The notes beneath the pieces are model-generated. The model was not told the DNA's origin, made no database searches, and was given only the letters and a program-made list of their open reading frames with translations. The position numbers and the translations under genes are program-made. Source: Gimesia chilikensis (GTDB lineage: Bacteria > Planctomycetota > Planctomycetia > Planctomycetales > Planctomycetaceae). Taken from it: a DNA stretch of 64,000 nucleotides. The stretch covers positions 7,964,564 through 8,028,563 of the forward strand of contig NZ_CP036266.1 in NCBI RefSeq assembly GCF_007744075.1, in the 5' to 3' direction. Of this stretch, positions 1 to 64,000 are shown piece by piece; position 1 is the stretch's first letter, and each line of letters opens with the position of its first letter.

Positions 1-3000
1 GATTCAAGAAGTTGGACGACAGATTTTGAATTGTAGATCAGGCAGATGTCACATGGCGAGATCTGCTCGACTGTGATTAAATGCTTTAAGTGTCTGAAAA
101 TAGCGTCCAGTTCAGTCTGTCGATCATCAAATGAATGAAAAATTGGATCGGGTCCGCCAATCTGGTTGTATTTGATTTTCAACCATTCTTTTGATCCATT
201 CTGAGTTCGTTCCATCAAACCCATCTCGATCAACTCCTGCTGATCTTGTCTTTTGTCCTTCGGAGTGAGGCGATCAAGAATGTTGACTGCGAGTTCTGTA
301 ATTGGCGTGGTCGAACGGAAGCTCTCACGCATGATTGTTGAGCGACCACGCAGATCCAAGCCAAATTCTGTCCATTTCGGTGTTTTGCGACCGTAAATGT
401 TCTGGGCATTATCGTAGAAAATGTGTGCTGAACGACTATTGGGATCTTCTGCATCAGATTGTTCCACTAGCGATAGCAACAGTTTCAATGTTGATGGTCC
501 CATGTCCTGAGCTTCATCAATGAATAAAGCCGAACAGCGTGGGAGCATTTCAGAGTTATCATGACAATTTAGGAACTCTTCCGCTGCACGATCATAATCA
601 AATTCGAACCGATTCATGGTCAATGAAGCAATCGGTAATATTTCTGTGAGAACATCTTTAATGTGCAAGAGAGATACTGATTCCCACGGAAAGTCACTGC
701 GATCAAATAATTCTCCATCAGACATAGAACTCCATGCTGATTCTACTGACTCCCGTAGCAGTTTATGTAAAGAACGATTTGCATAAACCGCCCACACATG
801 GAACTCTTTCGTGTCGCTCATTCGCTTAACAGTTTTTGCCAGCCAGTTACAAAGGACTATGGATTTTCCGCTTCCAGCTACTCCACGTACAAGACGGGGT
901 TTTCCATCTAGCTTTAAATTTGTAAGCCGTTGTTGTTCTTCTGAAAGAATCGGTTTCATCGACTGTCTATTAGCTATTTGGCCCCCAAGCGAATTATCGG
1001 TCCCCTGCTCCTTTTGTTTTGATGGACCATGATCAGAATTATGAGTATTGCCCGCTTTAAGATCGACTTTTTGCCAGCGAACGGTTGCACCTTGCTGGGC
1101 CAGTATGCTTGGAGTCAATTCCATAGCAAGTGATTTCAGATAGGGTTCTTCTATCTCGCTTCGACTGGCAAGGACGATGAGAGCTTCTCTGGCTCGGCTC
1201 AGAGCCACATTCGTAAGCCGTTTCCACTCTTGGAATGGCCAGCTATAACTGCTGGCATTCACTGTATCAAATATTATGATATCGGTTTCTGCCCCCTGTT
1301 GACTATGAACTGTTGACGCTTCCCAGTTTGGAAGATCCCATTGTGAAAACAGTTTCGAAATTTCTTGAGCCTGTGCCTTAAATGGAGAAATAAACAATCC
1401 TTTAGTTTCCCTGATAGAAGAATCCGAGAACAACTTTTGTAATATGTCAGGAGTGATGGATCTCATCCAGCTATTGTTGCCCGGACCTCTCTTTGCACGA
1501 ATCGAGATTAGATCAGAATCTTCCTCATCGAGTACATACCAGATTGTTCTGGAGTAATCTGAAATAAATGTAGGAAGTAACGATTCTCGGTCTATCGTCT
1601 CCTTTGCTGTTTTCAGAAACCCATCGTATTGGTAATGTGAAACGATTTTGCATACATCTGGGTGCATCCTTCTCTGTTCTGAAAGGACATGAACTGCTGA
1701 TGGAGTTTCTTCAATGTCATCCAGATGGCTCAAACCACTGCTGGCCAGCCATGTCTGTTGTCGGGTTGTCAGAATTCTAGTAATGCGACTGATCGGTGCT
1801 AGTTGCTTCGAATCACCGACTAAAACAACTCGTTTAGCGGCGAGTAATGACAATGCAGCAACCGCTGCTCGTGATATCAAACCAGCTTCATCAATGAAGA
1901 TAGTAGTGAATGGTGCTTCATTATTTTCAATCATTTTCCTGATCGTGGAATCGTTTAGAAAGCTCATCGCCTTGAAAGCTGTTGAAACAACGACTCTCAC
2001 ATCTGGATCGTAAAATATGAGTTTGCTCTGATCGTTTGTTTTCGACTGCAGTTCTGTGATTTGCTTTCTGATAAATGCTTTATCATCTGAGGATTCAGTT
2101 AATTTAAGCTCCTGTGTCAGCTTTTCAACTTTTGAAAGCAATTCTGACTCAGTGCCTTCCAACAGTTCTTCCAGATCATTTGCTTTGAACTTCTGGGCAG
2201 AAGCTCCCTTGCCAATTCGAAGTATCTTTCCATTCTCCAAGTAAGTTGTATCAATTGTTCTTGTTGCATTTCCAATCGAGAGTGCGACAGCATCGGTTGC
2301 TCTGTTGGTTGTCGAAACAACAAGGATACGTTCTGTTTGATCATCCAATATTGATGCGATTTGCAATCCAGTGGTGTATGTCTTACCTGTCCCCGGAGGC
2401 CCCCACAGAATACCCCAAGAGTGCTTCCATAAGTTGTTTAAATGTGGAAGTCCTTCTGAGTCTGATTCTGCAATCTGTGGATGAATATTACCTTTGGTTG
2501 CTTCTAATCTGGCTGGTAGATCTTTCCTGACTTCTCCAAATTCGGGTTCGTTGTAGACCGCATCGAGAACTGAAAGAAATTCAAAAGGTCGAACAAAGAA
2601 AGCTCCTGCGTGTGGAGGATGCTCTGGATCTCCCAGCGTAATGAATAGACAGTTATTCTGCTCATCGACTTCTACTATTTCGCCGGACCACAGAGCTTCA
2701 TTTTCGTGAGCGATATTCTCGTGATAGAAGTCAGGAGAATCTTCATTGTCAGCAAGTGACTGGGGCCGAAAAGCAAAAGCCCCCTCCCACGTCCAATCGA
2801 ACTCAACTGAACCATCTAAATGGATTGCATAGACTGTTCCCCGCCTCTGCTCGGATAGGATGCTGATTTCTTTGCAATAGAGTCTTTGCCATTTTGCTTG
2901 GTTTCGGAACTCTTGTCTGACGGCATAACTGGCGTCATCCAGAATAGAAGGATCTGCTTCTGGTAATTTTAGATCAGAGTTGAATCTCGCTGGTTCAAAA

Positions 3001-3056
3001 TCAGGGATTTCCATCGATTCTGGATCGTCAAAGTCGTCACCGAATTCATCATCCAT
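1..3056 (-). CDS. Two-module superfamily 1 helicase protein (partial)
   Basis: One uninterrupted reading frame from ATG at 3056 runs off the left edge, so at least 1,018 residues. The N-terminal ~200 residues are acidic and unfamiliar. Module 1 is UPF1/Dna2-like SF1: Walker A GPPGTGKT at residues 219-226, a DEAG Walker B near 388, a GDSKQLAP motif near 415, then HSQQGAE and NVALSRARE motifs. Module 2 starts near residue 705 and is UvrD/Rep-like: GVAGSGKS at 725-732, a FIDEAQD Walker B near 845, and a YDNAQNIYG motif. I checked that both Walker A motifs are in the same frame. It probably unwinds or translocates on nucleic acid using ATP. Two SF1 modules in one chain, on a mobile element among nuclease-like genes, suits DNA metabolism or defence, but the role is inferred. 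The C-terminus is not visible, so a nuclease domain there cannot be excluded. Confidence 0.85.
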   Translation of the reverse strand, partial: MDDEFGDDFDDPESMEIPDFEPARFNSDLKLPEADPSILDDASYAVRQEFRNQAKWQRLYCKEISILSEQRRGTVYAIHLDGSVEFDWTWEGAFAFRPQSLADNEDSPDFYHENIAHENEALWSGEIVEVDEQNNCLFITLGDPEHPPHAGAFFVRPFEFLSVLDAVYNEPEFGEVRKDLPARLEATKGNIHPQIAESDSEGLPHLNNLWKHSWGILWGPPGTGKTYTTGLQIASILDDQTERILVVSTTNRATDAVALSIGNATRTIDTTYLENGKILRIGKGASAQKFKANDLEELLEGTESELLSKVEKLTQELKLTESSDDKAFIRKQITELQSKTNDQSKLIFYDPDVRVVVSTAFKAMSFLNDSTIRKMIENNEAPFTTIFIDEAGLISRAAVAALSLLAAKRVVLVGDSKQLAPISRITRILTTRQQTWLASSGLSHLDDIEETPSAVHVLSEQRRMHPDVCKIVSHYQYDGFLKTAKETIDRESLLPTFISDYSRTIWYVLDEEDSDLISIRAKRGPGNNSWMRSITPDILQKLFSDSSIRETKGLFISPFKAQAQEISKLFSQWDLPNWEASTVHSQQGAETDIIIFDTVNASSYSWPFQEWKRLTNVALSRAREALIVLASRSEIEEPYLKSLAMELTPSILAQQGATVRWQKVDLKAGNTHNSDHGPSKQKEQGTDNSLGGQIANRQSMKPILSEEQQRLTNLKLDGKPRLVRGVAGSGKSIVLCNWLAKTVKRMSDTKEFHVWAVYANRSLHKLLRESVESAWSSMSDGELFDRSDFPWESVSLLHIKDVLTEILPIASLTMNRFEFDYDRAAEEFLNCHDNSEMLPRCSALFIDEAQDMGPSTLKLLLSLVEQSDAEDPNSRSAHIFYDNAQNIYGRKTPKWTEFGLDLRGRSTIMRESFRSTTPITELAVNILDRLTPKDKRQDQQELIEMGLMERTQNGSKEWLKIKYNQIGGPDPIFHSFDDRQTELDAIFRHLKHLITVEQISPCDICLIYNSKSVVQLLE

Positions 3057-3349
3057 TTGAAGCCATTTTCTAAAGATCACGCTGAATTATTCTATTCAAT
3101 GTGAACATTTCGATCATTTTAGTGTATTTTGATGCAATACTCGATAGTATACATTCAATACCTTTGGCACAATTATATGGACTCTATTTAAACCAGTATT
3201 ACTGGCTTTTCAGTCAGTTGCTTCTATTCGAATTCAATTCCAGAACCCTTATTAATTTTGATGTGGGATGTTTTATGGTCTTGATCGCAATTTTTCTGTC
3301 TTCGTCTTCGAGTAAACAAGTGGCATAAGAATCTTTTAAGGGGCCAAAA
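3057..3349. other. A+T-rich divergent intergenic region
   Basis: This separates the minus-strand helicase gene from the plus-strand DUF350 gene and must hold promoters for both. A hydrophobic 75-codon plus-strand reading frame (3101-3328) lies in it, but it begins at GTG with no ribosome binding site, so I do not call a gene. No clear operator or hairpin was seen. Confidence 0.5.
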
Positions 3350-3574
3350 ATGAGTGGTATCTGGATGGCTTATCTAATCACATTTGGGTGGGCTTTGGTT
3401 GGATCAGTTTCGATGGGACTGGGAATTATCATCGCCATCAAAATGTTTGATCTCTCTACGAAAGATGTTGATGAGTGGGAGCTGGTCAAGCAGGGAAATA
3501 TTCCAATCGCGATCATCCTCGCTTCAATGATCATCTCTTTAGGCATTGTTGTTTCTGCCGCAATTCATCCTTAG
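3350..3574 (+). CDS. DUF350 family small membrane protein
   Basis: A 74-residue protein with two hydrophobic segments (about residues 5-28 and 50-72) around a short acidic loop. The layout GSVSMGLGIII, then DEWELVKQGN, then a second GIV-containing helix matches one DUF350 repeat (YjfL type). Family members are inner-membrane proteins of unknown function, often with two to four such repeats, so this is a minimal one. An AAGGGG Shine-Dalgarno sits 8 bases before the ATG. The next gene starts 12 bases after its stop, so the two are probably co-transcribed. Confidence 0.8.
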   Translation: MSGIWMAYLITFGWALVGSVSMGLGIIIAIKMFDLSTKDVDEWELVKQGNIPIAIILASMIISLGIVVSAAIHP

Positions 3575-3586
3575 AGGAGTGATGAA

Positions 3587-4165
3587 ATGAAGAAATTACT
3601 TTCATGGATTTTCATTTGTCTCATCGTTTCAGTGAATTTTTCTTTCGCTCATTCCGGTCGGACTGACTCAAAGGGAGGGCATTACAACCGCCGGACTGGA
3701 GAATATCATTTCCACGGGAGAGGGAGCTCTCCATCAACTTTGCGATTGGTTAGAACGGAACCAAGAACTACATCTCCATCAATTGCAAGAACCACAGCAA
3801 GGTCTTCCGTCTCAACGAAGAAAGTTGAAGTTATTAAACCTGATCCCGAAAAACTGGCTCAGGAAAAACTTGATAGAGCTCTCACTCTTTTGAGAGAAAC
3901 CGTGAGTGACTACGGAAGCACGAAAGCTGGTGAAAAAGCAAAGAGGTTATTAGAAGTTGATCATCAAGTATCACAAGAACAGCAAGCCTTTGAACACGAT
4001 TTGGAAGAGAAAAAAGCACAAGAGGCGTTGGACGTTGTAAAGTGGTTGATGGATAAGAATATGAATTCATCTGCCGAGAAGAGAATTCAGGATCTGATCA
4101 ACGAACATCCAAATACAAGAGCCGCTACAGAAGCGAAAGAGATGCTGGAAAAGTTAAAAGAATAG
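3587..4165 (+). CDS. Secreted YHYH-like protein with helical repeat tail
   Basis: A 192-residue protein. Residues 1-21 are a signal peptide ending in SFA-HS. The mature N-terminus carries HSGRTDSKGGHYNRRTGEYHFHG-type residues, a His-rich motif seen at the start of many small secreted bacterial proteins and perhaps metal binding. A Ser/Thr/Arg-rich linker (about 45-85) follows, then a charged alpha-helical region (90-192) with two TPR-like units (ALTLLRETVSDYG, WLMDKNMNSSAEKRI), resembling periplasmic BamD/YbgF helices. It follows the DUF350 gene by 12 bases with a GAGGAG ribosome site. Function unknown; the cell-envelope location is the firm part. Confidence 0.7.
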   Translation: MKKLLSWIFICLIVSVNFSFAHSGRTDSKGGHYNRRTGEYHFHGRGSSPSTLRLVRTEPRTTSPSIARTTARSSVSTKKVEVIKPDPEKLAQEKLDRALTLLRETVSDYGSTKAGEKAKRLLEVDHQVSQEQQAFEHDLEEKKAQEALDVVKWLMDKNMNSSAEKRIQDLINEHPNTRAATEAKEMLEKLKE

Positions 4166-4194
4166 AGCACACCTTTTGAGTAGAGCTCTGGCCC

Positions 4195-4422
4195 CCCCAT
4201 CGCCATTGGGCTTCCTGTATTACAGAAGGCATGTTCAATTTCTACTGGAAATGCATCATGACACCACTGGCGATCATTGAATATTTCGTCGTCAATGAAC
4301 TCGCTCATATAATTCATGCCAACCACACGGAAGTGTTATGGAAAGAAGTGGATAAGTTTCTGCCTAATTATTTAGAGCGGAAGCAGTGGCTAAGAGTGAA
4401 TGGTGCTGTGATGAGTTTGTAA
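4195..4422 (+). pseudogene. Remnant of YgjP/DUF45 zinc metalloprotease
   Basis: The plus-strand frame through the ATG at 4231 reads HWASCITEG, NFYWKC and PLAIIEYFVVNELAHIIH, then ERKQWLRVNG near the stop. These match, in order, the WGSC, NWKL, VHELAHL and RKxWL motifs of the C-terminal third of YgjP-like (DUF45, SprT/M48-type) proteases. Only about 75 of roughly 230 residues remain, there is no plausible start upstream, and the first zinc His of HExxH is Asn (NELAH). It is therefore almost certainly dead. Intact relatives are often encoded beside type I restriction genes, so this may be the scar of a lost restriction locus. Confidence 0.7.
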
Positions 4423-4456
4423 TCTGCTCAACCAACAACGAATAAAAGGCTGTCAA

Positions 4457-5302
4457 ATGACACTATGTGTAGCATGGATACGAACCGTTGGGGACTCTCA
4501 GGAACTTGTACTCGCTTCCGATAGTCGTCTCTCGGGGTGCGGCGAGACTTGGGATGCGTGTCCTAAAGTATTATGCTTACCACGAAGTGATGCTGCAATA
4601 GCTTTCGCAGGGTCCACTCTTCGTACGTACCCTCTAATGCTCCAACTTGTTTCTTCAATTGCATCGTTCCCAGAGTCTCGTCGTCGTATTCTGGATTTCG
4701 ATGAAATGAAAGGACACACAGTTCGAGTCTTTAATTTCATACTTAGTAAAGTTGTTCACGAAGTGCATGATGGCGAGTTAGAATTCCGCCGCGAACTTGC
4801 TGCGTCTTCTTTTTTGCTATGCGGATATTCATGGAGAAATAAATGTTTCCGTGTTATTCGACTTGCATATGACGAATCCTCTGGCTCCTACTCCGCTCAT
4901 AGCTATAAGGTAAAAAAACGTACTTGTGTTTTTATAGGAGATGTTGACGAAGACAAGAATATTGATATCCCACAAGAAGCCAAGAAGCGGCTGGAACAAA
5001 TACTTCTTTCAAAAGATAAGTTTCCGGATGGTAATCTTGACTGGGAGCCGTTTGCGGTACTGAGAGATATAATTATTGAAGCGAACCACCGAACAATCGG
5101 CGGACCACCACAGTTATTAAAAATATACCCACACATGAATACCCAAATGTTTGCAGTTTATTGGCCATCACGATCTCAAGGAGCCCTGACAATTGGAGGT
5201 CGTGATACTCTGGATTACGAGAGAACAGACTGGCCTCGACTAGATGCAACTTCTTTAGAAGTATCGGGAATTAGTTTAGATGATTCGACATATATGTTTT
5301 AA
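4457..5302 (+). CDS. Proteasome-like Ntn-hydrolase family protein
   Basis: 281 residues starting M-T-L-C-V-A-W, so removal of Met would expose Thr2 as the N-terminal nucleophile used by proteasome beta, HslV and Anbu proteins. Further matches to that fold are LVLASDSRLS at about 17-26 (the early strand and Asp of the beta subunit), PKVLCLP, and DAAIAFAGST at about 45-54. The C-terminal half has no motif I recognise; YWPSRSQGALTIGGRD near 235-250 could be the late strand of the sandwich. A peptidase or amidohydrolase activity is inferred from the fold only. It is first in a plus-strand run with a DUF429 protein and a cyclase-like protein, 176 bases ahead of the former. Confidence 0.6.
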   Translation: MTLCVAWIRTVGDSQELVLASDSRLSGCGETWDACPKVLCLPRSDAAIAFAGSTLRTYPLMLQLVSSIASFPESRRRILDFDEMKGHTVRVFNFILSKVVHEVHDGELEFRRELAASSFLLCGYSWRNKCFRVIRLAYDESSGSYSAHSYKVKKRTCVFIGDVDEDKNIDIPQEAKKRLEQILLSKDKFPDGNLDWEPFAVLRDIIIEANHRTIGGPPQLLKIYPHMNTQMFAVYWPSRSQGALTIGGRDTLDYERTDWPRLDATSLEVSGISLDDSTYMF

Positions 5303-5478
5303 CTGTATCAATAAATATGTCAGATATGGTTCTTGGTATACCATCTACTGAAACATCTTGAGAAGTGCGAAGAAACTTCTGAGGCCGTGAGTGCTGCCTT
5401 GCAGGGAGACTCGCCGCTTTTCGAATTTCCATCGTATCGAGTAATCCAGATAGGAAAGCCAGATTTGGAGGAAAGGAT

Positions 5479-6447
5479 GTGAAGGTTTACGGTCTTGATT
5501 TCACGAGTGCTCCAGTGATTAGTTCGCCATCACGAGTTTCTGACAAACTTCTAATGGTGGCGGAATGTGAACTGACAGGTTCAGTGTTGTTGGTAGAAAA
5601 GTTCATTCCGCTAACAGGAGATGCAAACGCACCGTTTGGGAAGCTCGAAGAGTTTTTTGCAAAACAAAATGAACAATGGATCTGTGGAGTTGATTTTCCG
5701 TTCGGGATGCCGCTTGGTGCTATTGATTACTTCGGGTGGTGTAAAAATAAAGAACCGGCAAATTGGGAGCAATACGTCAAACATATTCATAAATCTCATG
5801 ATACAGCAGATGAATTCATGGTTGAGGTTGAACAATGGATGAAATTTCGGCTCAGTGGTGAAGCGGTTCGAGTATTTCTATTTAGATATGCCGACAGAAT
5901 TGCTTCGTTTGGTGGAAGCACTGCGAGTAGCCCTATGAAAATCAACAAACAGTGCAACCCACCAGTCGGGAGAATGTTTTTTGAAGGATCAAAAAGGCTT
6001 CTTGACACAAGCATTTCTATTCTGCCAGTTCGGCCTACAGATGATCTCCGAATACTAATAGAAGCGTATCCACGTCTTGTTGCTGACAAGTTCATCAACG
6101 GTGGTAAGTATAAAGATGCTAAGAAATCAGATGACAAATTAAAGATCACCAATAATCGAAAAGAAGTCGTTGAAGGTCTGGAAAAGGAAAATCCATATGG
6201 CATTACTATTCGGTTTATTTGCGACAAAGATCGTGAAAAGTGCTTGAATGATGGTAAGGGAGACCATCTGGATTCAGTTCTGTGTGCGATTCAAGCAGGT
6301 TGGTCTGCTAATCAAACCACTCATGACGGTCGGTCTTCTTATGGTATTCCAGAATTTTCATTAAACTGCCTTGGCCAACAAGTTGCTCTCGAAGGATGGA
6401 TTCTTGATCCATTGACTCTAGCGGCAGTCCAATGTGATTCACGTTGA
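5479..6447 (+). CDS. DUF429 family protein, predicted RNase H-fold nuclease
   Basis: 322 residues from a GTG start preceded by GGAGGAAAGG, a strong Shine-Dalgarno that fixes the start. Family motifs occur in order: an N-terminal YGLDFTSAP (first-strand Asp), GVDFPFGMP at about 74-82, EAYPRLVADKF near 200, and DHLDSVLCAIQAGW near 265. DUF429 proteins are predicted RNase H-like nucleases whose acidic residues (here D7, D76, E196-type, D265-type) would bind metal. Activity on RNA or DNA is a family-level prediction. It lies between the Ntn-hydrolase-like gene and the cyclase-like gene on the same strand. Confidence 0.75.
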   Translation: MKVYGLDFTSAPVISSPSRVSDKLLMVAECELTGSVLLVEKFIPLTGDANAPFGKLEEFFAKQNEQWICGVDFPFGMPLGAIDYFGWCKNKEPANWEQYVKHIHKSHDTADEFMVEVEQWMKFRLSGEAVRVFLFRYADRIASFGGSTASSPMKINKQCNPPVGRMFFEGSKRLLDTSISILPVRPTDDLRILIEAYPRLVADKFINGGKYKDAKKSDDKLKITNNRKEVVEGLEKENPYGITIRFICDKDREKCLNDGKGDHLDSVLCAIQAGWSANQTTHDGRSSYGIPEFSLNCLGQQVALEGWILDPLTLAAVQCDSR

Positions 6448-6546
6448 ATAACATTAGCAAACTACTTCTCAGCAAAGAAAAATCGATTGAGAAATCGATC
6501 AGAAAATTGTCAGAAAAAGAAACATGAGCTTAATGGAAATCTAACA

Positions 6547-7347
6547 ATGGATATTTTTCAACTACAAAATGGGAGATATCTCCTGTATTTAGATGTACTA
6601 GGATTCAAACAGGTAGTGCAGAATCGACCTGCACATGAAGCTTACGAAATCATTAACAAGGCACTCGCTGAATTCCACCAACGAGGAATGTATATTCGAG
6701 AATTTAAGACTCTTTACTTCTCGGACACAATAATCTTTTATCAAGACCCAGTCGGCTGGGGCCGTTGGGCGTTTTCAGATATATATGCAATTGCGGGGTT
6801 AGTATGGACTGCCCTTGCAGCCAATGGTATACCATGTCGAGGAGCGATTTCGTTTGGGGAATTCTTTGTTGAGCTAGATTCGAATAAACAGCATTCAATT
6901 TTTTTTGGAAAAGCACTGATAGATGCTTATGAGACTGAATCAAACAAGATAAACAGAGAGTGGATGGGCATAACGCTCTGCCCCTCTGCATGTCAGGCTG
7001 TTGATTATGCGGAATCTGGAGTTATCGATGTATTAACAAGTGAAAGAAGGTTTTTCCAAGTGGACGAAGGTTTGCGTTTAAACCCGTTCATGAAGCTTCC
7101 CAGCAGTTATTTTGATTATCAGATTGGGGAAATAACTGATGATGATCTCAGCACGTGGGATGCACCTGATTTTCCAAACGATGTGAAAGCTTTAGAATTC
7201 ATTCTGAGTAAGAAAGAGCACTACCAACAATCATCAGATTCAAACAAGCAGATTACATCGAAGTATGTGACAACAAGTCAGATGTTTACTGATATGCTCG
7301 GGCCTGAGTGTGTAGAATGGGCGAGAAACATCGCAAAGATAATATGA
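6547..7347 (+). CDS. Class III nucleotide-cyclase-like protein
   Basis: 266 residues; ATG at 6547 was chosen over the upstream in-frame start because the family pattern begins at once. The order of motifs copies the class III adenylate/guanylate cyclase fold: YLDVLGFK at 14-21 (first metal Asp, D16, of FxDIxGF), LYFSDTIIFY at 56-65 (second metal Asp, D60), RGAISFGEF at 98-106, and FFGKALIDAYETES at 119-132 (equivalent to the vfGxaVnxAaRlE helix). Both candidate metal-binding Asp are present, so it may be active, making a cyclic nucleotide. I see no classical substrate-specifying Lys/Asp or Glu/Cys pair with certainty. No fused sensor domain is present. Pycsar-type phage defence uses stand-alone cyclases of this fold, but no obvious cyclic-nucleotide-gated effector is adjacent. 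Confidence 0.55.
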   Translation: MDIFQLQNGRYLLYLDVLGFKQVVQNRPAHEAYEIINKALAEFHQRGMYIREFKTLYFSDTIIFYQDPVGWGRWAFSDIYAIAGLVWTALAANGIPCRGAISFGEFFVELDSNKQHSIFFGKALIDAYETESNKINREWMGITLCPSACQAVDYAESGVIDVLTSERRFFQVDEGLRLNPFMKLPSSYFDYQIGEITDDDLSTWDAPDFPNDVKALEFILSKKEHYQQSSDSNKQITSKYVTTSQMFTDMLGPECVEWARNIAKII

Positions 7348-7535
7348 TCATAGTTTAATATATTTATCTCACGCTAAAGTAAGAATTGAGCAACTTACTT
7401 GATTACTAGGAGTTGCAGAATTTTAATACCTGCTTTACACAAATCAGTGGTGTGGTCTCCGATTACTTTTCAACATCTGTTTAAATTATAGGTACGCATC
7501 AGAACAGAATCACAGATGGTAGAAATGGGACAACC

Positions 7536-8105
7536 TCAACCAAACATCATCCTCAGCTTCGGAACCAATTCATACTCGCCTTTTAGGTGCTTAGTCATAT
7601 CCAATTGAGCCTCAATTTCGTTCTGAATCTGCGTTTGCTCAAACAGAGTATCTGGTGAATAACTGGTATCACTCTCTTCGATCGTGCATTCAAGGCTACC
7701 AATCACTGACTGAGAAACAGTCTGAGCCAACCCAACATCGTTTCTGCGACAACACAAAATGCACATTCCAACGCTCTGTTGCACTATCGATACGACGGGA
7801 TGAATGCCTTCCATTGGTGTGTCCCATCCGTCATCGATTGCCATGAAATCCATTTCGAGGGCATTCAACTGGTCTTTCTCAGGGATTATCCCGCTCAACA
7901 ATGCATCCCATAGTTCATTTAAAATATCCTGTAAAATTCGCAGATCAGATTTCGACAGATTTTCTGCGAGGAGATCGGCATGTAATGTCAGCAGATGGTC
8001 GGCACACCAGACGGAAAACAAGCATCTTTCAAAATGACGGAGCGTGCGAAGCTGCTTCGTAATAAATTCGGAATAGTCGTCAAAATCGTGGATTTGTTTT
8101 TTCAT
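7536..8105 (-). CDS. DUF416 (YjaG-like) family protein
   Basis: 189 residues, mostly alpha-helical and acidic. The pattern FITKQLRTLRHFERCLFSVWCADHLL near the N-terminus, ELWDALLSG near 70, and ICCRRND-VGLAQTVSQSVIG near 125-145 fits DUF416, a single-domain family with no known activity. It is last in a four-gene minus-strand set (8838-9143, 8459-8803, 8119-8403, 7536-8105); its start is 13 bases beyond the stop of the preceding gene, so co-transcription is likely. The start codon lacks a clear Shine-Dalgarno. Confidence 0.65.
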   Translation of the reverse strand: MKKQIHDFDDYSEFITKQLRTLRHFERCLFSVWCADHLLTLHADLLAENLSKSDLRILQDILNELWDALLSGIIPEKDQLNALEMDFMAIDDGWDTPMEGIHPVVSIVQQSVGMCILCCRRNDVGLAQTVSQSVIGSLECTIEESDTSYSPDTLFEQTQIQNEIEAQLDMTKHLKGEYELVPKLRMMFG

Positions 8106-8118
8106 CAGCAGTGAGATT

Positions 8119-8403
8119 CTATGTTTCTTTTGATTGGGACTTCATTAAAGTACGAGTAGCCATCAAAAGATTATCACGAAACTCGTCATCTTCTAGAAAC
8201 TTTTGAATCACTTCACTATCAGTAGAAGGAGATTCATCTTGCACGAGTAAACGTAGATCCAAATCGTTTAGATCAGACACAATATTTTCATTCATAGTTA
8301 TTTCACTGGCTGGATCTAAATGATGTTTCAGACGCCGTAGAAACATCTCCGCGTGTATCTGGTGCAGAATCTCCTGATAATCATTTGGAATATCATCTGG
8401 CAT
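8119..8403 (-). CDS. Hypothetical acidic protein
   Basis: 94 residues if the ATG at 8403 is used; this ATG has AGGGAG 8 bases upstream, whereas the longer in-frame version would overlap the HNH gene and lacks a site. The product is acidic and helical (PDDIPNDYQEILHQIHAEMF at the start, FLEDDEFRDNLLMATRTLM at the end). I do not recognise a family. It sits between the HNH and DUF416 genes in a tight minus-strand cluster. Confidence 0.5.
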   Translation of the reverse strand: MPDDIPNDYQEILHQIHAEMFLRRLKHHLDPASEITMNENIVSDLNDLDLRLLVQDESPSTDSEVIQKFLEDDEFRDNLLMATRTLMKSQSKET

Positions 8404-8458
8404 TTCTATTCTCCCTGTTGGGGGCGGTTCATTTACTTGAGAATGAGATCTAATCAAA

Positions 8459-8803
8459 TTAGAGCGTTTTGGGATGGGCATTCCATTTATGGCCCCCACC
8501 ACTAAAATCATAAATACACTCTAGCCCATCCAGTGCTCTGGAAATTTCAGCAATCCGATTCAAAACCGGTTTCAAGTCATTTTCATCGTCGATGTGATTT
8601 GGATACACGCCCTGCCAGATGTCATGACATCGACGACAGACCAGAATGAGCCATTCTTCGTTGTAAAATCCCTGATCGTAACGAAGATGATGGGTATCGA
8701 TTCCGGGTCTGCCACAGAGTTGGCATAGCCCGTGATCTCTCTCATAAACGCGTTCGCGGACACGTTGCCATTTTGTTGTCTTGTAGAGTGACTTCTCGTG
8801 CAT
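8459..8803 (-). CDS. HNH endonuclease-like protein
   Basis: 114 residues with the core of an HNH nuclease: RVYERDHGLCQLCGRPG (first CxxC of the zinc knuckle) at about 17-33, then DTHHLRY (catalytic HH) at 35-41, then LVCRRCHD (second CxxCH) at 53-60. All metal and catalytic positions appear intact. It is small and unfused, as in phage and mobile-element HNH enzymes or in stand-alone nicking effectors. The gene is 34 bases after the 101-residue unknown gene and upstream of two helical proteins. Confidence 0.75.
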   Translation of the reverse strand: MHEKSLYKTTKWQRVRERVYERDHGLCQLCGRPGIDTHHLRYDQGFYNEEWLILVCRRCHDIWQGVYPNHIDDENDLKPVLNRIAEISRALDGLECIYDFSGGGHKWNAHPKTL

Positions 8804-8837
8804 ATTTTATTTATACAGATGAGATCGATTTCTGATT

Positions 8838-9143
8838 TTAGAATCCTTCTTCGAGCCAGTTGATTTTCTCCAACTTAGATGGCCTCCGTTCCTCATAGTA
8901 AGATAGATATTCCAGTCTCACGGAAAGCTGTTCCGCATCTTCTGGTGAAAAGTGTATGTCGTTTACTGTAATGGTATCATTCCGATCAACACCAATGTTC
9001 GCTTCTATAAATGCAGTAAGTCGTGCATTCTCAATTTCAATCCGAAAATTCTGTGCCTCTTCGAAAGAAAGAATTAGTTGATCGCCTTCATCTGTCAGAA
9101 TTTCAATTCTATCGTCATCTCGAATCCATGCTTGGCTACTCAT
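8838..9143 (-). CDS. Hypothetical acidic protein upstream of HNH gene
   Basis: 101 residues, acidic, mixed strand and helix, with no signal peptide or membrane segment. Two short repeats of the type DRIEILTDEGDQLILSFEEAQNF and NDTITVNDIHFSPEDAEQL suggest an internally duplicated small beta-alpha unit. I do not know the family. It is first in the minus-strand HNH/DUF416 cluster, so its promoter should lie just above 9143. Confidence 0.45.
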   Translation of the reverse strand: MSSQAWIRDDDRIEILTDEGDQLILSFEEAQNFRIEIENARLTAFIEANIGVDRNDTITVNDIHFSPEDAEQLSVRLEYLSYYEERRPSKLEKINWLEEGF

Positions 9144-9686
9144 CGGTTTATTCCCGTTCTAAATACTTATAATTCACAACCCAAATGGCTTCTCTACATA
9201 ATTCAAGATTGCGGTCTGGAATACGTGGTACGTAATGCGATCCAGAAAAGAGAAGTTGGGATGCCAAACCATGCGATGGTTCGGCGGACGCTTTTGAGCT
9301 CAAACCAAAGAGCCGAAGCATTCCAGTAGAAGAAAGTAAATCAATGTAATTCGTGGTAATTCAGAGAGCGAATATTAGCAGAAATGAAAATTCTAATCCA
9401 GAGGAATTTCAATCATTCAGTTCTTGGAATAAAAATCTGAGATCGATTTAAAATGCGAATGTCATCCAGAATGAGATTCAGAAGAACTTTATAATTCATC
9501 CTCCCCTGCTCCACACAAAAAACATCCTTTCTTATTCCTTTCATAATTCTTCCGACTTTGTGTCCAAAAAAGATTAATGAAAACTCTACTTAATCATAGG
9601 ACAGTGTTTTTGTTAAACTGCTCACTGAATTATGAAAGGAAAAGGGGGAGCCACTCTGAAAACAGCTCCCCCATAAAATAAATGAT
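9144..9686. other. Long A+T-rich divergent intergenic region
   Basis: About 540 bases between the minus-strand HNH cluster and the plus-strand primase. An imperfect hairpin CCAAACCAT-GCG-ATGGTTCGG lies near 9262-9282, and a strong one at 9644-9671 is listed separately. No credible gene. In a mobile element with its own primase, a region like this is a candidate replication origin, but I see no clear iteron array to support that. Confidence 0.4.
9644..9671. repeat. GGGGGAGC hairpin upstream of primase
   Basis: Perfect 8-bp stem GGGGGAGC / GCTCCCCC with a 12-base loop, ending 15 bases before the primase ATG. Read on the minus strand it is followed by CCCTTTTCC and could terminate leftward transcription. 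A near-identical hairpin (GGGGAGCT stem) occurs at 13941-13970, so the sequence may also be a shared regulatory site of the element. Confidence 0.55.
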
Positions 9687-11729
9687 ATGTCTTACAAGTA
9701 TAATAGTGCTGAGAGCACAATTTCAGTCCACGTATCTGAAGTATTTCAGAACAATCTTTCAAACACAAAATCAAAAGTCCCAGTGCATGATGACTGGCGT
9801 ATCGTTCCAAAGGAATACGCCACCAGAAATAGATGGACTTTGCAGTTTCGAAAAGTGAAGCCAAAACAATCCCCAGCAGCACAATTCCGAATTGTGCAAA
9901 CACGTAAGCTGGAGACAGTAGATCATGAATTCGATTCTGAAAAGTACATCAGCCTGTATCACGTCAGCCAGACATCACCAGTCAAAAAGACTCCGTTGAA
10001 TGTGTCACGCCATCTGTTTTACAGATGTTTCGTCGAGCCTGCTGATCGCAATAAATTAATTAAATGGACTCAAGGAGCGTGGGAACATGATGGTGACGAT
10101 AAGTATTGGGATGCTGAGGCTGACAACTGGAGCTGGAGACATTTCAAGGAAAGCTTTGGTCTCCAAAATTCAATAGACCACATCTGGGGAAAAGAGATTT
10201 ATGGAATCTTTGGGGCCAAAAGTTCTTATTGTTTAATTATCGATCTCGATTACCACAACAAAGGTCTTGTTTTATTTTTAAACCGTCTGAGTGCCCTTCT
10301 GGAGCTGTTTCATGGGCAACATCGATGTCATTATCAGGTTTCTGAAAACAACGCGGGAGGCGTCCATCTAATATTGTTTTTCGGGAACAATTCATCTTTA
10401 GAATCACGTCGTCGTTGGTTGTGGAGACAACTGGCTGGTGCAGACAGAAAAGACCCAGAACTGAATTTTACGAAAGGTTCTGAGTATGACCCTAAGTTCA
10501 ATGTGGAGGTTTATCCAGACACTCAAAGAGGTGTTCGGTTGCCACTAGCTCGCGGCAGAACGATGTTGCTAGACAGACCACTGGATTTAATCACAAGTCG
10601 TGGCAAGGAAACACAGGATGTTGTCGGTTACATTCAGTGGTTGGGTGATTCCAACAGACAATACTTGCCCAAAGATGATGTTTACCAGTATGTTGTTGAG
10701 CGATTGGATGTTCGTCCTGCAGAAATTAAAGAACAGAAACAACAAAAGACGGTTGTTCAAAAAGCAACAAAGCCACAAAAACAGGAAAAAAGATCGTTAA
10801 AAGGAAAGACTCGTGGTGCCATTGTTGGATTCTGGAAAGATGGAAACTTGGAATATTTCATACATCTAAATTCTGCCATAAACACAACATTACATGCGAT
10901 GCGTGCTGAAGGTTTGTCGGAAGAGGACGCGGTTGATGTTGTGATGTCTTACGTGGAAGGATTACCAGACAAAACAGTCAGTTCCCGGCTGGATGATTTA
11001 CCGGAAGTGAGGCGAGTTGCAGAGAGGACTGCTAATAAGATCTGGGATTCGCCTGTTTCTGGTAAATGGCAAAAGTCACAAGAGCGATGGAACAACATTG
11101 GTTTTCGGGTTTCTGATAAAACAACATGGGTTGTTACATCGAAGAAGCATGAAGATGTAGTTGTAGACTGTCCCCAGTTAGAGTTTTCTGAGGAAGAAAA
11201 GTCTCAGTTAATAAGGGAAATGACTCCATTATTAGTCGGAAGTAAACAGGCCCAAAAACAGGAGAAGCAGGACGAAGTGATTCGGGCAGTTGCCTATTTT
11301 TTAAGGTATGTACGATGTTGTCCTCGTGAAATACCGGTAAGTGCCCTGCCCCATGTTCTGTGCGATTATGACATCAAGATTAAAAGTCATGACAAACAGA
11401 CACAGTTTTTGCGACTATTAACTGAATGGGACTGGATTTATGTTCGTATAGAGTATTGTCATCCAGAAAAACACAGGACTAAAACGGGAAGTAATCGTGC
11501 TAGAGCATATGGTGTAGGTAAAGCATTTACGGAGCGATTACAGGCTGTTGTGGTAGAGACAGAAACTGTAATTACTAACAATACAACAAAATATAAAAGT
11601 GATCTATATACTGTCTCCTACTTTTTGAGGAGACCTGAAAGATTGAATATTTCTTCATTTGATGATCAGCTTAATAATCAGTTTTTGACTACCAATCCGC
11701 GAGTAACGCACAGGGAGTCTGTGACCTGA
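9687..11729 (+). CDS. Archaeo-eukaryotic primase (AEP)-like replication protein
   Basis: 680 residues. The AEP catalytic set is visible: motif I IDLDYH at 185-190 (DxD), motif II GGVHLILFF at 224-232 (His227), and VEVYPD then GVRLPLARG at 273-290, the LPL stretch typical of mobile-element AEPs. A Lys/Gln-rich linker spans about 340-370, and the C-terminal ~300 residues are helical, with a possible winged-helix part near 555-620 (ALPHVLCDYDIKIKSHDKQTQFLRLL). It likely primes or initiates replication of the element. No helicase domain is fused; the separate two-module helicase at the left edge could partner it, which is inference. Confidence 0.65.
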   Translation: MSYKYNSAESTISVHVSEVFQNNLSNTKSKVPVHDDWRIVPKEYATRNRWTLQFRKVKPKQSPAAQFRIVQTRKLETVDHEFDSEKYISLYHVSQTSPVKKTPLNVSRHLFYRCFVEPADRNKLIKWTQGAWEHDGDDKYWDAEADNWSWRHFKESFGLQNSIDHIWGKEIYGIFGAKSSYCLIIDLDYHNKGLVLFLNRLSALLELFHGQHRCHYQVSENNAGGVHLILFFGNNSSLESRRRWLWRQLAGADRKDPELNFTKGSEYDPKFNVEVYPDTQRGVRLPLARGRTMLLDRPLDLITSRGKETQDVVGYIQWLGDSNRQYLPKDDVYQYVVERLDVRPAEIKEQKQQKTVVQKATKPQKQEKRSLKGKTRGAIVGFWKDGNLEYFIHLNSAINTTLHAMRAEGLSEEDAVDVVMSYVEGLPDKTVSSRLDDLPEVRRVAERTANKIWDSPVSGKWQKSQERWNNIGFRVSDKTTWVVTSKKHEDVVVDCPQLEFSEEEKSQLIREMTPLLVGSKQAQKQEKQDEVIRAVAYFLRYVRCCPREIPVSALPHVLCDYDIKIKSHDKQTQFLRLLTEWDWIYVRIEYCHPEKHRTKTGSNRARAYGVGKAFTERLQAVVVETETVITNNTTKYKSDLYTVSYFLRRPERLNISSFDDQLNNQFLTTNPRVTHRESVT

Positions 11730-11891
11730 TGAGAAATTGTATATTTTAGAACAACATTCTGAACTCAATTCAGGTTGGTGCTTTTTTCTCATTTCCATGC
11801 CGCCCCCAAACAAACACATGCTAGAGTTGGTACCACATCATTTTCCCACAAGCATCCAGCAAGAATTAGTTCACAGTACAAAAAATGCTTT

Positions 11892-12050
11892 ACCTACAGT
11901 CATTCTATTCTGTGAACAGTTTCCGTGGCATCAACCTCCATGAAAGCGGTTAGAAGTTCGTTATTAATCGAATCCCTGATGTTTTCAGGCTGTTCAGGAA
12001 TTAAAACAACAAACCCCTTGATTACAATGATAAAGCCCCTGTGAAAAATG
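11892..12050 (-). pseudogene. Remnant of a ParB-methyltransferase 3' end
   Basis: On the minus strand this reads ENIRDSINNELL before a stop, closely resembling the ESIRESVNSEPM tail of the ParB-methyltransferase encoded at 14064-15491. DNA is similar over roughly 100 bases, including GTTCG(T/C)TATTAA, TCCCTGATG and the downstream TGTGAACAGTTTC. The frame is closed by a stop upstream and has no start, so it is a dead fragment, probably left by a duplication or by recombination between related elements. Confidence 0.5.
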
Positions 12051-12066
12051 AATTCACAGAGGCTTT
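12032..12066. terminator. Hairpin terminator between convergent genes
   Basis: AAGCC-c-CTGTGAA stem pairing with TTCACAG-a-GGCTT, a 12-bp stem with one mismatch and a 7-base loop, followed by a short T run on the plus strand. It is placed to end transcription of the plus-strand primase and of the minus-strand genes 12167-12761. Confidence 0.6.
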
Positions 12067-12166
12067 TGAAACTTTAAGTTTCTCATATACTTCTCGTTGC
12101 AATCCACACGCTACGAATAGCGGATACTGCCCGCGAAGCAGGCAGAAAAATATTTTGGTCCAAAAA

Positions 12167-12475
12167 TTACAAATGCGAATCAATGAGATTCTCAACTGAT
12201 TCGTCAATCATCAAAGCAAAATCACCACCAGAAGCATCAAACGCATCACGAAAACCAAATCTGTCAAACCCGAAATACTGCTCAAGCAATATTTCAACAT
12301 CAGTTGCCAGCTCGGCAGAGACTGAGTTTGTATCTGGGATATCTTCAGACATATCGCCATAAATATCAGTTCTGCCTTTATACTTTTTGGTTAAGGCTTC
12401 CAGTTCTTTTGATTTTTCGGCCCAAAAGTTTTGCATTGCCTCTGTTGTGATTTCTCTTTTAATTGTTTTTGTCAT
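12167..12475 (-). CDS. Hypothetical acidic helical protein
   Basis: 102 residues, strongly acidic after a basic N-terminus (MTKTIKREITTEAMQNFWAEKSKE). Helix-rich, no Cys, no membrane segment. Unknown family. It starts one base after the stop of the zinc-ribbon gene (12477-12761), so the two form an operon; a Shine-Dalgarno-like GGGG lies inside the end of that gene. Confidence 0.5.
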   Translation of the reverse strand: MTKTIKREITTEAMQNFWAEKSKELEALTKKYKGRTDIYGDMSEDIPDTNSVSAELATDVEILLEQYFGFDRFGFRDAFDASGGDFALMIDESVENLIDSHL

Positions 12476-12476
12476 C

Positions 12477-12761
12477 TCAAATCCCCTTTGAGTTGAGAAA
12501 ATTATGGATCAATAATGAGCGTATTTCGGTCTTAAAAATTGCGGTTGGCTCATCAACCCCAGTCAACCAAGGTAAGCTGTCGTTTGGCTTGATTGCACTT
12601 GCACAATCATCACATAGATTGATTTGCCCTCTATGCATATCATCACCTATATTTTCGAATCCTTTGTGCAAGTCTGATTTACTGCACTCCACAATGACAG
12701 ATACACGTTTGTTATATCTTTTGCACCCGCAACGATAGCAGATAGATTTATTATTACTCAT
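12477..12761 (-). CDS. Small zinc-ribbon protein
   Basis: 94 residues with ICYRCGCKRYN at about 7-17 and NLCDDCASAI near 48-57, two CxxC pairs about 38 residues apart that would hold one zinc. The rest has no recognised motif. Such proteins are common in phage and plasmid early regions as DNA- or RNA-binding accessories. An AGGGGA ribosome site lies upstream of ATG 12761. Confidence 0.55.
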   Translation of the reverse strand: MSNNKSICYRCGCKRYNKRVSVIVECSKSDLHKGFENIGDDMHRGQINLCDDCASAIKPNDSLPWLTGVDEPTAIFKTEIRSLLIHNFLNSKGI

Positions 12762-12887
12762 CTCTCAAATTCCCCTCATAAAAATTAAAGTATGATTGTC
12801 TGCCCCAAAAGCAGCAGGGCAACCTTATATCTGATCTGCCATGATGGTGCCGAGAATCATTTTTGACTTTTTGTGTCACAAAGATGC

Positions 12888-13082
12888 TTAGTTTTTCGAA
12901 GCATCAATTACTTCATCATTCACGATCTGCTTTATGCAGTAGATCAAATAGGATTCAATGTCTACTTTTGATAAACCGCTAGTGATCTTGTTGTAGATAT
13001 ATTCTTGGTCATCATCATCCAAATCAGTAGCATCCAAAATCTTAATTAAGATGACTGTTAGTTTGTCTCTGTCTGTCATCAT
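12888..13082 (-). CDS. Hypothetical small acidic protein
   Basis: 64 residues, acidic (DATDLDDDDQEYIYNKIT), predicted all-helical. Unknown family. GGGAAAACAGAA precedes the ATG at 13082. It lies in the same minus-strand direction as its neighbours and may be part of their operon. The short length makes it only moderately certain. Confidence 0.4.
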   Translation of the reverse strand: MMTDRDKLTVILIKILDATDLDDDDQEYIYNKITSGLSKVDIESYLIYCIKQIVNDEVIDASKN

Positions 13083-13239
13083 TTCTGTTTTCCCTCACAT
13101 TTTGAAAGTTTCCATGTAGAACTGATCAATCATGTCTTCCATCTCATCCATATCTGTCAACTGGTAAGACATAACCAACGCAGGGAATCTACCGGAACCA
13201 GAAGTGCGGGACGACCGAAGAAAATATTGAGTACGTCCC

Positions 13240-13896
13240 TCACTCTTTGAGGGAAGTTAGGTGATAACCTTTCCAGCAACTCTCGATATAATCACCGATG
13301 CCTGATTTGTGGGTAAATATCTTACGGCGAATCACATCATCGACGCGGTTGTTCACAATATATTCAGGATATTTCTTCTGCATTTCAGTCGTTGTAATCC
13401 AAGCCCCCTTGGCATCAACTATGCATTTAACAATCGCAGCCATTTCCTGATCGATATGGTAGTTCTCTCCATTCATCTGGATGATTTCTTTTTTGATATT
13501 GACTCTCGCAGGAATCTCCAGTCGTGGTTCCTCTGAATTATGCAGCCAGTCATTCCAAGCTATGACTTCACTTTTGGGAATAACTGAATTCGATTCCAGA
13601 TCGAGCCCAGCTTCAACTATCCTCTCTATTGCTTCGTTCCCAAAAAATTCGAGCAATTCATTTTCAGACCAAAAATCAGGTAGACCGCCTTTGCGTCCAA
13701 AAGGTTTTACAAATTCCAGCACTTCATGTTTGCCATCCAGAACATAGTTGTTTGAAACTAATCGACCGTCTAAGTAGCTGATAAACTGAGACGGAACATT
13801 TAAAATATCCCTTAGTTTTTCGGCAACTAAATAAATTGGGTGACCGGATAACTCGAACGACGCTTCACTCGCACCATGAATAATTCTGATAGACAT
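13240..13896 (-). CDS. Ubiquitin-like beta-grasp protein with winged-helix-like tail
   Basis: 218 residues. Residues 1-70 look like a ThiS/MoaD/ubiquitin-type beta-grasp: a first hairpin (IRIIHGASEASFELSG), a helix (IYLVAEKLRDILNVP), then the strand-turn pattern YLDGRLVSNNYVLDGKHEVLEFVKPFGRKGG, where V-L-x-G-x-E-x-L-E-F-V is the diagnostic end of the fold. GRKGG at 68-72 lies where ThiS-type proteins end in GG, but here the chain continues. The C-terminal 80 residues (ITTTEMQKKYPEYIVNNRVDDVIR) resemble a winged helix. It is directly downstream of the ParB-methyltransferase. Function unknown; conjugation to a target is possible but not shown. Confidence 0.5.
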   Translation of the reverse strand: MSIRIIHGASEASFELSGHPIYLVAEKLRDILNVPSQFISYLDGRLVSNNYVLDGKHEVLEFVKPFGRKGGLPDFWSENELLEFFGNEAIERIVEAGLDLESNSVIPKSEVIAWNDWLHNSEEPRLEIPARVNIKKEIIQMNGENYHIDQEMAAIVKCIVDAKGAWITTTEMQKKYPEYIVNNRVDDVIRRKIFTHKSGIGDYIESCWKGYHLTSLKE

Positions 13897-13940
13897 CGCT
13901 TTCTCCTTCTATGGAACAATTGTTGGAAACACTGAAAAGA

Positions 13941-13970
13941 TGGGGAGCTGGCTTAAACACAAGCTCCCCA
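13941..13970. terminator. GGGGAGCT hairpin after the ParB-methyltransferase gene
   Basis: 9-bp stem TGGGGAGCT / AGCTCCCCA with a 12-base loop. Read on the minus strand it is followed by TCTTTTC, so it could be a terminator or attenuator between the ParB-methyltransferase (ends 14064) and the beta-grasp gene (starts 13896). It is nearly the same hairpin as at 9644-9671. Confidence 0.55.
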
Positions 13971-14063
13971 TACAGCACACATCCAGCACTAATCCGTTTT
14001 CAGCAAAAATACTCTTTACGGAATAGCATTTATGCTGTGAACAGTTTCTGATCTGCCAAAGAC

Positions 14064-15491
14064 TCACACAGCAATCATTGGTTCGCTATTAACCGACTCC
14101 CTGATGCTTTCCGACAGTTCAAGGACCAGACCAGATGCAAGAGCGGGACTGACTGCATTGATTTCAGACCAGTCTTGAAGCATTTCATTGATATCAGAAC
14201 GCCCCAACTCCACAGCGTCCTCAACGTATTCAGTCAGCGATTTGGTCAACTGGAGCCGTCTGTGTCCGTTTTGCACACATTCTTCATCGATATCGCAACC
14301 GATAAATCGACGGTTCAAATTCCGGGATGCAACCGCAGTCGTAAATCCTCCGCTACATGTGTCGACGACAAAATCTCCAGCGGAAGAAAATGAACGAATT
14401 AAAAACTCAGCCTCCGTGAGTGGCTGCTGCCAGTCGTGCCAATCTTTCTCTTTTGATTCAATATGGCTAACGTCTTGAAACACACCTTTCCCGTTCATTT
14501 TCCCCTTTGAGAAAACCAAGATAGGCTTCCAACTATTGGTGATGTTGCAGTTCCCAATATTGATCTGGTTTGCATCCCCGCTCCAACAGGAAGCGATCAT
14601 CCATCGGTAATCGAGATGTTTACCAAGCATTTCCATTACCTGCGGGAGCCAATACTGACCGCAGTAGGTGACTAACACGCCACCATCAACAAGGACTCGT
14701 TTTGCGAATTCTGCAAGCTCTTCGATTTGTGGAAGAAATGATTTGTCATAAGGAATGTCAGTGCAAATAAGTTGCACTGATTCAGGCTCGATTCCAGCGA
14801 CTGATTCCAATTTTTGGAATGGTGTATGAAAAAGTCGAATATCATCATCTGTGACTGGAATGACAGATTCACCTTCTACCTTTCGTTTCTGTGCATTCTG
14901 ATTGCGTTTGGCGTGCCGTTGGGCACTTATGACATCGTGTGTTTTCCCCGAACTCTTCTCAGGCAACTGGAGAATCATCTGACACGCTTTTTCGGTCTCC
15001 TTGGGTGTGTTCGTAATAATGCGTTTCTGCTTTTTGGGCCGCTTTACGCCATCCTTCCCACGAAGCGTTTCGTGCTTGTCAATTTGACAACTTGCCTCCA
15101 ATTTCTTCCGCACACTGGCGACAGTGTTTTTGGACACCCCGATAATCCCTGCGAGGTGGTTATCTGCAATTTCTGCATCACGGAGCAGATAGTCTTCGAT
15201 GAGTTTACGTTTCTGATTCTGGTTCAGGTGGCGTCGATTGCAGTTGAGGATAAGTGCCAGTTCCAGTTTTTCAGTTTCATTTACAAAATCACGAACTTCG
15301 GTTAGGCAGTCGATCCCCAACTCTTCGCATGCACGTTTTCGTTGAAATCCATCAACAACTTCCCCGGACTGATCGACGATGATGGGTACTTCGACACCTC
15401 GATCAGCAATAGAAGCTTTAAGTGCTTCGAATTCCTCTTCACTCATTACTGGGAAAAACTGAACCTTGTTTTTGTTGATCACCTTGCTCAT
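14064..15491 (-). CDS. ParB-like nuclease/DNA methyltransferase fusion
   Basis: 475 residues. The N-terminus is a ParB/Srx domain: EEEFEALKASIADRGVEVPI and the GEVVDGFQRKRACEELG box at 43-59. A helix-turn-helix follows at about 105-130 (AGIIGVSKNTVASVRKK). The C-terminal half is an amino-methyltransferase of the N6-adenine/N4-cytosine class: motif IV DIPY at 245-248, where DPPY is usual, and the SAM site DTCSGGFTTAV near 377-387. Such fusions are typical of phages and mobile elements and modify the element's DNA. The Pro-to-Ile change in motif IV is unusual and might lower activity. Divergent from the Dam-like gene across a region rich in GTGTC motifs. Confidence 0.8.
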   Translation of the reverse strand: MSKVINKNKVQFFPVMSEEEFEALKASIADRGVEVPIIVDQSGEVVDGFQRKRACEELGIDCLTEVRDFVNETEKLELALILNCNRRHLNQNQKRKLIEDYLLRDAEIADNHLAGIIGVSKNTVASVRKKLEASCQIDKHETLRGKDGVKRPKKQKRIITNTPKETEKACQMILQLPEKSSGKTHDVISAQRHAKRNQNAQKRKVEGESVIPVTDDDIRLFHTPFQKLESVAGIEPESVQLICTDIPYDKSFLPQIEELAEFAKRVLVDGGVLVTYCGQYWLPQVMEMLGKHLDYRWMIASCWSGDANQINIGNCNITNSWKPILVFSKGKMNGKGVFQDVSHIESKEKDWHDWQQPLTEAEFLIRSFSSAGDFVVDTCSGGFTTAVASRNLNRRFIGCDIDEECVQNGHRRLQLTKSLTEYVEDAVELGRSDINEMLQDWSEINAVSPALASGLVLELSESIRESVNSEPMIAV

Positions 15492-15522
15492 TCATCTTCT
15501 CCTTTTTGTGTAAATTTGAATT

Positions 15523-15732
15523 GAGTGTCTCTTTGACACCTGACTTATGGGTGTCAGCGGGTGTCGTGGGAGTGTCAGCGAGAAAGCTTTTCCGGCGAAA
15601 ACCGGGGAATTCCACATCCAAAGTTGGGGCAATTTCCCCAAAACCTGATCAAAGGCATTTTTCCATGTCTCCTGTTTCCAACGGTTTAAACTGATTATTG
15701 ATGAACTCGATTTGGATCCACATATGGGTGTC
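15523..15732. promoter_or_regulatory. Cluster of GTGTC motifs between divergent methyltransferase genes
   Basis: Six copies of GTGTC or its complement: GAGTGTC at 15523-15529, GACACC at 15535-15540, GGGTGTC near 15555, 15565 and (as GAGTGTC) 15576, and TATGGGTGTCA at 15725-15733. GACACC and the following GGTGTC form an inverted repeat with a 9-base spacer. TATGGGTGTCA occurs twice. This looks like an operator or ParB-type binding region serving both divergent genes. Confidence 0.5.
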
Positions 15733-15754
15733 AAATACAGGAAAACTCGATACA

Positions 15755-16843
15755 ATGAACAAAATGACAGACCACCCTGCATCCAATCGATCTTCCACCT
15801 TCCACAAAAATCTGGAGGCATTTCTTCAGTATGAATTCCTTAATCAGCGGACCTTCGCTGATGAACTGGGAGTCGATTACAAGTGGATGAGAAGGCTGTG
15901 TCACCGGGGACTTGAGCGGGTAGACAGGCGAACTCAGAAAGATCTGGAGAGAATTACTGACCGCTATGGGCTCCAAATTTCTGATCTGTGGAGAGAGCAA
16001 ACCACAGAGAATTTCAGTCCGATTCAAGATCAGGTATTGATCAAATGGACTGGCAGCAAACGTCTGCAAGCAGAGGAAATCATTAGTAGATTTCCCCAAA
16101 AGATAGAGACATACTATGAGCCATTTGTGGGTGGTGGATCTGTCCTCTATCGGCTCTTGAAATCCGATATCAAAGTCAATCGATATCGCTGCTCAGATAC
16201 CTGCAAACCATTGATAGGGCTTTGGAGGATGGTGAAAGAGAATCCCCGGAAGCTGGTTCTCAGATATGACGAGATGTGGAGAAAGCTTCAAAAGGAAGGA
16301 GCGTCATTCTACCAGTCAGTCCGAGATGAATTTAATGATTCGCAATGCCCTGCTCTCTTCTTCTTTCTATTGCGAACATGCAGGAATGGTTTGATTCGTT
16401 TCAATCAACAGGGAAATTTCACTGCTGCATTTCATCATGGAAGAGGCGGTATGAAACCAGATACCGTAAGAAGAATCATTCTGGACTGGAGTAACTTACT
16501 TAGACAATATGATGTGCGATTCTACTGGCGGAACTACCAGCGGATTCAGGCATCAGAAGGCGATCTTTTATATCTCGATCCACCGTACAGAATCAGTCCA
16601 CGTTTCGTTTTATATAACGGACCATTTGATTTTGAGACATTCTTCTGTTGGCTGAGAAAGCAATCGTCAGATTATCTTCTTTCACTGAATGGATTCTCTG
16701 GAGAGGAAGATCGTAGAGTTGATGTGCCCACTGATCTTTATGATGAGCATCTTTTGATCGATTCTGGATCCTCTTCATTGGCGAGAATGAATGGAAATGC
16801 AGGTGGTGACCTAAGAGATAGTCTTTACATTTCCAGAAAGTGA
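15755..16843 (+). CDS. Dam-like D12-class N6-adenine DNA methyltransferase
   Basis: 362 residues from the ATG at 15755 (GGAAAA about 10 bases upstream); an in-frame TTG at 15698 would add 19 residues. An N-terminal segment (about 15-80) resembles a helix-turn-helix (RTFADELGVDYKWMRRLCHRGL). The methyltransferase follows: IKWTGSKR at 96-103, SAM motif EPFVGGGSVL at 122-131, and catalytic LYLDPPY at 272-278, followed by the usual Dam-type end. Methylates adenine in DNA; the target site is unknown. With the ParB-methylase it probably protects or marks the element's DNA. Confidence 0.8.
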   Translation: MNKMTDHPASNRSSTFHKNLEAFLQYEFLNQRTFADELGVDYKWMRRLCHRGLERVDRRTQKDLERITDRYGLQISDLWREQTTENFSPIQDQVLIKWTGSKRLQAEEIISRFPQKIETYYEPFVGGGSVLYRLLKSDIKVNRYRCSDTCKPLIGLWRMVKENPRKLVLRYDEMWRKLQKEGASFYQSVRDEFNDSQCPALFFFLLRTCRNGLIRFNQQGNFTAAFHHGRGGMKPDTVRRIILDWSNLLRQYDVRFYWRNYQRIQASEGDLLYLDPPYRISPRFVLYNGPFDFETFFCWLRKQSSDYLLSLNGFSGEEDRRVDVPTDLYDEHLLIDSGSSSLARMNGNAGGDLRDSLYISRK

Positions 16844-16956
16844 ATTTTTGGAAATCTGGAAAACTGGAATCTGGCAATTTGTCAAAATGACAGGTTGCGG
16901 TTTTCAGATTTGGGTTTTGGTTTGAAAAACATCTTACAACAAGATTCAGCTAGACA

Positions 16957-18960
16957 TTATTTTTTCATTAGAAAACCACATGTCGGAAATTCAATTTTAA
17001 CCTCCCACCATCTGAGGAATTGCCTTGCCCGGTTGTATGTGTTTCGTGCAGTACCCTGACTAATATCTTCTGTTTTGATTTTCTTTAAGAGATACTTTTG
17101 CCACTTGAATTGTATCCCATCCTTGAAATGGCTTTTCCTTGTGATTTTATTTTTTGCAGTGAATTCCTTAAACCTAGCGATCTGCGGAATAATCACTCTG
17201 AAACTACCTTTTTTCTGTTCAGCTCGTTGGATGTTTATCCAAACGTCAATAGCTTCATTTAAGGTTGCTGGTATTTTATCTGGCAATTCATAGGGTTTAA
17301 TTTCATTACACTGCTTGGCTAATTTATGTAACACCATTCTGTTGGCAGACTTTTGATCTCGTAGATCAAAAGCGAAGAGTTTCGGAGATGCAGGAGTTCC
17401 AAAGTTGTGATGAATTGCTGTCGTACCTTTAATCGATACATCAGCAACACCGTGGCCAATAACGAATTCTGTCATCGTCGTTTTGTTGGCCCAGAAAATC
17501 TCAACTAATGCATAGACTTTTCCGTAATGCTTTTCCGGTTTGATCCATATTTTGTCAATAGCGTCCACCATTTTACTATGGAGTCTCTGGCGTAATTCAT
17601 TTTCATTCGGGCTTTTCGAGAGAAACTCTGCCATATACAACATATCAATAGCATTATTGTGCTGTTGTGATTTCAATTCAGATAGTCGTTTCTTGTATTC
17701 TTTTTTCTGTTCTTCAAGTTTGTTTAATGAGGAGACAAGAATACTAATAGGGCTACCGGCGGCATCAATCATCGCCGTTTCAACTTCTTTCATTCTTTTT
17801 TTAATATCGATCAATGCAGATTCACATTTTGAAATGTCTTTTTGTGAATTAGTTTGAGTCGGTGAGATGTCAGAAGGTTGGATCGCGAGTAATGTTTCCA
17901 AAAACATTCGATTCAGTTCGGATAAATCGACAGACACGGAGTCCGAATCATCTAATTTTCTGATATGACCATAAGAAACCAACCGTCTCTGATAATCACT
18001 TTTCCGTCTACTTCGAATCATATGCATAGAATGACGATCATTAGCATTAAAAACCAAACCCTTAAAAATATTGACATATGGATCATGTTTAGCAATGTTT
18101 GGTTTTCTTTTTCCTTTTTCATTTTGGGCCATGTACCAAAGATCTTGAGAGATTGCGGCGGGATAATAATCTTCTATTGGTTGGCCTGCTGGAACTTTCT
18201 TTCCTTTTTGGTGATCATATTCCATGGGCTGTAGTTCACCATAAGTGGCAGTATCATTTAATACTTTAGCAATGTAACTCAGGTTCCATTTTCCAGAAGT
18301 TCCGATTGGATTAATTTGCTTTTGCAATGATTTTAGGATCTGTTTTTGGCTTTGTCCTTCGGCTGTTTGCTCAAAAATGAATTGAATTGCTTTAGCTCCA
18401 CTGTTGAGTACAAAACATTTTTTCTCATCATCATAGCCGATCCAAGCAGGACAACGTTTATTGAATATTTCCTTCTTATCTCGTTTATTGTTCCAACTTG
18501 ATTTAAGCCGATCGCTTTTGTTTTTGGATTCGATATATGCTATATGAAAATACATAAGAGGCATTAACAGAGAAAAGAAATCCTTAATCGATTCTTTTGT
18601 GTAGAGTCTTTCATCTGGTTTTAAAACAGCGATATTAACGCCAGCAGAAAGAATTTGTTTAAACATTACAAAAGCTTCGTCAGCCCCTTCTCTTGAAAGC
18701 CGATCAAGATTTTCAACAAGCAGAATTGCACCCGGTTCAATATCACCTGCCTGACACATAGTTATGAATTTCTTGAGTGCTCCCGAGTGCTTATTTCTAC
18801 CTCTAAAAGCAGATACACCCAAGTCTTGAAATTTAAGATTGCTTTCAGTGTGCTTGTTGCGAGCGATCCATTTCTGTCCGAGTTCAAGCTGTCTGCGTTT
18901 GCTGTCCCCGAGTTCTTGTTTTTTTGATGAGAATCTCAGATATGAATAAACCAATGCCAT
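16957..18960 (-). CDS. Large serine recombinase (integrase of the element)
   Basis: 667 residues. The resolvase domain (1-150) has YSYLRFSSKKQ with Ser11 as the expected nucleophile, and ENLDRLSREGADEAF with the conserved Arg residues. A recombinase domain follows (about 165-290). The usual zinc-ribbon Cys residues are missing: the site reads GLVFNANDRHSMHM. A coiled coil lies at about 385-450. The last ~100 residues (RFKEFTAKNKI, GTARNTYNRARQFLRWW) look like the core-binding domain of tyrosine recombinases, an odd addition. AAGAG lies 8 bases before the ATG. It is the last gene before the broken comM, as expected for an integrase next to its attachment site. Confidence 0.85.
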   Translation of the reverse strand: MALVYSYLRFSSKKQELGDSKRRQLELGQKWIARNKHTESNLKFQDLGVSAFRGRNKHSGALKKFITMCQAGDIEPGAILLVENLDRLSREGADEAFVMFKQILSAGVNIAVLKPDERLYTKESIKDFFSLLMPLMYFHIAYIESKNKSDRLKSSWNNKRDKKEIFNKRCPAWIGYDDEKKCFVLNSGAKAIQFIFEQTAEGQSQKQILKSLQKQINPIGTSGKWNLSYIAKVLNDTATYGELQPMEYDHQKGKKVPAGQPIEDYYPAAISQDLWYMAQNEKGKRKPNIAKHDPYVNIFKGLVFNANDRHSMHMIRSRRKSDYQRRLVSYGHIRKLDDSDSVSVDLSELNRMFLETLLAIQPSDISPTQTNSQKDISKCESALIDIKKRMKEVETAMIDAAGSPISILVSSLNKLEEQKKEYKKRLSELKSQQHNNAIDMLYMAEFLSKSPNENELRQRLHSKMVDAIDKIWIKPEKHYGKVYALVEIFWANKTTMTEFVIGHGVADVSIKGTTAIHHNFGTPASPKLFAFDLRDQKSANRMVLHKLAKQCNEIKPYELPDKIPATLNEAIDVWINIQRAEQKKGSFRVIIPQIARFKEFTAKNKITRKSHFKDGIQFKWQKYLLKKIKTEDISQGTARNTYNRARQFLRWWEVKIEFPTCGFLMKK

Positions 18961-19037
18961 GCTATACTCTTACTTAATACTGGTATAATAGAACGAAAGG
19001 GTTAAATTCTATCAGATACTCCTAGAACTACAATATC
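18961..19037. other. Probable element/chromosome attachment junction
   Basis: The comM frame is closed by a TAG at 19023-19025 and homology to comM begins at about 19035 (LLFLDEL). The change from A+T-rich element DNA to G+C-rich coding DNA happens here. AGATA and TATCT form the ends of an imperfect inverted repeat at about 19014-19037. The other attachment end lies left of the window, so the duplicated core cannot be defined. A TATAAT at about 18982-18988 could drive rightward transcription. Confidence 0.6.
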
Positions 19038-19667
19038 TTGCTGTTTCTGGACGAGCTGCCCGAATTCAATCGCCGTACCCTGGAAGTGTTACGACAGCCA
19101 CTGGAAGGCGGGGAAGTCACCATCTCCCGTGCGATCGGCAGCGTTACGTTTCCTGCGAACGTGATGCTGATCTCCGCGATGAATCCCTGCCCCTGCGGCT
19201 ACCTGTCTGATCCGAGACGAAAATGTTCCTGCAATCCGATGCAGATCGAGCGTTATCTTTCCAAAATCAGTGGACCGCTGCTGGACCGGATCGATATTCA
19301 CATCGAAGTTCCCCCGGTCCCCTTTCGCGAACTGTCAAACCAGACTTCAGGCACCAACAGTCAGACCATGCGCGAGCAGGTGTCGGCGGCCCGTGAGATT
19401 CAGGCGCGCCGCTTCGCAAATGAAAAGACGTCGCATAACGGTCGAATGACACCTCGCCAGTTGAGGAAATTTAGCCAGCTGGCCTCGGATGCTGAGGGCC
19501 TGTTGAAAACTGCGATGGAGGAGATGGGCCTGTCTGCCCGGGCACACGATAAAATTTTACGCATCAGTCGCACGATTGCAGATCTCGACCAGAGCGATCA
19601 GATTACTGCAGCGCATGTCAGTGAAGCTATCAACTACCGCACTCTGGATCGTCAGTTCTGGTCGTGA
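19035..19667 (+). pseudogene. comM: comM/yifB 3' part, cut by element insertion
   Basis: About 210 codons of a YifB/ComM Mg-chelatase-like AAA+ ATPase, beginning inside the Walker B strand (LFLDELPEFNRRTLEVLRQP) and continuing through sensor 1 (MLISAMNPCPCGY), the CxxC-type zinc motif PRRKCSCNP, the arginine-finger region (SGPLLDRIDIHIEVP) and the C-terminal Mg_chelatase_C domain to a normal stop. A full protein is about 500 residues with Walker A upstream; that part is absent. ComM is a helicase that aids branch migration in natural transformation in other bacteria. The fragment could not work alone. Confidence 0.85.
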
Positions 19668-19670
19668 AAC

Positions 19671-22637
19671 TCAGTCTGCCTGTTCTGATGCCTGCGGCGC
19701 GGCCAAGTGCGAGATGGTCTCCAGCAGTTTCTGTTTATTGACCGGCTTGGTTGCATAGGCATCACAGCCCGCGTTCAGACATTTTTCCATATCGTTTTTC
19801 ATCGCGTGGGCCGTCAGTGCGATAATCGGACGCTTATAGCCCGCCTCTCTGAGTTTGCGTGTTGCCGTGTAACCATCCATGACCGGCATCTGCATATCCA
19901 TCAGCACGAAATCATAGGGGTGCCCGGCTTCCTGGGCAGCCAGTGCCTGTTCGGCCCCGAGCTTTCCATTATCTGCCAGTTCGACTTCCATGCCCTCTTT
20001 CTTCAGCAGAAACGAGATGAGTCGCTGATTGTCGAGGCCGTCTTCCACGATCAGTACACGCCGGGAGGCCACACTCCGGCCAGACTCCATAGGATGCTCC
20101 TGTTTCTGTTCCTCTGTGGCTTTGCGGAAGGAACTTTTATCCAAGTGCAACAGACGCACTCCTTCGAGAGAGCCGGTGTTGACCGTGATGGTGAAAGTAC
20201 TTCCCACGCCGACTTTACTCGAGACCTTGATCTGTCCACCCAGCATTTCGACCAGGCGTTTGGAAATGGCCAGCCCCAGACCGGTGCCGCCATATTTCCG
20301 GGTCGTTGAATTGTCGGCCTGTGTAAACGGTTGATAAATCTGAGAGAGTGCTGCTTCCGAGATGCCGATGCCTGTATCAATGACGTCGAATTGGAGTTGC
20401 GCACAGGAGTCTTCCAGGTTGATGGTCTGGATGCAGAGTTTTACGTAACCGGTCTCGGTGAATTTGATCGCATTCCCCAGCAGATTGATCAACACCTGAC
20501 GCAGTCGCGTTGGATCAGTAACGATTGTTTCCGGAATCGGATTCTCAAATTCAATCTGCAGTTTGAGCTGCTTCAAGTCAGCCTTGACCTGCATCAGAGC
20601 AGCAATGTCCCGCACGATCTCTTGAATATTGACCCGTACCTGCTCGAGTTCGATCTTGCGGGCTTCGATCTTGGACAGGTCCAGAATGTCATTGATCACG
20701 CCGATCAGATACTCGCCATTGCGTTTGACAATGTGAGCTGCCTCAATATCTTCTTTCTCTTTCAGATTACCGAGCAGGATATCAGTGAAACCCAGAATGG
20801 CCGTCATCGGAGTGCGGATTTCATGACTCATATTGGCCAGGAATTCACTCTTGGCATCACTGGCAGCTTCGGCCCGTTTCCGTGCTTCGTTCAATGAGCG
20901 TTCGTATTCTTTGCGTTCGCTGATGTCCTGGATAATTCCGGTGAAGATTTCCCGGTCCGCCAGAACAACTGAACTCACCGCCAGTTCGGCGGGGAACGTT
21001 GATCCATCCTGTCGCTGGGCCACGATTTCCTGCCGCGAACCGATCGCGCGAACCAGTTGCGGATTCAAGTCTCCTTCGGAGTATTTGTGCTGCAGACTCT
21101 GGTGCAGGGGAGGAATCAGCAGGTTGATGTTCTGCCCGATCACCTCGTGATTCAGATAGCCAAACAGGTGCTCCGCTCCCAGGTTGAACTCTTCAATCCT
21201 GCCTTCCAGGTTAATCGTGATGATGGCATCCATCACGTTGTCCATGATCGAGCGGTAACGCAGCTCTCGGTCTTTTACATCCGATAACAGGACTTCCTGG
21301 GCGTCCAGCACACGGTTGTATTGATATCCCACAATCCCGGCTTCGGTAAAGTCGTCGACCTCGGCCCGAGAAGTGTTGTCCCCCTTTTCGTGGGCAATCA
21401 TGGTTTCCAGCAGACTGTGCAATTCGGTAGAAGCACCATGTTCGGCCACGTTGAGACCAATTTTTTCGTCCCCCGCGGAAACCCGGATCGGCAGGAAGCG
21501 ATTCAGCGTCCACATACAAACCCAGATAAAACTGAAGCTCCAGACGAAGCAGACAGCCACCCCAAGGGCTTGAATTCCCAAGAGGTGCATGCGTGTGATA
21601 CCGTGCGGTACGTGCTCCATTTCAGCAAAGAGGGCGACAGCCAGGGTCCCCCAGACACCCGCGAATCCATGCACGGGAATCGCTCCCACGACATCATCAA
21701 CTTGCATGCATTTTTCGAGCAGATACGTTGCTCCCAGCATGACCGCGCCGGCGATCAAGCCAATCAGAATCGCGCTGGGATAGGAAACAACGTTACAGCC
21801 CGCTGTCACAGCCACCAGCCCTGCCAGTGATCCATTGAAGATATTTTCTACCGAAATCTGTTTAGACGAGAACATTTCCCAGAGGAGTGCAAAGACGCCC
21901 CCCGCGATCCCGGCCAGAATCGTATTTAATATGATAGAGGGAACCTGTCCGTTTAATGCCAGCGTGCTCCCGCCGTTAAAACCAAACCAGCCAAACCACA
22001 GAATCAAAAATCCGAGTGCCGCCAGGGGCAGGTTACTTGCTGAGAAGCGGGATTTATCAGCGCCCGCGCCAAAGCGTCCCGTGCGTGGTCCCAGGATCAA
22101 CACTGCTGCCAGCGCAGACCAGGCTCCGACGGAATGCACGACACTGGAACCGGCGAAGTCCATGAAGCCCAGCTTTCCCAGCCAGCCTGCCGGGGCACCT
22201 GCGGCATCCCGGGCCCAGGCCCAGTGACCGAACACAGGATAGGCAACCGCACCAATGGCACAAGCCAGGATCACATAGGAGCGAAACCGCATCCGCTCTG
22301 CGACCGCGCCCGAAGAGATCGTCATCGCGGTACTGCAGAACACAAGCTGGAACAGAAAGACAACGGTGGCCCAGTGAGTGGTGCTGTTGTCAGCAAAGGC
22401 GAAACCGGTCGTTCCGATCAGACCCTGAAAGGACTCGCCAAACATGAGTCCGTAACCGAAGAGCCAGAACAGGAACGTTCCGATAAAGAAATCGACGACA
22501 TTCTTGGTCGCGACATTAATACTGTTTTTCGAGCGTGACAGTCCTGATTCCAGGCAACAGAAGCCTGCCTGCATCAAAAATACCAAGCTGGTACAGATTA
22601 ATACCCAGATCGTATTCGTGGTTAACTCGTAAGACAT
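19671..22637 (-). CDS. Ammonium channel-histidine kinase-response regulator fusion
   Basis: 988 residues. Residues 1 to ~410 are an Amt/Rh channel. The pore residues are kept: DFAGSSVVH matches AmtB D160 and H168, VHGFAGVWG holds the second pore His, and the gate Phe residues lie in LVFCSTAM and [12 protein letters not shown] helical linker leads to a PAS domain (about 455-575, ending in [10 protein letters not shown]), then HisKA with NMSHEIRTP, HATPase ([18 protein letters not shown]), and a REC domain (about 855-975, phospho-Asp in [13 protein letters not shown]). It should sense or transport ammonium and pass a phosphate to its own REC domain, as in known Amt sensor fusions. Its stop is 3 bases from the convergent comM stop. 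Confidence 0.9.
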
Positions 22638-22667
22638 TGAATGAGGGGGCCTTCAAGTCATGCAACC

Positions 22668-22696
22668 ACAATCATTTCGAAGCACAAAATGATTGT
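22668..22696. promoter_or_regulatory. Inverted repeat upstream of the Amt-kinase gene
   Basis: Perfect 10-bp arms ACAATCATTT / AAATGATTGT with a 9-base spacer, 31 bases upstream of the Amt-kinase start codon. It could be an operator or a 5'-leader hairpin. The rest of 22697-22921 shows nothing else. Confidence 0.45.
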
Positions 22697-22921
22697 CATA
22701 TGAGGGAAATAGAATTGTTAAAATTTAGATCCACTTCAGAGACAGTCAAAAGAATTCTGAGTGGAACACCTCATATTTCGACCCGCCAGTCCGATTTGTC
22801 AGACATCCGCGTTCAATCCAGACAATCGCCCCCTTCGCCCCAGGCAGAATCCTCTGCACAACCGGAAAGAAATCATTCGCGAAAGGTCGCTGCGGAAAGC
22901 ATCCTGCCAGCATGTTCTGGA

Positions 22922-24010
22922 TCAGTGTGCCTCACCGCTGGCTGCAGCAACCGCCTCCAGCGAGAGCGGGTTCGGCGCTTCAACCGGGGGAAAGCAACCC
23001 GGCGCATTGTTTCGATACCATTGTTCCAGAACGTTCAGCCACTGGTCTGAAGTTTTGACGGCGATAAACGCATCGCGGACTGCTTTGCGCTGCGGATGCA
23101 GCTCCGAATAGAAGATGCCAAACTTGCGCATCGTGTTGCAGACTTTTTTCTCGCCGTAGAATTCACGAGCGAGTGCAAAATGCTCTGCGATTACGGTCCG
23201 CTGTTCATGAACATCGGGAGGCGTAATCGATTCCCCCCGCAGCAGGCGTTCGGTCTGTTGAAAGATCCAGGGATTCCCGATGGCACCCCGGGCAATCGAA
23301 ACGCCGTCCACTCCGGTCACACGGAGCATATCCAGGCAGGCCTGGGGAGAGAAGAGGTCGCCACTGCCCACCACAATTCTGTCGCCCGCCTGTTGCTTGA
23401 CCTGTCTGAGAAATTCCCACTTGCTGGAGCCGACATATTTTTGTTCGACCGTGCGGCCATGCACGGTGATCGCCGCCAGTCCCCGCGCGTAGGCACCTTC
23501 AAAGATACGAAAGAAGTTTTCTTCCGATGCAGAACTGTCATCAATGCCACGTCGCATTTTAAGTGTCACCGGAATCGAGTCGGGGACGGTATCCCGGACC
23601 CGGGAAATAATCTCCAGCGCCACTTCAGGCTGTCCCAGATGATAGCCACCCCGACAGCGGCTCATTACTTTTTTCACCGGGCAGCCAAAGTTGATATCAA
23701 TCACATGAAAGCCGGCGTCAACGAGTTTCTGTGCCGCAGGCCCGAACTCTTCCGGCTCGGAGCCCATCAACTGTCCGCCCACCGGAAATTCATCCGGATG
23801 ACAGTACATCATCGAGAGCTGTTTCCCCTGACGTGTCTGATTAATCAAGCGGTCAATCATCACTTCACAGAGTGTATAAGCCGCCCCCAGGCGCGCCGCA
23901 ATCACGCGCATCGGATAATCGCTGTAGCCACTCAATGCCGCCTGACACAGGGGAGATTTGAGCTGGTAAGGCCCCAGGCTGACCGGTTTTATTTTCGTTT
24001 CAGACGTCAT
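22922..24010 (-). CDS. dus: tRNA-dihydrouridine synthase
   Basis: 362 residues, a TIM-barrel flavoenzyme that reduces uridine to dihydrouridine in the tRNA D-loop with NADPH. Evidence: an N-terminal PLCQAALSGYSDYPMR (FMN site), FGCPVKKVMSRCRGGY near 110-125 containing the catalytic Cys, TLKMRRGID, ITVHGRTVEQ, VVGSGDLFSP, and DGVSIARGAIGNPWIF. Length is normal. It follows the thiE fusion by 27 bases in the same direction and is probably co-transcribed with it. Subfamily (DusA, B or C) is not assigned, though the DusB-like features dominate. Confidence 0.9.
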   Translation of the reverse strand: MTSETKIKPVSLGPYQLKSPLCQAALSGYSDYPMRVIAARLGAAYTLCEVMIDRLINQTRQGKQLSMMYCHPDEFPVGGQLMGSEPEEFGPAAQKLVDAGFHVIDINFGCPVKKVMSRCRGGYHLGQPEVALEIISRVRDTVPDSIPVTLKMRRGIDDSSASEENFFRIFEGAYARGLAAITVHGRTVEQKYVGSSKWEFLRQVKQQAGDRIVVGSGDLFSPQACLDMLRVTGVDGVSIARGAIGNPWIFQQTERLLRGESITPPDVHEQRTVIAEHFALAREFYGEKKVCNTMRKFGIFYSELHPQRKAVRDAFIAVKTSDQWLNVLEQWYRNNAPGCFPPVEAPNPLSLEAVAAASGEAH

Positions 24011-24037
24011 TTTCAGCTTTGTACTTTCACAGAATAA

Positions 24038-25600
24038 TCAACGGGTAAACTGGTCTAATAATGCGCGTGTGATCTGCCCCGGCTGCTCATGCCTGCAGAT
24101 CACACCACTGACGGCAACACGCGTCGCTCCGGCCTGCAGAACTTCCGGAAGGTTCTCTGCGTTAATGCCGCCGATCGCAAACCAGGGCAGGGTGATCTCG
24201 GCAGCAACCTGCTTTACGAAATCCAGTCCCGCATACTCTTCTTTGGCAAATTGTTTTGTAGCCGTGGTAAAGGTAGGGCCGACGCCGATGTAGTCGGCTC
24301 CATCCAGCACGGCCTGTCGTGCCTGTTCGATATTATGCGTCGAGACACCAATCAGGCGACGGGAACCGACGATCTGTCTGACTTCACGCACCGGCAGTTC
24401 GTCCTGTCCCACATGCACGCCATCAGCGTCTATTGCTACCGCAAGATCCGGACGGTCATTCATGATCAGAATGGCTCCTGCTTCCCGCGTCCATTCCCGG
24501 GCCCGCCTGCCATGCTCGAGCAGTTGACGATCTGACATTTCTTTTTCGCGGATCTGCACGATGCGGACACCGGCTGCGACAGCCTCACGAATTGCAGGTC
24601 CGCAACCATGATGACACATCGATTCTGTCGCCAGCAGATAGAGCTGACAGTCCTCAAGCCGGTGTTGGCTCGAGACACAGGTCAGCACGCTCTTTTCCAG
24701 AGTATAAAGTGAGTACCGCATCTGTTTAAAGATAGCGGCTGCCTCTACGGAGATCAGTTTCCCGAACTCTTCCAGCGTCCGTGCTGCTTCCTGCACCCGC
24801 TTGAGGTTGGCCTGAACCAGGTGTTCCAGGGAAGGGCGGTCAAACTCGGAAGTCGAACTGATGGCGGTTCCCACATCGTTGAGCGTATCGCGGCTGGCGA
24901 TCAGGGAGTCCTGGCCGATGAACTGCAGTGCTTCGGTCAACTGATGCCGGGTGGTTTTCAGCAATCTCGTCAGATGAGCATCGTCCAGCGCGAATCGCAG
25001 AAAGTCTTCGACCACCCGCAGTCCTTCCCGCAGACGATTCGCGGCGGCATCGATGGTGCGGAATGTATTCGTCTGATCGCAGACAGTCGCGGGGACCGTG
25101 CGAAAAGCGAAATCGACATCGATCGGATCGCCTGCCTGCTGATGTTCGCCCTGAAATGATGCTGCCAGCGAATCCGAAGAAATGGCCCCCTGATTCACCA
25201 GCCAATCCGTGTGAGGTCCTTCGGTCTTCAAGACGCCCCACAACAGATGCTCGCTGCCGATTTCGACCGGCAGACTGGTCTGACTGGCCTGTTCCAGCGC
25301 TCGATTGAGAACGTCCTTTAACTGAGGAAACCGAAACAGGGCCTGGGAGAGTTCCAAGGGAACTTCTGTCATGAACAGATCGGATTTGGCCTCTGAGTCC
25401 GGCAGGGTCAGTTCAAATTCCTGCAATATCAGGTTTTGCACGATTCCATGCGACTGCAGAATCTCGGCAGCCCGGGATTCCTCATGTGCCAGAGCCGCCA
25501 GCAAATGCCGGGGATTCGTTACCTGATCATTTGAATTATTGGCGATCAGTTCTGCCAGCGCCAGGGCACGCTGTGCGCCGGCGGTAAGTAAATGTTGCAT
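24038..25600 (-). CDS. thiE: Thiamine-phosphate synthase with Clp N-domain and ThiD2-like domain
   Basis: 520 residues from ATG 25600; a TTG at 25621 would add 7. Three parts. (1) Residues 1-140 match the Clp N-terminal repeat: LTAGAQRALALAELIANN, PRHLLAALAHEESRAAEIL, GSEHLLWGVLKTEGPHTDWLV. (2) Residues ~165-300 match the ThiD2-like extension: IDAAANRLREGLRVVEDFLRF and LKRVQEAARTLEEFGKL. (3) Residues ~315-518 are ThiE: VQIREKEMSDRQLL, LIMNDRPDLA, DGVHVGQDELP, GVSTHN, GADYIGVGPTFTTATK and FAIGGINAEN. ThiE joins HMP-PP and thiazole phosphate into thiamine phosphate. The Clp domain in front is very unusual; the gene is divergent from clpC. Confidence 0.88.
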   Translation of the reverse strand: MQHLLTAGAQRALALAELIANNSNDQVTNPRHLLAALAHEESRAAEILQSHGIVQNLILQEFELTLPDSEAKSDLFMTEVPLELSQALFRFPQLKDVLNRALEQASQTSLPVEIGSEHLLWGVLKTEGPHTDWLVNQGAISSDSLAASFQGEHQQAGDPIDVDFAFRTVPATVCDQTNTFRTIDAAANRLREGLRVVEDFLRFALDDAHLTRLLKTTRHQLTEALQFIGQDSLIASRDTLNDVGTAISSTSEFDRPSLEHLVQANLKRVQEAARTLEEFGKLISVEAAAIFKQMRYSLYTLEKSVLTCVSSQHRLEDCQLYLLATESMCHHGCGPAIREAVAAGVRIVQIREKEMSDRQLLEHGRRAREWTREAGAILIMNDRPDLAVAIDADGVHVGQDELPVREVRQIVGSRRLIGVSTHNIEQARQAVLDGADYIGVGPTFTTATKQFAKEEYAGLDFVKQVAAEITLPWFAIGGINAENLPEVLQAGATRVAVSGVICRHEQPGQITRALLDQFTR

Positions 25601-26208
25601 CGGTCTCAGGTATTTTCTCAAAACGGGAGAGGTAAGTAGACTTCGAAAGACGTCCCAACAGGCAATCGTAACTTATTTAGCTTAACCGATTGAATGCTTA
25701 TCTTGCTACATTTGGGTATGGGTACTAGAATTAACTTTACCGGACCTGTCGAATTTGCGGATTTTGCAGGTTTCGTACTATGAAAAACTCCGTTAACCCT
25801 CATCAGGGAAGAGAGGGGGTATTTCCAATGTGACACCCGCTGAAAGTCGACGTGTTAAGATAGACAGCTTATTTTAGTAAGTTGTGATTATTCAGTTACT
25901 TCCTATGATGAACTGACAGTAGTTTGGGGAAATTCCTCGACGTTTTTTTGTGAGTGACGTATTATTCTCAGGGAACCATTCCTGAATCACTGTCAGCAAC
26001 GAATCCATTCAGTGCGTTGTTTGTTGTTTAACGCCGTTCGGGTTAAATAAACAGCGTTTTTGAATTTTAAAAGACAAGAAACAATCGAATTAGCATTATA
26101 GTTTGGGAGAAATGCTCCCTGCGACTGAACCCGCCGGTTTCCAGTCAGGGGAGTCAGTGTTCATCCAACAGCGCCCGCAATGGTACTGGGCCATAGGAGA
26201 AACGAGTT
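25601..26208. promoter_or_regulatory. Promoter/leader region between thiE fusion and clpC
   Basis: About 600 bases with no gene. It carries the promoters of two divergent genes. I looked for a CIRCE element (TTAGCACTC-N9-GAGTGCTAA) and did not see one. A long A+T-rich stretch at about 25860-26110 is the most likely promoter area for clpC, with a leader of 100 bases or more. Confidence 0.5.
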
Positions 26209-28746
26209 ATGTACGAGCGGTTTACAGATCGAGCTCGAAAAGTGATGCAGCTGGCCAATCAGGAGGCCCAGCGGTTCAATCACGAATATATCGGGACCGA
26301 ACATATCCTTCTGGGTTTAGTCAAGGAAGGCTCAGGAGTCGCAGCCAATGTATTGAAAAATCTGGATGTGGATCTGCGCAAGATCCGTCTGGAAGTTGAG
26401 AAGATTGTCCAGTCCGGACCAGACATGGTTACCATGGGCAAACTCCCCCAGACGCCCCGCGCGAAGAAAGTCATCGAATACGCGATGGAAGAGGCCCGCA
26501 ACCTGAATCACAACTACGTAGGTACAGAGCACCTGCTGCTCGGCCTGCTGCGTGAACAGGACGGCGTCGCCGCTCAGGTCCTGATGAACCTGGGTCTGAA
26601 ACTGGAAGAAGTCCGCGAAGAAGTTCTCAACCTGCTGGGTCACGGCCTGGAAGGGGGTGAGGCTGGCGAACGGACTCCTGGTACCGGCAGCCAGAAAGCC
26701 GGCAAGAGCAAGACTCCCGCTCTGGACAGCTTTGGTCGCGACCTGACCGAACTGGCCAAGCAGAAGAAGCTCGATCCGGTCATCGGCCGTTCCAAAGAAA
26801 TCGAACGCGTCATCCAGATCCTCTGCCGTCGTCAGAAAAACAACCCCGTTCTGCTGGGTGAAGCAGGCGTTGGTAAAACCGCGATCGTCGAAGGGTTCGC
26901 CCAGATGGTCGTCGACGGCGAAGTTCCCGACCTGCTCCGCGATCGTCGCATCGTCGTACTCGACCTCGCCATGATGGTCGCCGGCACCAAGTACCGCGGT
27001 CAGTTCGAAGAACGCATCAAAGCCGTCATGAACGAAGTCCGTCGTGCCAAGAATACGATTCTGTTCATCGACGAGTTGCACACCCTCGTTGGCGCCGGTG
27101 GTGCTGAAGGAGCGATCGACGCTTCTAACGTACTGAAGCCCGCCTTGAGTCGTGGCGAACTGCAGTGTATTGGTGCCACCACCCTGGACGAATACCGTAA
27201 ATACATCGAGAAAGACAGCGCCCTGGAACGTCGCTTCCAGAACGTGATGGTCGAACCTCCCACAGACGAACAGACCGTTGAAATTCTGCGTGGTCTGCGG
27301 GAACGCTACGAAGAGCATCACAAGGTACAGATTACCGACGACGCGCTCGAAAAAGCCGTCGAACTCTCTTCACGTTACATCACCGGCCGTTGTCTGCCCG
27401 ACAAAGCGATCGACGTGATCGACGAAGCGGGTGCCCGGATCCGTCTGAAATCAATGGTGCGGCCTCCCGACCTCAAAGAACTCGAAGAAGAATCAGAACG
27501 CCTCAACCAGTCCAAGGAAGAAGCGGTCGCTAACCAGGACTTCGAACTGGCAGCCAATCTGCGTGATCAGGCTGACAAGCTGAAGAAACGGAAAGAGACC
27601 CTGACCCAGGAATGGCGTGAAAAATCCAAAGAAGTCGACGGCGTCGTCGATGCGGAAGTCGTTGCAGAAGTGGTCGCCAAGATTACCGGCGTTCCGCTGA
27701 CCCGGCTCTCCAGCGAAGACACCGTGCGTCTGCTCAACATGGAAGACGAACTGCACAGACGCGTCATCAGCCAGGACGAAGCTATCAAGCAGGTTTCCAA
27801 GGCCGTCCGCCGCAGCCGCAGTGGTCTGAAAGATCCCAAACGGCCGATGGGGGCCTTCCTCTTCTCCGGACCGACCGGGGTTGGTAAAACCCTGCTGGCC
27901 AAGACGCTGGCTGAGTTCATGTTCGGCGACGAAAACGCTCTGATTCAGATCGACATGAGTGAATACATGGAGAAGCACAACGTCAGCCGTCTGATCGGTG
28001 CTCCTCCGGGATATGTCGGTTTCGAAGAAGGGGGTCAGCTGACCGAAAAGATTCGGCGTCGTCCATACGCGGTTGTGCTGCTTGACGAAATCGAAAAAGC
28101 ACACCCCGACGTCTTCAACATGCTCCTGCAGATCATGGAAGAAGGCCACCTGACCGACAGCTTCGGTCGCAAGGTCGACTTCAAGAACGTCGTTCTTATT
28201 ATGACCACCAACGCCGGTGCTCAGGGTATGGCTCACGGAGATGCCTTCGGGTTCCGCAAAGCCGACGATGACACCAGCTACGATGCCATGAAACGAAATC
28301 TGATGCACGACCTGCAGAAAGAGTTCAAACCGGAATTCCTGGGACGTCTCGACGAAGTCGTCGTCTTCCGGAAACTGACCCGCGAAGAACTCAAGCAGAT
28401 CGTCGACATTGAACTGGCCAAGGTTCGCAAACGTCTGAAAGAACAGGGCGTAGTCCTGGAACTGACCGACCAGACCCGCGAGTTCATCATCGACAAAGGC
28501 TCCGAAGGGGGCGAACTCGACTACGGTGCACGTCCGCTGCGTCGTTCGGTCGAACGCTACATCGAAGACCCGCTGGCAGAAGAACTGCTGCGGGGTGCCT
28601 TTGAAGGCAAGAACAAAGTGCTGGTTACCGTCGCTGAAGTCGGCGATGAAAAACGGCTCGAGTTCGAAGGTTCTTACGAAGCCGAAACCGAAGAGCTGGC
28701 AACCGTCGGTTCCAGCGAAGGCGGTTCTTCAGAAGGCGAAGGTTAA
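26209..28746 (+). CDS. clpC: ClpC, AAA+ unfoldase of the Clp protease
   Basis: 845 residues, the normal length of ClpC. It unfolds proteins and feeds them to ClpP. Domains: Clp N repeats 1-145 ([47 protein letters not shown]), AAA1 with GEAGVGKT near 220 and [14 protein letters not shown], a UVR middle motif ([19 protein letters not shown] near 445-465), AAA2 with GPTGVGKT near 560 and [16 protein letters not shown], and the C-terminal D2-small domain. The middle UVR motif separates ClpC from ClpA and ClpB. An AGGAGAAACGAGTT sequence precedes the ATG. A strong terminator follows. Confidence 0.95.
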
Positions 28747-28783
28747 ACTTCACTTTTTGAATAACGCTTGAGATAAAATTTCA

Positions 28784-28815
28784 GAGCCCTCACTATCACG
28801 GTGAGGGCTCTTTTT
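28784..28815 (+). terminator. Rho-independent terminator after clpC
   Basis: GAGCCCTCAC / GTGAGGGCTC, a 10-bp perfect stem with a 7-base loop, followed by TTTTT. It ends 31 bases before the methyltransferase start, so that gene needs its own promoter or read-through. Confidence 0.9.
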
Positions 28816-28846
28816 GTATCTGCATTCAACCGGAAGGAGCTGGACC

Positions 28847-29533
28847 ATGCTTTCCCGACGACTCGAACCCGAAGTCATGGACACCCGCGAAGAGGCCCTC
28901 GGCTACAACACCATGGACAATCGCGAAGTCAATCGGCGCTTCGCGGATGAAATCCTCTCACTCATCGCGGATTCGGAATTAGATAGCTCGCAGCCGCTCA
29001 CACTGCTCGACCCCGGCACCGGGACCGCGCTAATCCCCATAGAAATCTGTCAGCGTAACGCGCAGGTTCAGATCATCGCAGCCGACCTCGCCACGGAAAT
29101 GCTCAAAGTCGCCACAAACAACCTGCGCAGCGCGGAACTCTCCAACCGCATCTCACTGGAACTCGCTGACGCCAGACAGCTACCCTGCCCAGATAGCTTC
29201 GTGGACGGCGTCATCGCCAACAGCCTGATTCATCACATCGCGGATCCGTTGCCCATCCTGCAGGAAATGCTGCGTGTGATCAAACCGGGTGGCTTCCTGT
29301 TTCTCCGCGATCTTGCCCGACCCGACTCGCTGGACGATCTCGAATCGCTCGTCAGACAGTATGCCGCGAATGACACACCGCATCAGCGTCAGATGCTGAC
29401 CGACTCCCTGCACGCAGCCCTCACCCTCTCAGAAATTCGGGATCTGCTGCAGACCTGCGGCCTGCCCCCTGAAGCAGCACAGTTGACCTCCGATCGGCAC
29501 TGGACCGTCTCGCATCGACTCGCGCAAACATAA
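28847..29533 (+). CDS. Class I SAM-dependent methyltransferase
   Basis: 228 residues from ATG 28847, which has GGAAGGAG 9 bases upstream; the longer frame would overlap the terminator. Rossmann-fold motifs: LLDPGTGTALIPIEIC (motif I, SAM binding) at about 50-65, IIAADLATEMLKVA (acidic end of strand 2), ELADARQLPCPDSFVDGVIANSLIHHI (motifs II-III), and EMLRVIKPGGFLFLRDLARP. It belongs to the Methyltransf_11-like group that methylates small molecules such as quinones; the substrate cannot be told. Confidence 0.8.
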   Translation: MLSRRLEPEVMDTREEALGYNTMDNREVNRRFADEILSLIADSELDSSQPLTLLDPGTGTALIPIEICQRNAQVQIIAADLATEMLKVATNNLRSAELSNRISLELADARQLPCPDSFVDGVIANSLIHHIADPLPILQEMLRVIKPGGFLFLRDLARPDSLDDLESLVRQYAANDTPHQRQMLTDSLHAALTLSEIRDLLQTCGLPPEAAQLTSDRHWTVSHRLAQT

Positions 29534-29535
29534 AA

Positions 29536-29574
29536 ACAGGGGAAAGACTGACTTCGTATCAGTCTTTCCCCTGT
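29536..29574. terminator. Bidirectional terminator
   Basis: Perfect 16-bp stem ACAGGGGAAAGACTGA / TCAGTCTTTCCCCTGT with a 7-base loop, between the convergent methyltransferase and csrA genes. T-rich runs (GTTTTC on plus, TTTTTATG on minus) on each side suit termination in both directions. Confidence 0.85.
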
Positions 29575-29645
29575 GGCGTTTTCAATTAGTCTTTAATTGA
29601 AATCAATCCCTGATCCGCCTGGCGAACGTCTTTGTTCAAAGCCGA

Positions 29646-29876
29646 TCACTCGCTGGCATTCTTGGATGGCGACTGAGATGGGGTACGCTGCGCTTCCGCT
29701 TCTTTCATCGCGTTTTCACGCTGAATCGCATCATACACTTCCTGACGGTGTACTGGAATTTCTGTAGGGGCCTGGATTCCTAACCGTACTTTATCACCCC
29801 GGATATCGACAATAGTAATGACAATATTGTCACCGATGATGATGCTCTCGTCGCGTTGTCTCGACAATACAAGCAT
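29646..29876 (-). CDS. csrA: CsrA, carbon storage regulator
   Basis: 76 residues. CsrA is an RNA-binding dimer that blocks translation or alters stability of mRNAs bearing GGA motifs. The start [26 protein letters not shown] at 32-39, and [12 protein letters not shown] at 41-52 hold the known RNA contacts (Leu4, Arg6, Arg44). The last ~18 residues are a low-complexity tail ([12 protein letters not shown]), longer than the 61-residue E. coli form. GGAAGGAG sits 9 bases before the ATG. It is divergent from cstA. Confidence 0.95.
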
Positions 29877-30505
29877 CGTAGTAACTCCTTCCGTAGATCT
29901 TATTTTTTCTGGGCCAATGAGGTGATATCTGAAGAGGCGACAAACCTCTTATCGATTTGACTAAAAGCTTGTCACCTGTTGTCATTTCGTAAGTAAGTAA
30001 AAACAATTCAGTCCGGTCGGAAGGGACTCCATCTTGGAGAACCGTGCGGTTCCTGCACGAAACTCCCGATCCGGCAATGACCCACATCCCTGCATCTGAG
30101 TAATGAGTTCCGCGGGGGTACTAACTACATCGACCTTTCCACAGAGAAGATTCCTTTTAAGATAGGATAAATGAGCACATTAAGAAAAGATGCATACCGC
30201 TCTGCCGGATAGCCCAACCGTACCGCCTGTAACGATTTTAACGCCCTGCTGGCGATTAATAATGAAATTATGAACACATGCGAATATAAACAGGACCTCA
30301 AGGGGCTAATCTGAATTGCCAATTCCCCGGCAGATGTATAACCTTGTAGGTAGCGCTCTGATTTGACGCACATCGCATCCCACCTTGATTTACTGCGGCG
30401 AAAATCAGAACCTGCCTCGTGTTTCACCCTCTGATTAAGCAGACCTTCCGGATCAAGTCCGGTCCTGACCCCCACTTTCGGGACAAACGCTGGAGTAAAT
30501 GACCA
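29877..30505. promoter_or_regulatory. csrA-cstA divergent region with GGA-containing leader
   Basis: About 630 bases, no gene. Near cstA, CCGGA / TCCGG (around 30452-30466) forms a short hairpin, a GGGA lies near 30479, and CTGGAG 11 bases before the cstA ATG serves as ribosome site and contains GGA. These GGA triplets could be CsrA sites, but no full consensus site was seen. Confidence 0.4.
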
Positions 30506-32401
30506 ATGGCCACACTGTTGATTGCTGCGGGAGCCTTTATCGGTTACATCATCGCTTACCACACCTATGGTAAGTGGCTCTCCCAGAAAATCTTTAACGT
30601 CGACGCAGATGCGGAAGTTCCCAGTAAACAGCTGCGTGACGATATCGACTTCGTCCCCACCAAAAAAGAAGTCATCTTCGGCCACCACTTCACCAGCATC
30701 GCCGGCACCGGACCCATCGTTGGTCCCGCGATTGCCGTCTTCTGGGGCTGGCTGCCTGCACTCCTCTGGGTGCTCTTTGGGTCTATTTTCGTCGGCGCCG
30801 TTCACGACTTCGGTGCGCTGATGGTGTCGCTGCGCAACCGGGGACAAACCGTTGGTGAAGTGGCCGGCAGACTGATTGCCCCCCGCACCCGTATCCTGTT
30901 CCTCTTGATCCTGCTGCTCGCTTTGACCGTGGTGCTTGCCATCTTCGGACTGGTGATTGCCATCATCTTCTCGCTCTATCCCGAGACGGTCATCCCCGTC
31001 TGGATTACTATGCCCATCGCCATTGTGATCGGCCTGATGGTCTATAAACAGAATGCAGAACTGCTCATCCCCTCGCTCGTCGCGCTGGTCGTTGTATACG
31101 CTTCGATCTACATGGGTGCCTACTACTGGCCCATCAATATCGCCACACTGTTCGGCATCCCCGACATGGGACCGTTCCCCAACGCGGTCATTCTCTGGAC
31201 CTTCGTCCTGCTGGCGTATTGTGCCGTCGCTTCGGTCATGCCGGTCTGGCTGCTGCTCCAGCCGCGCGATTTCATCAACAGCCACCAGTTGGTTCTCGCG
31301 CTGGGACTGCTGCTCATCGGAGCCCTGGTCGCCGGTGCTACTGGAAAAGCAGACCTCGTCGGCTCCGCCCCCGCGGTTGCCACCAACATCCCCGCCGATG
31401 CCCCGCCCATCTGGCCCTTCCTGTTTATTACCATCGCCTGCGGTGCCTGTAGCGGTTTCCACTGCCTGGTCAGCAGCGGTACCAGTAGTAAACAGGTCGA
31501 ATCCGAAATGGACGCCCAGTACGTCGGCTACGGTGCCATGCTCCTCGAAGGGGGCCTGGCTGTCATCGTGATCCTCGCCTGCTGTGCCGGCGTGGGCATG
31601 GGTGATTTCACCCGCGTCGGAGAAGGAGCCGCCTACAGCTATCAACCCACACTCGCCACAGGGACCGACACCCAACTGGCCGGACTGGCTGCCTGGGAAA
31701 CCCGTTACGACGCCAGCAAAGGCTGGGGCGCGTTCGGCCTGAAAGACAAAATCGGTGCCTTCATTCACGGAGGTGCCAACTTCCTGGGTGCCATCGGCAT
31801 CCCGATGAAGCTCGGCATCAGCATCATCGCCGTCCTTGTGGCCAGCTTCGCTGCCACCACCCTCGATACCGCCACGCGTCTGCAGCGATACGTCATCCAG
31901 GAACTCGCGGCGACCGTGCACATCAAACCGCTCACCAACAAATACGCAGCCACCGGATTGGCGGTCGCCCTGGGTGGCATGGTCGCCATGATGCCCGCCA
32001 GCGCCACGGCAGGTCCCGGTAGTGGCGGCCTGATTCTCTGGCCCCTCTTCGGTGCCACCAACCAGCTGCTCGCCGGCCTGGCCTTCATGGTCATCGTCTT
32101 CTACCTCCGTCGTCGCAACAAACCCATCATCTTCGCCCTGGTCCCCATGATCGTCATGCTCATCATGCCCGCCTGGGCCATGCTCTGGAACATGTTCAAC
32201 GGCCAAACCGGCTGGTTCTTTAACCCGGAAAAACAGCACCTGTTCCTCTTCGGTGTCGCTGTCATCGGCCTCCAGGTCTGGATGATGATCGAAGGCCTGC
32301 TCGTCTGGTCCAAGTCCAAGGGGCACCTCGAAGAACAGCTGCCGGAACTCTCTACAATCCGCCCCGCGGTCGCTACAACCTCCGCCGGCGGTTCGAACTG
32401 A
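30506..32401 (+). CDS. cstA: CstA, carbon starvation protein (peptide/pyruvate transporter family)
   Basis: 631 residues with many membrane helices. CstA family proteins are inner-membrane carriers linked to uptake of pyruvate or peptides in starvation. Family hallmarks: FVPTKKEVIFGHHFTSIAGTGPIVGPAIA at about 50-78, VGAVHDFGALMVSLRN near 97-112, GFHCLVSSGTSSKQVESE near 322-339, and ATTLDTATRLQRYVIQE near 455. The protein is shorter than E. coli CstA (701) but covers the whole core. It stands divergent from csrA, and E. coli cstA is a known CsrA target. A terminator hairpin follows at 32431. Confidence 0.93.
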   Translation: MATLLIAAGAFIGYIIAYHTYGKWLSQKIFNVDADAEVPSKQLRDDIDFVPTKKEVIFGHHFTSIAGTGPIVGPAIAVFWGWLPALLWVLFGSIFVGAVHDFGALMVSLRNRGQTVGEVAGRLIAPRTRILFLLILLLALTVVLAIFGLVIAIIFSLYPETVIPVWITMPIAIVIGLMVYKQNAELLIPSLVALVVVYASIYMGAYYWPINIATLFGIPDMGPFPNAVILWTFVLLAYCAVASVMPVWLLLQPRDFINSHQLVLALGLLLIGALVAGATGKADLVGSAPAVATNIPADAPPIWPFLFITIACGACSGFHCLVSSGTSSKQVESEMDAQYVGYGAMLLEGGLAVIVILACCAGVGMGDFTRVGEGAAYSYQPTLATGTDTQLAGLAAWETRYDASKGWGAFGLKDKIGAFIHGGANFLGAIGIPMKLGISIIAVLVASFAATTLDTATRLQRYVIQELAATVHIKPLTNKYAATGLAVALGGMVAMMPASATAGPGSGGLILWPLFGATNQLLAGLAFMVIVFYLRRRNKPIIFALVPMIVMLIMPAWAMLWNMFNGQTGWFFNPEKQHLFLFGVAVIGLQVWMMIEGLLVWSKSKGHLEEQLPELSTIRPAVATTSAGGSN

Positions 32402-32430
32402 GCGTAACCAACCCGAGACAACCTGCTTAG

Positions 32431-32453
32431 CCGACGGGCGCTCCGCCCGTCGG
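32431..32453 (+). terminator. Hairpin after cstA
   Basis: CCGACGGGCG-CTC-CGCCCGTCGG, 10-bp perfect stem, 30 bases past the cstA stop, followed by TTAATTA. The T run is poor, so it may be a stabilising hairpin rather than a full terminator. Confidence 0.7.
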
Positions 32454-32502
32454 TTAATTACTTTCCCGGGTGAGCACGCACGTAATTTGAACCACGCAGG
32501 GG

Positions 32503-32530
32503 GTGCCACTGTCGGCTCGTCCGACAGTGA
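32503..32530. repeat. Dispersed palindromic repeat, copy A
   Basis: CACTGTCGG-CTCGT-CCGACAGTG hairpin preceded by GGTGC. A second copy with three differences lies at 56163-56188. Both follow the 3' end of a plus-strand gene. It resembles REP-like palindromes scattered through planctomycete genomes. Confidence 0.7.
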
Positions 32531-33128
32531 TCGAATCAACGTAGCAAAAAATCGCATCTCACACTCTCTCTGGAGAGTCCATCGCCCGCTCCACAAATCC
32601 CCATCGCTTAAGTTTCTGCACTGAACTTCGCCTGCACTTTCCTGAACAAACTGACCTTGATTCGCACTTCCCGAATCGTAAAGTGTCGCAATTGTGCTTC
32701 GCGCGCGAGGCGGACGATGCGTGCACCGGAACACGCGACACAAGTCACGTAAAAGCACCTGAATCGCCGTCGATTTTTGGCGTTTTTCACCGAAACAAAC
32801 GGCACCGGTTCGATCTGTCTCGTACATTTTCAACTCATTTCGGAGCATACTCAGAGCACTTCGGAGCACAATCGCCGTGAACTCAAAGGAATTCACTATC
32901 ATTTCACTCCCCGGATTCTGCTTGACGCCTGCGTGCCGATCGAAATAATCCTATTCCACATGACGAACTTTCCCAGGAATTGACCAAGAGAAAAACCAGC
33001 ACCGGCAACACGCTCCCCCACCACCGGCGCTGATCAAGATACTACCCACTTGATGCAAGAGGAGCGCGCACTCATCCTACAGATCGGCACCAACAGGAAA
33101 AGCTGCATATCAGCCAGCACAAAAAACA
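32531..33128. other. Intergenic stretch without recognised features
   Basis: About 600 bases between the repeat after cstA and the IS630 target repeat. No gene, RNA or decayed gene could be recognised on either strand; TCGGAGCA occurs twice near 32840-32868. Reading frames here are shadows or open by chance. Confidence 0.4.
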
Positions 33129-34659
33129 GAGCGGCAAAGCGCTAGTAACTCCGATTACAAATAGTTTCCCACCAGAGCAAATTGTTGCCATTGCTTCCTG
33201 GTTTTCCTGAGTTCTCTCCATGTGCGGGGGCGTTCGACCTGCTGTTTTTTCTGTGTGCGGTGGCCGGTATACGTCCAGCGCATGGGTCGGGCCAGATGCT
33301 GGTTGAAGTATTCAATGAACCGCTGTAATTTCTCGATCAGATCCTGTTTGGAAGTGAAGCTGCCTCGACGCAGTGCGCGGCGTTTGATGATGCCGAACAC
33401 GATTTCGATCTGGTTCAACCAGGAACTGTGGTTGGGCAGATACACAAAACGAATGCGATGTGCCGGGTCGGTCAGAAACTCACGCCGACTGGTCATCGTT
33501 TTCAGCACACCTTCGCGTTTGACCTTTCCCAGGGTGTCAGGATCGATACCCAACTGTTCTGCCACCAGCTTGACCAGTGGCGCGCCGCAGTGCGTATTTA
33601 AATTATCGACCACGAACACCCAGCCCGCCTGTGGATCAGTGGAGATGGTCTGTGCGATGTGTCGGGCGAAGTCATGATTGTCACGTGTTTCGGTAATCGT
33701 CGTGGCCAGGAGTTGCCCCTGGGTCACATGCCAGTTGGCAGTCACGCAGACGGTACCATGTCGCGTATATTGAAACTCTTCTCTGGCCGGCTGTCCGGGA
33801 CGTGCCCGTTTTGTTTCAGCCCGCCGTTCGTTGGCCTGCAGGCTGGTCATTTCATCAATGCAGACCGTGTGCGTTTGCTGCTCGTCAGCTAACTGCTGTG
33901 CTTCCCGATAGGTTCGACAGACTGTCTCTACCTCTCGTTGAAACTTTTCAGGATCCTGTTCAGTCGTGTTGCACCAGTAACGGCTGCGATGCGGCTTCAG
34001 AGTCACTTCGCGCAGGACACGGTTAACATGGCTGGCGGAAATCGCATCGACCAGTTGGCGTCGTTGTGCTTCATCAGCCAGCTCGGCTCCCGTCCAGGAA
34101 GTCACCGGGCGACCACTGTTCTGGGGATCTTTACAGGCGAGAGCAATCAGCCCCGTCAGTTGCTCGTCAGTAAAACGTCCCGGCGATCCACTGCGGGGCG
34201 CATCACTGAGGGTGTCGATGATTGCCCGTCGGAAGGCGCTCTGGTTGAGGTCGAACTGCATCTGCAGCAGTGCCTGAAAAGAGTCACGCCAGCGACGTCT
34301 CCAGATCCCGATTGTTTTAGCGCAACGATCGACGGCAGTGGCAATCTCCTGGTTTTTCAGTTGATCGAAGCCCAGTAGTATGATCCGGGCGCGAACAATA
34401 ATTGCCTGACTGGCATTCCGACTCTCAGTCAGTTGCGTTAGAATCTCGTACATACGCGTCGTCAATTCAATATGGGCAGCCTTGCCTGACATTGCTCTTC
34501 CCTGGTTCTGGTGGGTGAGGTGAGATTCCTCATCAGACCTCGGAAGAGCATTTTTGTCACCAGTAATCTGGTGGTCTACAAAAAACAGGAAGACGGCGTA
34601 AATATTCTTTCTGGTGAGAACGAACTTAAGAGCGGAGTTACTAGCGCCATTCCGCTCAC
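33129..34659. mobile_element. IS630-family insertion sequence in a palindromic repeat
   Basis: The element itself spans 33145-34641 (about 1.5 kb). Its ends are inverted: GTAACTCCG at the left and CGGAGTTAC at the right. TA flanks both ends (33143-33144, 34642-34643), as expected for the TA duplication of IS630/mariner transposition. The flanks join into a palindromic site GAGCGGCAAAGCG-CTAG-CGCCATTCCGCTCAC, with CTAG in the centre, the favoured IS630 target. Both flank arms recur near 51900-51976, so the target is a dispersed repeat. Confidence 0.85.
33155..34492 (-). CDS. IS630-family DDE transposase
   Basis: 445 residues from ATG 34492, which has GGGAAGAG upstream; the longer frame lacks support. 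The N-terminus carries helix-turn-helix segments (NQEIATAVDRCAKTIGIWRRRW and LTGLIALAC...SGRPVTSWTGAELADEA). The catalytic domain shows TVCIDEMTSLQA (first Asp), WVFVVDNLNTHCG (second Asp) and NHSSWLNQIEIVFGIIKRRALRRG (final Glu), the usual IS630 DDE set. No frameshift, so it may be active. It nearly fills the insertion sequence. Confidence 0.92.
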   Translation of the reverse strand: MSGKAAHIELTTRMYEILTQLTESRNASQAIIVRARIILLGFDQLKNQEIATAVDRCAKTIGIWRRRWRDSFQALLQMQFDLNQSAFRRAIIDTLSDAPRSGSPGRFTDEQLTGLIALACKDPQNSGRPVTSWTGAELADEAQRRQLVDAISASHVNRVLREVTLKPHRSRYWCNTTEQDPEKFQREVETVCRTYREAQQLADEQQTHTVCIDEMTSLQANERRAETKRARPGQPAREEFQYTRHGTVCVTANWHVTQGQLLATTITETRDNHDFARHIAQTISTDPQAGWVFVVDNLNTHCGAPLVKLVAEQLGIDPDTLGKVKREGVLKTMTSRREFLTDPAHRIRFVYLPNHSSWLNQIEIVFGIIKRRALRRGSFTSKQDLIEKLQRFIEYFNQHLARPMRWTYTGHRTQKKQQVERPRTWRELRKTRKQWQQFALVGNYL

Positions 34660-34683
34660 ATGCAGGCCATGACCAAATAAGGA

Positions 34684-35451
34684 TCACCCTTTGCGCAGTT
34701 CCCCGAACGCTGTCTGCATCGCGTGGGTCAGCATCAGGCCATCGTTGGCGTACACGACAAGTCGGGCGCCCTGGCGGATTGTGCGCAGGGCTTGCTGGGT
34801 GGTTCCGAACCAGCAGCCTGCGGCGACGTGTTGTGCGTTCGAGACGTCGATCACTTTCTGGATCGCGGCGATGAGTTCCGGGTTGTCGTACTCGCCGGGA
34901 ATGCCCATGTTGGTCGTCAGATCGCCGGGACCGACGAAGACCGCGTGCACGCCGGGTATCGAACAGATCTGTTCCAGGTTCTCGATACCGGGCACCGATT
35001 CGATCATCGGTATGAACAGCGTGTTCTCGTTCTTTTTCTCGATGTAGTCGGCCGTCTTCTGATTGACGAACTTCCCCTCTTTCAGGGCTTTCTCCAGCAC
35101 AATCCCTTTCAACGGTCGATAGACGGCCGCCGCCGCCAACTGCTGTGCCTCTTCGTATGTTTCAACATAAGGCACGACCACGCCGTCAAACGTATCACAA
35201 ACGCGGGCCACATCTGCAGCGTCGCGACTGTGCGTGCGGGCCAGGCAGACAATGCCTTTGGATTTCAGGGCATATCGCAGCGGCAGAAACTCCGCGAGGT
35301 CGAGCGTGGTATGCTCGGGTGTGACGATCACAAAATCGAGCGAGTTGTCGGGGATCGACTCGACCATCGCCGGCACTACCGCATGCTGAAACAGCGACCC
35401 ATATACGGTCTCGCCCCGAACCAGTTTCTCTTTCAGTTTCTTCACCAGCAT
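34684..35451 (-). CDS. HpcH/HpaI aldolase family protein
   Basis: 255 residues, a TIM-barrel class II aldolase relative that cleaves or forms 2-keto-3-deoxy sugar acids or similar hydroxy-keto acids using a divalent metal. Visible: GSLFQHAVVPAMVE, DFVIVTPEHTTLD, GIVCLARTHSRDAADVAR, FIPMIESVPGIENLEQIC (metal Glu) and AVFVGPGDLTTNMGIPGEYDNPE (metal Asp). The exact substrate is unknown. The insertion sequence sits 42 bases beyond its stop. Its first 22 codons and upstream region are duplicated at 36970-37125. Confidence 0.85.
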   Translation of the reverse strand: MLVKKLKEKLVRGETVYGSLFQHAVVPAMVESIPDNSLDFVIVTPEHTTLDLAEFLPLRYALKSKGIVCLARTHSRDAADVARVCDTFDGVVVPYVETYEEAQQLAAAAVYRPLKGIVLEKALKEGKFVNQKTADYIEKKNENTLFIPMIESVPGIENLEQICSIPGVHAVFVGPGDLTTNMGIPGEYDNPELIAAIQKVIDVSNAQHVAAGCWFGTTQQALRTIRQGARLVVYANDGLMLTHAMQTAFGELRKG

Positions 35452-35543
35452 AACCGTATTTCCTCGACTGCAGGAACAGAGTAATCATTCGAAAGACGTT
35501 CACTCCATCATGCCGGGCGAAAAGTTGCATGTAAAGAAAATGT
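35388..35543. repeat. Direct duplication, copy 1 (aldolase 5' end and upstream)
   Basis: About 156 bases that recur colinearly at 36970-37125 (constant offset 1,582). It covers the first ~22 codons of the aldolase gene and about 90 bases of its upstream region. Copies differ at scattered bases. Confidence 0.85.
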
Positions 35544-35728
35544 CGAGGTTTTGTGGAAAACAACTGTACAAACTAAGTCAAGGAGTTAACCTGAAAGGTC
35601 TCATCGAATACATCTGAAACTCACTCGCCATTTTCTATCATCTACCTTTGATGGGCATACAATACAGACAGTCGTATGAAATTCAGATCTCCCAGGAATT
35701 GTTAACCCAAACTGGAACTGATACAGCA

Positions 35729-36949
35729 ATGAATAAATGGTTTTCTCTGTGGCTGAGTCTTGGATCATCACAAAGACGATTCCCTCAGATTCAGGTGGCT
35801 CTGGTATTCATCCTGTTCTGTCTTTTCGCTGACCTGGCATTGGCTCAACAGGAAGATCAATCCAAGGTCCAACCTCTGATCACGTTCCTTTCCCATCGTA
35901 CGGGGCACAATGTCCTGTATACGATGCACCCCGATGGATCACAGATCACACCCGTATTGGGAGGTCCCGTTTCTGACCAGCCCGTATTCACAAAAGGCGT
36001 GACCATGTTCCGGTCACCACACTGGACACGACAGAGTCCCAATGGGAAATACTTTGCTTCGTGGGTGTATGAAGAAGGTCACCCTTTTTCAAAATGGCAG
36101 GGTGACCTGCGTGCCATGCTCTGGGTGGGAGATCTACAGGGGACATGGACCCGCATTCTGAATCCTGACTGCACAGAACTCTTTGCCTGGTCACCTGACA
36201 GCAGACAGATCGCCTGGTCCACGAACTTTGCAGACTCCCGGATCCGCTTCCGTCAGAAAAATCAAGCCGAGCTAAGTCGAATTTATGTGGCAGGAATTGA
36301 TGGTTCACATTCCAGACAGGTGATGGAAAAAGAGGGATCGTGGCTTGTGGAAGACTGGTCGCCAGACCAGCAACGATTGTTGATTACACACCCCAGCGAC
36401 GGTGCAGAACTCAATGACTCACGATGTGAACTGTATGAACTTCTTCTGTCTGAGACGTCGCCTGCGCAAGATTCCGATAGCCAGGATAAAACATCTCAAT
36501 CAGAGAAAAAGATCCTGAAGAGAATTTCATTCTCTGCAGAAAATCTGGTGATCAGTTCGGCCCGTTACGCCCCTGATGGCAAGAGTCTGGCATTGGTTGT
36601 TTATAACCCGGAGAACATGTACGCCTCGAATCTGGCAGCTGATGATGAATGGGGACGCATGCGGATGATGCGTCTGCTGGGAAAGATCGCTGTCCTGTCG
36701 CTGGATACGGGTGAGGTTAAAGTCATTTTCGATCCAGACTACGGACTCCGCGGTCCTATCTGCTGGACTGCAGACGGCAAAGAAATTCTATTCTCACGCT
36801 ATCTGTCACCAAACGACGTACGTGAAAAATTTCAGTCGGACAAATCACATGGTCTGGCAATCTGGGCTATCAACCGACAGGGGAAAAAACCAAGATTTAT
36901 CACCACAGGCTGGAGTCCGGATTGCAGTCGTGTTGTGAACGGAAATTAA
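35729..36949 (+). CDS. Exported TolB-like beta-propeller protein
   Basis: 406 residues from ATG 35729; an upstream in-frame start would add 27 residues before the signal region. A signal peptide or anchor lies at about residues 22-40 (VALVFILFCLFADLALAQ). The body repeats TolB/WD40-like PD40 units: MHPDGSQITPV, SPNGKYFASW, AWSPDSRQIAWST, WSPDQQRLLITH, YAPDGKSLALV, WTADGKEILFSR. This is a periplasmic propeller, probably binding a protein or peptide partner; no catalytic residues are seen. It lies exactly between the two copies of the 156-bp duplication. Confidence 0.7.
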   Translation: MNKWFSLWLSLGSSQRRFPQIQVALVFILFCLFADLALAQQEDQSKVQPLITFLSHRTGHNVLYTMHPDGSQITPVLGGPVSDQPVFTKGVTMFRSPHWTRQSPNGKYFASWVYEEGHPFSKWQGDLRAMLWVGDLQGTWTRILNPDCTELFAWSPDSRQIAWSTNFADSRIRFRQKNQAELSRIYVAGIDGSHSRQVMEKEGSWLVEDWSPDQQRLLITHPSDGAELNDSRCELYELLLSETSPAQDSDSQDKTSQSEKKILKRISFSAENLVISSARYAPDGKSLALVVYNPENMYASNLAADDEWGRMRMMRLLGKIAVLSLDTGEVKVIFDPDYGLRGPICWTADGKEILFSRYLSPNDVREKFQSDKSHGLAIWAINRQGKKPRFITTGWSPDCSRVVNGN

Positions 36950-36969
36950 TTCCATGACGGGTTATAGCG

Positions 36970-37125
36970 GAAACAGCGACCCATACACGGTCTCGCCCCA
37001 AACCAGTTTCTCTTTCAGTTTCTTCACCAGCATAGCCGTATTTCCTCGACTGCAGGAACAGAGTGATCATTCGAAAGACGCACACTCCATCATGCCGGGC
37101 GGGGAGGACGATGTAAAGAAAATGT
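36970..37125. repeat. Direct duplication, copy 2 (dead aldolase 5' fragment)
   Basis: Second copy of the segment at 35388-35543. On the minus strand it still encodes MLVKKLKEKLV, then GETVYGSLF, and then hits a stop, so it is an abandoned gene start of about 23 codons. It shows that an aldolase-upstream fragment was copied to the far side of the propeller gene. Confidence 0.85.
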
Positions 37126-37229
37126 GTCTGACTTCGAAAAATAGAGACGTGCATCCCACTGATTCTGATACGATGAAACTGGTTAGAAATACATTGCAGC
37201 ATTTGCGAGAACAATAATGAAGGAAGATC

Positions 37230-37748
37230 ATGACGTCGAGATGCCGTGTTGATTTGACAGGAATTCTGCTCAGCCTGTTGAGTTTAATCCTGCTCCCTGC
37301 AGGCTGTCAGCGGGCGGGTGATCCAGTACCGTTGGACGCTGCGCTGGAACTGCAGGAAACGGGACACAGTGATCAGGCAATCCAAATGCTTGCCAGGGAA
37401 GACATTGAAAAAAATCTTCATGCGTCTTCTCTGCGAACGCTGAAAATCAATGAGAACGAATTTAAAGAGTTACCCCAGTGGAAACGCGACTTTTTCTCAG
37501 AGGAATCTTTGTTACTGGTCCCCCTGCTCAAAAGAGCCGCCTATCTGCAAATTGAACAATTACAGGCAGCCGAAGATGCAGGCGCAGCGGAGAAAGAGAA
37601 AGCATTGCAATCACAACTGCAACGTCTGATCGGTTTTCTGCAGGACAAACAGAGACTTCAGCTCTATCAGCAATTGGGCGGCGGCATTCAAATGAAGCTG
37701 AAGGAAGCCACATCAGACCAGGTAGATTCATCTCAAGAATCGACGTAG
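37230..37748 (+). CDS. Predicted lipoprotein, helical
   Basis: 172 residues with a lipoprotein signal: hydrophobic LLSLLSLILLPAGC, giving Cys26 for lipid attachment. The mature part is helical and charged, rich in Gln, Glu and Lys (LQIEQLQAAEDAGAAEKEKALQ), probably a short coiled coil. GAAGGAAG lies just before the ATG. Unknown function; an envelope location is likely. Confidence 0.65.
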   Translation: MTSRCRVDLTGILLSLLSLILLPAGCQRAGDPVPLDAALELQETGHSDQAIQMLAREDIEKNLHASSLRTLKINENEFKELPQWKRDFFSEESLLLVPLLKRAAYLQIEQLQAAEDAGAAEKEKALQSQLQRLIGFLQDKQRLQLYQQLGGGIQMKLKEATSDQVDSSQEST

Positions 37749-37774
37749 AGCCTGCAAGCTAAAGAGAGAGTAGA

Positions 37775-38083
37775 TCACTCCGGCTCATAATCCTCAAACA
37801 GCCGGTAGTCCCGTTCGCATACCCACTCGGTCAGCAGCGACTTCAGTTCCTCGTCCTGTAGCGGTCTGGTCTGTCCGCTCTGAATATATCTGATCGACCA
37901 GCCAGCGGCTGCCTCCTGCAGATAAACCGCGTCTTCCCACCCCGGGATCGGTACCGGAGAATCCGATTCCGGCAAACGTCCTACCAGGACAGCAATCGTC
38001 TCTGGTTCATCCGGCTTGTACCTGCGCACAACCACGTCGGCTCCCAGCCCCTCCAGAAACGAAATCAATTCCGCCTGCGTCAT
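37775..38083 (-). CDS. Hypothetical protein
   Basis: 102 residues, acidic, mixed alpha/beta (MTQAELISFLEGLGADVVVRR, IAVLVGRLPE). No family recognised. Its ATG overlaps the stop of the upstream Cys-rich gene by 4 bases, so the two are translationally coupled. Confidence 0.6.
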   Translation of the reverse strand: MTQAELISFLEGLGADVVVRRYKPDEPETIAVLVGRLPESDSPVPIPGWEDAVYLQEAAAGWSIRYIQSGQTRPLQDEELKSLLTEWVCERDYRLFEDYEPE

Positions 38084-38655
38084 GCCTCTGTCTCGTCATC
38101 ACCGTAGCGTTGCAATTTTTCTTTCAACTCCTCGTAGGCATCCCGGGCTTCGCGAATCGTGGTGCCGGGATGGAGTTCCTGGTAGATGCGGATCGCAGCG
38201 ACTTCCTGTTCGTCTTTGACCGCCTGCAGTAATTCCATCGACACCTCTTTTCTGGACTCCAGACCGATGTTCGGCAAATCGGGTGACCAGTGACCCCAGT
38301 CCAGTGTCTTCCCATAGCGTCCCCAGATCTGATCATCTTCATGACAGCGAAAGCCAAAGACCGCGTGATATTTAAGATTGAAGCAGTCTCTGCATTTCTC
38401 AGGAACATACACCTTACTTTTGATATACTGATCTTCAAAGAGAACGGGATTGCAAAGCCCCGATTTGCGGCAGGGGCCGTAGTCTAGAGAGAGGTAGTCC
38501 TCTACCTGATCCATCGCCCGGACACATTCCCCTTCAAACATATTTTCACATTCCGTGCACTTTCGTGGAATATGATCTGTACTTCCAAAGTGACTGAAAG
38601 CAACCGGTTCCAGTGACCCTTCTACCTCGCACCGCGGAAATACTTTTCGATACAT
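38080..38655 (-). CDS. Cysteine-rich protein, probable metal-binding
   Basis: 191 residues. Cys pattern: CTECENMFEGEC near 33-44, CRKSG-LC near 62-68, CRDC near 88-91, and another Cys near 104; these could build two zinc sites or an iron-sulfur cluster. A helical C-terminus (LLQAVKDEQEVAAIRIYQELHPGTTIREARDAYEELKEKLQ) resembles a ribosomal-L7/L12-like or SHOCT-like segment found at the ends of many membrane-linked proteins. Function unknown. Coupled to the downstream 102-residue protein. Confidence 0.6.
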   Translation of the reverse strand: MYRKVFPRCEVEGSLEPVAFSHFGSTDHIPRKCTECENMFEGECVRAMDQVEDYLSLDYGPCRKSGLCNPVLFEDQYIKSKVYVPEKCRDCFNLKYHAVFGFRCHEDDQIWGRYGKTLDWGHWSPDLPNIGLESRKEVSMELLQAVKDEQEVAAIRIYQELHPGTTIREARDAYEELKEKLQRYGDDETEA

Positions 38656-38671
38656 CTGGATCTCCCACGTC

Positions 38672-39292
38672 TCACTCCGGATTCAAAGCATCAAACAGCG
38701 CATCGAACTCGTCCGGTAGTGCGGAGAGGGGCTGCAGGTCTTCGGCTTCCGGGTTCTCGGGCAGTGGTTGAAAATCGATAAAACGGATCTTCAGCGTCAC
38801 GTCGAATTCGCCGAGGGTCATGTCCAGCAGAACGAAGCTGGCGCCCATCATGGCTTCCCGGTTGTCTTCGGTCAGACCGGGGACATACACGATCAGATCG
38901 ATGGCACCATCTTCGGTCTGCAACCAGAAGTAGAAGTCGTCCGGCGTCAGTTCCTGCTCGCCGAACTGCAGGGCACAACCCGCTAAATCCATTCGTTGTC
39001 GAAAGGGAGTGAACGTCCAGCCGGGCAGATCGGGGGCACTGTCGATCAACAGCATCACTGCAGGAAATGCCTCTTTCACTCCGTCGGCACTGATGACCAG
39101 ATCGCGCACGCCCTCCTCATCGGGCATGGAGATTTCGTAGGTCAGACCTTCGTCGATCTCCTGCAGTTGTTCGCCCAGTTCCGGCAGCAGTACTTCCTGC
39201 TGGTCTTCCAGATGTTCAAAGCGATGCAGGTTGTTTTCAAACCAGAACCAGAAAGAGAGAACATCGGGCGTTGATTCCGGGTCAGTGGTCAT
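38672..39292 (-). CDS. Hypothetical acidic protein
   Basis: 206 residues, very acidic, no Cys pairs or membrane helices. Starts MTTDPESTPDVLSFWFWFENN; the middle reads as alternating strands (FYFWLQTEDGAIDLIVYVPGL, FVLLDMTLGEFDVTLKIRFIDF). It resembles conserved cytosolic proteins with no assigned role. It is 16 bases upstream of the Cys-rich gene in the same direction. Confidence 0.6.
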   Translation of the reverse strand: MTTDPESTPDVLSFWFWFENNLHRFEHLEDQQEVLLPELGEQLQEIDEGLTYEISMPDEEGVRDLVISADGVKEAFPAVMLLIDSAPDLPGWTFTPFRQRMDLAGCALQFGEQELTPDDFYFWLQTEDGAIDLIVYVPGLTEDNREAMMGASFVLLDMTLGEFDVTLKIRFIDFQPLPENPEAEDLQPLSALPDEFDALFDALNPE

Positions 39293-39386
39293 CGGGCTTA
39301 CTCACGCAAAAAGAAAAGGATTGAGAAACACAAACGCCATCATGGCAGTTGCGGGTAGAGAAGTAAAGATTTTGTTCGCTGGCATG

Positions 39387-40307
39387 CTATTCCAGCAGCT
39401 TCGTCAGCGCCAGTTCCAGCATGTCCCGACGAACCAGGCCGGCACGCAGAGAGGAGGGAATATTCGACTCTCCCCAACAGGCCCCCGCCAGTTGACCGCA
39501 GACCGCACCTGTTGTGTCGGCGTCGTCTCCCAGGTTCACGGCCTTCAGCACCGCTTCTTCAAACGAGTCGGCGTCGTGAAACGCCCAGAGGGCGGCTTCC
39601 AGGCTGCGGATGACCCAGCCCGATCCTTCGATTTCTGGCGGCTGCCTGCGTCGAAAGCTGCCGTCTGCGATCTCCTGTACCAGTGGATGCAGAGGCTTGA
39701 TCGCGTTTAACTGCTGCAGCGTCTGCCAGTCTGCAGCGAGCACATCGTCCCGCGGTTCTCCTCGGATCAACGCTGCCAGCACACAGGCCAGGTAGCGACA
39801 GGCATCGCGGCATTGCTCACTGGGATGTGTAGGCAGGCTCGACTCTTCCGCCAGCCGGGAGAACTCAGCCAGATCGGATTCGAACAGTTCCGCATACCGC
39901 ATGGGCACCGGCGCCAGTCGCATGATCGAACCATTGCCGCTGGCGTATTCATGCGAGTCACCCGACGTGAGTGCATTCCCGTTGACGGAAAATTCCCCCA
40001 GGGCCCTGCGGATCGTCATCCCGATATCAAAACAGCGGCCGTTGACCGAATAGCGGCCCGTCTTCCACCATTGCACGTAGCGCTCGGCCTGGTCGTTCAG
40101 ATCCCAGCCGACGTCCGCGATACTGTCGGCCAGTGCGAGTGCCATGCTGGTGTCGTCGGTCCACGCACCCGGTTCAATCGGGTGCGGTCCACCCCCGCGA
40201 TACCCGGTCACCGGCGGAAAGCTGCCCGGCGACTGGAACTCCACCGCCGCCCCCAGCGCATCACCTACGGCCAGCCCGATCAGCGTGCCTCGACTACGGT
40301 CTTCCAT
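39387..40307 (-). CDS. ADP-ribosylglycohydrolase family protein
   Basis: 306 residues from ATG 40307 (GAGGAA 8 bases upstream). Removes ADP-ribose from proteins or small acceptors using two Mg2+ or Mn2+ ions. Motifs in order: GTLIGLAVGDALGAAVEF, GAWTDDTSMALALADS (metal Asp pair), GNGSIMRLAPVPM, and NLGDDADTTGAVCGQLAGACWG (second metal Asp set). All metal ligands of the DraG/ARH fold appear present. Likely partner is an ADP-ribosyltransferase elsewhere; none is visible here. Confidence 0.88.
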   Translation of the reverse strand: MEDRSRGTLIGLAVGDALGAAVEFQSPGSFPPVTGYRGGGPHPIEPGAWTDDTSMALALADSIADVGWDLNDQAERYVQWWKTGRYSVNGRCFDIGMTIRRALGEFSVNGNALTSGDSHEYASGNGSIMRLAPVPMRYAELFESDLAEFSRLAEESSLPTHPSEQCRDACRYLACVLAALIRGEPRDDVLAADWQTLQQLNAIKPLHPLVQEIADGSFRRRQPPEIEGSGWVIRSLEAALWAFHDADSFEEAVLKAVNLGDDADTTGAVCGQLAGACWGESNIPSSLRAGLVRRDMLELALTKLLE

Positions 40308-40360
40308 GTTGTGTTCCTCGTGTTGTGTATTGCAGGACTGATGTGGATCATCATAGTGCA

Positions 40361-40771
40361 TCAGACCTCCGGTAACGACTGCAGATCGGGTTCGACGAAA
40401 TTGTGCTTTGCTTCCAGGGAGATCAGCCGCTCTTTGGAATAGTAGTCGAGCAGTACCCCTTTCTTCAACATGCGGGCACAGGTGTTACAGAATTCGTCTG
40501 ACGACTCGAATGGCCCCTCTTCGCGGAGGGCGTGGCAGACCAGCCGCATGAAGGCGACCGTGATGGTCTCGTGGTAGCCTCGCTCCAGTTCCTCGGGAGT
40601 ATTGGTGGCTTTATTGTAAGCTTTGATGCCGGCCCGCATGCGGAGCAGTGCTTCCGGGTAGGGAAAGCGCGTGGCATAGAGATAAGCCACCCGGACATGC
40701 GCCCGGTGCGTCCACTCCTCGGAGGGCAGGGTGCAGGCTTCAAAGGCTTCCAGCAGCTGAGCATCATCCAT
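40361..40771 (-). CDS. Conserved hypothetical protein (WTHxAHxRVA family)
   Basis: 136 residues from ATG 40771; an in-frame start at 40885 is possible but the conserved part begins at the shorter one. The signature TLPSEEWTHRAHVRVAYLY, then RGYHETITVAFMRLV, then YYSKERLISLEAKHNFVEPDL is one I recall from widely spread, uncharacterised bacterial proteins. His-rich helices with HRAH and YHET could form a metal or substrate site. It precedes the ADP-ribosylglycohydrolase gene by 53 bases. Confidence 0.65.
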   Translation of the reverse strand: MDDAQLLEAFEACTLPSEEWTHRAHVRVAYLYATRFPYPEALLRMRAGIKAYNKATNTPEELERGYHETITVAFMRLVCHALREEGPFESSDEFCNTCARMLKKGVLLDYYSKERLISLEAKHNFVEPDLQSLPEV

Positions 40772-41005
40772 GAGTGGGTATTCCCGGACATTGAACAGGT
40801 CGACTTCACTGGCAACCTGTGGAGGTAGTTGACGCCGATTAACGGGCACACTGTTTAGAATGGAGACACGACAGCGGACGGTCAAGTGCGTATTCGCGTG
40901 ACGGACGGGCTTTCCTTAGATTACATGAAAATATCATCTCACGGTGTCACCAGACTGAACCGGGACCAGGGACGGATTAAACCAGTCTCGAGCGCAAAGG
41001 GGAAC

Positions 41006-41818
41006 TCAATGCGTGAGAATGACGGTTCGCGCATCGACGTTAAGTACCTGGGTTCCGTTTTCGTATTCGATTAACGGCTGATCCCAGTGGGCATGTCCGC
41101 GGACGACCAGGGGACTGCGACGCGTACTCAACAGGTCTCGCACGCGGGCTGATCCCTGCTGCCGGGCATTCAGGCCGCGGGGGCCGTCGTGCAGCAGCAG
41201 GATGTCAATCCGTTCTTCCAGCAGCAGTTCCAGGGCAAACAGGTAATCTTCTTCACTGCGCCGCTGATGGCGTTCCGGATTGCCGATGATCCCGCCAATT
41301 CCTCCGATGCGGAGTCCATCGAGTTCAACGAAATCACCATCCAGGTAATGCAGATGTACGGGAAAGCGGGGTCGGGCTTTACTGTTTTCGCCATAGGTAT
41401 CATGGTTGCCGGCCACTCCCGCCACCCAGGCAAATTCATCGCCAAAGGCCCGCCAGACGGCGCTCACATCGCCGGTGCCGCCCCGTTTGTCGAGCGCGGG
41501 GACCGTATAGAAGTCCCCCGCCAGCAAGACCGCGACACGCGAAGGATCGTGAATTCCGACCTCAGGCAGGACTTCCTGAACCAGGCGCAGGGGGAGTGCT
41601 TCTCCCAGCAGACGCGGCGGACCGCCGGGCGACTCCTGAAATCGCTCGCGGCCCTGCAGATCGGCGGTGACAACGACAGCATCCAGTCCCACAGGCAGCG
41701 CATCAACCCGCGCATGATGAATCGGCAGACGTTCTTCATAGAAGCCACTCCTGCGGCTACCTGCGTTGAGATACTTAATTTCTTTGAGAAGTGTTGCGGA
41801 AAAATCTATAATTTTCAT
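41006..41818 (-). CDS. Calcineurin-like metallophosphoesterase
   Basis: 270 residues from ATG 41818. Motifs of the two-metal phosphoesterase fold: VTADLQGRE (first block, reduced from the usual DxH, reading D-x-Q), LLAGDFY (GD block), WVAGVAGNHD (GNHD), LLLHDGPRG (the late His), and VVRGHAHW (GHxH). Possible substrates are phosphomonoesters or phosphodiesters, not predictable. The missing His in the first block is a point to check. N-terminus MKIIDFSATLLKEIKYLNAG is atypical for the family. Confidence 0.75.
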   Translation of the reverse strand: MKIIDFSATLLKEIKYLNAGSRRSGFYEERLPIHHARVDALPVGLDAVVVTADLQGRERFQESPGGPPRLLGEALPLRLVQEVLPEVGIHDPSRVAVLLAGDFYTVPALDKRGGTGDVSAVWRAFGDEFAWVAGVAGNHDTYGENSKARPRFPVHLHYLDGDFVELDGLRIGGIGGIIGNPERHQRRSEEDYLFALELLLEERIDILLLHDGPRGLNARQQGSARVRDLLSTRRSPLVVRGHAHWDQPLIEYENGTQVLNVDARTVILTH

Positions 41819-42049
41819 ATCGAGCAGACAACCCACAGCCGGTTCAGGTTCGGTGGCACATAGATCCCCGTCCCTGCTTCTTTTGAGACATCAATCATAG
41901 TATGCAATACGCACCGGAAATCATTCAACGACTCCAGTCAGCTTCTGAGGCTGCACACTGTTGAACAATTTCTTTTTGCTTCGCTGGTGCCATTCTGCTA
42001 ATCTGAATCAGACTTTAACTCCCCCCCCTGAAACATCGCGGACCCGCCC

Positions 42050-42439
42050 ATGAAGCTTCACTGCCATTTATTAATTGTCTGTCTGTGCCTGCTGGTTTGC
42101 AGCGCTGGCTGTACCGTGAACTTCAGCGTTAACGCGGAACGAGAGGAAGACCTGGGCTCGCATCATGTCATCATCCGCCCGGGAGATACGATGACCACCA
42201 CGACGGAGGCCACGTTCGGCGATGAAGCGACATATGAATTTACCTGTGGCGACGTGAAGGTCCGCATCGAAAACGAAGCGCTCTCGGTGAACGGCAAATC
42301 GTATGGGATGCTGGAACCCGGACAGGAGATCATCGTCGATCATGGGACCGTCAGTGTGGCCGGTGAAGTGCGACAGCCTGTCGTGGGCAGTCAGGCTGAC
42401 GCACCCCAGGCAGAACCGGCCGCGTCGCAGTCTGACTGA
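42050..42439 (+). CDS. Small lipoprotein
   Basis: 129 residues; signal with lipobox LLVCSAGC, lipidated Cys at 21. The mature part is a short all-beta domain (IRPGDTMTTTTEATFGDEATYEFTCGDVKVRIENEALSVNGKSYG) with a disordered Ala/Gln/Asp tail. No known family. Probably on the outer or cytoplasmic membrane. Confidence 0.65.
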   Translation: MKLHCHLLIVCLCLLVCSAGCTVNFSVNAEREEDLGSHHVIIRPGDTMTTTTEATFGDEATYEFTCGDVKVRIENEALSVNGKSYGMLEPGQEIIVDHGTVSVAGEVRQPVVGSQADAPQAEPAASQSD

Positions 42440-42702
42440 TGTTGTGGCTGTATATTGAATCATAATCTGAAGTTCCGAAACCAGCTAAGCAGGTCCGCTT
42501 CCCAGCCGTCTCCCCGGCACGACCGTTCCAATGGGAATCGGGGGCTCCTTTCTCTCCCCTCCCGACTCGATTTCCAGAATTTTGTTGATCAAACGGGCAA
42601 TATCAGTAAGATAGATAATATACAAGACATTTGCCGCCCAGGCAGGAGGTAAGCGATTCGGCGGATTGACGGAGCATTTTCCTTAATCCAGGAGCGAATC
42701 TC

Positions 42703-43962
42703 ATGTTGGAACTGGCGACAATCAGTGTTTTCTGTCTGCTTTGCTTTGCCCTGCTCAATCTTTACTGGGGCCAGCGGGTCGCCCGCCTGTATCAGGCACA
42801 CCTCGCTCAGAAATCCCACTCCAGTTACACACCGTCGGCTGCGGTCGTCTTGTCTCTGCGGGGCAATGATCCGTTTCTGGCCGACTGCCTGCAGGGTTTG
42901 CTGAACCAGGATTACCCTGCGTACCAGGTGAAAATCGTCGTGGATCACATTGATGATCCTGCTTTCGCTTTTGTGACCCAATACCTGGCAGAACACGAGC
43001 ACCCCCATTGCGACGTCAGCATCCGCGAAGTTTCCAATGGAGTCTGTGGCCTGAAGAACGCCTCGCTGGTGCAGGCCATCCGGGAAGTGGATAATGACAT
43101 CGAAGTCCTGGCCTGGCTCGATGCGGATGTCATTCCCCATCGCAGCTGGCTCCGCGAACTGGTCTCTCCTCTGCAGGATCCCGAGGTCGGGGTCGCTTCG
43201 GGCATTCGCTGGTATGCGCCGCGGCATGCCAACCCGGGAACCATGGTCCGCCATGCCTGGAACACCGCAGCCATGATGCAGATGGTGGCCCTGGATATTC
43301 CCTGGGGAGGTTCAATCGCGCTCAGCCGGGAGATCTTCACTCATCCGCAATTAACCAATTCGTTCTCCCGTATGCTCTGGGATGACACGGGACTGAAAGT
43401 CATCGCCGATCAACTGGGCCGCAGAGTGGCTTTCGTGCCTGCCACGACGATGGTCAACCGGGAATCGATCTCCTTTGATTCCTGTTTTCGCTACATGACC
43501 CGTCAGCTGGTGAATGCCCGCTATTATCATCCACACTGGTGGCTCGTCGCCGGCCTGGGACTGATGACGGCTGTCGCGCAGACCGCGTTGCTGGTTCTCA
43601 GTGTCCTGTTTATGCTGCAGGGGGATCTGACGGCAGCAGCGAGTTCCGCGGGAGTATTGCTCTTCGCGAATGGCTGTGTCGCAGTGGCGATCTTCCGCAT
43701 CAGTCTGCTGGTTCACAAGACGGTCACAGCCCGCGGCGAGCATTTTCAGCGTCAACCGCTGCGCACGCTGGGCTACCTGGGAATCACGGTCTACATTTTC
43801 GCGGCTGCGTTACTGGCAGCCATGCGGACCCGCACCATCGACTGGCGCGGCGTGCTGTATCATGTGACCGATCCATTCAATGTGCAGATCATGCATTACG
43901 AACCGTATCGGCATCCCGAAGCGAATGCCTCTCTGCTCGAGCTGGAACACGTTTCGATTTAA
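42703..43962 (+). CDS. Family 2 glycosyltransferase, membrane-bound
   Basis: 419 residues. An N-terminal helix (1-20) is followed by a GT-A domain: AVVLSLRGNDPFLADCLQGLLNQDYP, VKIVVDHIDDPAF, LAWLDADVIPHRSWLRELV (the DxD metal site) and WGGSIALSREIF, then LWDDTGLKVIADQLGRRVAFVP with the likely catalytic acidic pair. Four or more C-terminal membrane helices (about 275-375). Layout resembles ceramide glucosyltransferase-like GT21/GT2 enzymes that build glycolipids. Substrate unknown. CAGGAG lies 8 bases before the ATG. Confidence 0.83.
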   Translation: MLELATISVFCLLCFALLNLYWGQRVARLYQAHLAQKSHSSYTPSAAVVLSLRGNDPFLADCLQGLLNQDYPAYQVKIVVDHIDDPAFAFVTQYLAEHEHPHCDVSIREVSNGVCGLKNASLVQAIREVDNDIEVLAWLDADVIPHRSWLRELVSPLQDPEVGVASGIRWYAPRHANPGTMVRHAWNTAAMMQMVALDIPWGGSIALSREIFTHPQLTNSFSRMLWDDTGLKVIADQLGRRVAFVPATTMVNRESISFDSCFRYMTRQLVNARYYHPHWWLVAGLGLMTAVAQTALLVLSVLFMLQGDLTAAASSAGVLLFANGCVAVAIFRISLLVHKTVTARGEHFQRQPLRTLGYLGITVYIFAAALLAAMRTRTIDWRGVLYHVTDPFNVQIMHYEPYRHPEANASLLELEHVSI

Positions 43963-44119
43963 AACAGATGTTCCGTTTTTCGGTGCAGTGCACCAGGTCT
44001 CAATCAGGAACACCTGCTTGATCCTGCGCGTCGACAGCGAGTAAGATAGAGCGGACTGAATGATCTTAATCCCATCTCAGGCTGCCTTGCGCGCCCGTCT
44101 CCCGATGTAAAGACCTGCT

Positions 44120-45745
44120 ATGTTTTCTGAATCCGCCTGGAGCCGCAAAAGTATCGGCGACGTCGATGTCGTCTACCATGAAGGCCTCTATCACCTGTTT
44201 CACCTGGTGCTGCCCAATCACGACTTCATCGCGCATGCGATCAGCGATAACGGACTCAACTGGCGGCGCGTCGACAACGCGCTGTTCATCGGCGATCCCG
44301 GAGGCTGGGACGACCTGATGCTCTGGACGATGCACGTCACCCCCGATCCGCATCAACCTGGGCACTGGCGGATGTTTTATACCGGCCTCTCCCGCCGCGA
44401 CCAGGGAAAGAAACAACGCATCGGGCTCGCACTCAGCGAAGACCTGTTTCACTGGCGAAAGGCGGACGTGCACTGGGAAGATCTCCGCGGCCACGACGAC
44501 CCGGAGATCGTCAAGCAGACGCGAGCGAATCTGGTCTGCTCAGTCTCCAATAACATTAAGTCGAAACAGGATCTCAACAGCAGCTTTCCGCTGGAGCCGG
44601 ATGCCGAATACTACGAGGCCTCGGTAGACGAAGAACGCAACTGGGTCAGCTTCCGCGATCCCTTCTATTTTCACGAGGAAGACCGCGGCTGGCTGATGAT
44701 GGCGGCACGGACCAACGAAGGCCCGCTGGTTCGCAGGGGCTGCGTCGGTCTGATGGAAGAATACAAACCCAACCATTTCCGCGCACTGCCGCCGCTGCAT
44801 GCACCGATGATGTATGACGACATCGAAGTTCCCAACCTGTTCCGCATCGACGGCGACTACTACCTCGTCGGCAGTCTGCGGGAAGACGCCAAGATCCGCT
44901 ACTGGCACACCACAGATCCTGAGCAACCCTGGCGCAACTATTACGACAACGTGCTGCTCGCCAAGGGGAACTATGCCGGCCGCATCTGTCGAGACGACAA
45001 GGGGCTGCTGCTCTGGAACTTTTATGTCCGCGACCCCCACGACCGGATGACGAACAACATCCTGCCTCCGCCCAAGCGACTCACACGCCGGAGCAACGGA
45101 CAGCTGAAAGTCCAGACCTACGAAGGCATCATCGAACGCATTGTCGATACACTCGATTCCCGCTGCCTGCACACATTGAAAGGGTCGCGGGATGAATCCT
45201 ACTTCTGCATGCTCGACGATTCCCTCGAGCTGATCAGCCAGGCCGGCTTCCAGGGCTTTGTGTTCGACGAGGAAATCAACTGCTTTCGCATGCGGTGCCG
45301 TCTGACAATGAAGGGGGCCGGCAAATGCGGACTGCTGTGCCGGATCGATCCCGAAACGCACGACGGTTATTACCTTTCACTGGACCTGATGAAAGGGATC
45401 GGCCAGTTCCGCGCCTGGAAAACGGGGCCGCTCAGATCGGGCGAGCACATGATGCAGTTCGAATCGCTGCAGGATGGTTTCTGGCGGGCCAGTGAACCGC
45501 AGGATGTCGAAGTGCAGATGATCTCGTTCGGCAGCTACCACGAACTCAGTATCAATGACCACGTGGTTCTCTCACTGGCCGATGCGAACTTCAGCAGCGG
45601 AATGCTGGGCTTCTACGTGGAGACGGCCTCGTTGCACGTCTCCGATCTCGAAGTGCACCACATCAAGTCGCCCACCCAGACCGACGATCACCTGACCACC
45701 GGCTGGAGAACCAACGGCGAAGAACCGGGAACGCTTTTGCAGTAA
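44120..45745 (+). CDS. GH32/GH43-clan five-bladed propeller glycosidase-like protein
   Basis: 541 residues, cytosolic (no signal). The N-terminal ~330 residues look like a GH32/68/43 propeller: [18 protein letters not shown] (nucleophile-region Asp), [35 protein letters not shown] (RDP motif) and [25 protein letters not shown] (the E of the acid motif). The remaining ~200 residues form a beta-sandwich like that of fructan and sucrose hydrolases ([30 protein letters not shown]). Probable role is hydrolysis of a fructoside or related sugar. The gene follows a glycosyltransferase gene by about 160 bases. Confidence 0.7.
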   Translation: [541 protein letters not shown]

Positions 45746-45771
45746 GCTATCAGCTTGACGCGATGTTTCCG

Positions 45772-47055
45772 TTAACCGCCGAACAACTTCTCATATAGAC
45801 TGTAGGCGGTGCGTCCTGCGAGCAGGAGCGAAGTGATCAGGCCGATAAAGCCCAGGAACTTCATCCAGAAAGGAATCGCGTTTTCGCCCGTCATGTCGGA
45901 ACGGGTCGCCAGCCAGAGCATGGCGATGGCCAGCATCGGAATGCCCAGCACGGTCAGCGACTGGGCGAAGATAATCAGCCCCACGGGACTCTGTCCCATC
46001 GTCTTGGTGTAAATGGCGACGACCATCCCCATCATCAACGCACCGACGGTACACAGCTTGGGCCACTTCTCATCGATGTAGCCACCTTTGCCCAGGCCAT
46101 CCGACAGGACCGAACCGCCGATCATCGCGTTCACAAGGAAGGAACTGAAAGCACCGGCGAAAATCCCCAGCGAGAAAATGATCACCCCGAAAGTCCCGAA
46201 CCCGGGTTCCAGACTCTTGGCGACATCCGCGACGGAGCCCAGTGTTTTCACATCGGGATTCTGATACAGCACCTTGGCGGCGGTGATCAGCACCATCATC
46301 GTGATCAGCCCCAGCACGCAGATCCCGACAGTGGAGTCGATCAGTCCCTGTTTGAGGTTATAGCGGGTCCAGCCTTTCTGCCGCACCAGGTACGACTGAT
46401 AGAAGGCCCCAGCCACAGAGAATGTCGTTGCATACAGCGCCACGACAGGTGTCATGACTTCGCTGAATTTGACTTTGCTTGTATCGAATTCAGGCAGGGA
46501 AGGAATGAACCCGGCGATCGCTGCCCCCCAGTCGGGCTTCGCCATCAGCAGGTTGATCGCGAAAGCGATAATCATGATCCCCACCAGAACCTTCATCAGG
46601 GTTTCGATCATCGCATACAGATGTTTAAAACCATACAACGCCAGAATGATGAAAATATTCATCGCAATAATGATCATGATGTCTGCGTTGCTCGAACCCA
46701 TAAACGGCTCAACCGCAGCGAGTACTCCCAGATTATTACTGAACTGAAAACAGGCGGCGATCAGAAACAGGATGATCCCCGTTGCAGCGGCTACAGGGCG
46801 TCCCGCCCGCTTCGCCAGCTCATCACAGATCGTTCCGTCCAGTTGAATCCCCAGTCGCGCCGACAGCGCGGTCATCGCAATCATCATGATGACCGCAATC
46901 ACCAGCACCCAGTTCATCTGATAGGCGTATGTGTGACCGATCTTGGAAGCCGACAGAATACTGCCCGGCCCCAGTACCACCGAGGCGGTAATAATCGCCG
47001 GGCCCAGGCTGCCGAGAATGCGCTTGATCAGATTTGATGGAGGCTGTTCGCTCAT
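45772..47055 (-). CDS. Divergent Nramp-family transporter
   Basis: 427 residues, about 11 membrane helices. The overall pattern is Nramp (LGPAIITASVVLGPGSILSAS at TM1, then a TM6 region TTFSVAGAFYQSYLVRQKG). Canonical Nramp metal ligands are changed: TM1 DPGN reads GPGS, and TM6 MPH reads AFY/Q. It therefore should not bind Mn2+ or Fe2+ as in MntH and belongs to the non-canonical Nramp-related group, whose cargo varies (Mg2+, Al3+ or others). A plain MntH label would be misleading. Confidence 0.8.
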   Translation of the reverse strand: MSEQPPSNLIKRILGSLGPAIITASVVLGPGSILSASKIGHTYAYQMNWVLVIAVIMMIAMTALSARLGIQLDGTICDELAKRAGRPVAAATGIILFLIAACFQFSNNLGVLAAVEPFMGSSNADIMIIIAMNIFIILALYGFKHLYAMIETLMKVLVGIMIIAFAINLLMAKPDWGAAIAGFIPSLPEFDTSKVKFSEVMTPVVALYATTFSVAGAFYQSYLVRQKGWTRYNLKQGLIDSTVGICVLGLITMMVLITAAKVLYQNPDVKTLGSVADVAKSLEPGFGTFGVIIFSLGIFAGAFSSFLVNAMIGGSVLSDGLGKGGYIDEKWPKLCTVGALMMGMVVAIYTKTMGQSPVGLIIFAQSLTVLGIPMLAIAMLWLATRSDMTGENAIPFWMKFLGFIGLITSLLLAGRTAYSLYEKLFGG

Positions 47056-47148
47056 GGGAGATACCGTATTTTCTAAATAACCGAAAGAAATTCATCAGGC
47101 CGTATCTTAACAAACCTGATCCTCAAATTAAGGTCTTACCGGTTGCAA

Positions 47149-47754
47149 TTATGCAAATCGATCGTAAATTACGACCTCGTCTAATGTTAGCTGCCCAGCT
47201 CGTTCATTGGCAGGTCGCAGAGCCTTCCCCACAACCACGAACATTGAGATCAGGTGGTCCTCGGGAAGATTGATCAGTTCAGCCACTTTATCAAAGTCGA
47301 AACCGTCCATCGGACAGGTGTCGTAACCCATCTCCTTGGCGACCAGCATCATGGTCTGAGCGGCCATCCCACAGGAGCGCATCGCTTCGTCCCGCTCGGC
47401 TTCGATGTTGTCTTTGTAATAGTTCAGAATCATCGGCACCAGTGCCTTCTGCACCGGTTCGGGGGCGTTTTTCCAGTAACGGTCCGGCTCTTTTTCCCAG
47501 GCCTTCATATCCGCACAAATCACGACCAGCAGCGACGCATCGGTCACCTGCGACTGGTTCCAGGAAGCGTCCCGCAGCTTCTGTCTCAGTTCTGGATCTT
47601 TCACCACGAGAAACCGCCAGTGCTGAATATTGAAGGCGGTCGGGGAAAGCATGGTATAGGAGAGGAGCTTTTCGATTTCCTCATCGGTCATGCGATGCTC
47701 GGGATCGTATGCTTTGACAGAACGTCTTTCTTCTATTGCCTTTAAGGTGTCCAT
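47149..47754 (-). CDS. Nitroreductase family flavoprotein
   Basis: 201 residues. FMN-dependent oxidoreductase with the typical start AIEERRSVKAYDPEHRMTDEEI (RRSxR motif), LSPTAFNIQHWRFLVV (SPSxxNxQPWRF), and CGMAAQTMMLVAKEMGYDTCPMDGF with the NLPEDHLISMFVVVGKA end. It could reduce nitro compounds, quinones or flavins with NAD(P)H; the true substrate is unknown. Length is that of the NfnB group. Confidence 0.85.
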   Translation of the reverse strand: MDTLKAIEERRSVKAYDPEHRMTDEEIEKLLSYTMLSPTAFNIQHWRFLVVKDPELRQKLRDASWNQSQVTDASLLVVICADMKAWEKEPDRYWKNAPEPVQKALVPMILNYYKDNIEAERDEAMRSCGMAAQTMMLVAKEMGYDTCPMDGFDFDKVAELINLPEDHLISMFVVVGKALRPANERAGQLTLDEVVIYDRFA

Positions 47755-48049
47755 TATCTTTCGCTTCTCTTGACGGGTTCGGGTAATTCACAATGCGCCA
47801 GGCACTTACTATCATAGGCAGTCTCAGCAAGGATGAACACTCTCTGCCAAAATCGGAGGCAGGAAATCAGCTGTTTTTTTAGTCTTTTCGAGCGTCTCCA
47901 CCCGGATTCTTCTCTGATCAAACATTGTCGCCCGCTGAACAGACCCCTATAGTAGTTACTGAGGGCTACCGGACTTCAGGCACGGATGAGAAGGTCAACC
48001 CCCGTCTCCGGGGGCACCTGCACAACGGAATTAATCACAGGATCGGACA

Positions 48050-51000
48050 ATGTCCCAGTCAGATAAAAAACAGACCGCCGCAACAAACAACAGTGCCGAT
48101 ACTCCACCGGAACAAAAGAAACGCTCCTTCGGACGCACCTTTCTGATTCTGCTGGTCATCGTCGGTATTCTCACCTGGTTTGCACCGCAGATCATCTCGC
48201 GTACCGCGCTCAAAGATTCCATTCTGCCGCTGGTTCTCAAACGCTATCCCGCTGACATCAAAACAGGGGACGTGACACTCGGCTGGGGTCAGCCGGTCTC
48301 CTTTCAGAATATTGTACTGGAAGACTTTGAAGGCCGTCCCGTGGTCCGCATCAAACAGATCCAGACACAGAAAACGCTCTGGGAGCTGGCGAAGGACCGC
48401 AAGCAGATCGGCGATGTGAACGTGACCGGCGTGGATTCTTTTACCTACGTCAACAGTCAGGGAATCGCCAACCGGGACTTCATCACGGCACTCATCAACA
48501 AAGGGACCGAGGAACATCCGGAAGGAGAACCGGGTAAAGAGGAACCGCCGAAAACGGGCCTGCGTCAATCGCTGAAACTGAACCTGACCGATTTGAATCT
48601 GTTTGTTGTCAACACAGACCAGCAGGCGAAAGAAGAGGAAACTCCCTATCTGGCCGGCATGAACATTACGGTGACCCGTCCCGGTCCGCGAACCGAACCG
48701 GTACTCGTGGAAGGAAACTGGCAGGAGAAACTAGCCGAGAATGCGGGCAGCAGCAAACCAGCGGAAATCGCCTTTACCGCCAGTGTGGTCAATGCAGACC
48801 AGCCCGATGCCTCCCGCTCCGGTTCACTCAAATTCAAATCACAATTTTTCGACCTCAAACAGTTAACGCCGATGGTGCAGGCCTTTTCCCCGGGCGCTTA
48901 TATTGACGGCATTTCCAATTCCGAAATGGAAGTCAAATGGTCGGGCACAAAAGAGGCGCCCCGGTTCACCGTCAAAGGAAACTGGGAAGCGGCCCCCTTC
49001 GTCTTCAGCGCCCCTGAGCTGATCGGTAACGACGAAATCTCGACCGACTATGCGAAAGGGAACCTGGACCTGATGGCCGCCGATGGCGTGCTCTACTTTA
49101 AACAGGCCGAGGCAGAATCACAGCTGGGGAAACTGGCGCTGCAGGGCAAAATCAATCTGAAGGACCTGCAGCACGAGGATCGCCGCGAGCGTCTGGCCGG
49201 TCTGTTGTCATCCCGTCTCAAGTTGACCGGCGATCTCGACCTGGCCGAAGCAGCCCGCCAGCTGCCGGAAACCGTGCATCTGAAACCGGGAATGCGAATC
49301 ACATCGGGGAACGTCAACTTCGAACTCTCCAATTATAATCCGCAGAAACCCGAAGAGGCAGCCGACCAGACCTGGCTCGTCGCTCTGAAAACTTCCGACC
49401 TGAACGGCGTAAACCAGGGACGCGAAATCCGCTGGCAGCAGCCGATCGAATTGCTGATGCGGGTCCGCCGCGAAGCCGAACAGTTCGAAATAGAATCGCT
49501 CCGCTGTGCCTCGGACTTCCTCAAGCTCAGCGGCAGCGGTAATGCCCGGGACCTCAAGATTCAGCTCGAAGCGGACCTCGATTTGCTCTCACAGCACCTG
49601 GAACAGTTTGTCGATCTGCAGGCTGTGGCCCTCAAGGGGAAACTCAAAGGGGAGGTTGATTTTCAGATCGAGAACGAGAACTGGAAAACCCAGTCTTACC
49701 TGACGTTTCAAAACCTGCAGCTGGCAGCCCCCGATCGCCGCGGCTGGAGCGAACCCAAGCTCGAACTCACCATCGATGGTGCCGGCACCACCGATGAGAA
49801 GCAGCTGCACGTCGAACGATTTATTGTCACGCTGCTCGCCGGCGAAGATTCTTTCCAGGCGAAACTCAAAGCGCCGACAACCATTGAACGACAGGCGGAA
49901 GCAGATCAGAAACAGCAGGTGCTTCCGTTCCAGGTCCAGTTACGGGGTAAAATCGCGTCTTGGGCCGATCGCGTGCGTCCGCTGGGGAGCCAGGACCTGG
50001 AGCTCGGAGGCAACGTGCAGTTCTCCTCGGCAATCTCGATTGGTGACGAGTACGTCGCGCACGAAAACACAACCCTCGACCTGACCAATCTGCATATCGC
50101 GTCTCCCTCCCTCTGGATTGATGAGCCGCACGCCGAACTCAAAACGGCCGGCAGCTGGGATGGCAAACACAAGACATTGAAACTCGCCACACTGGCCTGG
50201 CGGAGTGAGGCGGTTGCCGTCAATGGCGAAGGGATTGAAGTACAACTGCCCCATGCTGAAGTCAGCACTCCCTCGCTCGACGGGAAACTCGCCTTCAATG
50301 GCGACCTGCACCAGATGACCAGCTGGTTCCAGAATCCCGCAGAACCGCCGGGACAAAAATATTATGGAAACATCCAGGGGCAGGCCAACGTGGTCGTCAA
50401 TGACCAGGGCCGGATGGCGAACTGGCGGACGACCATCAAGGACTTCGCCATCGAAGCGCCCCGGCGCCCCGATACGCGGGTCACAAAAGAACCGATTGCC
50501 AGCCAGCGCAATCCGGGCTGGGTGATCAGCTGGCAGGAACCGGAGATCCGCATCGAAGGGGACACCCGTCAGAGCCTGCAGGAAGACACTGTCGCGCTCA
50601 ACCAGATGTCGATTCACTCTGATATGCTCGATCTGACAGCGAAAGGCAAAATCGACAACTGGAGTACCACCCGCAACATCCGTCTGGCGGGTGAAGTGAC
50701 CTACGACTGGGAAAATCTCACACCCCTGTTGCGCAGTAAACTCGGCCCCGATGTGCAGATTGTCGGAAGAGAGACACGTCCGTTTAACTTGAATGGTCCG
50801 CTCGGCTCGCCGCAATCACAAGAAGTCGAAGCGGTGGCCCTCGACAATATCCAGCCCCGTCCGCTGTATCCGAATACGCGGCCCCTGTTCGTACCGACCA
50901 CCCGTTACCAGGATCTGACCGGTGAAGCGGGTATCGGCTGGGAACAGGCCAACATTCGCGGCCTGACCAGTGGCAAGACGACCATCGAAGCCCGCATCAA

Positions 51001-51883
51001 AGACGGCCAGATTCATATTACCCCCATCGACCTGCAGGTCAGCGGCGGTCGACTGCGGGTGGCCCCCATCATTCGACTGGACGTCAAACCGGCGGCCCTT
51101 GTCTTTGGTAAGGGGGAAGTGATTGACCGCTTCCAGTTCACTCCCGAAATGACCCGTAACTCGCTGCGTTTTGTGGCGCCGATGATCGCTAACAGCACCA
51201 GTATTCAGGGACAGTTCTCACTGAGCCAGGACTACGCCATTATTCCGCTTGACCAACCGGCGCTGGGTGAAGCCCGCGGTGCGATGTCCATCCAGTCAGC
51301 CAGGGTGGGACCGGGACCGTTGTTCGATGCCCTCGCGGGAAAAATTGATCAGGTCCTGGCAATGATCAACATCAATCGTGACGGTCGCCTGATCGGCCCC
51401 GATGCGATCTTCATGCAGGTCAACAATCAGACCGTGCAATACCATATGATTGACGGCCGCGTTTATCACAGCCCGTTCCAGGTCAACATGAAGGGCATCA
51501 CGATTACCACCACCGGTTCGGTGGGCCTCGATGAATCACTCGATCTCGTCGCCGAAGTGGGTTTCACAAACATGCTGCCTCAGGACAGTGACAAGCCGCT
51601 GATTAAGGCGCTGCTCAGCCGTCCGCTCAAACTACCCATCGGCGGCACGCTCAAAAAACCCAAGGTCGACATGAGCTCGGTGGGTAATTATGCAAAACAG
51701 ATGGGCGTGAATGCCCTCGACGCCGTGCTGGGAGGCGGCATTGGTTCCCAGATTCAGAGCCTGTTCCCCGAGCGAACCCCTGAAGAAATGGAACGCATCC
51801 AGAAGGAGCGCGAGGAGCGTCGTAAAGAACGCGAAAAACGCCGCGAAGAACGCCGCCTCGAAAAGCTCAAACGCAAACAGTAA
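48050..51883 (+). CDS. AsmA-like giant protein, probable lipid-transfer bridge
   Basis: 1,277 residues. A charged cytosolic N-terminus, one membrane helix at about 27-48 (FLILLVIVGILTWFAPQII), then a very long all-beta repeat region reading as AsmA/TamB/DUF748-type sequence (DVTLGWGQPVSFQNIVLEDFEGRPVVRI, LALQGKINLKDLQ). The C-terminus is a strongly basic coil (RKEREKRREERRLEKLKRKQ). Such proteins form a hydrophobic groove spanning the periplasm. The role is inferred from architecture. Confidence 0.7.
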   Translation: MSQSDKKQTAATNNSADTPPEQKKRSFGRTFLILLVIVGILTWFAPQIISRTALKDSILPLVLKRYPADIKTGDVTLGWGQPVSFQNIVLEDFEGRPVVRIKQIQTQKTLWELAKDRKQIGDVNVTGVDSFTYVNSQGIANRDFITALINKGTEEHPEGEPGKEEPPKTGLRQSLKLNLTDLNLFVVNTDQQAKEEETPYLAGMNITVTRPGPRTEPVLVEGNWQEKLAENAGSSKPAEIAFTASVVNADQPDASRSGSLKFKSQFFDLKQLTPMVQAFSPGAYIDGISNSEMEVKWSGTKEAPRFTVKGNWEAAPFVFSAPELIGNDEISTDYAKGNLDLMAADGVLYFKQAEAESQLGKLALQGKINLKDLQHEDRRERLAGLLSSRLKLTGDLDLAEAARQLPETVHLKPGMRITSGNVNFELSNYNPQKPEEAADQTWLVALKTSDLNGVNQGREIRWQQPIELLMRVRREAEQFEIESLRCASDFLKLSGSGNARDLKIQLEADLDLLSQHLEQFVDLQAVALKGKLKGEVDFQIENENWKTQSYLTFQNLQLAAPDRRGWSEPKLELTIDGAGTTDEKQLHVERFIVTLLAGEDSFQAKLKAPTTIERQAEADQKQQVLPFQVQLRGKIASWADRVRPLGSQDLELGGNVQFSSAISIGDEYVAHENTTLDLTNLHIASPSLWIDEPHAELKTAGSWDGKHKTLKLATLAWRSEAVAVNGEGIEVQLPHAEVSTPSLDGKLAFNGDLHQMTSWFQNPAEPPGQKYYGNIQGQANVVVNDQGRMANWRTTIKDFAIEAPRRPDTRVTKEPIASQRNPGWVISWQEPEIRIEGDTRQSLQEDTVALNQMSIHSDMLDLTAKGKIDNWSTTRNIRLAGEVTYDWENLTPLLRSKLGPDVQIVGRETRPFNLNGPLGSPQSQEVEAVALDNIQPRPLYPNTRPLFVPTTRYQDLTGEAGIGWEQANIRGLTSGKTTIEARIKDGQIHITPIDLQVSGGRLRVAPIIRLDVKPAALVFGKGEVIDRFQFTPEMTRNSLRFVAPMIANSTSIQGQFSLSQDYAIIPLDQPALGEARGAMSIQSARVGPGPLFDALAGKIDQVLAMININRDGRLIGPDAIFMQVNNQTVQYHMIDGRVYHSPFQVNMKGITITTTGSVGLDESLDLVAEVGFTNMLPQDSDKPLIKALLSRPLKLPIGGTLKKPKVDMSSVGNYAKQMGVNALDAVLGGGIGSQIQSLFPERTPEEMERIQKEREERRKEREKRREERRLEKLKRKQ

Positions 51884-51899
51884 CCAACGCACACCACCC

Positions 51900-51976
51900 G
51901 TGAGCGGAATGGCGTTCGTTTCTGTTGATCTATACTGCGCGGTTACAAATTACCGGCAGCTAGCGCTTTGCCGCTC
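51900..51976. repeat. Copy of the palindromic repeat hit by the IS630 element
   Basis: Arms GTGAGCGGAATGGCG (51900-51914) and CTAGCGCTTTGCCGCTC (51960-51976) are identical to the flanks of the IS630 insertion (34645-34659 and 33129-33145), here with 45 unrelated bases between the arms. It lies between the AsmA-like gene and the convergent TPR-redoxin gene. Confidence 0.75.
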
Positions 51977-51992
51977 AATTTCTGACACGCTA

Positions 51993-54470
51993 TCACTTCC
52001 CGGAAACGGCGCTCAGTTCTTCCTTACCGCCGTGTTGCGGCAGCAGGCGTTTGGCTTCTTTCAACACGAACTCGGGATCCATAAACGGTTCGTAGCTGAT
52101 ATCCTGCCAGACGACGTTCCCTTTCGCATCGATAATGAAAGTGCCGTGCAGGGGCTGCTTTTCGAAATCGTCGAAGACATGGAACGACTTAAACACATCC
52201 AGCTTGCTGTTTGAAAACAGCGGGATCGGTAAATCCCCTTTGTCGTAATTCTTGATGGACGTCTTCAGGCCTTCCTGGTCGTCAGTGCTGATCGCCATCA
52301 AGGGGAAGCCGGCCTGCTCGAACTCCTTGACCATCGGGGCGAAAGCCTGCAACTGCTGCGCACAGTGCAGACAGCTGTAACCGAGATAAAAGATCAACAC
52401 ATGCGGCTTGCCCTTGAACTCATCGGAACTGCGGAGCTGGCCTTTCGCGTCTTTGAGCTGCCAGGTCGGAACAGGGGAGGGTTCCCAGCGGAACGGTCCC
52501 AGGGTTTTCAGATCGGGTCGATCGCCAACATCGCTGGCCAGTTTGTTTTCAATCCGCCAGTCTCCGGCATAACCGGCTGCCTCGGCGACCGGCGCCAGTC
52601 GAGTGAAGAGGGGCACATCCAGATCGATGGTGGCAGACAGCTTTCTCAGCTTGTCAAACTCTTTCTTCGCCTCTTCCTTCTTGCCGGACTGCCAGAGCAG
52701 TTCGACCAGCGTCGCCTGGGGCTGCACTTCATTCTTATGCGAACCGATCAGCTTCCGCAGGGCCTTCTCTGCTTTTTCCGCATCGCCTGATTTCCATTGA
52801 ACGACAATCAGGTAAACGTCGTCGGCACCACCGGCTTTCTTCAGCAGCTCGTGTCCTTTCTTGAAGTCACCCGCTGCTATCGCCTGGTGCCCCTGCAGGG
52901 CATCGATGTGTTTCTGGACTTTCTTGATGCGGGCCACAAACGGCTTGCCCGCTTTTTCTTTCGCCGCTTTAATGTCCTTCTCGGTCGGGGCGGCTTTCTT
53001 TTTGGAATCTGCCTTCCCGTCTTTTTTTGCGTCTTTTTTCTCGTCTGTTTTGGGGTCAGACTTTTCATCCGTCTGCTTGTCGTCGGCTTTCTCGGAATTC
53101 TTAGCTTTCTGCTCTGCGTCGGCCTCCGCTTTGGTTTTCTCGGTCTCCAGAGTCTCTAACCGTTTCTGCAGTTGCGCGATCACCTGTTCTCCCTCGGGAG
53201 AGCGACCATTCTGGAAATTAGCCAGTCCCAGGTAACGCAGACGATTCAGCTGTTCGTCTTCCTCTGCGGTCGGCTCCAGGTAAGGTGTCTGGCTGAGTGC
53301 GATAATATCGTCCCACAGTTCGTAGGTGCGCAAAACCTGCAGCAGACGCATCCGTCCGTACTTGGCGCTCCCCCGTTTTTTGAGTGTGTTGTATTTAGGG
53401 TGCTGAGGCAGTGAGATCATATTCTTCGCCAGATCCACAGCATCATGCACGCGACCAATGAAAATCAGGTTGCGGATCAGCCATTCGTTGTTGTGGGCAT
53501 AGTTGTGAATCTGGTCCGGCATGACCGCATCCCGCATCATGTGGGCGTGGTCCACACGGGCCGAAGCTTCCTGCTGCCAGACCGCATCCTGGTAGCGTTT
53601 GAGCCGCGAATAAATGTGACCGGGCATGTGCCACATGTGGGCGATTCCGGGGGAGGACTGACCGCAGTTCGCTGCTGAGGTCAACGCCATCTCCGGCTTG
53701 CGATGATCCCACAGATGAATTCGATAGTGGTGGGCGGGGTGCATCGGGTTCTTAGCGAAAATGTCCTGCAGCAGTGCTTCGGCAGCCACATAGCTCGTGC
53801 TGGCAGACCGCGATTGATACAGGTGCACCGCCAGGAACGCCTTGGCTTCCAGGTCATCGGGATATTCGATGATCAGGTCTTCCAGCGCTTTGGTATAAGC
53901 TTCATTGCGTTCCTTGCTCTTCTTCTTGTCGGCATTGATGTAGTCTTCCAGCGCCTTGATATATTTCTTCTCGCGCGGCGTGATCTTGTCGAGCCGTTTG
54001 TTTGCTTCTTCGATGAACCCCTTGGCCCGCTTCTCGTTTTTCAGGTTGCACATTGCAGCGCCCCAGAAGGCCATCGCACAGTCTTTGTCGAGATTGGCTG
54101 CATGCCGGAAAGAACGCTCGGCTTCCAGGTACCAGAACCCGTGCAGCTGTCCCAGCCCCTGATCCAGGAACTTCTGTGCTTCCGGATTCTTGACCGTCAC
54201 ATCGAAGTGTACGTCGCCGGTGCCTCCCATCAGGTAAGCCGCCCGCCGCGGTCCCTCGTTGAAGACTTCACCATGATACGAATGGCCCGCCAGCACATCG
54301 TCCGACTCGGCAGAGTCCTTCGAGGTCGACTCGGCTTCGGCTGACTTCTCTTTCTTCGCCTCCGTCTTGTCGGCACTCAATACCGGTCCGGCAGAGCAAC
54401 AGAGCAGGCCAGCGACTGTGGTCAGGATAAGAAAATAACGCTGCAGGGATGCGGGGAGGGTCAAACTCAT
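51993..54470 (-). CDS. Exported TPR protein with C-terminal peroxiredoxin-like domain
   Basis: 825 residues from ATG 54470. Signal peptide at about 5-30. Residues ~80-460 contain TPR-like helices (LGQLHGFWYLEAERSFRHAANLD, AMAFWGAAM). A low-complexity Lys/Asp/Glu stretch (ADAEQKAKNSEKADDKQ and so on) spans about 440-520. The C-terminal ~150 residues are an AhpC/TSA-type thioredoxin fold: HVLIFYLGYSCLHCAQQLQAF carries CLHC, AISTDDQEG, and HGTFIIDAKGNVVWQDIS. It probably does thiol exchange or reduction outside the cytosol. The linker is so repetitive that its coding sense was checked by the unbroken frame. Confidence 0.75.
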   Translation of the reverse strand: MSLTLPASLQRYFLILTTVAGLLCCSAGPVLSADKTEAKKEKSAEAESTSKDSAESDDVLAGHSYHGEVFNEGPRRAAYLMGGTGDVHFDVTVKNPEAQKFLDQGLGQLHGFWYLEAERSFRHAANLDKDCAMAFWGAAMCNLKNEKRAKGFIEEANKRLDKITPREKKYIKALEDYINADKKKSKERNEAYTKALEDLIIEYPDDLEAKAFLAVHLYQSRSASTSYVAAEALLQDIFAKNPMHPAHHYRIHLWDHRKPEMALTSAANCGQSSPGIAHMWHMPGHIYSRLKRYQDAVWQQEASARVDHAHMMRDAVMPDQIHNYAHNNEWLIRNLIFIGRVHDAVDLAKNMISLPQHPKYNTLKKRGSAKYGRMRLLQVLRTYELWDDIIALSQTPYLEPTAEEDEQLNRLRYLGLANFQNGRSPEGEQVIAQLQKRLETLETEKTKAEADAEQKAKNSEKADDKQTDEKSDPKTDEKKDAKKDGKADSKKKAAPTEKDIKAAKEKAGKPFVARIKKVQKHIDALQGHQAIAAGDFKKGHELLKKAGGADDVYLIVVQWKSGDAEKAEKALRKLIGSHKNEVQPQATLVELLWQSGKKEEAKKEFDKLRKLSATIDLDVPLFTRLAPVAEAAGYAGDWRIENKLASDVGDRPDLKTLGPFRWEPSPVPTWQLKDAKGQLRSSDEFKGKPHVLIFYLGYSCLHCAQQLQAFAPMVKEFEQAGFPLMAISTDDQEGLKTSIKNYDKGDLPIPLFSNSKLDVFKSFHVFDDFEKQPLHGTFIIDAKGNVVWQDISYEPFMDPEFVLKEAKRLLPQHGGKEELSAVSGK

Positions 54471-54687
54471 AATACTCACTCAGTTGTTGGAATGATTGAA
54501 GCTATGATTCCATCGCGGCGAAAACCGCGCACGTTACGCCATTTTACCCCCGCCGGTTTCGGAATGTCGATCCTCCCCGACGGATTCGGCGGACAATTAC
54601 CGGAAAGATGCACTTTGACTGATATCATCGTTTCACACAGGAATTCTGCTTGCCTGATATTAATGTTCAGATTAGCATACCCGGGTT

Positions 54688-54957
54688 ATGGCTCGAGTCT
54701 GTTTTACCCCCAACCTGGAACGCCACCTGGCCTGCGCTGCAGCGGAGGTCTCCGGTACTTCCGTACGTGAAGCACTGGACCAGGTGTTTGAAAATCAACA
54801 GCAGCTAAGGGGTTACATTCTCGACGACCAGAATCGGCTGCGGCAGCACATGGTGATTTTTATCGACGGGAAAACCATCGTCGACCGGGTTCATCTCAGC
54901 GATGCCGTCTCGCCTGACAGTGAAATTTACGTGATGCAGGCACTCTCCGGCGGTTAA
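54688..54957 (+). CDS. MoaD/ThiS-like beta-grasp protein ending in GG
   Basis: 89 residues: VCFTPNLERHLAC, VSGTSVREALDQVFENQQQLRGYILDDQNRLRQHMVIFIDGKTI, then VSPDSEIYVMQALSGG at the C-terminus. This is the MoaD-type sulfur-carrier fold with a terminal Gly-Gly that E1-like enzymes can adenylate. No E1 or molybdopterin gene is near. The next gene, a BNR propeller, starts 50 bases later; I recall this pair as conserved in other bacteria. Confidence 0.75.
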   Translation: MARVCFTPNLERHLACAAAEVSGTSVREALDQVFENQQQLRGYILDDQNRLRQHMVIFIDGKTIVDRVHLSDAVSPDSEIYVMQALSGG

Positions 54958-55007
54958 TTTAAACCTCAATTCTCAGCTCTCTGAATTCACAAAAGAAAGG
55001 TGTCGGC

Positions 55008-56123
55008 ATGAGCGCTCGACTGCACGTCGCCACACGCAAAGGTCTGTTCCATCTCAAACGACACTCTGGACAATGGTCTATCGGTCGACACGATTTCGAA
55101 GGCGCCCACGTCTCCATGTCGTTGCATGATCCCCGTAACGGGATGACCTATGCCGCTTTGAACCACGGACACTTCGGCGTGAAACTGCACCGCAGCAGCG
55201 ACCAGGGAGCGAACTGGGAAGAACTCACACCTCCCGCTTATCCGGAGGGCGCCGTGAAAGGGGCAGACCCGTTTACCGCCAATGGAGAACCGAAGCCCGC
55301 CAGCCTGAATGAAATCTGGTCTCTGGAAACCGGGGGCCGCGATCAGCCCGACCGCCTCTGGTGCGGCACCATTCCCGGCGGACTGTTCCGCTCCGACGAT
55401 GCCGGCACCAGCTGGCAGCTGGTCGAATCATTGTGGAACGCTCCCGAGCGGATGCAATGGTTCGGCGGCGGCAAAGACGACCCCGGCATTCACTCCATCT
55501 GCGTGCATCCGAAGAACAGTCAGCAGGTCGCGGTCGCCATCTCCTGTGGCGGCGTCTGGGTGACCCAGGACGACGGCGCCAGCTGGAACTGTCAGACCAC
55601 CGGCATGTTCGCCGAGTACATGCCCCCCGATCAGGCCGATAATCCCAACGTGCAGGACCCGCACCGCATGGTGCAGTCCCCCTCGCGGCCGGACACTTGC
55701 TGGGTCCAGCATCATAACGGCGTGTTTCGCACCACGGACGGCATTCAATCCTGGCACGCCATCGAAGGCATCCAACCTTCGAAGTTCGGTTTCGCCGTCG
55801 CCGTCCACCCGCAGCGTCCCGATACTGCCTGGTTCGTTCCCGCGGTCAAAGACGAGAACCGCGTTCCCGTCGGAGGCAAGTTCGTCATCGCCCGCATCAC
55901 GGACGGCGGCCAGACCTCACAGGTCCTCACCAAAGGCCTGCCGACAGGTAAGAGTTACGACATCGTCTACCGCCACGCCCTGGACGTGGATGACAGCGGC
56001 GATGTCCTCGCCGTCGGCAGCACCACCGGCAATCTCTGGATCTCAGAAGACGGCGGCGACTCCTGGCAAACCATCTCGACGCACCTGCCGCCCATCTACT
56101 GCGTAAGGTTCGCCAAAGCGTAG
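55008..56123 (+). CDS. BNR/sortilin-like beta-propeller protein
   Basis: 371 residues, no signal peptide. Repeated BNR Asp-box units: HRSSDQGANWEEL, FRSDDAGTSWQLV, WVTQDDGASWNCQ, FRTTDGIQSWHAI, WISEDGGDSWQTI, which build a six- to eight-bladed propeller of the sialidase/sortilin type. The catalytic Arg and Tyr set of true sialidases is not visible, so it probably is a binding or unknown enzyme protein. It follows the MoaD-like gene with a GAAAGG ribosome site. Confidence 0.75.
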   Translation: MSARLHVATRKGLFHLKRHSGQWSIGRHDFEGAHVSMSLHDPRNGMTYAALNHGHFGVKLHRSSDQGANWEELTPPAYPEGAVKGADPFTANGEPKPASLNEIWSLETGGRDQPDRLWCGTIPGGLFRSDDAGTSWQLVESLWNAPERMQWFGGGKDDPGIHSICVHPKNSQQVAVAISCGGVWVTQDDGASWNCQTTGMFAEYMPPDQADNPNVQDPHRMVQSPSRPDTCWVQHHNGVFRTTDGIQSWHAIEGIQPSKFGFAVAVHPQRPDTAWFVPAVKDENRVPVGGKFVIARITDGGQTSQVLTKGLPTGKSYDIVYRHALDVDDSGDVLAVGSTTGNLWISEDGGDSWQTISTHLPPIYCVRFAKA

Positions 56124-56162
56124 CCAGTCATAGCGCAGCTGTAACAGCGTCCCGAATCCCGG

Positions 56163-56188
56163 TTGCCACTGTCAGCTCGCCCGACAGT
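56163..56188. repeat. Dispersed palindromic repeat, copy B
   Basis: GGTTGCCACTGTCAG-CTCG-CCCGACAGT, close to the repeat at 32503-32530. It lies 40 bases after the BNR gene stop, and like copy A is downstream of a plus-strand gene. Confidence 0.65.
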
Positions 56189-56327
56189 AAAGCTTGGCAT
56201 AGACTCAAACAACACGTAAGAGAATTAACCACGAAAAGTACAAACGTCACGAAATTGAAAAACGGGCGTAGCTGACATCTCAATAAATACCGTCTTCTTC
56301 AAGAACAGACTTTGAGATCCGGGGCAA

Positions 56328-57707
56328 TCAATACAATCCCGGAATCGATTGTTGAAGTTGATTGAAACCAAGTTTAGTGATCTCTGTCCCTGCATGCTCT
56401 AATTGCACCAGATTTTTCAGTCCTTTGAGGTGTGTCAATCCCTGATTACTGACCCGGGTATTCTGAATTTCGAGCTGTCTGAGTTGTGAAAGTCCCTGCA
56501 GATATTTCAGGCCGTCATCAGTAATTTTTGTTTCAGAAAGATTGAGGAATTCCAGTAGTCCAAGATTCTGTAGATCATCCAGACCAGGACCTGTGATCTG
56601 CGTCCCTTTTAGGTTAAGCCAGGAAAGCGCTTGCATTCCTTTCAGATGATTCAGGCCGGCACCAGTGATCTGGGTGTCGTCCAGGTAGAGTCTGTTCAAA
56701 TTCGTTAGTTCTCGCAAATAGAATAAGTCGTCATCAGTCACTTTTGTTCCAGAAAGATTGAGACTTTCCAGACTTGTAAGTTCCCGTAGAAGAACCAGAT
56801 CAGGACCTGTGACCTCTGTATTCTCCAAATTGAGAGTGCGTAACTCTTTCATTCCCTGCAGATAAACCAGACCGGGGCCAGTAATCTGGTTGTCGGCCAG
56901 ATTGAGCTGAATCAAGTTTGTTAATCCTTGCAGATGGGTTAAGCCAGCATCTGTAATGTTGGAACTGGAAAGACCAAGGTATTTCAGTTTGCTAAGCCCC
57001 TGTAAATGGACCAGACCTTCATCACTAACCTGGGTCTGACCAAGAGCAAGTTCTTCCAGCGAATCAAACGACTTGAGAGCTTCCATTCCCTGATCACTGA
57101 AATCCGTCTGGTACAAAGAAAGTTCCCGCAGCCCCTTCAGATTCTGCAGCGAACTCAAACCACGACCGTCAAACCCTGTTCCCGAAAGGACTAGTCCCTC
57201 TAGCTGAGTCAGCCCCTGGAGATTTACCATTCCGACATCTGTGACCCTGGTTTTAGCCAGAATGAGCGCTCGCAGGCGGGTAAGTCCTCTCAGCCGGGTT
57301 AACCCGGCGTCACTGATCTCTGTATTATGGAGACTGAGAATTTCCAGGTCTTTGAATTCAGATACCAGTTCAAGGTCGTCATCAGTGATTTTAGTATGGC
57401 CGGCACTAATTTCTGTCACAACCTCAAACCGACACATGCAGCGATGTCCCAGCACTGCCGACAGAATATTATAGCAGAACTGCGGAAGCACCGAGAACAG
57501 CTTGCCCGGACCGGTATTGATTCTGATCGATTCATTAACCGCCCTCAGCTGTTGAATCGCGCGTGCATTTGGTCGATCCGCATCAGGAAGGAAAAAGATC
57601 ACCATTCCAATGACGATTGGTAGTGCCAACACGCCCCTCAGCGCGATCGAACGCCAGGCACAGCGCAAGCGGCCGGTTGGTTGAAGCGTCGGTTCTGACT
57701 GATTCAT
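56328..57707 (-). CDS. Membrane-anchored leucine-rich repeat protein, first of three
   Basis: 459 residues from ATG 57707 (CAGGAG just upstream). A short cytosolic N-terminus, one membrane helix (about 24-43), then ~14 leucine-rich repeats of about 24 residues. The repeats follow LTxLxxLxLxxTxITDxGLxxLQGL, the bacterial type with T and D at loop positions (ITDAGL, VSDEGL, ITGPGL). A propeller-like ligand-binding solenoid is the likely use. It is related to 58543-59754 and 59805-60728. Confidence 0.82.
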   Translation of the reverse strand: MNQSEPTLQPTGRLRCAWRSIALRGVLALPIVIGMVIFFLPDADRPNARAIQQLRAVNESIRINTGPGKLFSVLPQFCYNILSAVLGHRCMCRFEVVTEISAGHTKITDDDLELVSEFKDLEILSLHNTEISDAGLTRLRGLTRLRALILAKTRVTDVGMVNLQGLTQLEGLVLSGTGFDGRGLSSLQNLKGLRELSLYQTDFSDQGMEALKSFDSLEELALGQTQVSDEGLVHLQGLSKLKYLGLSSSNITDAGLTHLQGLTNLIQLNLADNQITGPGLVYLQGMKELRTLNLENTEVTGPDLVLLRELTSLESLNLSGTKVTDDDLFYLRELTNLNRLYLDDTQITGAGLNHLKGMQALSWLNLKGTQITGPGLDDLQNLGLLEFLNLSETKITDDGLKYLQGLSQLRQLEIQNTRVSNQGLTHLKGLKNLVQLEHAGTEITKLGFNQLQQSIPGLY

Positions 57708-57840
57708 ACGCTCACTCCTGAAATACAACAGTGTGCCTGCCGTAACCTTGAGTTATAATCGGTTCTCTGGACAAATACAAAATTAATCTCAGCACGTACC
57801 GCTGCCTGTTCCGAAAGAGACTCTCGAAAGTATTCCTCCC

Positions 57841-58533
57841 ATGAAAAAAACATTGATCCTGCTTCCCGGACTGGGGAGTACCGAAGTAACCTGGCAGCAT
57901 CAACTGGAACATCTGGGAGATACGCTTGAGGTGCAGTCCATCACCATGGACCAGGCCCAGAATCGCAGTGAGCTGGTCGAGACTTTTCTCAATCAGGCTC
58001 CAGACCAGTTTTATCTGGCTGGTCATTCTTTCGGCGGCTGGCTGGCTCAGGCGGTCGCAGCAGCCGCACCGAAGCGGGTACTGAAACTGATGCTGTGCAA
58101 CACCTTCACGCGGCACAATCCGGATCACATCGGCCTGCTCGCACTGTTTCAGGAAAACATTCAGCGCGGCCTGCTCGACGAATCGCTGGACGCCAACCTG
58201 AAAGACATTATTCATCCCGACCGGCTGGAAGACGAACAACTCGTCGTTCCCTTGCAGGCGATGCTCAAAGGGTTCTCCCCCGACGGTTACCAAAATCAGG
58301 TGCAGGCTATGATTGATGACTACGCCACCGAACCGCTGCTGCCTGACATCACCTGCCCCACACTGGTCACCGCCGCCCGCCAGGACCTCGTCTTCCCATT
58401 ACAGGAACTCCAGTACCTCGCCGACCAGCTTACGGACGCCCGATTCACCATCGTCGAAGACTCCGGCCACATGTCCCCCATGGAACGCCCCCAGGCTATC
58501 ACCGCCCTGATGCGACTCTGGTTTGCTGCCTGA
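57841..58533 (+). CDS. Alpha/beta hydrolase
   Basis: 230 residues. Start KTLILLPGLGSTEVTWQHQLEHLGD (oxyanion-hole HG-like region), then FYLAGHSFGGWLAQAVA with the nucleophile Ser in GHSFGG near 62, an Asp in ARQDLVFPL near 185, and the catalytic His in VEDSGHMSPMERPQAI near 208. All three triad residues are placed as in the fold. It may be an esterase or C-C hydrolase. Odd context: it sits on the plus strand between two minus-strand LRR paralogues. Confidence 0.82.
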   Translation: MKKTLILLPGLGSTEVTWQHQLEHLGDTLEVQSITMDQAQNRSELVETFLNQAPDQFYLAGHSFGGWLAQAVAAAAPKRVLKLMLCNTFTRHNPDHIGLLALFQENIQRGLLDESLDANLKDIIHPDRLEDEQLVVPLQAMLKGFSPDGYQNQVQAMIDDYATEPLLPDITCPTLVTAARQDLVFPLQELQYLADQLTDARFTIVEDSGHMSPMERPQAITALMRLWFAA

Positions 58534-58542
58534 AGGGACGAT

Positions 58543-59754
58543 TCAATCAGAAAGTTCCGGCAATTTCTTACGCAACCGGGCCAGGGCCGTGGGGGTGACT
58601 CGAGTGTTCTCCGTATAAAGTGAACTCAGTCTGGTCAGGCCCTCCAGGTGCACCAGACCTGCATCCGTGATCCCGGTCTGATTCAGATTGAGCCGCGTGA
58701 GATTCTTGAGAGTCTCTAATTGAACCAGGTCGTCATCAGTCACCGGCGTCTCAGACAATACCAGGATCTGCAACTGAGGAAACTTCGAGATAATTTCTAA
58801 CCCTACATTCCCGGCCTGTGTTCCCCCCAGGAAAAGAAATTCCAGCTTTGTGAGCGCATCCAGTTCCTGCAGCCCTGCATCACTGATCTGCGTCTGACTA
58901 AGATCCAGGATTCGCAGTGCCTTCAGACCGGCCAGATGTCTCAGGCCTGCATCTGTGATTCGGGTCTCGTTCAGGCCAAGCTCAGACAGATTGGTTAACT
59001 CTCGCAGATGGGCCAGTCCTGCATCCGTCACTTGAGTGCCCGTCAGATAGAGCCCCGTCAGTTGCTTCAGACCCGCAAGATGGATCAACCCTTGATCGCT
59101 GACTTGAGTCCAAAAGAGTGTAATGCGCTGCAGGTTGTCAAGCCGCTTCAGATTAATCAGGCCGGCATCACTGATCGCGGTCTCATGTAAATCCAGAAAC
59201 TCCAGTCGGCGCAGGTTCTTAATATGCTGCAGACCACGATCACTGATCGCGGTATTCCCCAGCACGAGAGTCTCCAACTCTGCGAACCCTTCGAGATGCA
59301 ACAGTCCCGCATCATTGATACTCGATCCGTTCAGGACCAGTGCTCTCAGTTTGTGCAGGCCCGCCAGTTGAGAAAAACCCTTCTCAGAGAACGTAGCGTC
59401 ACTCAAATCGATAAATTTCATATTCGTCAAGCGACCGATGGCAGCCAGGTCGGCGTCGCTGAGTGCCTGTTGACGGCAGTCGATTTCGAAGGGCCGCTGC
59501 AATGAATCCCAGACCTCTCGACTCACATGCCCCTGAATCCAGTTCTGCCAGGTAGAAGGCAACTGGCCCAATACCCAGTTCGGCTCCGATTCGATCACAA
59601 TCTCCGGATTCGATTTCAATTGTTGAATTGCCCGGCTGTGCTGGATTCCAGGCACGACAAACAGCACCAGACCCGCCACAACCACCAGCCCGATCCCCCG
59701 CCAGACCCACCGCAGGCGACTCACACGCTTCTGATTGAGTTCGGGTTGGGTCAT
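58543..59754 (-). CDS. Membrane-anchored leucine-rich repeat protein, second of three
   Basis: 403 residues. Starts MTQPELNQKRVSRLRWVWRGIGLVVVAGLVLFVV, a start shared almost word for word with the third LRR protein (59805-60728), so the pair duplicated recently. The membrane helix lies at about 16-34, and the rest is ~13 leucine-rich repeats (ISDAGL, VTDAGL, ITDAGL). Function unknown; probably displays its repeats outside the inner membrane. Confidence 0.82.
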   Translation of the reverse strand: MTQPELNQKRVSRLRWVWRGIGLVVVAGLVLFVVPGIQHSRAIQQLKSNPEIVIESEPNWVLGQLPSTWQNWIQGHVSREVWDSLQRPFEIDCRQQALSDADLAAIGRLTNMKFIDLSDATFSEKGFSQLAGLHKLRALVLNGSSINDAGLLHLEGFAELETLVLGNTAISDRGLQHIKNLRRLEFLDLHETAISDAGLINLKRLDNLQRITLFWTQVSDQGLIHLAGLKQLTGLYLTGTQVTDAGLAHLRELTNLSELGLNETRITDAGLRHLAGLKALRILDLSQTQISDAGLQELDALTKLEFLFLGGTQAGNVGLEIISKFPQLQILVLSETPVTDDDLVQLETLKNLTRLNLNQTGITDAGLVHLEGLTRLSSLYTENTRVTPTALARLRKKLPELSD

Positions 59755-59804
59755 AGATTACGCTCCAGCGATAGTGTGCTGTAATGAATATCAGTTCCAC
59801 CAGG

Positions 59805-60728
59805 TTAATCACTCAAATTCGGCAACGATTTACGGAGACGAGCAATACCTTCTTCCGTGATCTGTGTTCCGTCATATAAGATTTTTGACAGTGTTGTAAT
59901 CCCTTTCAGGTGGTCCAGTCCGGCATTACTGACCTTTGTATTTTCAATTTCAAGCCACACCAGCTGTTCCAGTCCCTGCAGGTGAACCAGACCTGCGTTG
60001 GAGATTCGTGTCTTGTTAAGATAAAGATCGTACATCGCATTAAAGTCCTTTAAATGAACCAGCCCGGCATCACCGACACGAGTCTCACTTAAATTGATCG
60101 CGTAAAGTTTTTTCATCCCTCTCAAATTAACCAGACCAGCGTCCGTAATCTGGGTACCCTCCAAATAAATTTCGTACAGGTTAGTTAACGCTCGCAAATG
60201 CGCAAGCCCCTCGTCAGTCACTTGAGTCCCTGATAAATCGAGAACTGCCAGTTGATGCAGATTCTGCAGATAAACCAATCCTCGATCACTGACTTGAGTT
60301 CCCGCCAGACTGAGATACTTCAAATTCCCAAGTCCTTCCAGATGCTTGAGGCCGGCATCGCTGATTTTTGTTTCTCTCAGTCCGAGTTTTTCAAGCGAAG
60401 GAAAACGATTTAACAGCGCAAGCTGTTGGTCAGTGATGGATGAATAAGAACACTCAATCAACTTTATTCGCTGAAAAGGCAGTAGCCTCTCCTCTCCCAG
60501 TCTGTCTGTCAGCCAGTCCTGCCAGGACCGGGGTAAGGCACCCAGCAACGCATCCGGCTCAGTAGTCAACTCCACGTTTTGAATAGCTTGCAGTTGACGA
60601 ATTGCCCCACCGGTCTGTACAGCAGAGACTACGAACCAGACCACCCCCGCCACAACCACCAGCCCGATTCCCCGCCAGACCCACCGCAGGCGGCTCACGC
60701 GCTTCGGATCAGGTTCGGTTTGTGTCAT
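59805..60728 (-). CDS. Membrane-anchored leucine-rich repeat protein, third of three
   Basis: 307 residues from ATG 60728. Its start MTQTEPDPKRVSRLRWVWRGIGLVVVAG matches the second LRR protein nearly exactly, then a membrane helix and ~8 repeats (ISDAGL, VSDRGL, VTDEGL, ITDAGL, VGDAGL). Shorter than its two relatives. The end IARLRKSLPNLSD equals the RLRKKLPELSD end of the second protein, so the difference is loss of internal repeats. Confidence 0.82.
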   Translation of the reverse strand: MTQTEPDPKRVSRLRWVWRGIGLVVVAGVVWFVVSAVQTGGAIRQLQAIQNVELTTEPDALLGALPRSWQDWLTDRLGEERLLPFQRIKLIECSYSSITDQQLALLNRFPSLEKLGLRETKISDAGLKHLEGLGNLKYLSLAGTQVSDRGLVYLQNLHQLAVLDLSGTQVTDEGLAHLRALTNLYEIYLEGTQITDAGLVNLRGMKKLYAINLSETRVGDAGLVHLKDFNAMYDLYLNKTRISNAGLVHLQGLEQLVWLEIENTKVSNAGLDHLKGITTLSKILYDGTQITEEGIARLRKSLPNLSD

Positions 60729-60741
60729 CGCACACACTCCC

Positions 60742-61794
60742 TCAAAACAGCCACTGCTGCCCTTTGCCCGTGGTCGGCGGACGGAATTGCGTAAAGTCCA
60801 ACGCCGGCAACCGCTCATCCAGACCATGCTTGCGCGCGAAGACCTGAAACAGATTGCCAATCTGCTCGGAGATCTCACCGGTGCCACGAATCCGCGTGCC
60901 GAACTCGGCGCTGTTGAGCTTCCCGTCCCGGGTCTGTCGGATCCGGCTGATGACCCGCTCCTTCCGCGTGGGTTGCGTCCGCTCCAGCCATTCCAGGAAC
61001 ACCGGCTCCACCGTCAGTGGCAGGCGGAGCATGATATAACTGGCCGAGCTTGCTCCCGCCCCTTTCGCCGCCTGCAGAATCGCGGGGATTTCATGATCGT
61101 TCAAACCCGCAATAATCGGCGAGACCATCACCTTCGTCGGCACTCCCGCCGCCGAGAGCTCGCGAATCGCCCGCAAGCGGGCTGCTGGAATACTGGTACG
61201 AGGTTCCATCTCGCGGGCCAACTCCGGGTCGAGCGTCGTGATCGACAGGCTGACATTCACCAGCGACCGCTGCGCCATGGATTGCAGAATATCCAGATCG
61301 CGCACCACGAGCGCATTCTTCGTGACAATTCCCACCGGCTGATTCGCTTCCGACGCGACTTCCAGGCATTGTCGCGTCAGCTGGAACTCGCGTTCCGCGG
61401 GCTGATAACAGTCCGTGATGCCGGAAAAAGCAATCAGTTCGGGCTGCCACTCACTGCGGCTCAGAAAGTCGCGAAACAGCTTCGGCGCATCCCGCTTGAC
61501 CATGATCTTCGTTTCAAAGTCCAGCCCTGCGTTGTATCCCAGGTATTCGTGAAAGGGCCGCGCGTAACAGTAACTGCAGCCATGCGCACAGCCCCGATAT
61601 GGATTGACGCTAAAGCGAAAGTTGAGATCGGGCGAATCGTTCTCGGTTACGATCGATTTCGACTGATCGTCCAGGTATTCAATCCTCCGGGGCCGGGAGA
61701 GATATTCGTCATCCCATTCCAGCTGTTCCAGATCCGGTTCGGCGTACTTCGACTCAAACCGGTTGGGGGGATTGATGTGAGAACCGTGCCGCAT
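60742..61794 (-). CDS. Radical SAM protein, PA0069/Rv2578c-like
   Basis: 350 residues. The cluster motif CAHGCSYC (CX3CX2C) at about 72-79 is within NPYRGCAHGCSYCYARPFHEYLG, characteristic of SPL-like (PA0069 family) proteins. Further TIM-barrel parts: GITDCYQPAEREFQLTRQCLEV, IVTKNALVVRDLDIL, VNVSLSITTLDPELAREMEPRT, VMVSPIIAGLNDHEIP. It uses a 4Fe-4S cluster and SAM to form a radical; the substrate is not known. It ends 14 bases before the third LRR start. Confidence 0.88.
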   Translation of the reverse strand: MRHGSHINPPNRFESKYAEPDLEQLEWDDEYLSRPRRIEYLDDQSKSIVTENDSPDLNFRFSVNPYRGCAHGCSYCYARPFHEYLGYNAGLDFETKIMVKRDAPKLFRDFLSRSEWQPELIAFSGITDCYQPAEREFQLTRQCLEVASEANQPVGIVTKNALVVRDLDILQSMAQRSLVNVSLSITTLDPELAREMEPRTSIPAARLRAIRELSAAGVPTKVMVSPIIAGLNDHEIPAILQAAKGAGASSASYIMLRLPLTVEPVFLEWLERTQPTRKERVISRIRQTRDGKLNSAEFGTRIRGTGEISEQIGNLFQVFARKHGLDERLPALDFTQFRPPTTGKGQQWLF

Positions 61795-61931
61795 GACTCG
61801 CTCGAATCAACAAAGAAAACAAAACACCTGACACTTTGTTTATAGGCGATTCACAGGTCGTAGGGAAGGATCTTTTTCTCATGATGCAAAATTGACGACG
61901 TTTAGCTCCGTAAAGTTACGACTGCTCCCGC

Positions 61932-64000
61932 TCACTCATCCATCTTACGACAGGGCAAAAACACATCGAACGAGGCACCGCTGTCCGACTTCGAGCTGAA
62001 ACAGATTTTGCCCCCCGAAGCCTCCACCAGCGAGCGACTGAGCGACAGACCGATTCCCAGCCCCCCCTCTTTAGTGGTCGTAAACGGCGTAAACAGCTGC
62101 CCGACGAACTCGTCAGGCACTCCGGGACCGGTATCAGAAACAGTAACCCGCACCATGAATTCGCCAGCCGGCGCAACTTCAATCGTCAACTTGCGTGATA
62201 CAGGTATCTCGGACATCGCGTCCATCGCATTCAGAAACAGGTTCGAAAGTACCTGCTCAATCTGCACCCGGTCCGCATAAACCACCGACATCCGGGATTC
62301 GCTCACCAGTTGCACATCGATCTGTTTCTGACGCAATTCATATTCGATCAACTGCAGCGTACTGCGGATACTGTCCAGAATGTTAAACCGCATCAGTTCC
62401 TGCGGCCGCTTTTCGGCCATCGATTTCAACCTGCGGACAATATCCCCTGATCGGTGGGAGAGAGCTTCGATCCGTTGCACCAGATCCGAAACATCCTGCC
62501 CCTGCTCAATCCGTGTTTTCATGGCCGAACTGTAATTCGCAATCGCGGTAAGAGGTTGATTCAATTCATGTGAAATGCCTGCTGTCAGTTCTCCCATGAC
62601 AGCCAATCTCGATGCATGTGCCAGACTATCACGGTATTCTTGTGTTTTATGGGCGGTCTCATAGCGTTCCGTAACGTCTTGCGCACTTCCGTGCATACTT
62701 ACAACCTCGCCAGCTGCATTCCGTTTCAGAAATCCCCGCTCATGCACATAACGTATAGCACCATCGGGAAGAATGATACGATGTTCGATACTGCAGGGTA
62801 AATCGTATTCCAAAGTTTGTGCTACACTGCGGTCTATCAACGCACGATCCTCAGGATGGACGGTTGCCAGAAAGGCTGGATAGGTCAGAGCAAAACTATC
62901 CGGGTTCACTCCAAAAATCCTAAAGACCTCGTCCGACCACCATAAAGTATCATCGATCAAATTCCATTCCCAGCTGCCGATGTGCGCCTGGCGTTGCGCC
63001 TCAGATAGCTTTTCGTGCGTTCGATTGAGTTCGATTTCTGCAAATTTCTGCTCACTGATATCTTCAACAATGATCAGAATCTCATCCTGCAGATAAGGCT
63101 GTACGCGGGCTCGACACCAGCGCTGCTGCCCCTTTATTATCAGCGGATAATCAAACGACTCTCGTCTCCTGTCGATATGCACCCGTTGAATCGCTTCCGT
63201 AAACGGCAATCGGATTTCTTCTGGAAGCAAGTCCCAGAGTTTGTTACCTGAGGTGAGATCACCGTCGGATAACACATACTCCGGATGTCTGTTATTGAAG
63301 TTAATTATCTCGCCTCGACGATCGACAACCAGCACCAGGTCGGGCAGCCCCTGAAAGAGTGCCTTCAACTGAGCCGTCTTGCGTGCCAGTTCTGCTGTTC
63401 GGCGTCGGACACGAGCTTCCAGTTCTTCATTTTCTCTGAGAATCGCATCCTCATCCTGTTTCCGCTGAGTGATATCCTCAATGATCCCGACCATACGGGT
63501 CACTTCCTGCTGTTCGTTGTAGACGGGAAACGAACGGGCTTCCAGCCAGCGGAAGCTTCCATCAGGATGCACGACCCGGAACTGGGGAAATTCCGTTTCG
63601 GAAAAGTCACCCTGAATTTTTCGGTTCATGCTCTGCAGTAACCGCTCTCGATCATCGGGATGAATCCGTTCCATCCAGAGATGGGGATCGTCGTAGATAC
63701 TCTGACAGGGCTGTCCCCAGAAATCCTCATATTTCGGGCTGACATAATACACTTTTTGTAAATCAGCAGAGCTCACCCAGAGCAGCTCATTCACATGCTC
63801 AGATATCTGCTGAAAGATCTGCCTGCTTTCACGCAGCGCCTGCTGGTCTTCCAGTCGCTCGGTGATGTCGATGCCCACACTAAGCACACCGATTATGTTA
63901 TCTGTGTCATCCCGCAAAATGGAATTGTGCCAGGCAACACGCTTCACCTTGCCCGTCGCAGTCTGGATGTCATTCTCAAAGAATTCAACAGGCCTGTTTT
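61932..64000 (-). CDS. Multi-PAS sensor histidine kinase (partial)
   Basis: The frame is open to the right edge, so at least 689 residues; the apparent start at 63947 is internal. It contains at least four PAS/PAC units: one ending GVLSVGIDITERLED, one with EDFWGQPCQSIYDDPHLWMERIHPDDRERL and GIIEDITQRK, one with GEIINFNNRHPEYVL, and one with WWSDEVFRIFGVNPDSFALTYPAF. The kinase core shows HisKA with GISHELNQPLTAIANYSSAM and HATPase with NLFLNAMDAMSE, DTGPGVPDEF and GGLGIGLSLSRSLVEASGG. The HELNQPL phosphobox places it near FixL/DctB-type kinases. No membrane segment is visible in the part present. Confidence 0.85.
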   Translation of the reverse strand, partial: NRPVEFFENDIQTATGKVKRVAWHNSILRDDTDNIIGVLSVGIDITERLEDQQALRESRQIFQQISEHVNELLWVSSADLQKVYYVSPKYEDFWGQPCQSIYDDPHLWMERIHPDDRERLLQSMNRKIQGDFSETEFPQFRVVHPDGSFRWLEARSFPVYNEQQEVTRMVGIIEDITQRKQDEDAILRENEELEARVRRRTAELARKTAQLKALFQGLPDLVLVVDRRGEIINFNNRHPEYVLSDGDLTSGNKLWDLLPEEIRLPFTEAIQRVHIDRRRESFDYPLIIKGQQRWCRARVQPYLQDEILIIVEDISEQKFAEIELNRTHEKLSEAQRQAHIGSWEWNLIDDTLWWSDEVFRIFGVNPDSFALTYPAFLATVHPEDRALIDRSVAQTLEYDLPCSIEHRIILPDGAIRYVHERGFLKRNAAGEVVSMHGSAQDVTERYETAHKTQEYRDSLAHASRLAVMGELTAGISHELNQPLTAIANYSSAMKTRIEQGQDVSDLVQRIEALSHRSGDIVRRLKSMAEKRPQELMRFNILDSIRSTLQLIEYELRQKQIDVQLVSESRMSVVYADRVQIEQVLSNLFLNAMDAMSEIPVSRKLTIEVAPAGEFMVRVTVSDTGPGVPDEFVGQLFTPFTTTKEGGLGIGLSLSRSLVEASGGKICFSSKSDSGASFDVFLPCRKMDE

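Follow-up and report, generated by a model that had tools for sequence, protein, structure and literature searches.

One and the same comM gene has very probably received two islands of predicted defence genes, each inserted site-specifically by its own large serine integrase, the two integrases belonging to different families, with crossovers 78 nt apart. The gene lies in a closed planctomycete chromosome of 8,289,354 bases, of which the window analyzed here is a stretch of 64,000 nucleotides (G000:C1:7964564-8028563); positions with the prefix G000:C1 are those of the chromosome, and positions given alone are those of the window. An earlier note, made from the letters of the window, had proposed one serine-recombinase element within the Walker B strand of comM. 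That element, here called island B, is borne out, with both of its ends found and a clean empty site in relatives; what the note had missed is a second island, A, which displaces the 5′ part of the gene.

With the intact comM of a relative from the genus (G002) used as the query against the surrounding 160 kb, the comM of the window's genome was found as three pieces on one contig, and a genome-wide search found no whole comM anywhere in that genome. The 5′ part (codons 1-282) runs from G000:C1:7852145 at 90% identity to the query, the middle piece runs from G000:C1:7936248 with TISEA as its first residues and measures 78 nt between core starts, and the 3′ part, which starts in the Walker B strand at about codon 304 and includes the stop codon, occupies 19041..19667 on the plus strand (tblastn, 90% identity to the query). 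As the earlier note had read it, this last part begins in mid-domain directly beyond the recombinase gene: with the core at 19041, the restart reads LLFLDEL, LL being codons 303-304 of 511, and the TTG at 19038, given as this frame's start in the list of open reading frames, falls on the element side of the island B core. When the three pieces are joined at the shared cores, the result is 511 codons with a single, terminal stop codon, and this unbroken frame implies that both insertions were clean. The 5′ and 3′ parts are 130,628 bp apart in total. The note had named the lack of a comM 5′ part within 100 kb to the left as a refutation of its reading; taken literally this condition holds, as the 5′ part, on the same contig, ends 130.6 kb away, but the distance is due to island A. 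The other end of the proposed element, with comM DNA, lies 47.3 kb to the left. A single element with a lost comM middle can be ruled out, since the middle piece is located between the islands. In all 7 intact genus relatives, comM is directly enclosed by a sigma-factor-like gene upstream and, downstream, the counterpart of the right-flank chromosomal gene found here at 19671..22637 on the minus strand. The expected flanking neighbor was found in 8/10 loci from interrupted genomes, the two loci lacking it being L024 (G001) and L077 (G004).

Island A (G000:C1:7852976 to 7936248, 83,272 bp) separates the 5′ part of comM from the middle piece, and island B (G000:C1:7936326-7983603, 47,278 bp) separates the middle piece from the 3′ part. 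The right part of island B fills positions 1..19040 of the window, delimited by core positions and GC content and assigned no strand, with its left 28 kb lying beyond the window. GC content is 42.7% in island B and 46.1% in island A, vs 53.1% and 54.6% in the flanks, in keeping with the A+T-rich stretch at whose end the earlier note had placed a serine recombinase frame. The target of island B is the codons for LLF in the Walker B strand, and its shared core, CTGTT, is found at 19041..19045 (plus strand) and again at G000:C1:7936326-7936330. The target of island A is the codons for TISEA, with the shared core ACCATCAG[C/T]GAAGCG. Both islands thus show a short shared core together with an empty site in relatives, as is expected of conservative insertion, and in each a serine integrase lies where the island meets comM. 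Each integrase probably made the insertion at whose end it sits: by conservative site-specific recombination, integrase A would have inserted island A at the TISEA codons and integrase B island B at the LLF codons. Serine integrase att arms are about 20 nt long; with crossovers 78 nt apart, both attB sites could therefore be whole.

Integrase B is encoded at 16957..18960 on the minus strand and was identified as a large serine recombinase of 667 aa by Pfam, Foldseek, and a structure model. It matches Resolvase (PF00239, 6.6e-14) and Recombinase (PF07508, 1.6e-11), and Y7, R9, S11, R87, and R90 are invariant across 57 aligned relatives; S11 is presumably the catalytic serine. The structure model (mean pLDDT 85.5) aligns full-length to solved serine integrases, with 9y66_A as the best Foldseek match (E 3.3e-17), and places long helices at residues 370-449 as a predicted coiled coil; a single-sequence model was uninformative (mean pLDDT 35.5). 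With a predicted catalytic domain, Recombinase domain, and coiled coil, and at more than 450 aa, the protein has the makeup of a large serine recombinase as judged from its sequence and model. The zinc ribbon PF13408 gave no match in integrase B at E up to 10 and was matched in the relatives G005 and L139, in the latter under the cut-off. The zinc-ribbon stretch of integrase B (about residues 297-335) is without the cysteines present in most relatives.

Integrase A (G000:C1:7852972-7854705, or L004:972-2705) lies to the left of the window, and its last codons and stop codon come from the shared core and comM. In the circle form, its frame is 20 residues longer (597 vs 577 in the compared stretch), so the insertion may change the integrase's own end. 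It matches the NCBIfam model CcrB weakly (83.9 bits, with a cut-off of 900), and it gave no match among the junction frames in the search that did find the B family. Kin of integrase A with 28-44% identity occur in the family at 24 places, spread over 21 genomes; their short flanks contained no comM, and a preference for comM is consequently not demonstrable for that family of integrases. On sequence grounds, integrase A reached comM independently of the B family.

The cargo of the two islands fits predicted mobile defence islands, going by the domains matched. Island A holds BrxA, BrxB, BrxC, PglX, and PglZ, and among these genes a 675-aa frame with a ChlI match, which we take by its place to be BrxL, as well as DrmD-like and TmtA-like frames, a weak SIR2-type match, TIR, and ArdC. 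Island B holds a Shedu C-terminal domain, a GmrSD N-terminal domain, HEPN, ArdC, and several DNA methylases, including a ParB N-terminal domain with a DNA methylase (14064..15491, minus strand, Pfam) and, beside the integrase, a D12 class adenine methyltransferase (15698..16843, plus strand, Pfam 1.6e-30) with a homologue in island A (48% identity, blastp 2.1e-130). In total, 10 of 44 island B frames match one of the 65 frames of island A, which means that the islands share genes despite their different integrases. Helicase-type frames of about 1,125 aa at G000:C1:7964251-7967643 (B) and 7883226-7886594 (A) are 89% identical. Carbonic-anhydrase-like frames at G000:C1:7935362-7936054 (A) and 7945666-7946322 (B) share 32% identity and are apparently the same gene; Carb_anhydrase was matched by an unspecified two of the 76 frames scanned. 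A 680-aa frame of island B at 9687-11729 has no Pfam family and a poor NCBIfam match only. Among the Pfam families listed for the scanned island frames, which in one of the scans numbered 25 of 51, there were no relaxase or conjugation genes, no phage structural genes, and no transposition genes.

An alignment of nine B-family proteins was used to scan named genomes, and the best 80 of 230 relatives were kept. The G002 comM matched in 52 of these 80 loci, and queries made from the first comM matches added 10 more, with 28-35 residues of the comM start; the remaining 18/80 gave no comM. In all but one of the 62 comM-positive loci the match lies within 1.7 kb of the integrase, and in 38 of the first 52 it lies within 100 bases; the exception, L168, has its match about 4.4 kb away and is labelled "codon 30" in the tree described below. 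The suggestion that the element has its target gene in many hosts is thus supported by 61 of the best 80 of 230 relatives, with near-identical loci (e.g., four from Aureimonas) counted several times in that figure, so that the 80 loci are not independent events. The comM sites used by the B family are near codon 30, at Walker A (about codon 219), and at Walker B (about codon 304), with related integrases at the same Walker B point in G012 (L140), G148 (L138), and Rhodopirellula (L139). Beyond this phylum, too, members of other phyla carry relatives of the integrase next to comM. A scan of viral contigs with the single integrase B protein gave no relatives, and a second viral scan gave 80 loci with one comM fragment, L273, where comM restarts at GPLLDRID near codon 383. 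At the level of the phylum, 5/392 genomes had an integrase match, the window's own included, and the sole new place (G057) had no comM in its flank. Searches of the plasmid and phage collections each gave 19 records, all of which covered less than 80% of the query.

Within the genus, 17 genomes were compared, i.e., 16 relatives and the window's own. The gene is whole in 7/17 (G002, G003, G008, G010, G013, G014, and G016) and split with a B-family integrase at the junction in 6/17 (G000, G001, G004, G005, G009, and G012). Three were assigned to neither group: G006, where comM runs to the contig end, G007, where it is spread over two contigs whose retrieved flanks contain no integrase, and G011. 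G015 gave no comM match. Breaks in draft genomes were not counted as insertions if they coincided with a contig end or if the retrieved flank contained no integrase, and the break in G091 was rejected as well, its two frames 5 bases apart pointing to a frame shift or small indel. Among breaks near codons 349-357, only G105 was accepted, with both comM parts in one contig; its junction, at about codon 356, carries a serine integrase of a third family whose Recombinase match is just under the Pfam cut-off. G012 looks like a second double-island case from its sequence, in that a Walker A integrase and the left end of a Walker B island flank a comM piece covering residues 216-305; its pieces lie on two contigs, one of which joins the outer parts, making the assembly doubtful. 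Two cuts in comM are also seen in L170 (Cobetia) and L209 (Halomonas), near 5690: one is occupied by a Walker A serine-integrase island, and the other lies near codon 288. This second cut adjoins a 589-aa frame without a Pfam match, and a Tn7-like reading of it stays unconfirmed. In G121 (L121:85-3757), a comM stump (residues 1-228) is followed about 1.4 kb on by a whole comM with 63% identity to that of G002, and a part of the interrupted copy, residues 223-511, is on a different contig; this may be an element bringing its own comM.

Conservation of the target sites was measured across the family, as nucleotide identity over 41-nt windows in 30 intact comM genes. The windows ranked at the 65th percentile of comM for the Walker B core, the 49th for Walker A, and the 92nd for both the codon-30 site and the island A site; taken together, the five comM sites were more conserved than randomly drawn sets, 591 of 20,000 of which did at least as well. 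The idea that island B cut inside the most conserved motif is therefore weakly supported: the five sites are jointly above average, but the Walker B cut site is moderately conserved at the DNA level and not among the top stretches. This joint conservation would be enough to explain the choice of comM if the islands gain nothing from breaking it, i.e., if a widespread, conserved, and dispensable gene is a safe landing place and any effect on transformation is incidental, a reading that we rate as having a little less than an even chance. It sits well with the fact that comM would be whole once rejoined, and the islands could presumably still leave. Set against it are the retention of dprA and comEC in the window's genome, the passages of Durrant et al. 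(PMC10083194) in which DNA competence genes are reported as overrepresented among the targets of serine integrases, and the lower transformation that accompanies comM loss in Acinetobacter in passages of PMC11472951. Those latter passages describe ComM as a helicase aiding the recombination of heterologous DNA in transformation. The interrupted comM presumably no longer works, and the organism of the window has likely lost this ComM function.

The ends of six elements were joined and compared for inverted repeats over 21 pairs against 2000 shuffles, with the cores chosen by eye. A strong inverted repeat arises when the ends of island A are joined (15/21 pairs), and likewise for G001, G004, and G005 (17, 17, and 19 of 21 pairs), with 0/2000 shuffles as good in each case; the repeat of G009 is weaker (12/21 pairs, 109/2000 shuffles as good). 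The joined ends of island B show none (10/21 pairs, 1178/2000 shuffles as good), and an inverted-repeat search near its right junction gave 0 pairs. Tn7-like islands make a 5-bp target duplication. The 5-bp shared stretch of island B and its ends without an inverted repeat would accordingly also suit an AbaR-type, Tn7-like transposon with CTGTT as its target-site duplication and the serine recombinase as cargo, and passages of PMC11472951 describe Tn7-like islands entering the comM of Acinetobacter. We consider this very improbable for island B, as related integrases sit at the same comM point in G012, G148, and Rhodopirellula and others sit at further comM points, no transposition genes are among the Pfam families listed (one scan giving 25 of 51), and the in-register stretch, compared by eye, varies in length, being 5 bp in island B, TGTT in G012, and longer but interrupted in G148. 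TGTT is in register in the Walker B elements of G000, G012, and G148 alike (by eye), so the exchanged pair would be TG, GT, or TT. That the comM scrap between the islands was imported from another host, e.g., by imprecise excision of one island, is likewise highly unlikely: at 78 nt between core starts the scrap is too short to prove its own origin, but it is exactly the missing part, restoring the 511-codon frame without loss or gain, and G012 too has a comM piece between two islands.

Returning to two integrase-mediated insertions, integrase B has an extra C-terminal domain at residues 546-667 (16960..17325, minus strand), defined by a tail profile and by model helices at residues 567-651 of moderate confidence (567-583, 591-603, 616-629, and 635-651, with block confidences of about 56-87). 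Such a tail of about 120 residues is present in 3/85 family rows (the window, L138, and L139), all in the Walker B clade, of which the fourth member, L140, is without it; a short tail remnant lies in another frame behind a G012 Walker A integrase, and no tail domain was found in the 80 loci of the second viral scan. Direct Pfam and PDB searches with the tail were empty, Foldseek listed serine integrases for the body and nothing for the tail, and an NCBIfam search with the tail returned one model, XerC (E 0.044). When a profile was built from the three tails, its best stretch on a tyrosine recombinase of the same genome reached 18.4 bits; among 650 shuffled proteins, the top score was 5.6. Over 59 genomes, this profile found ten places: itself, the G012 remnant, and 8 other frames. 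In 7 of these 8, a Phage_integrase match (5 over and 2 under the cut-off) starts 16-25 residues after the tail match, the eighth having no Pfam match at all; in L232, the tail match coincides with Phage_int_SAM_5. By this profile, the tail resembles, and appears homologous to, the core-binding (SAM-like) domain of tyrosine recombinases.

A tree of 85 integrases was built (50 Walker A, 14 codon 30, 4 Walker B, and 17 unlabelled), omitting the frame-shifted integrases of L186 and G146 and entering L124, L108, and L109 once, as the same genes as L138, L140, and L145. The four Walker B integrases form one side of a branch with an SH-aLRT of 99. The codon-30 label needs 6 changes, 5 of them forced by the starred branches, vs a shuffled mean of 13.2. 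In a more careful tree of 31 rows, the viral-contig integrase L273 joins the Walker B four with support of 100/100, the four without it receiving 82/36 only. Being unrooted, these trees give no direction for the target shifts. It is conceivable, and to us a somewhat doubtful proposal, that one integrase family has stayed loyal to comM while its cut site moved (codon ~30, ~219, ~304, and, in the viral case, ~383), that a tyrosine-recombinase-type core-binding domain was acquired on the Walker B branch, and that such shifts let a second island enter an already occupied comM.

SCC elements with Ccr serine recombinases are also found stacked, several at one gene, where they share a single terminal site and leave the gene intact. 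The islands described here resemble them in their serine recombinases and in the stacking of several elements at one gene, and differ in using two sites inside a gene that is cut twice. A preference of serine integrases for a comM-type gene is already published (PMC10083194; PMC9203015). The passages of Durrant et al. 2022 (PMC10083194) name a magnesium chelatase/ATP-dependent protease gene as the target of 12.4% of predicted site-specific integrases; these large serine recombinases are the same kind of enzyme and the gene is of the same family by its description, whereas the main-text passages treat one gene cluster and make no mention of several sites, double elements, planctomycetes, or a tyrosine-recombinase-like domain. 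The serine recombinase element sr1WO of prophage WO in Wolbachia, in passages of PMC9203015, likewise sits in a magnesium chelatase gene with gene portions on both sides, but it is a prophage in a symbiont, and those passages mention no second element in the same gene. AbaR islands of Acinetobacter, in passages of PMC11472951, also break comM, some of them carrying defence systems, but by Tn7-like transposition rather than the conservative exchange of serine integrases proposed here for the Gimesia islands. In the mostly open literature searched, neither titles nor the openings of abstracts describe a comM occupied by two islands at separate sites, or an integrase family that uses several sites in comM. 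Nor does any title or abstract start in the searched literature report a fusion of a serine integrase with a tyrosine-recombinase core-binding domain.

Related integrases with differing sites in one gene form a natural series that makes the change of a serine integrase's target directly testable. If the reading of the tail is true, the chemistry of a serine integrase would here be naturally joined to the DNA-binding part of another recombinase class, which would be of interest to builders of integrase tools. For the organism itself, one comM can hold two predicted defence islands at once, and the gene would consequently be whole again only if both leave.
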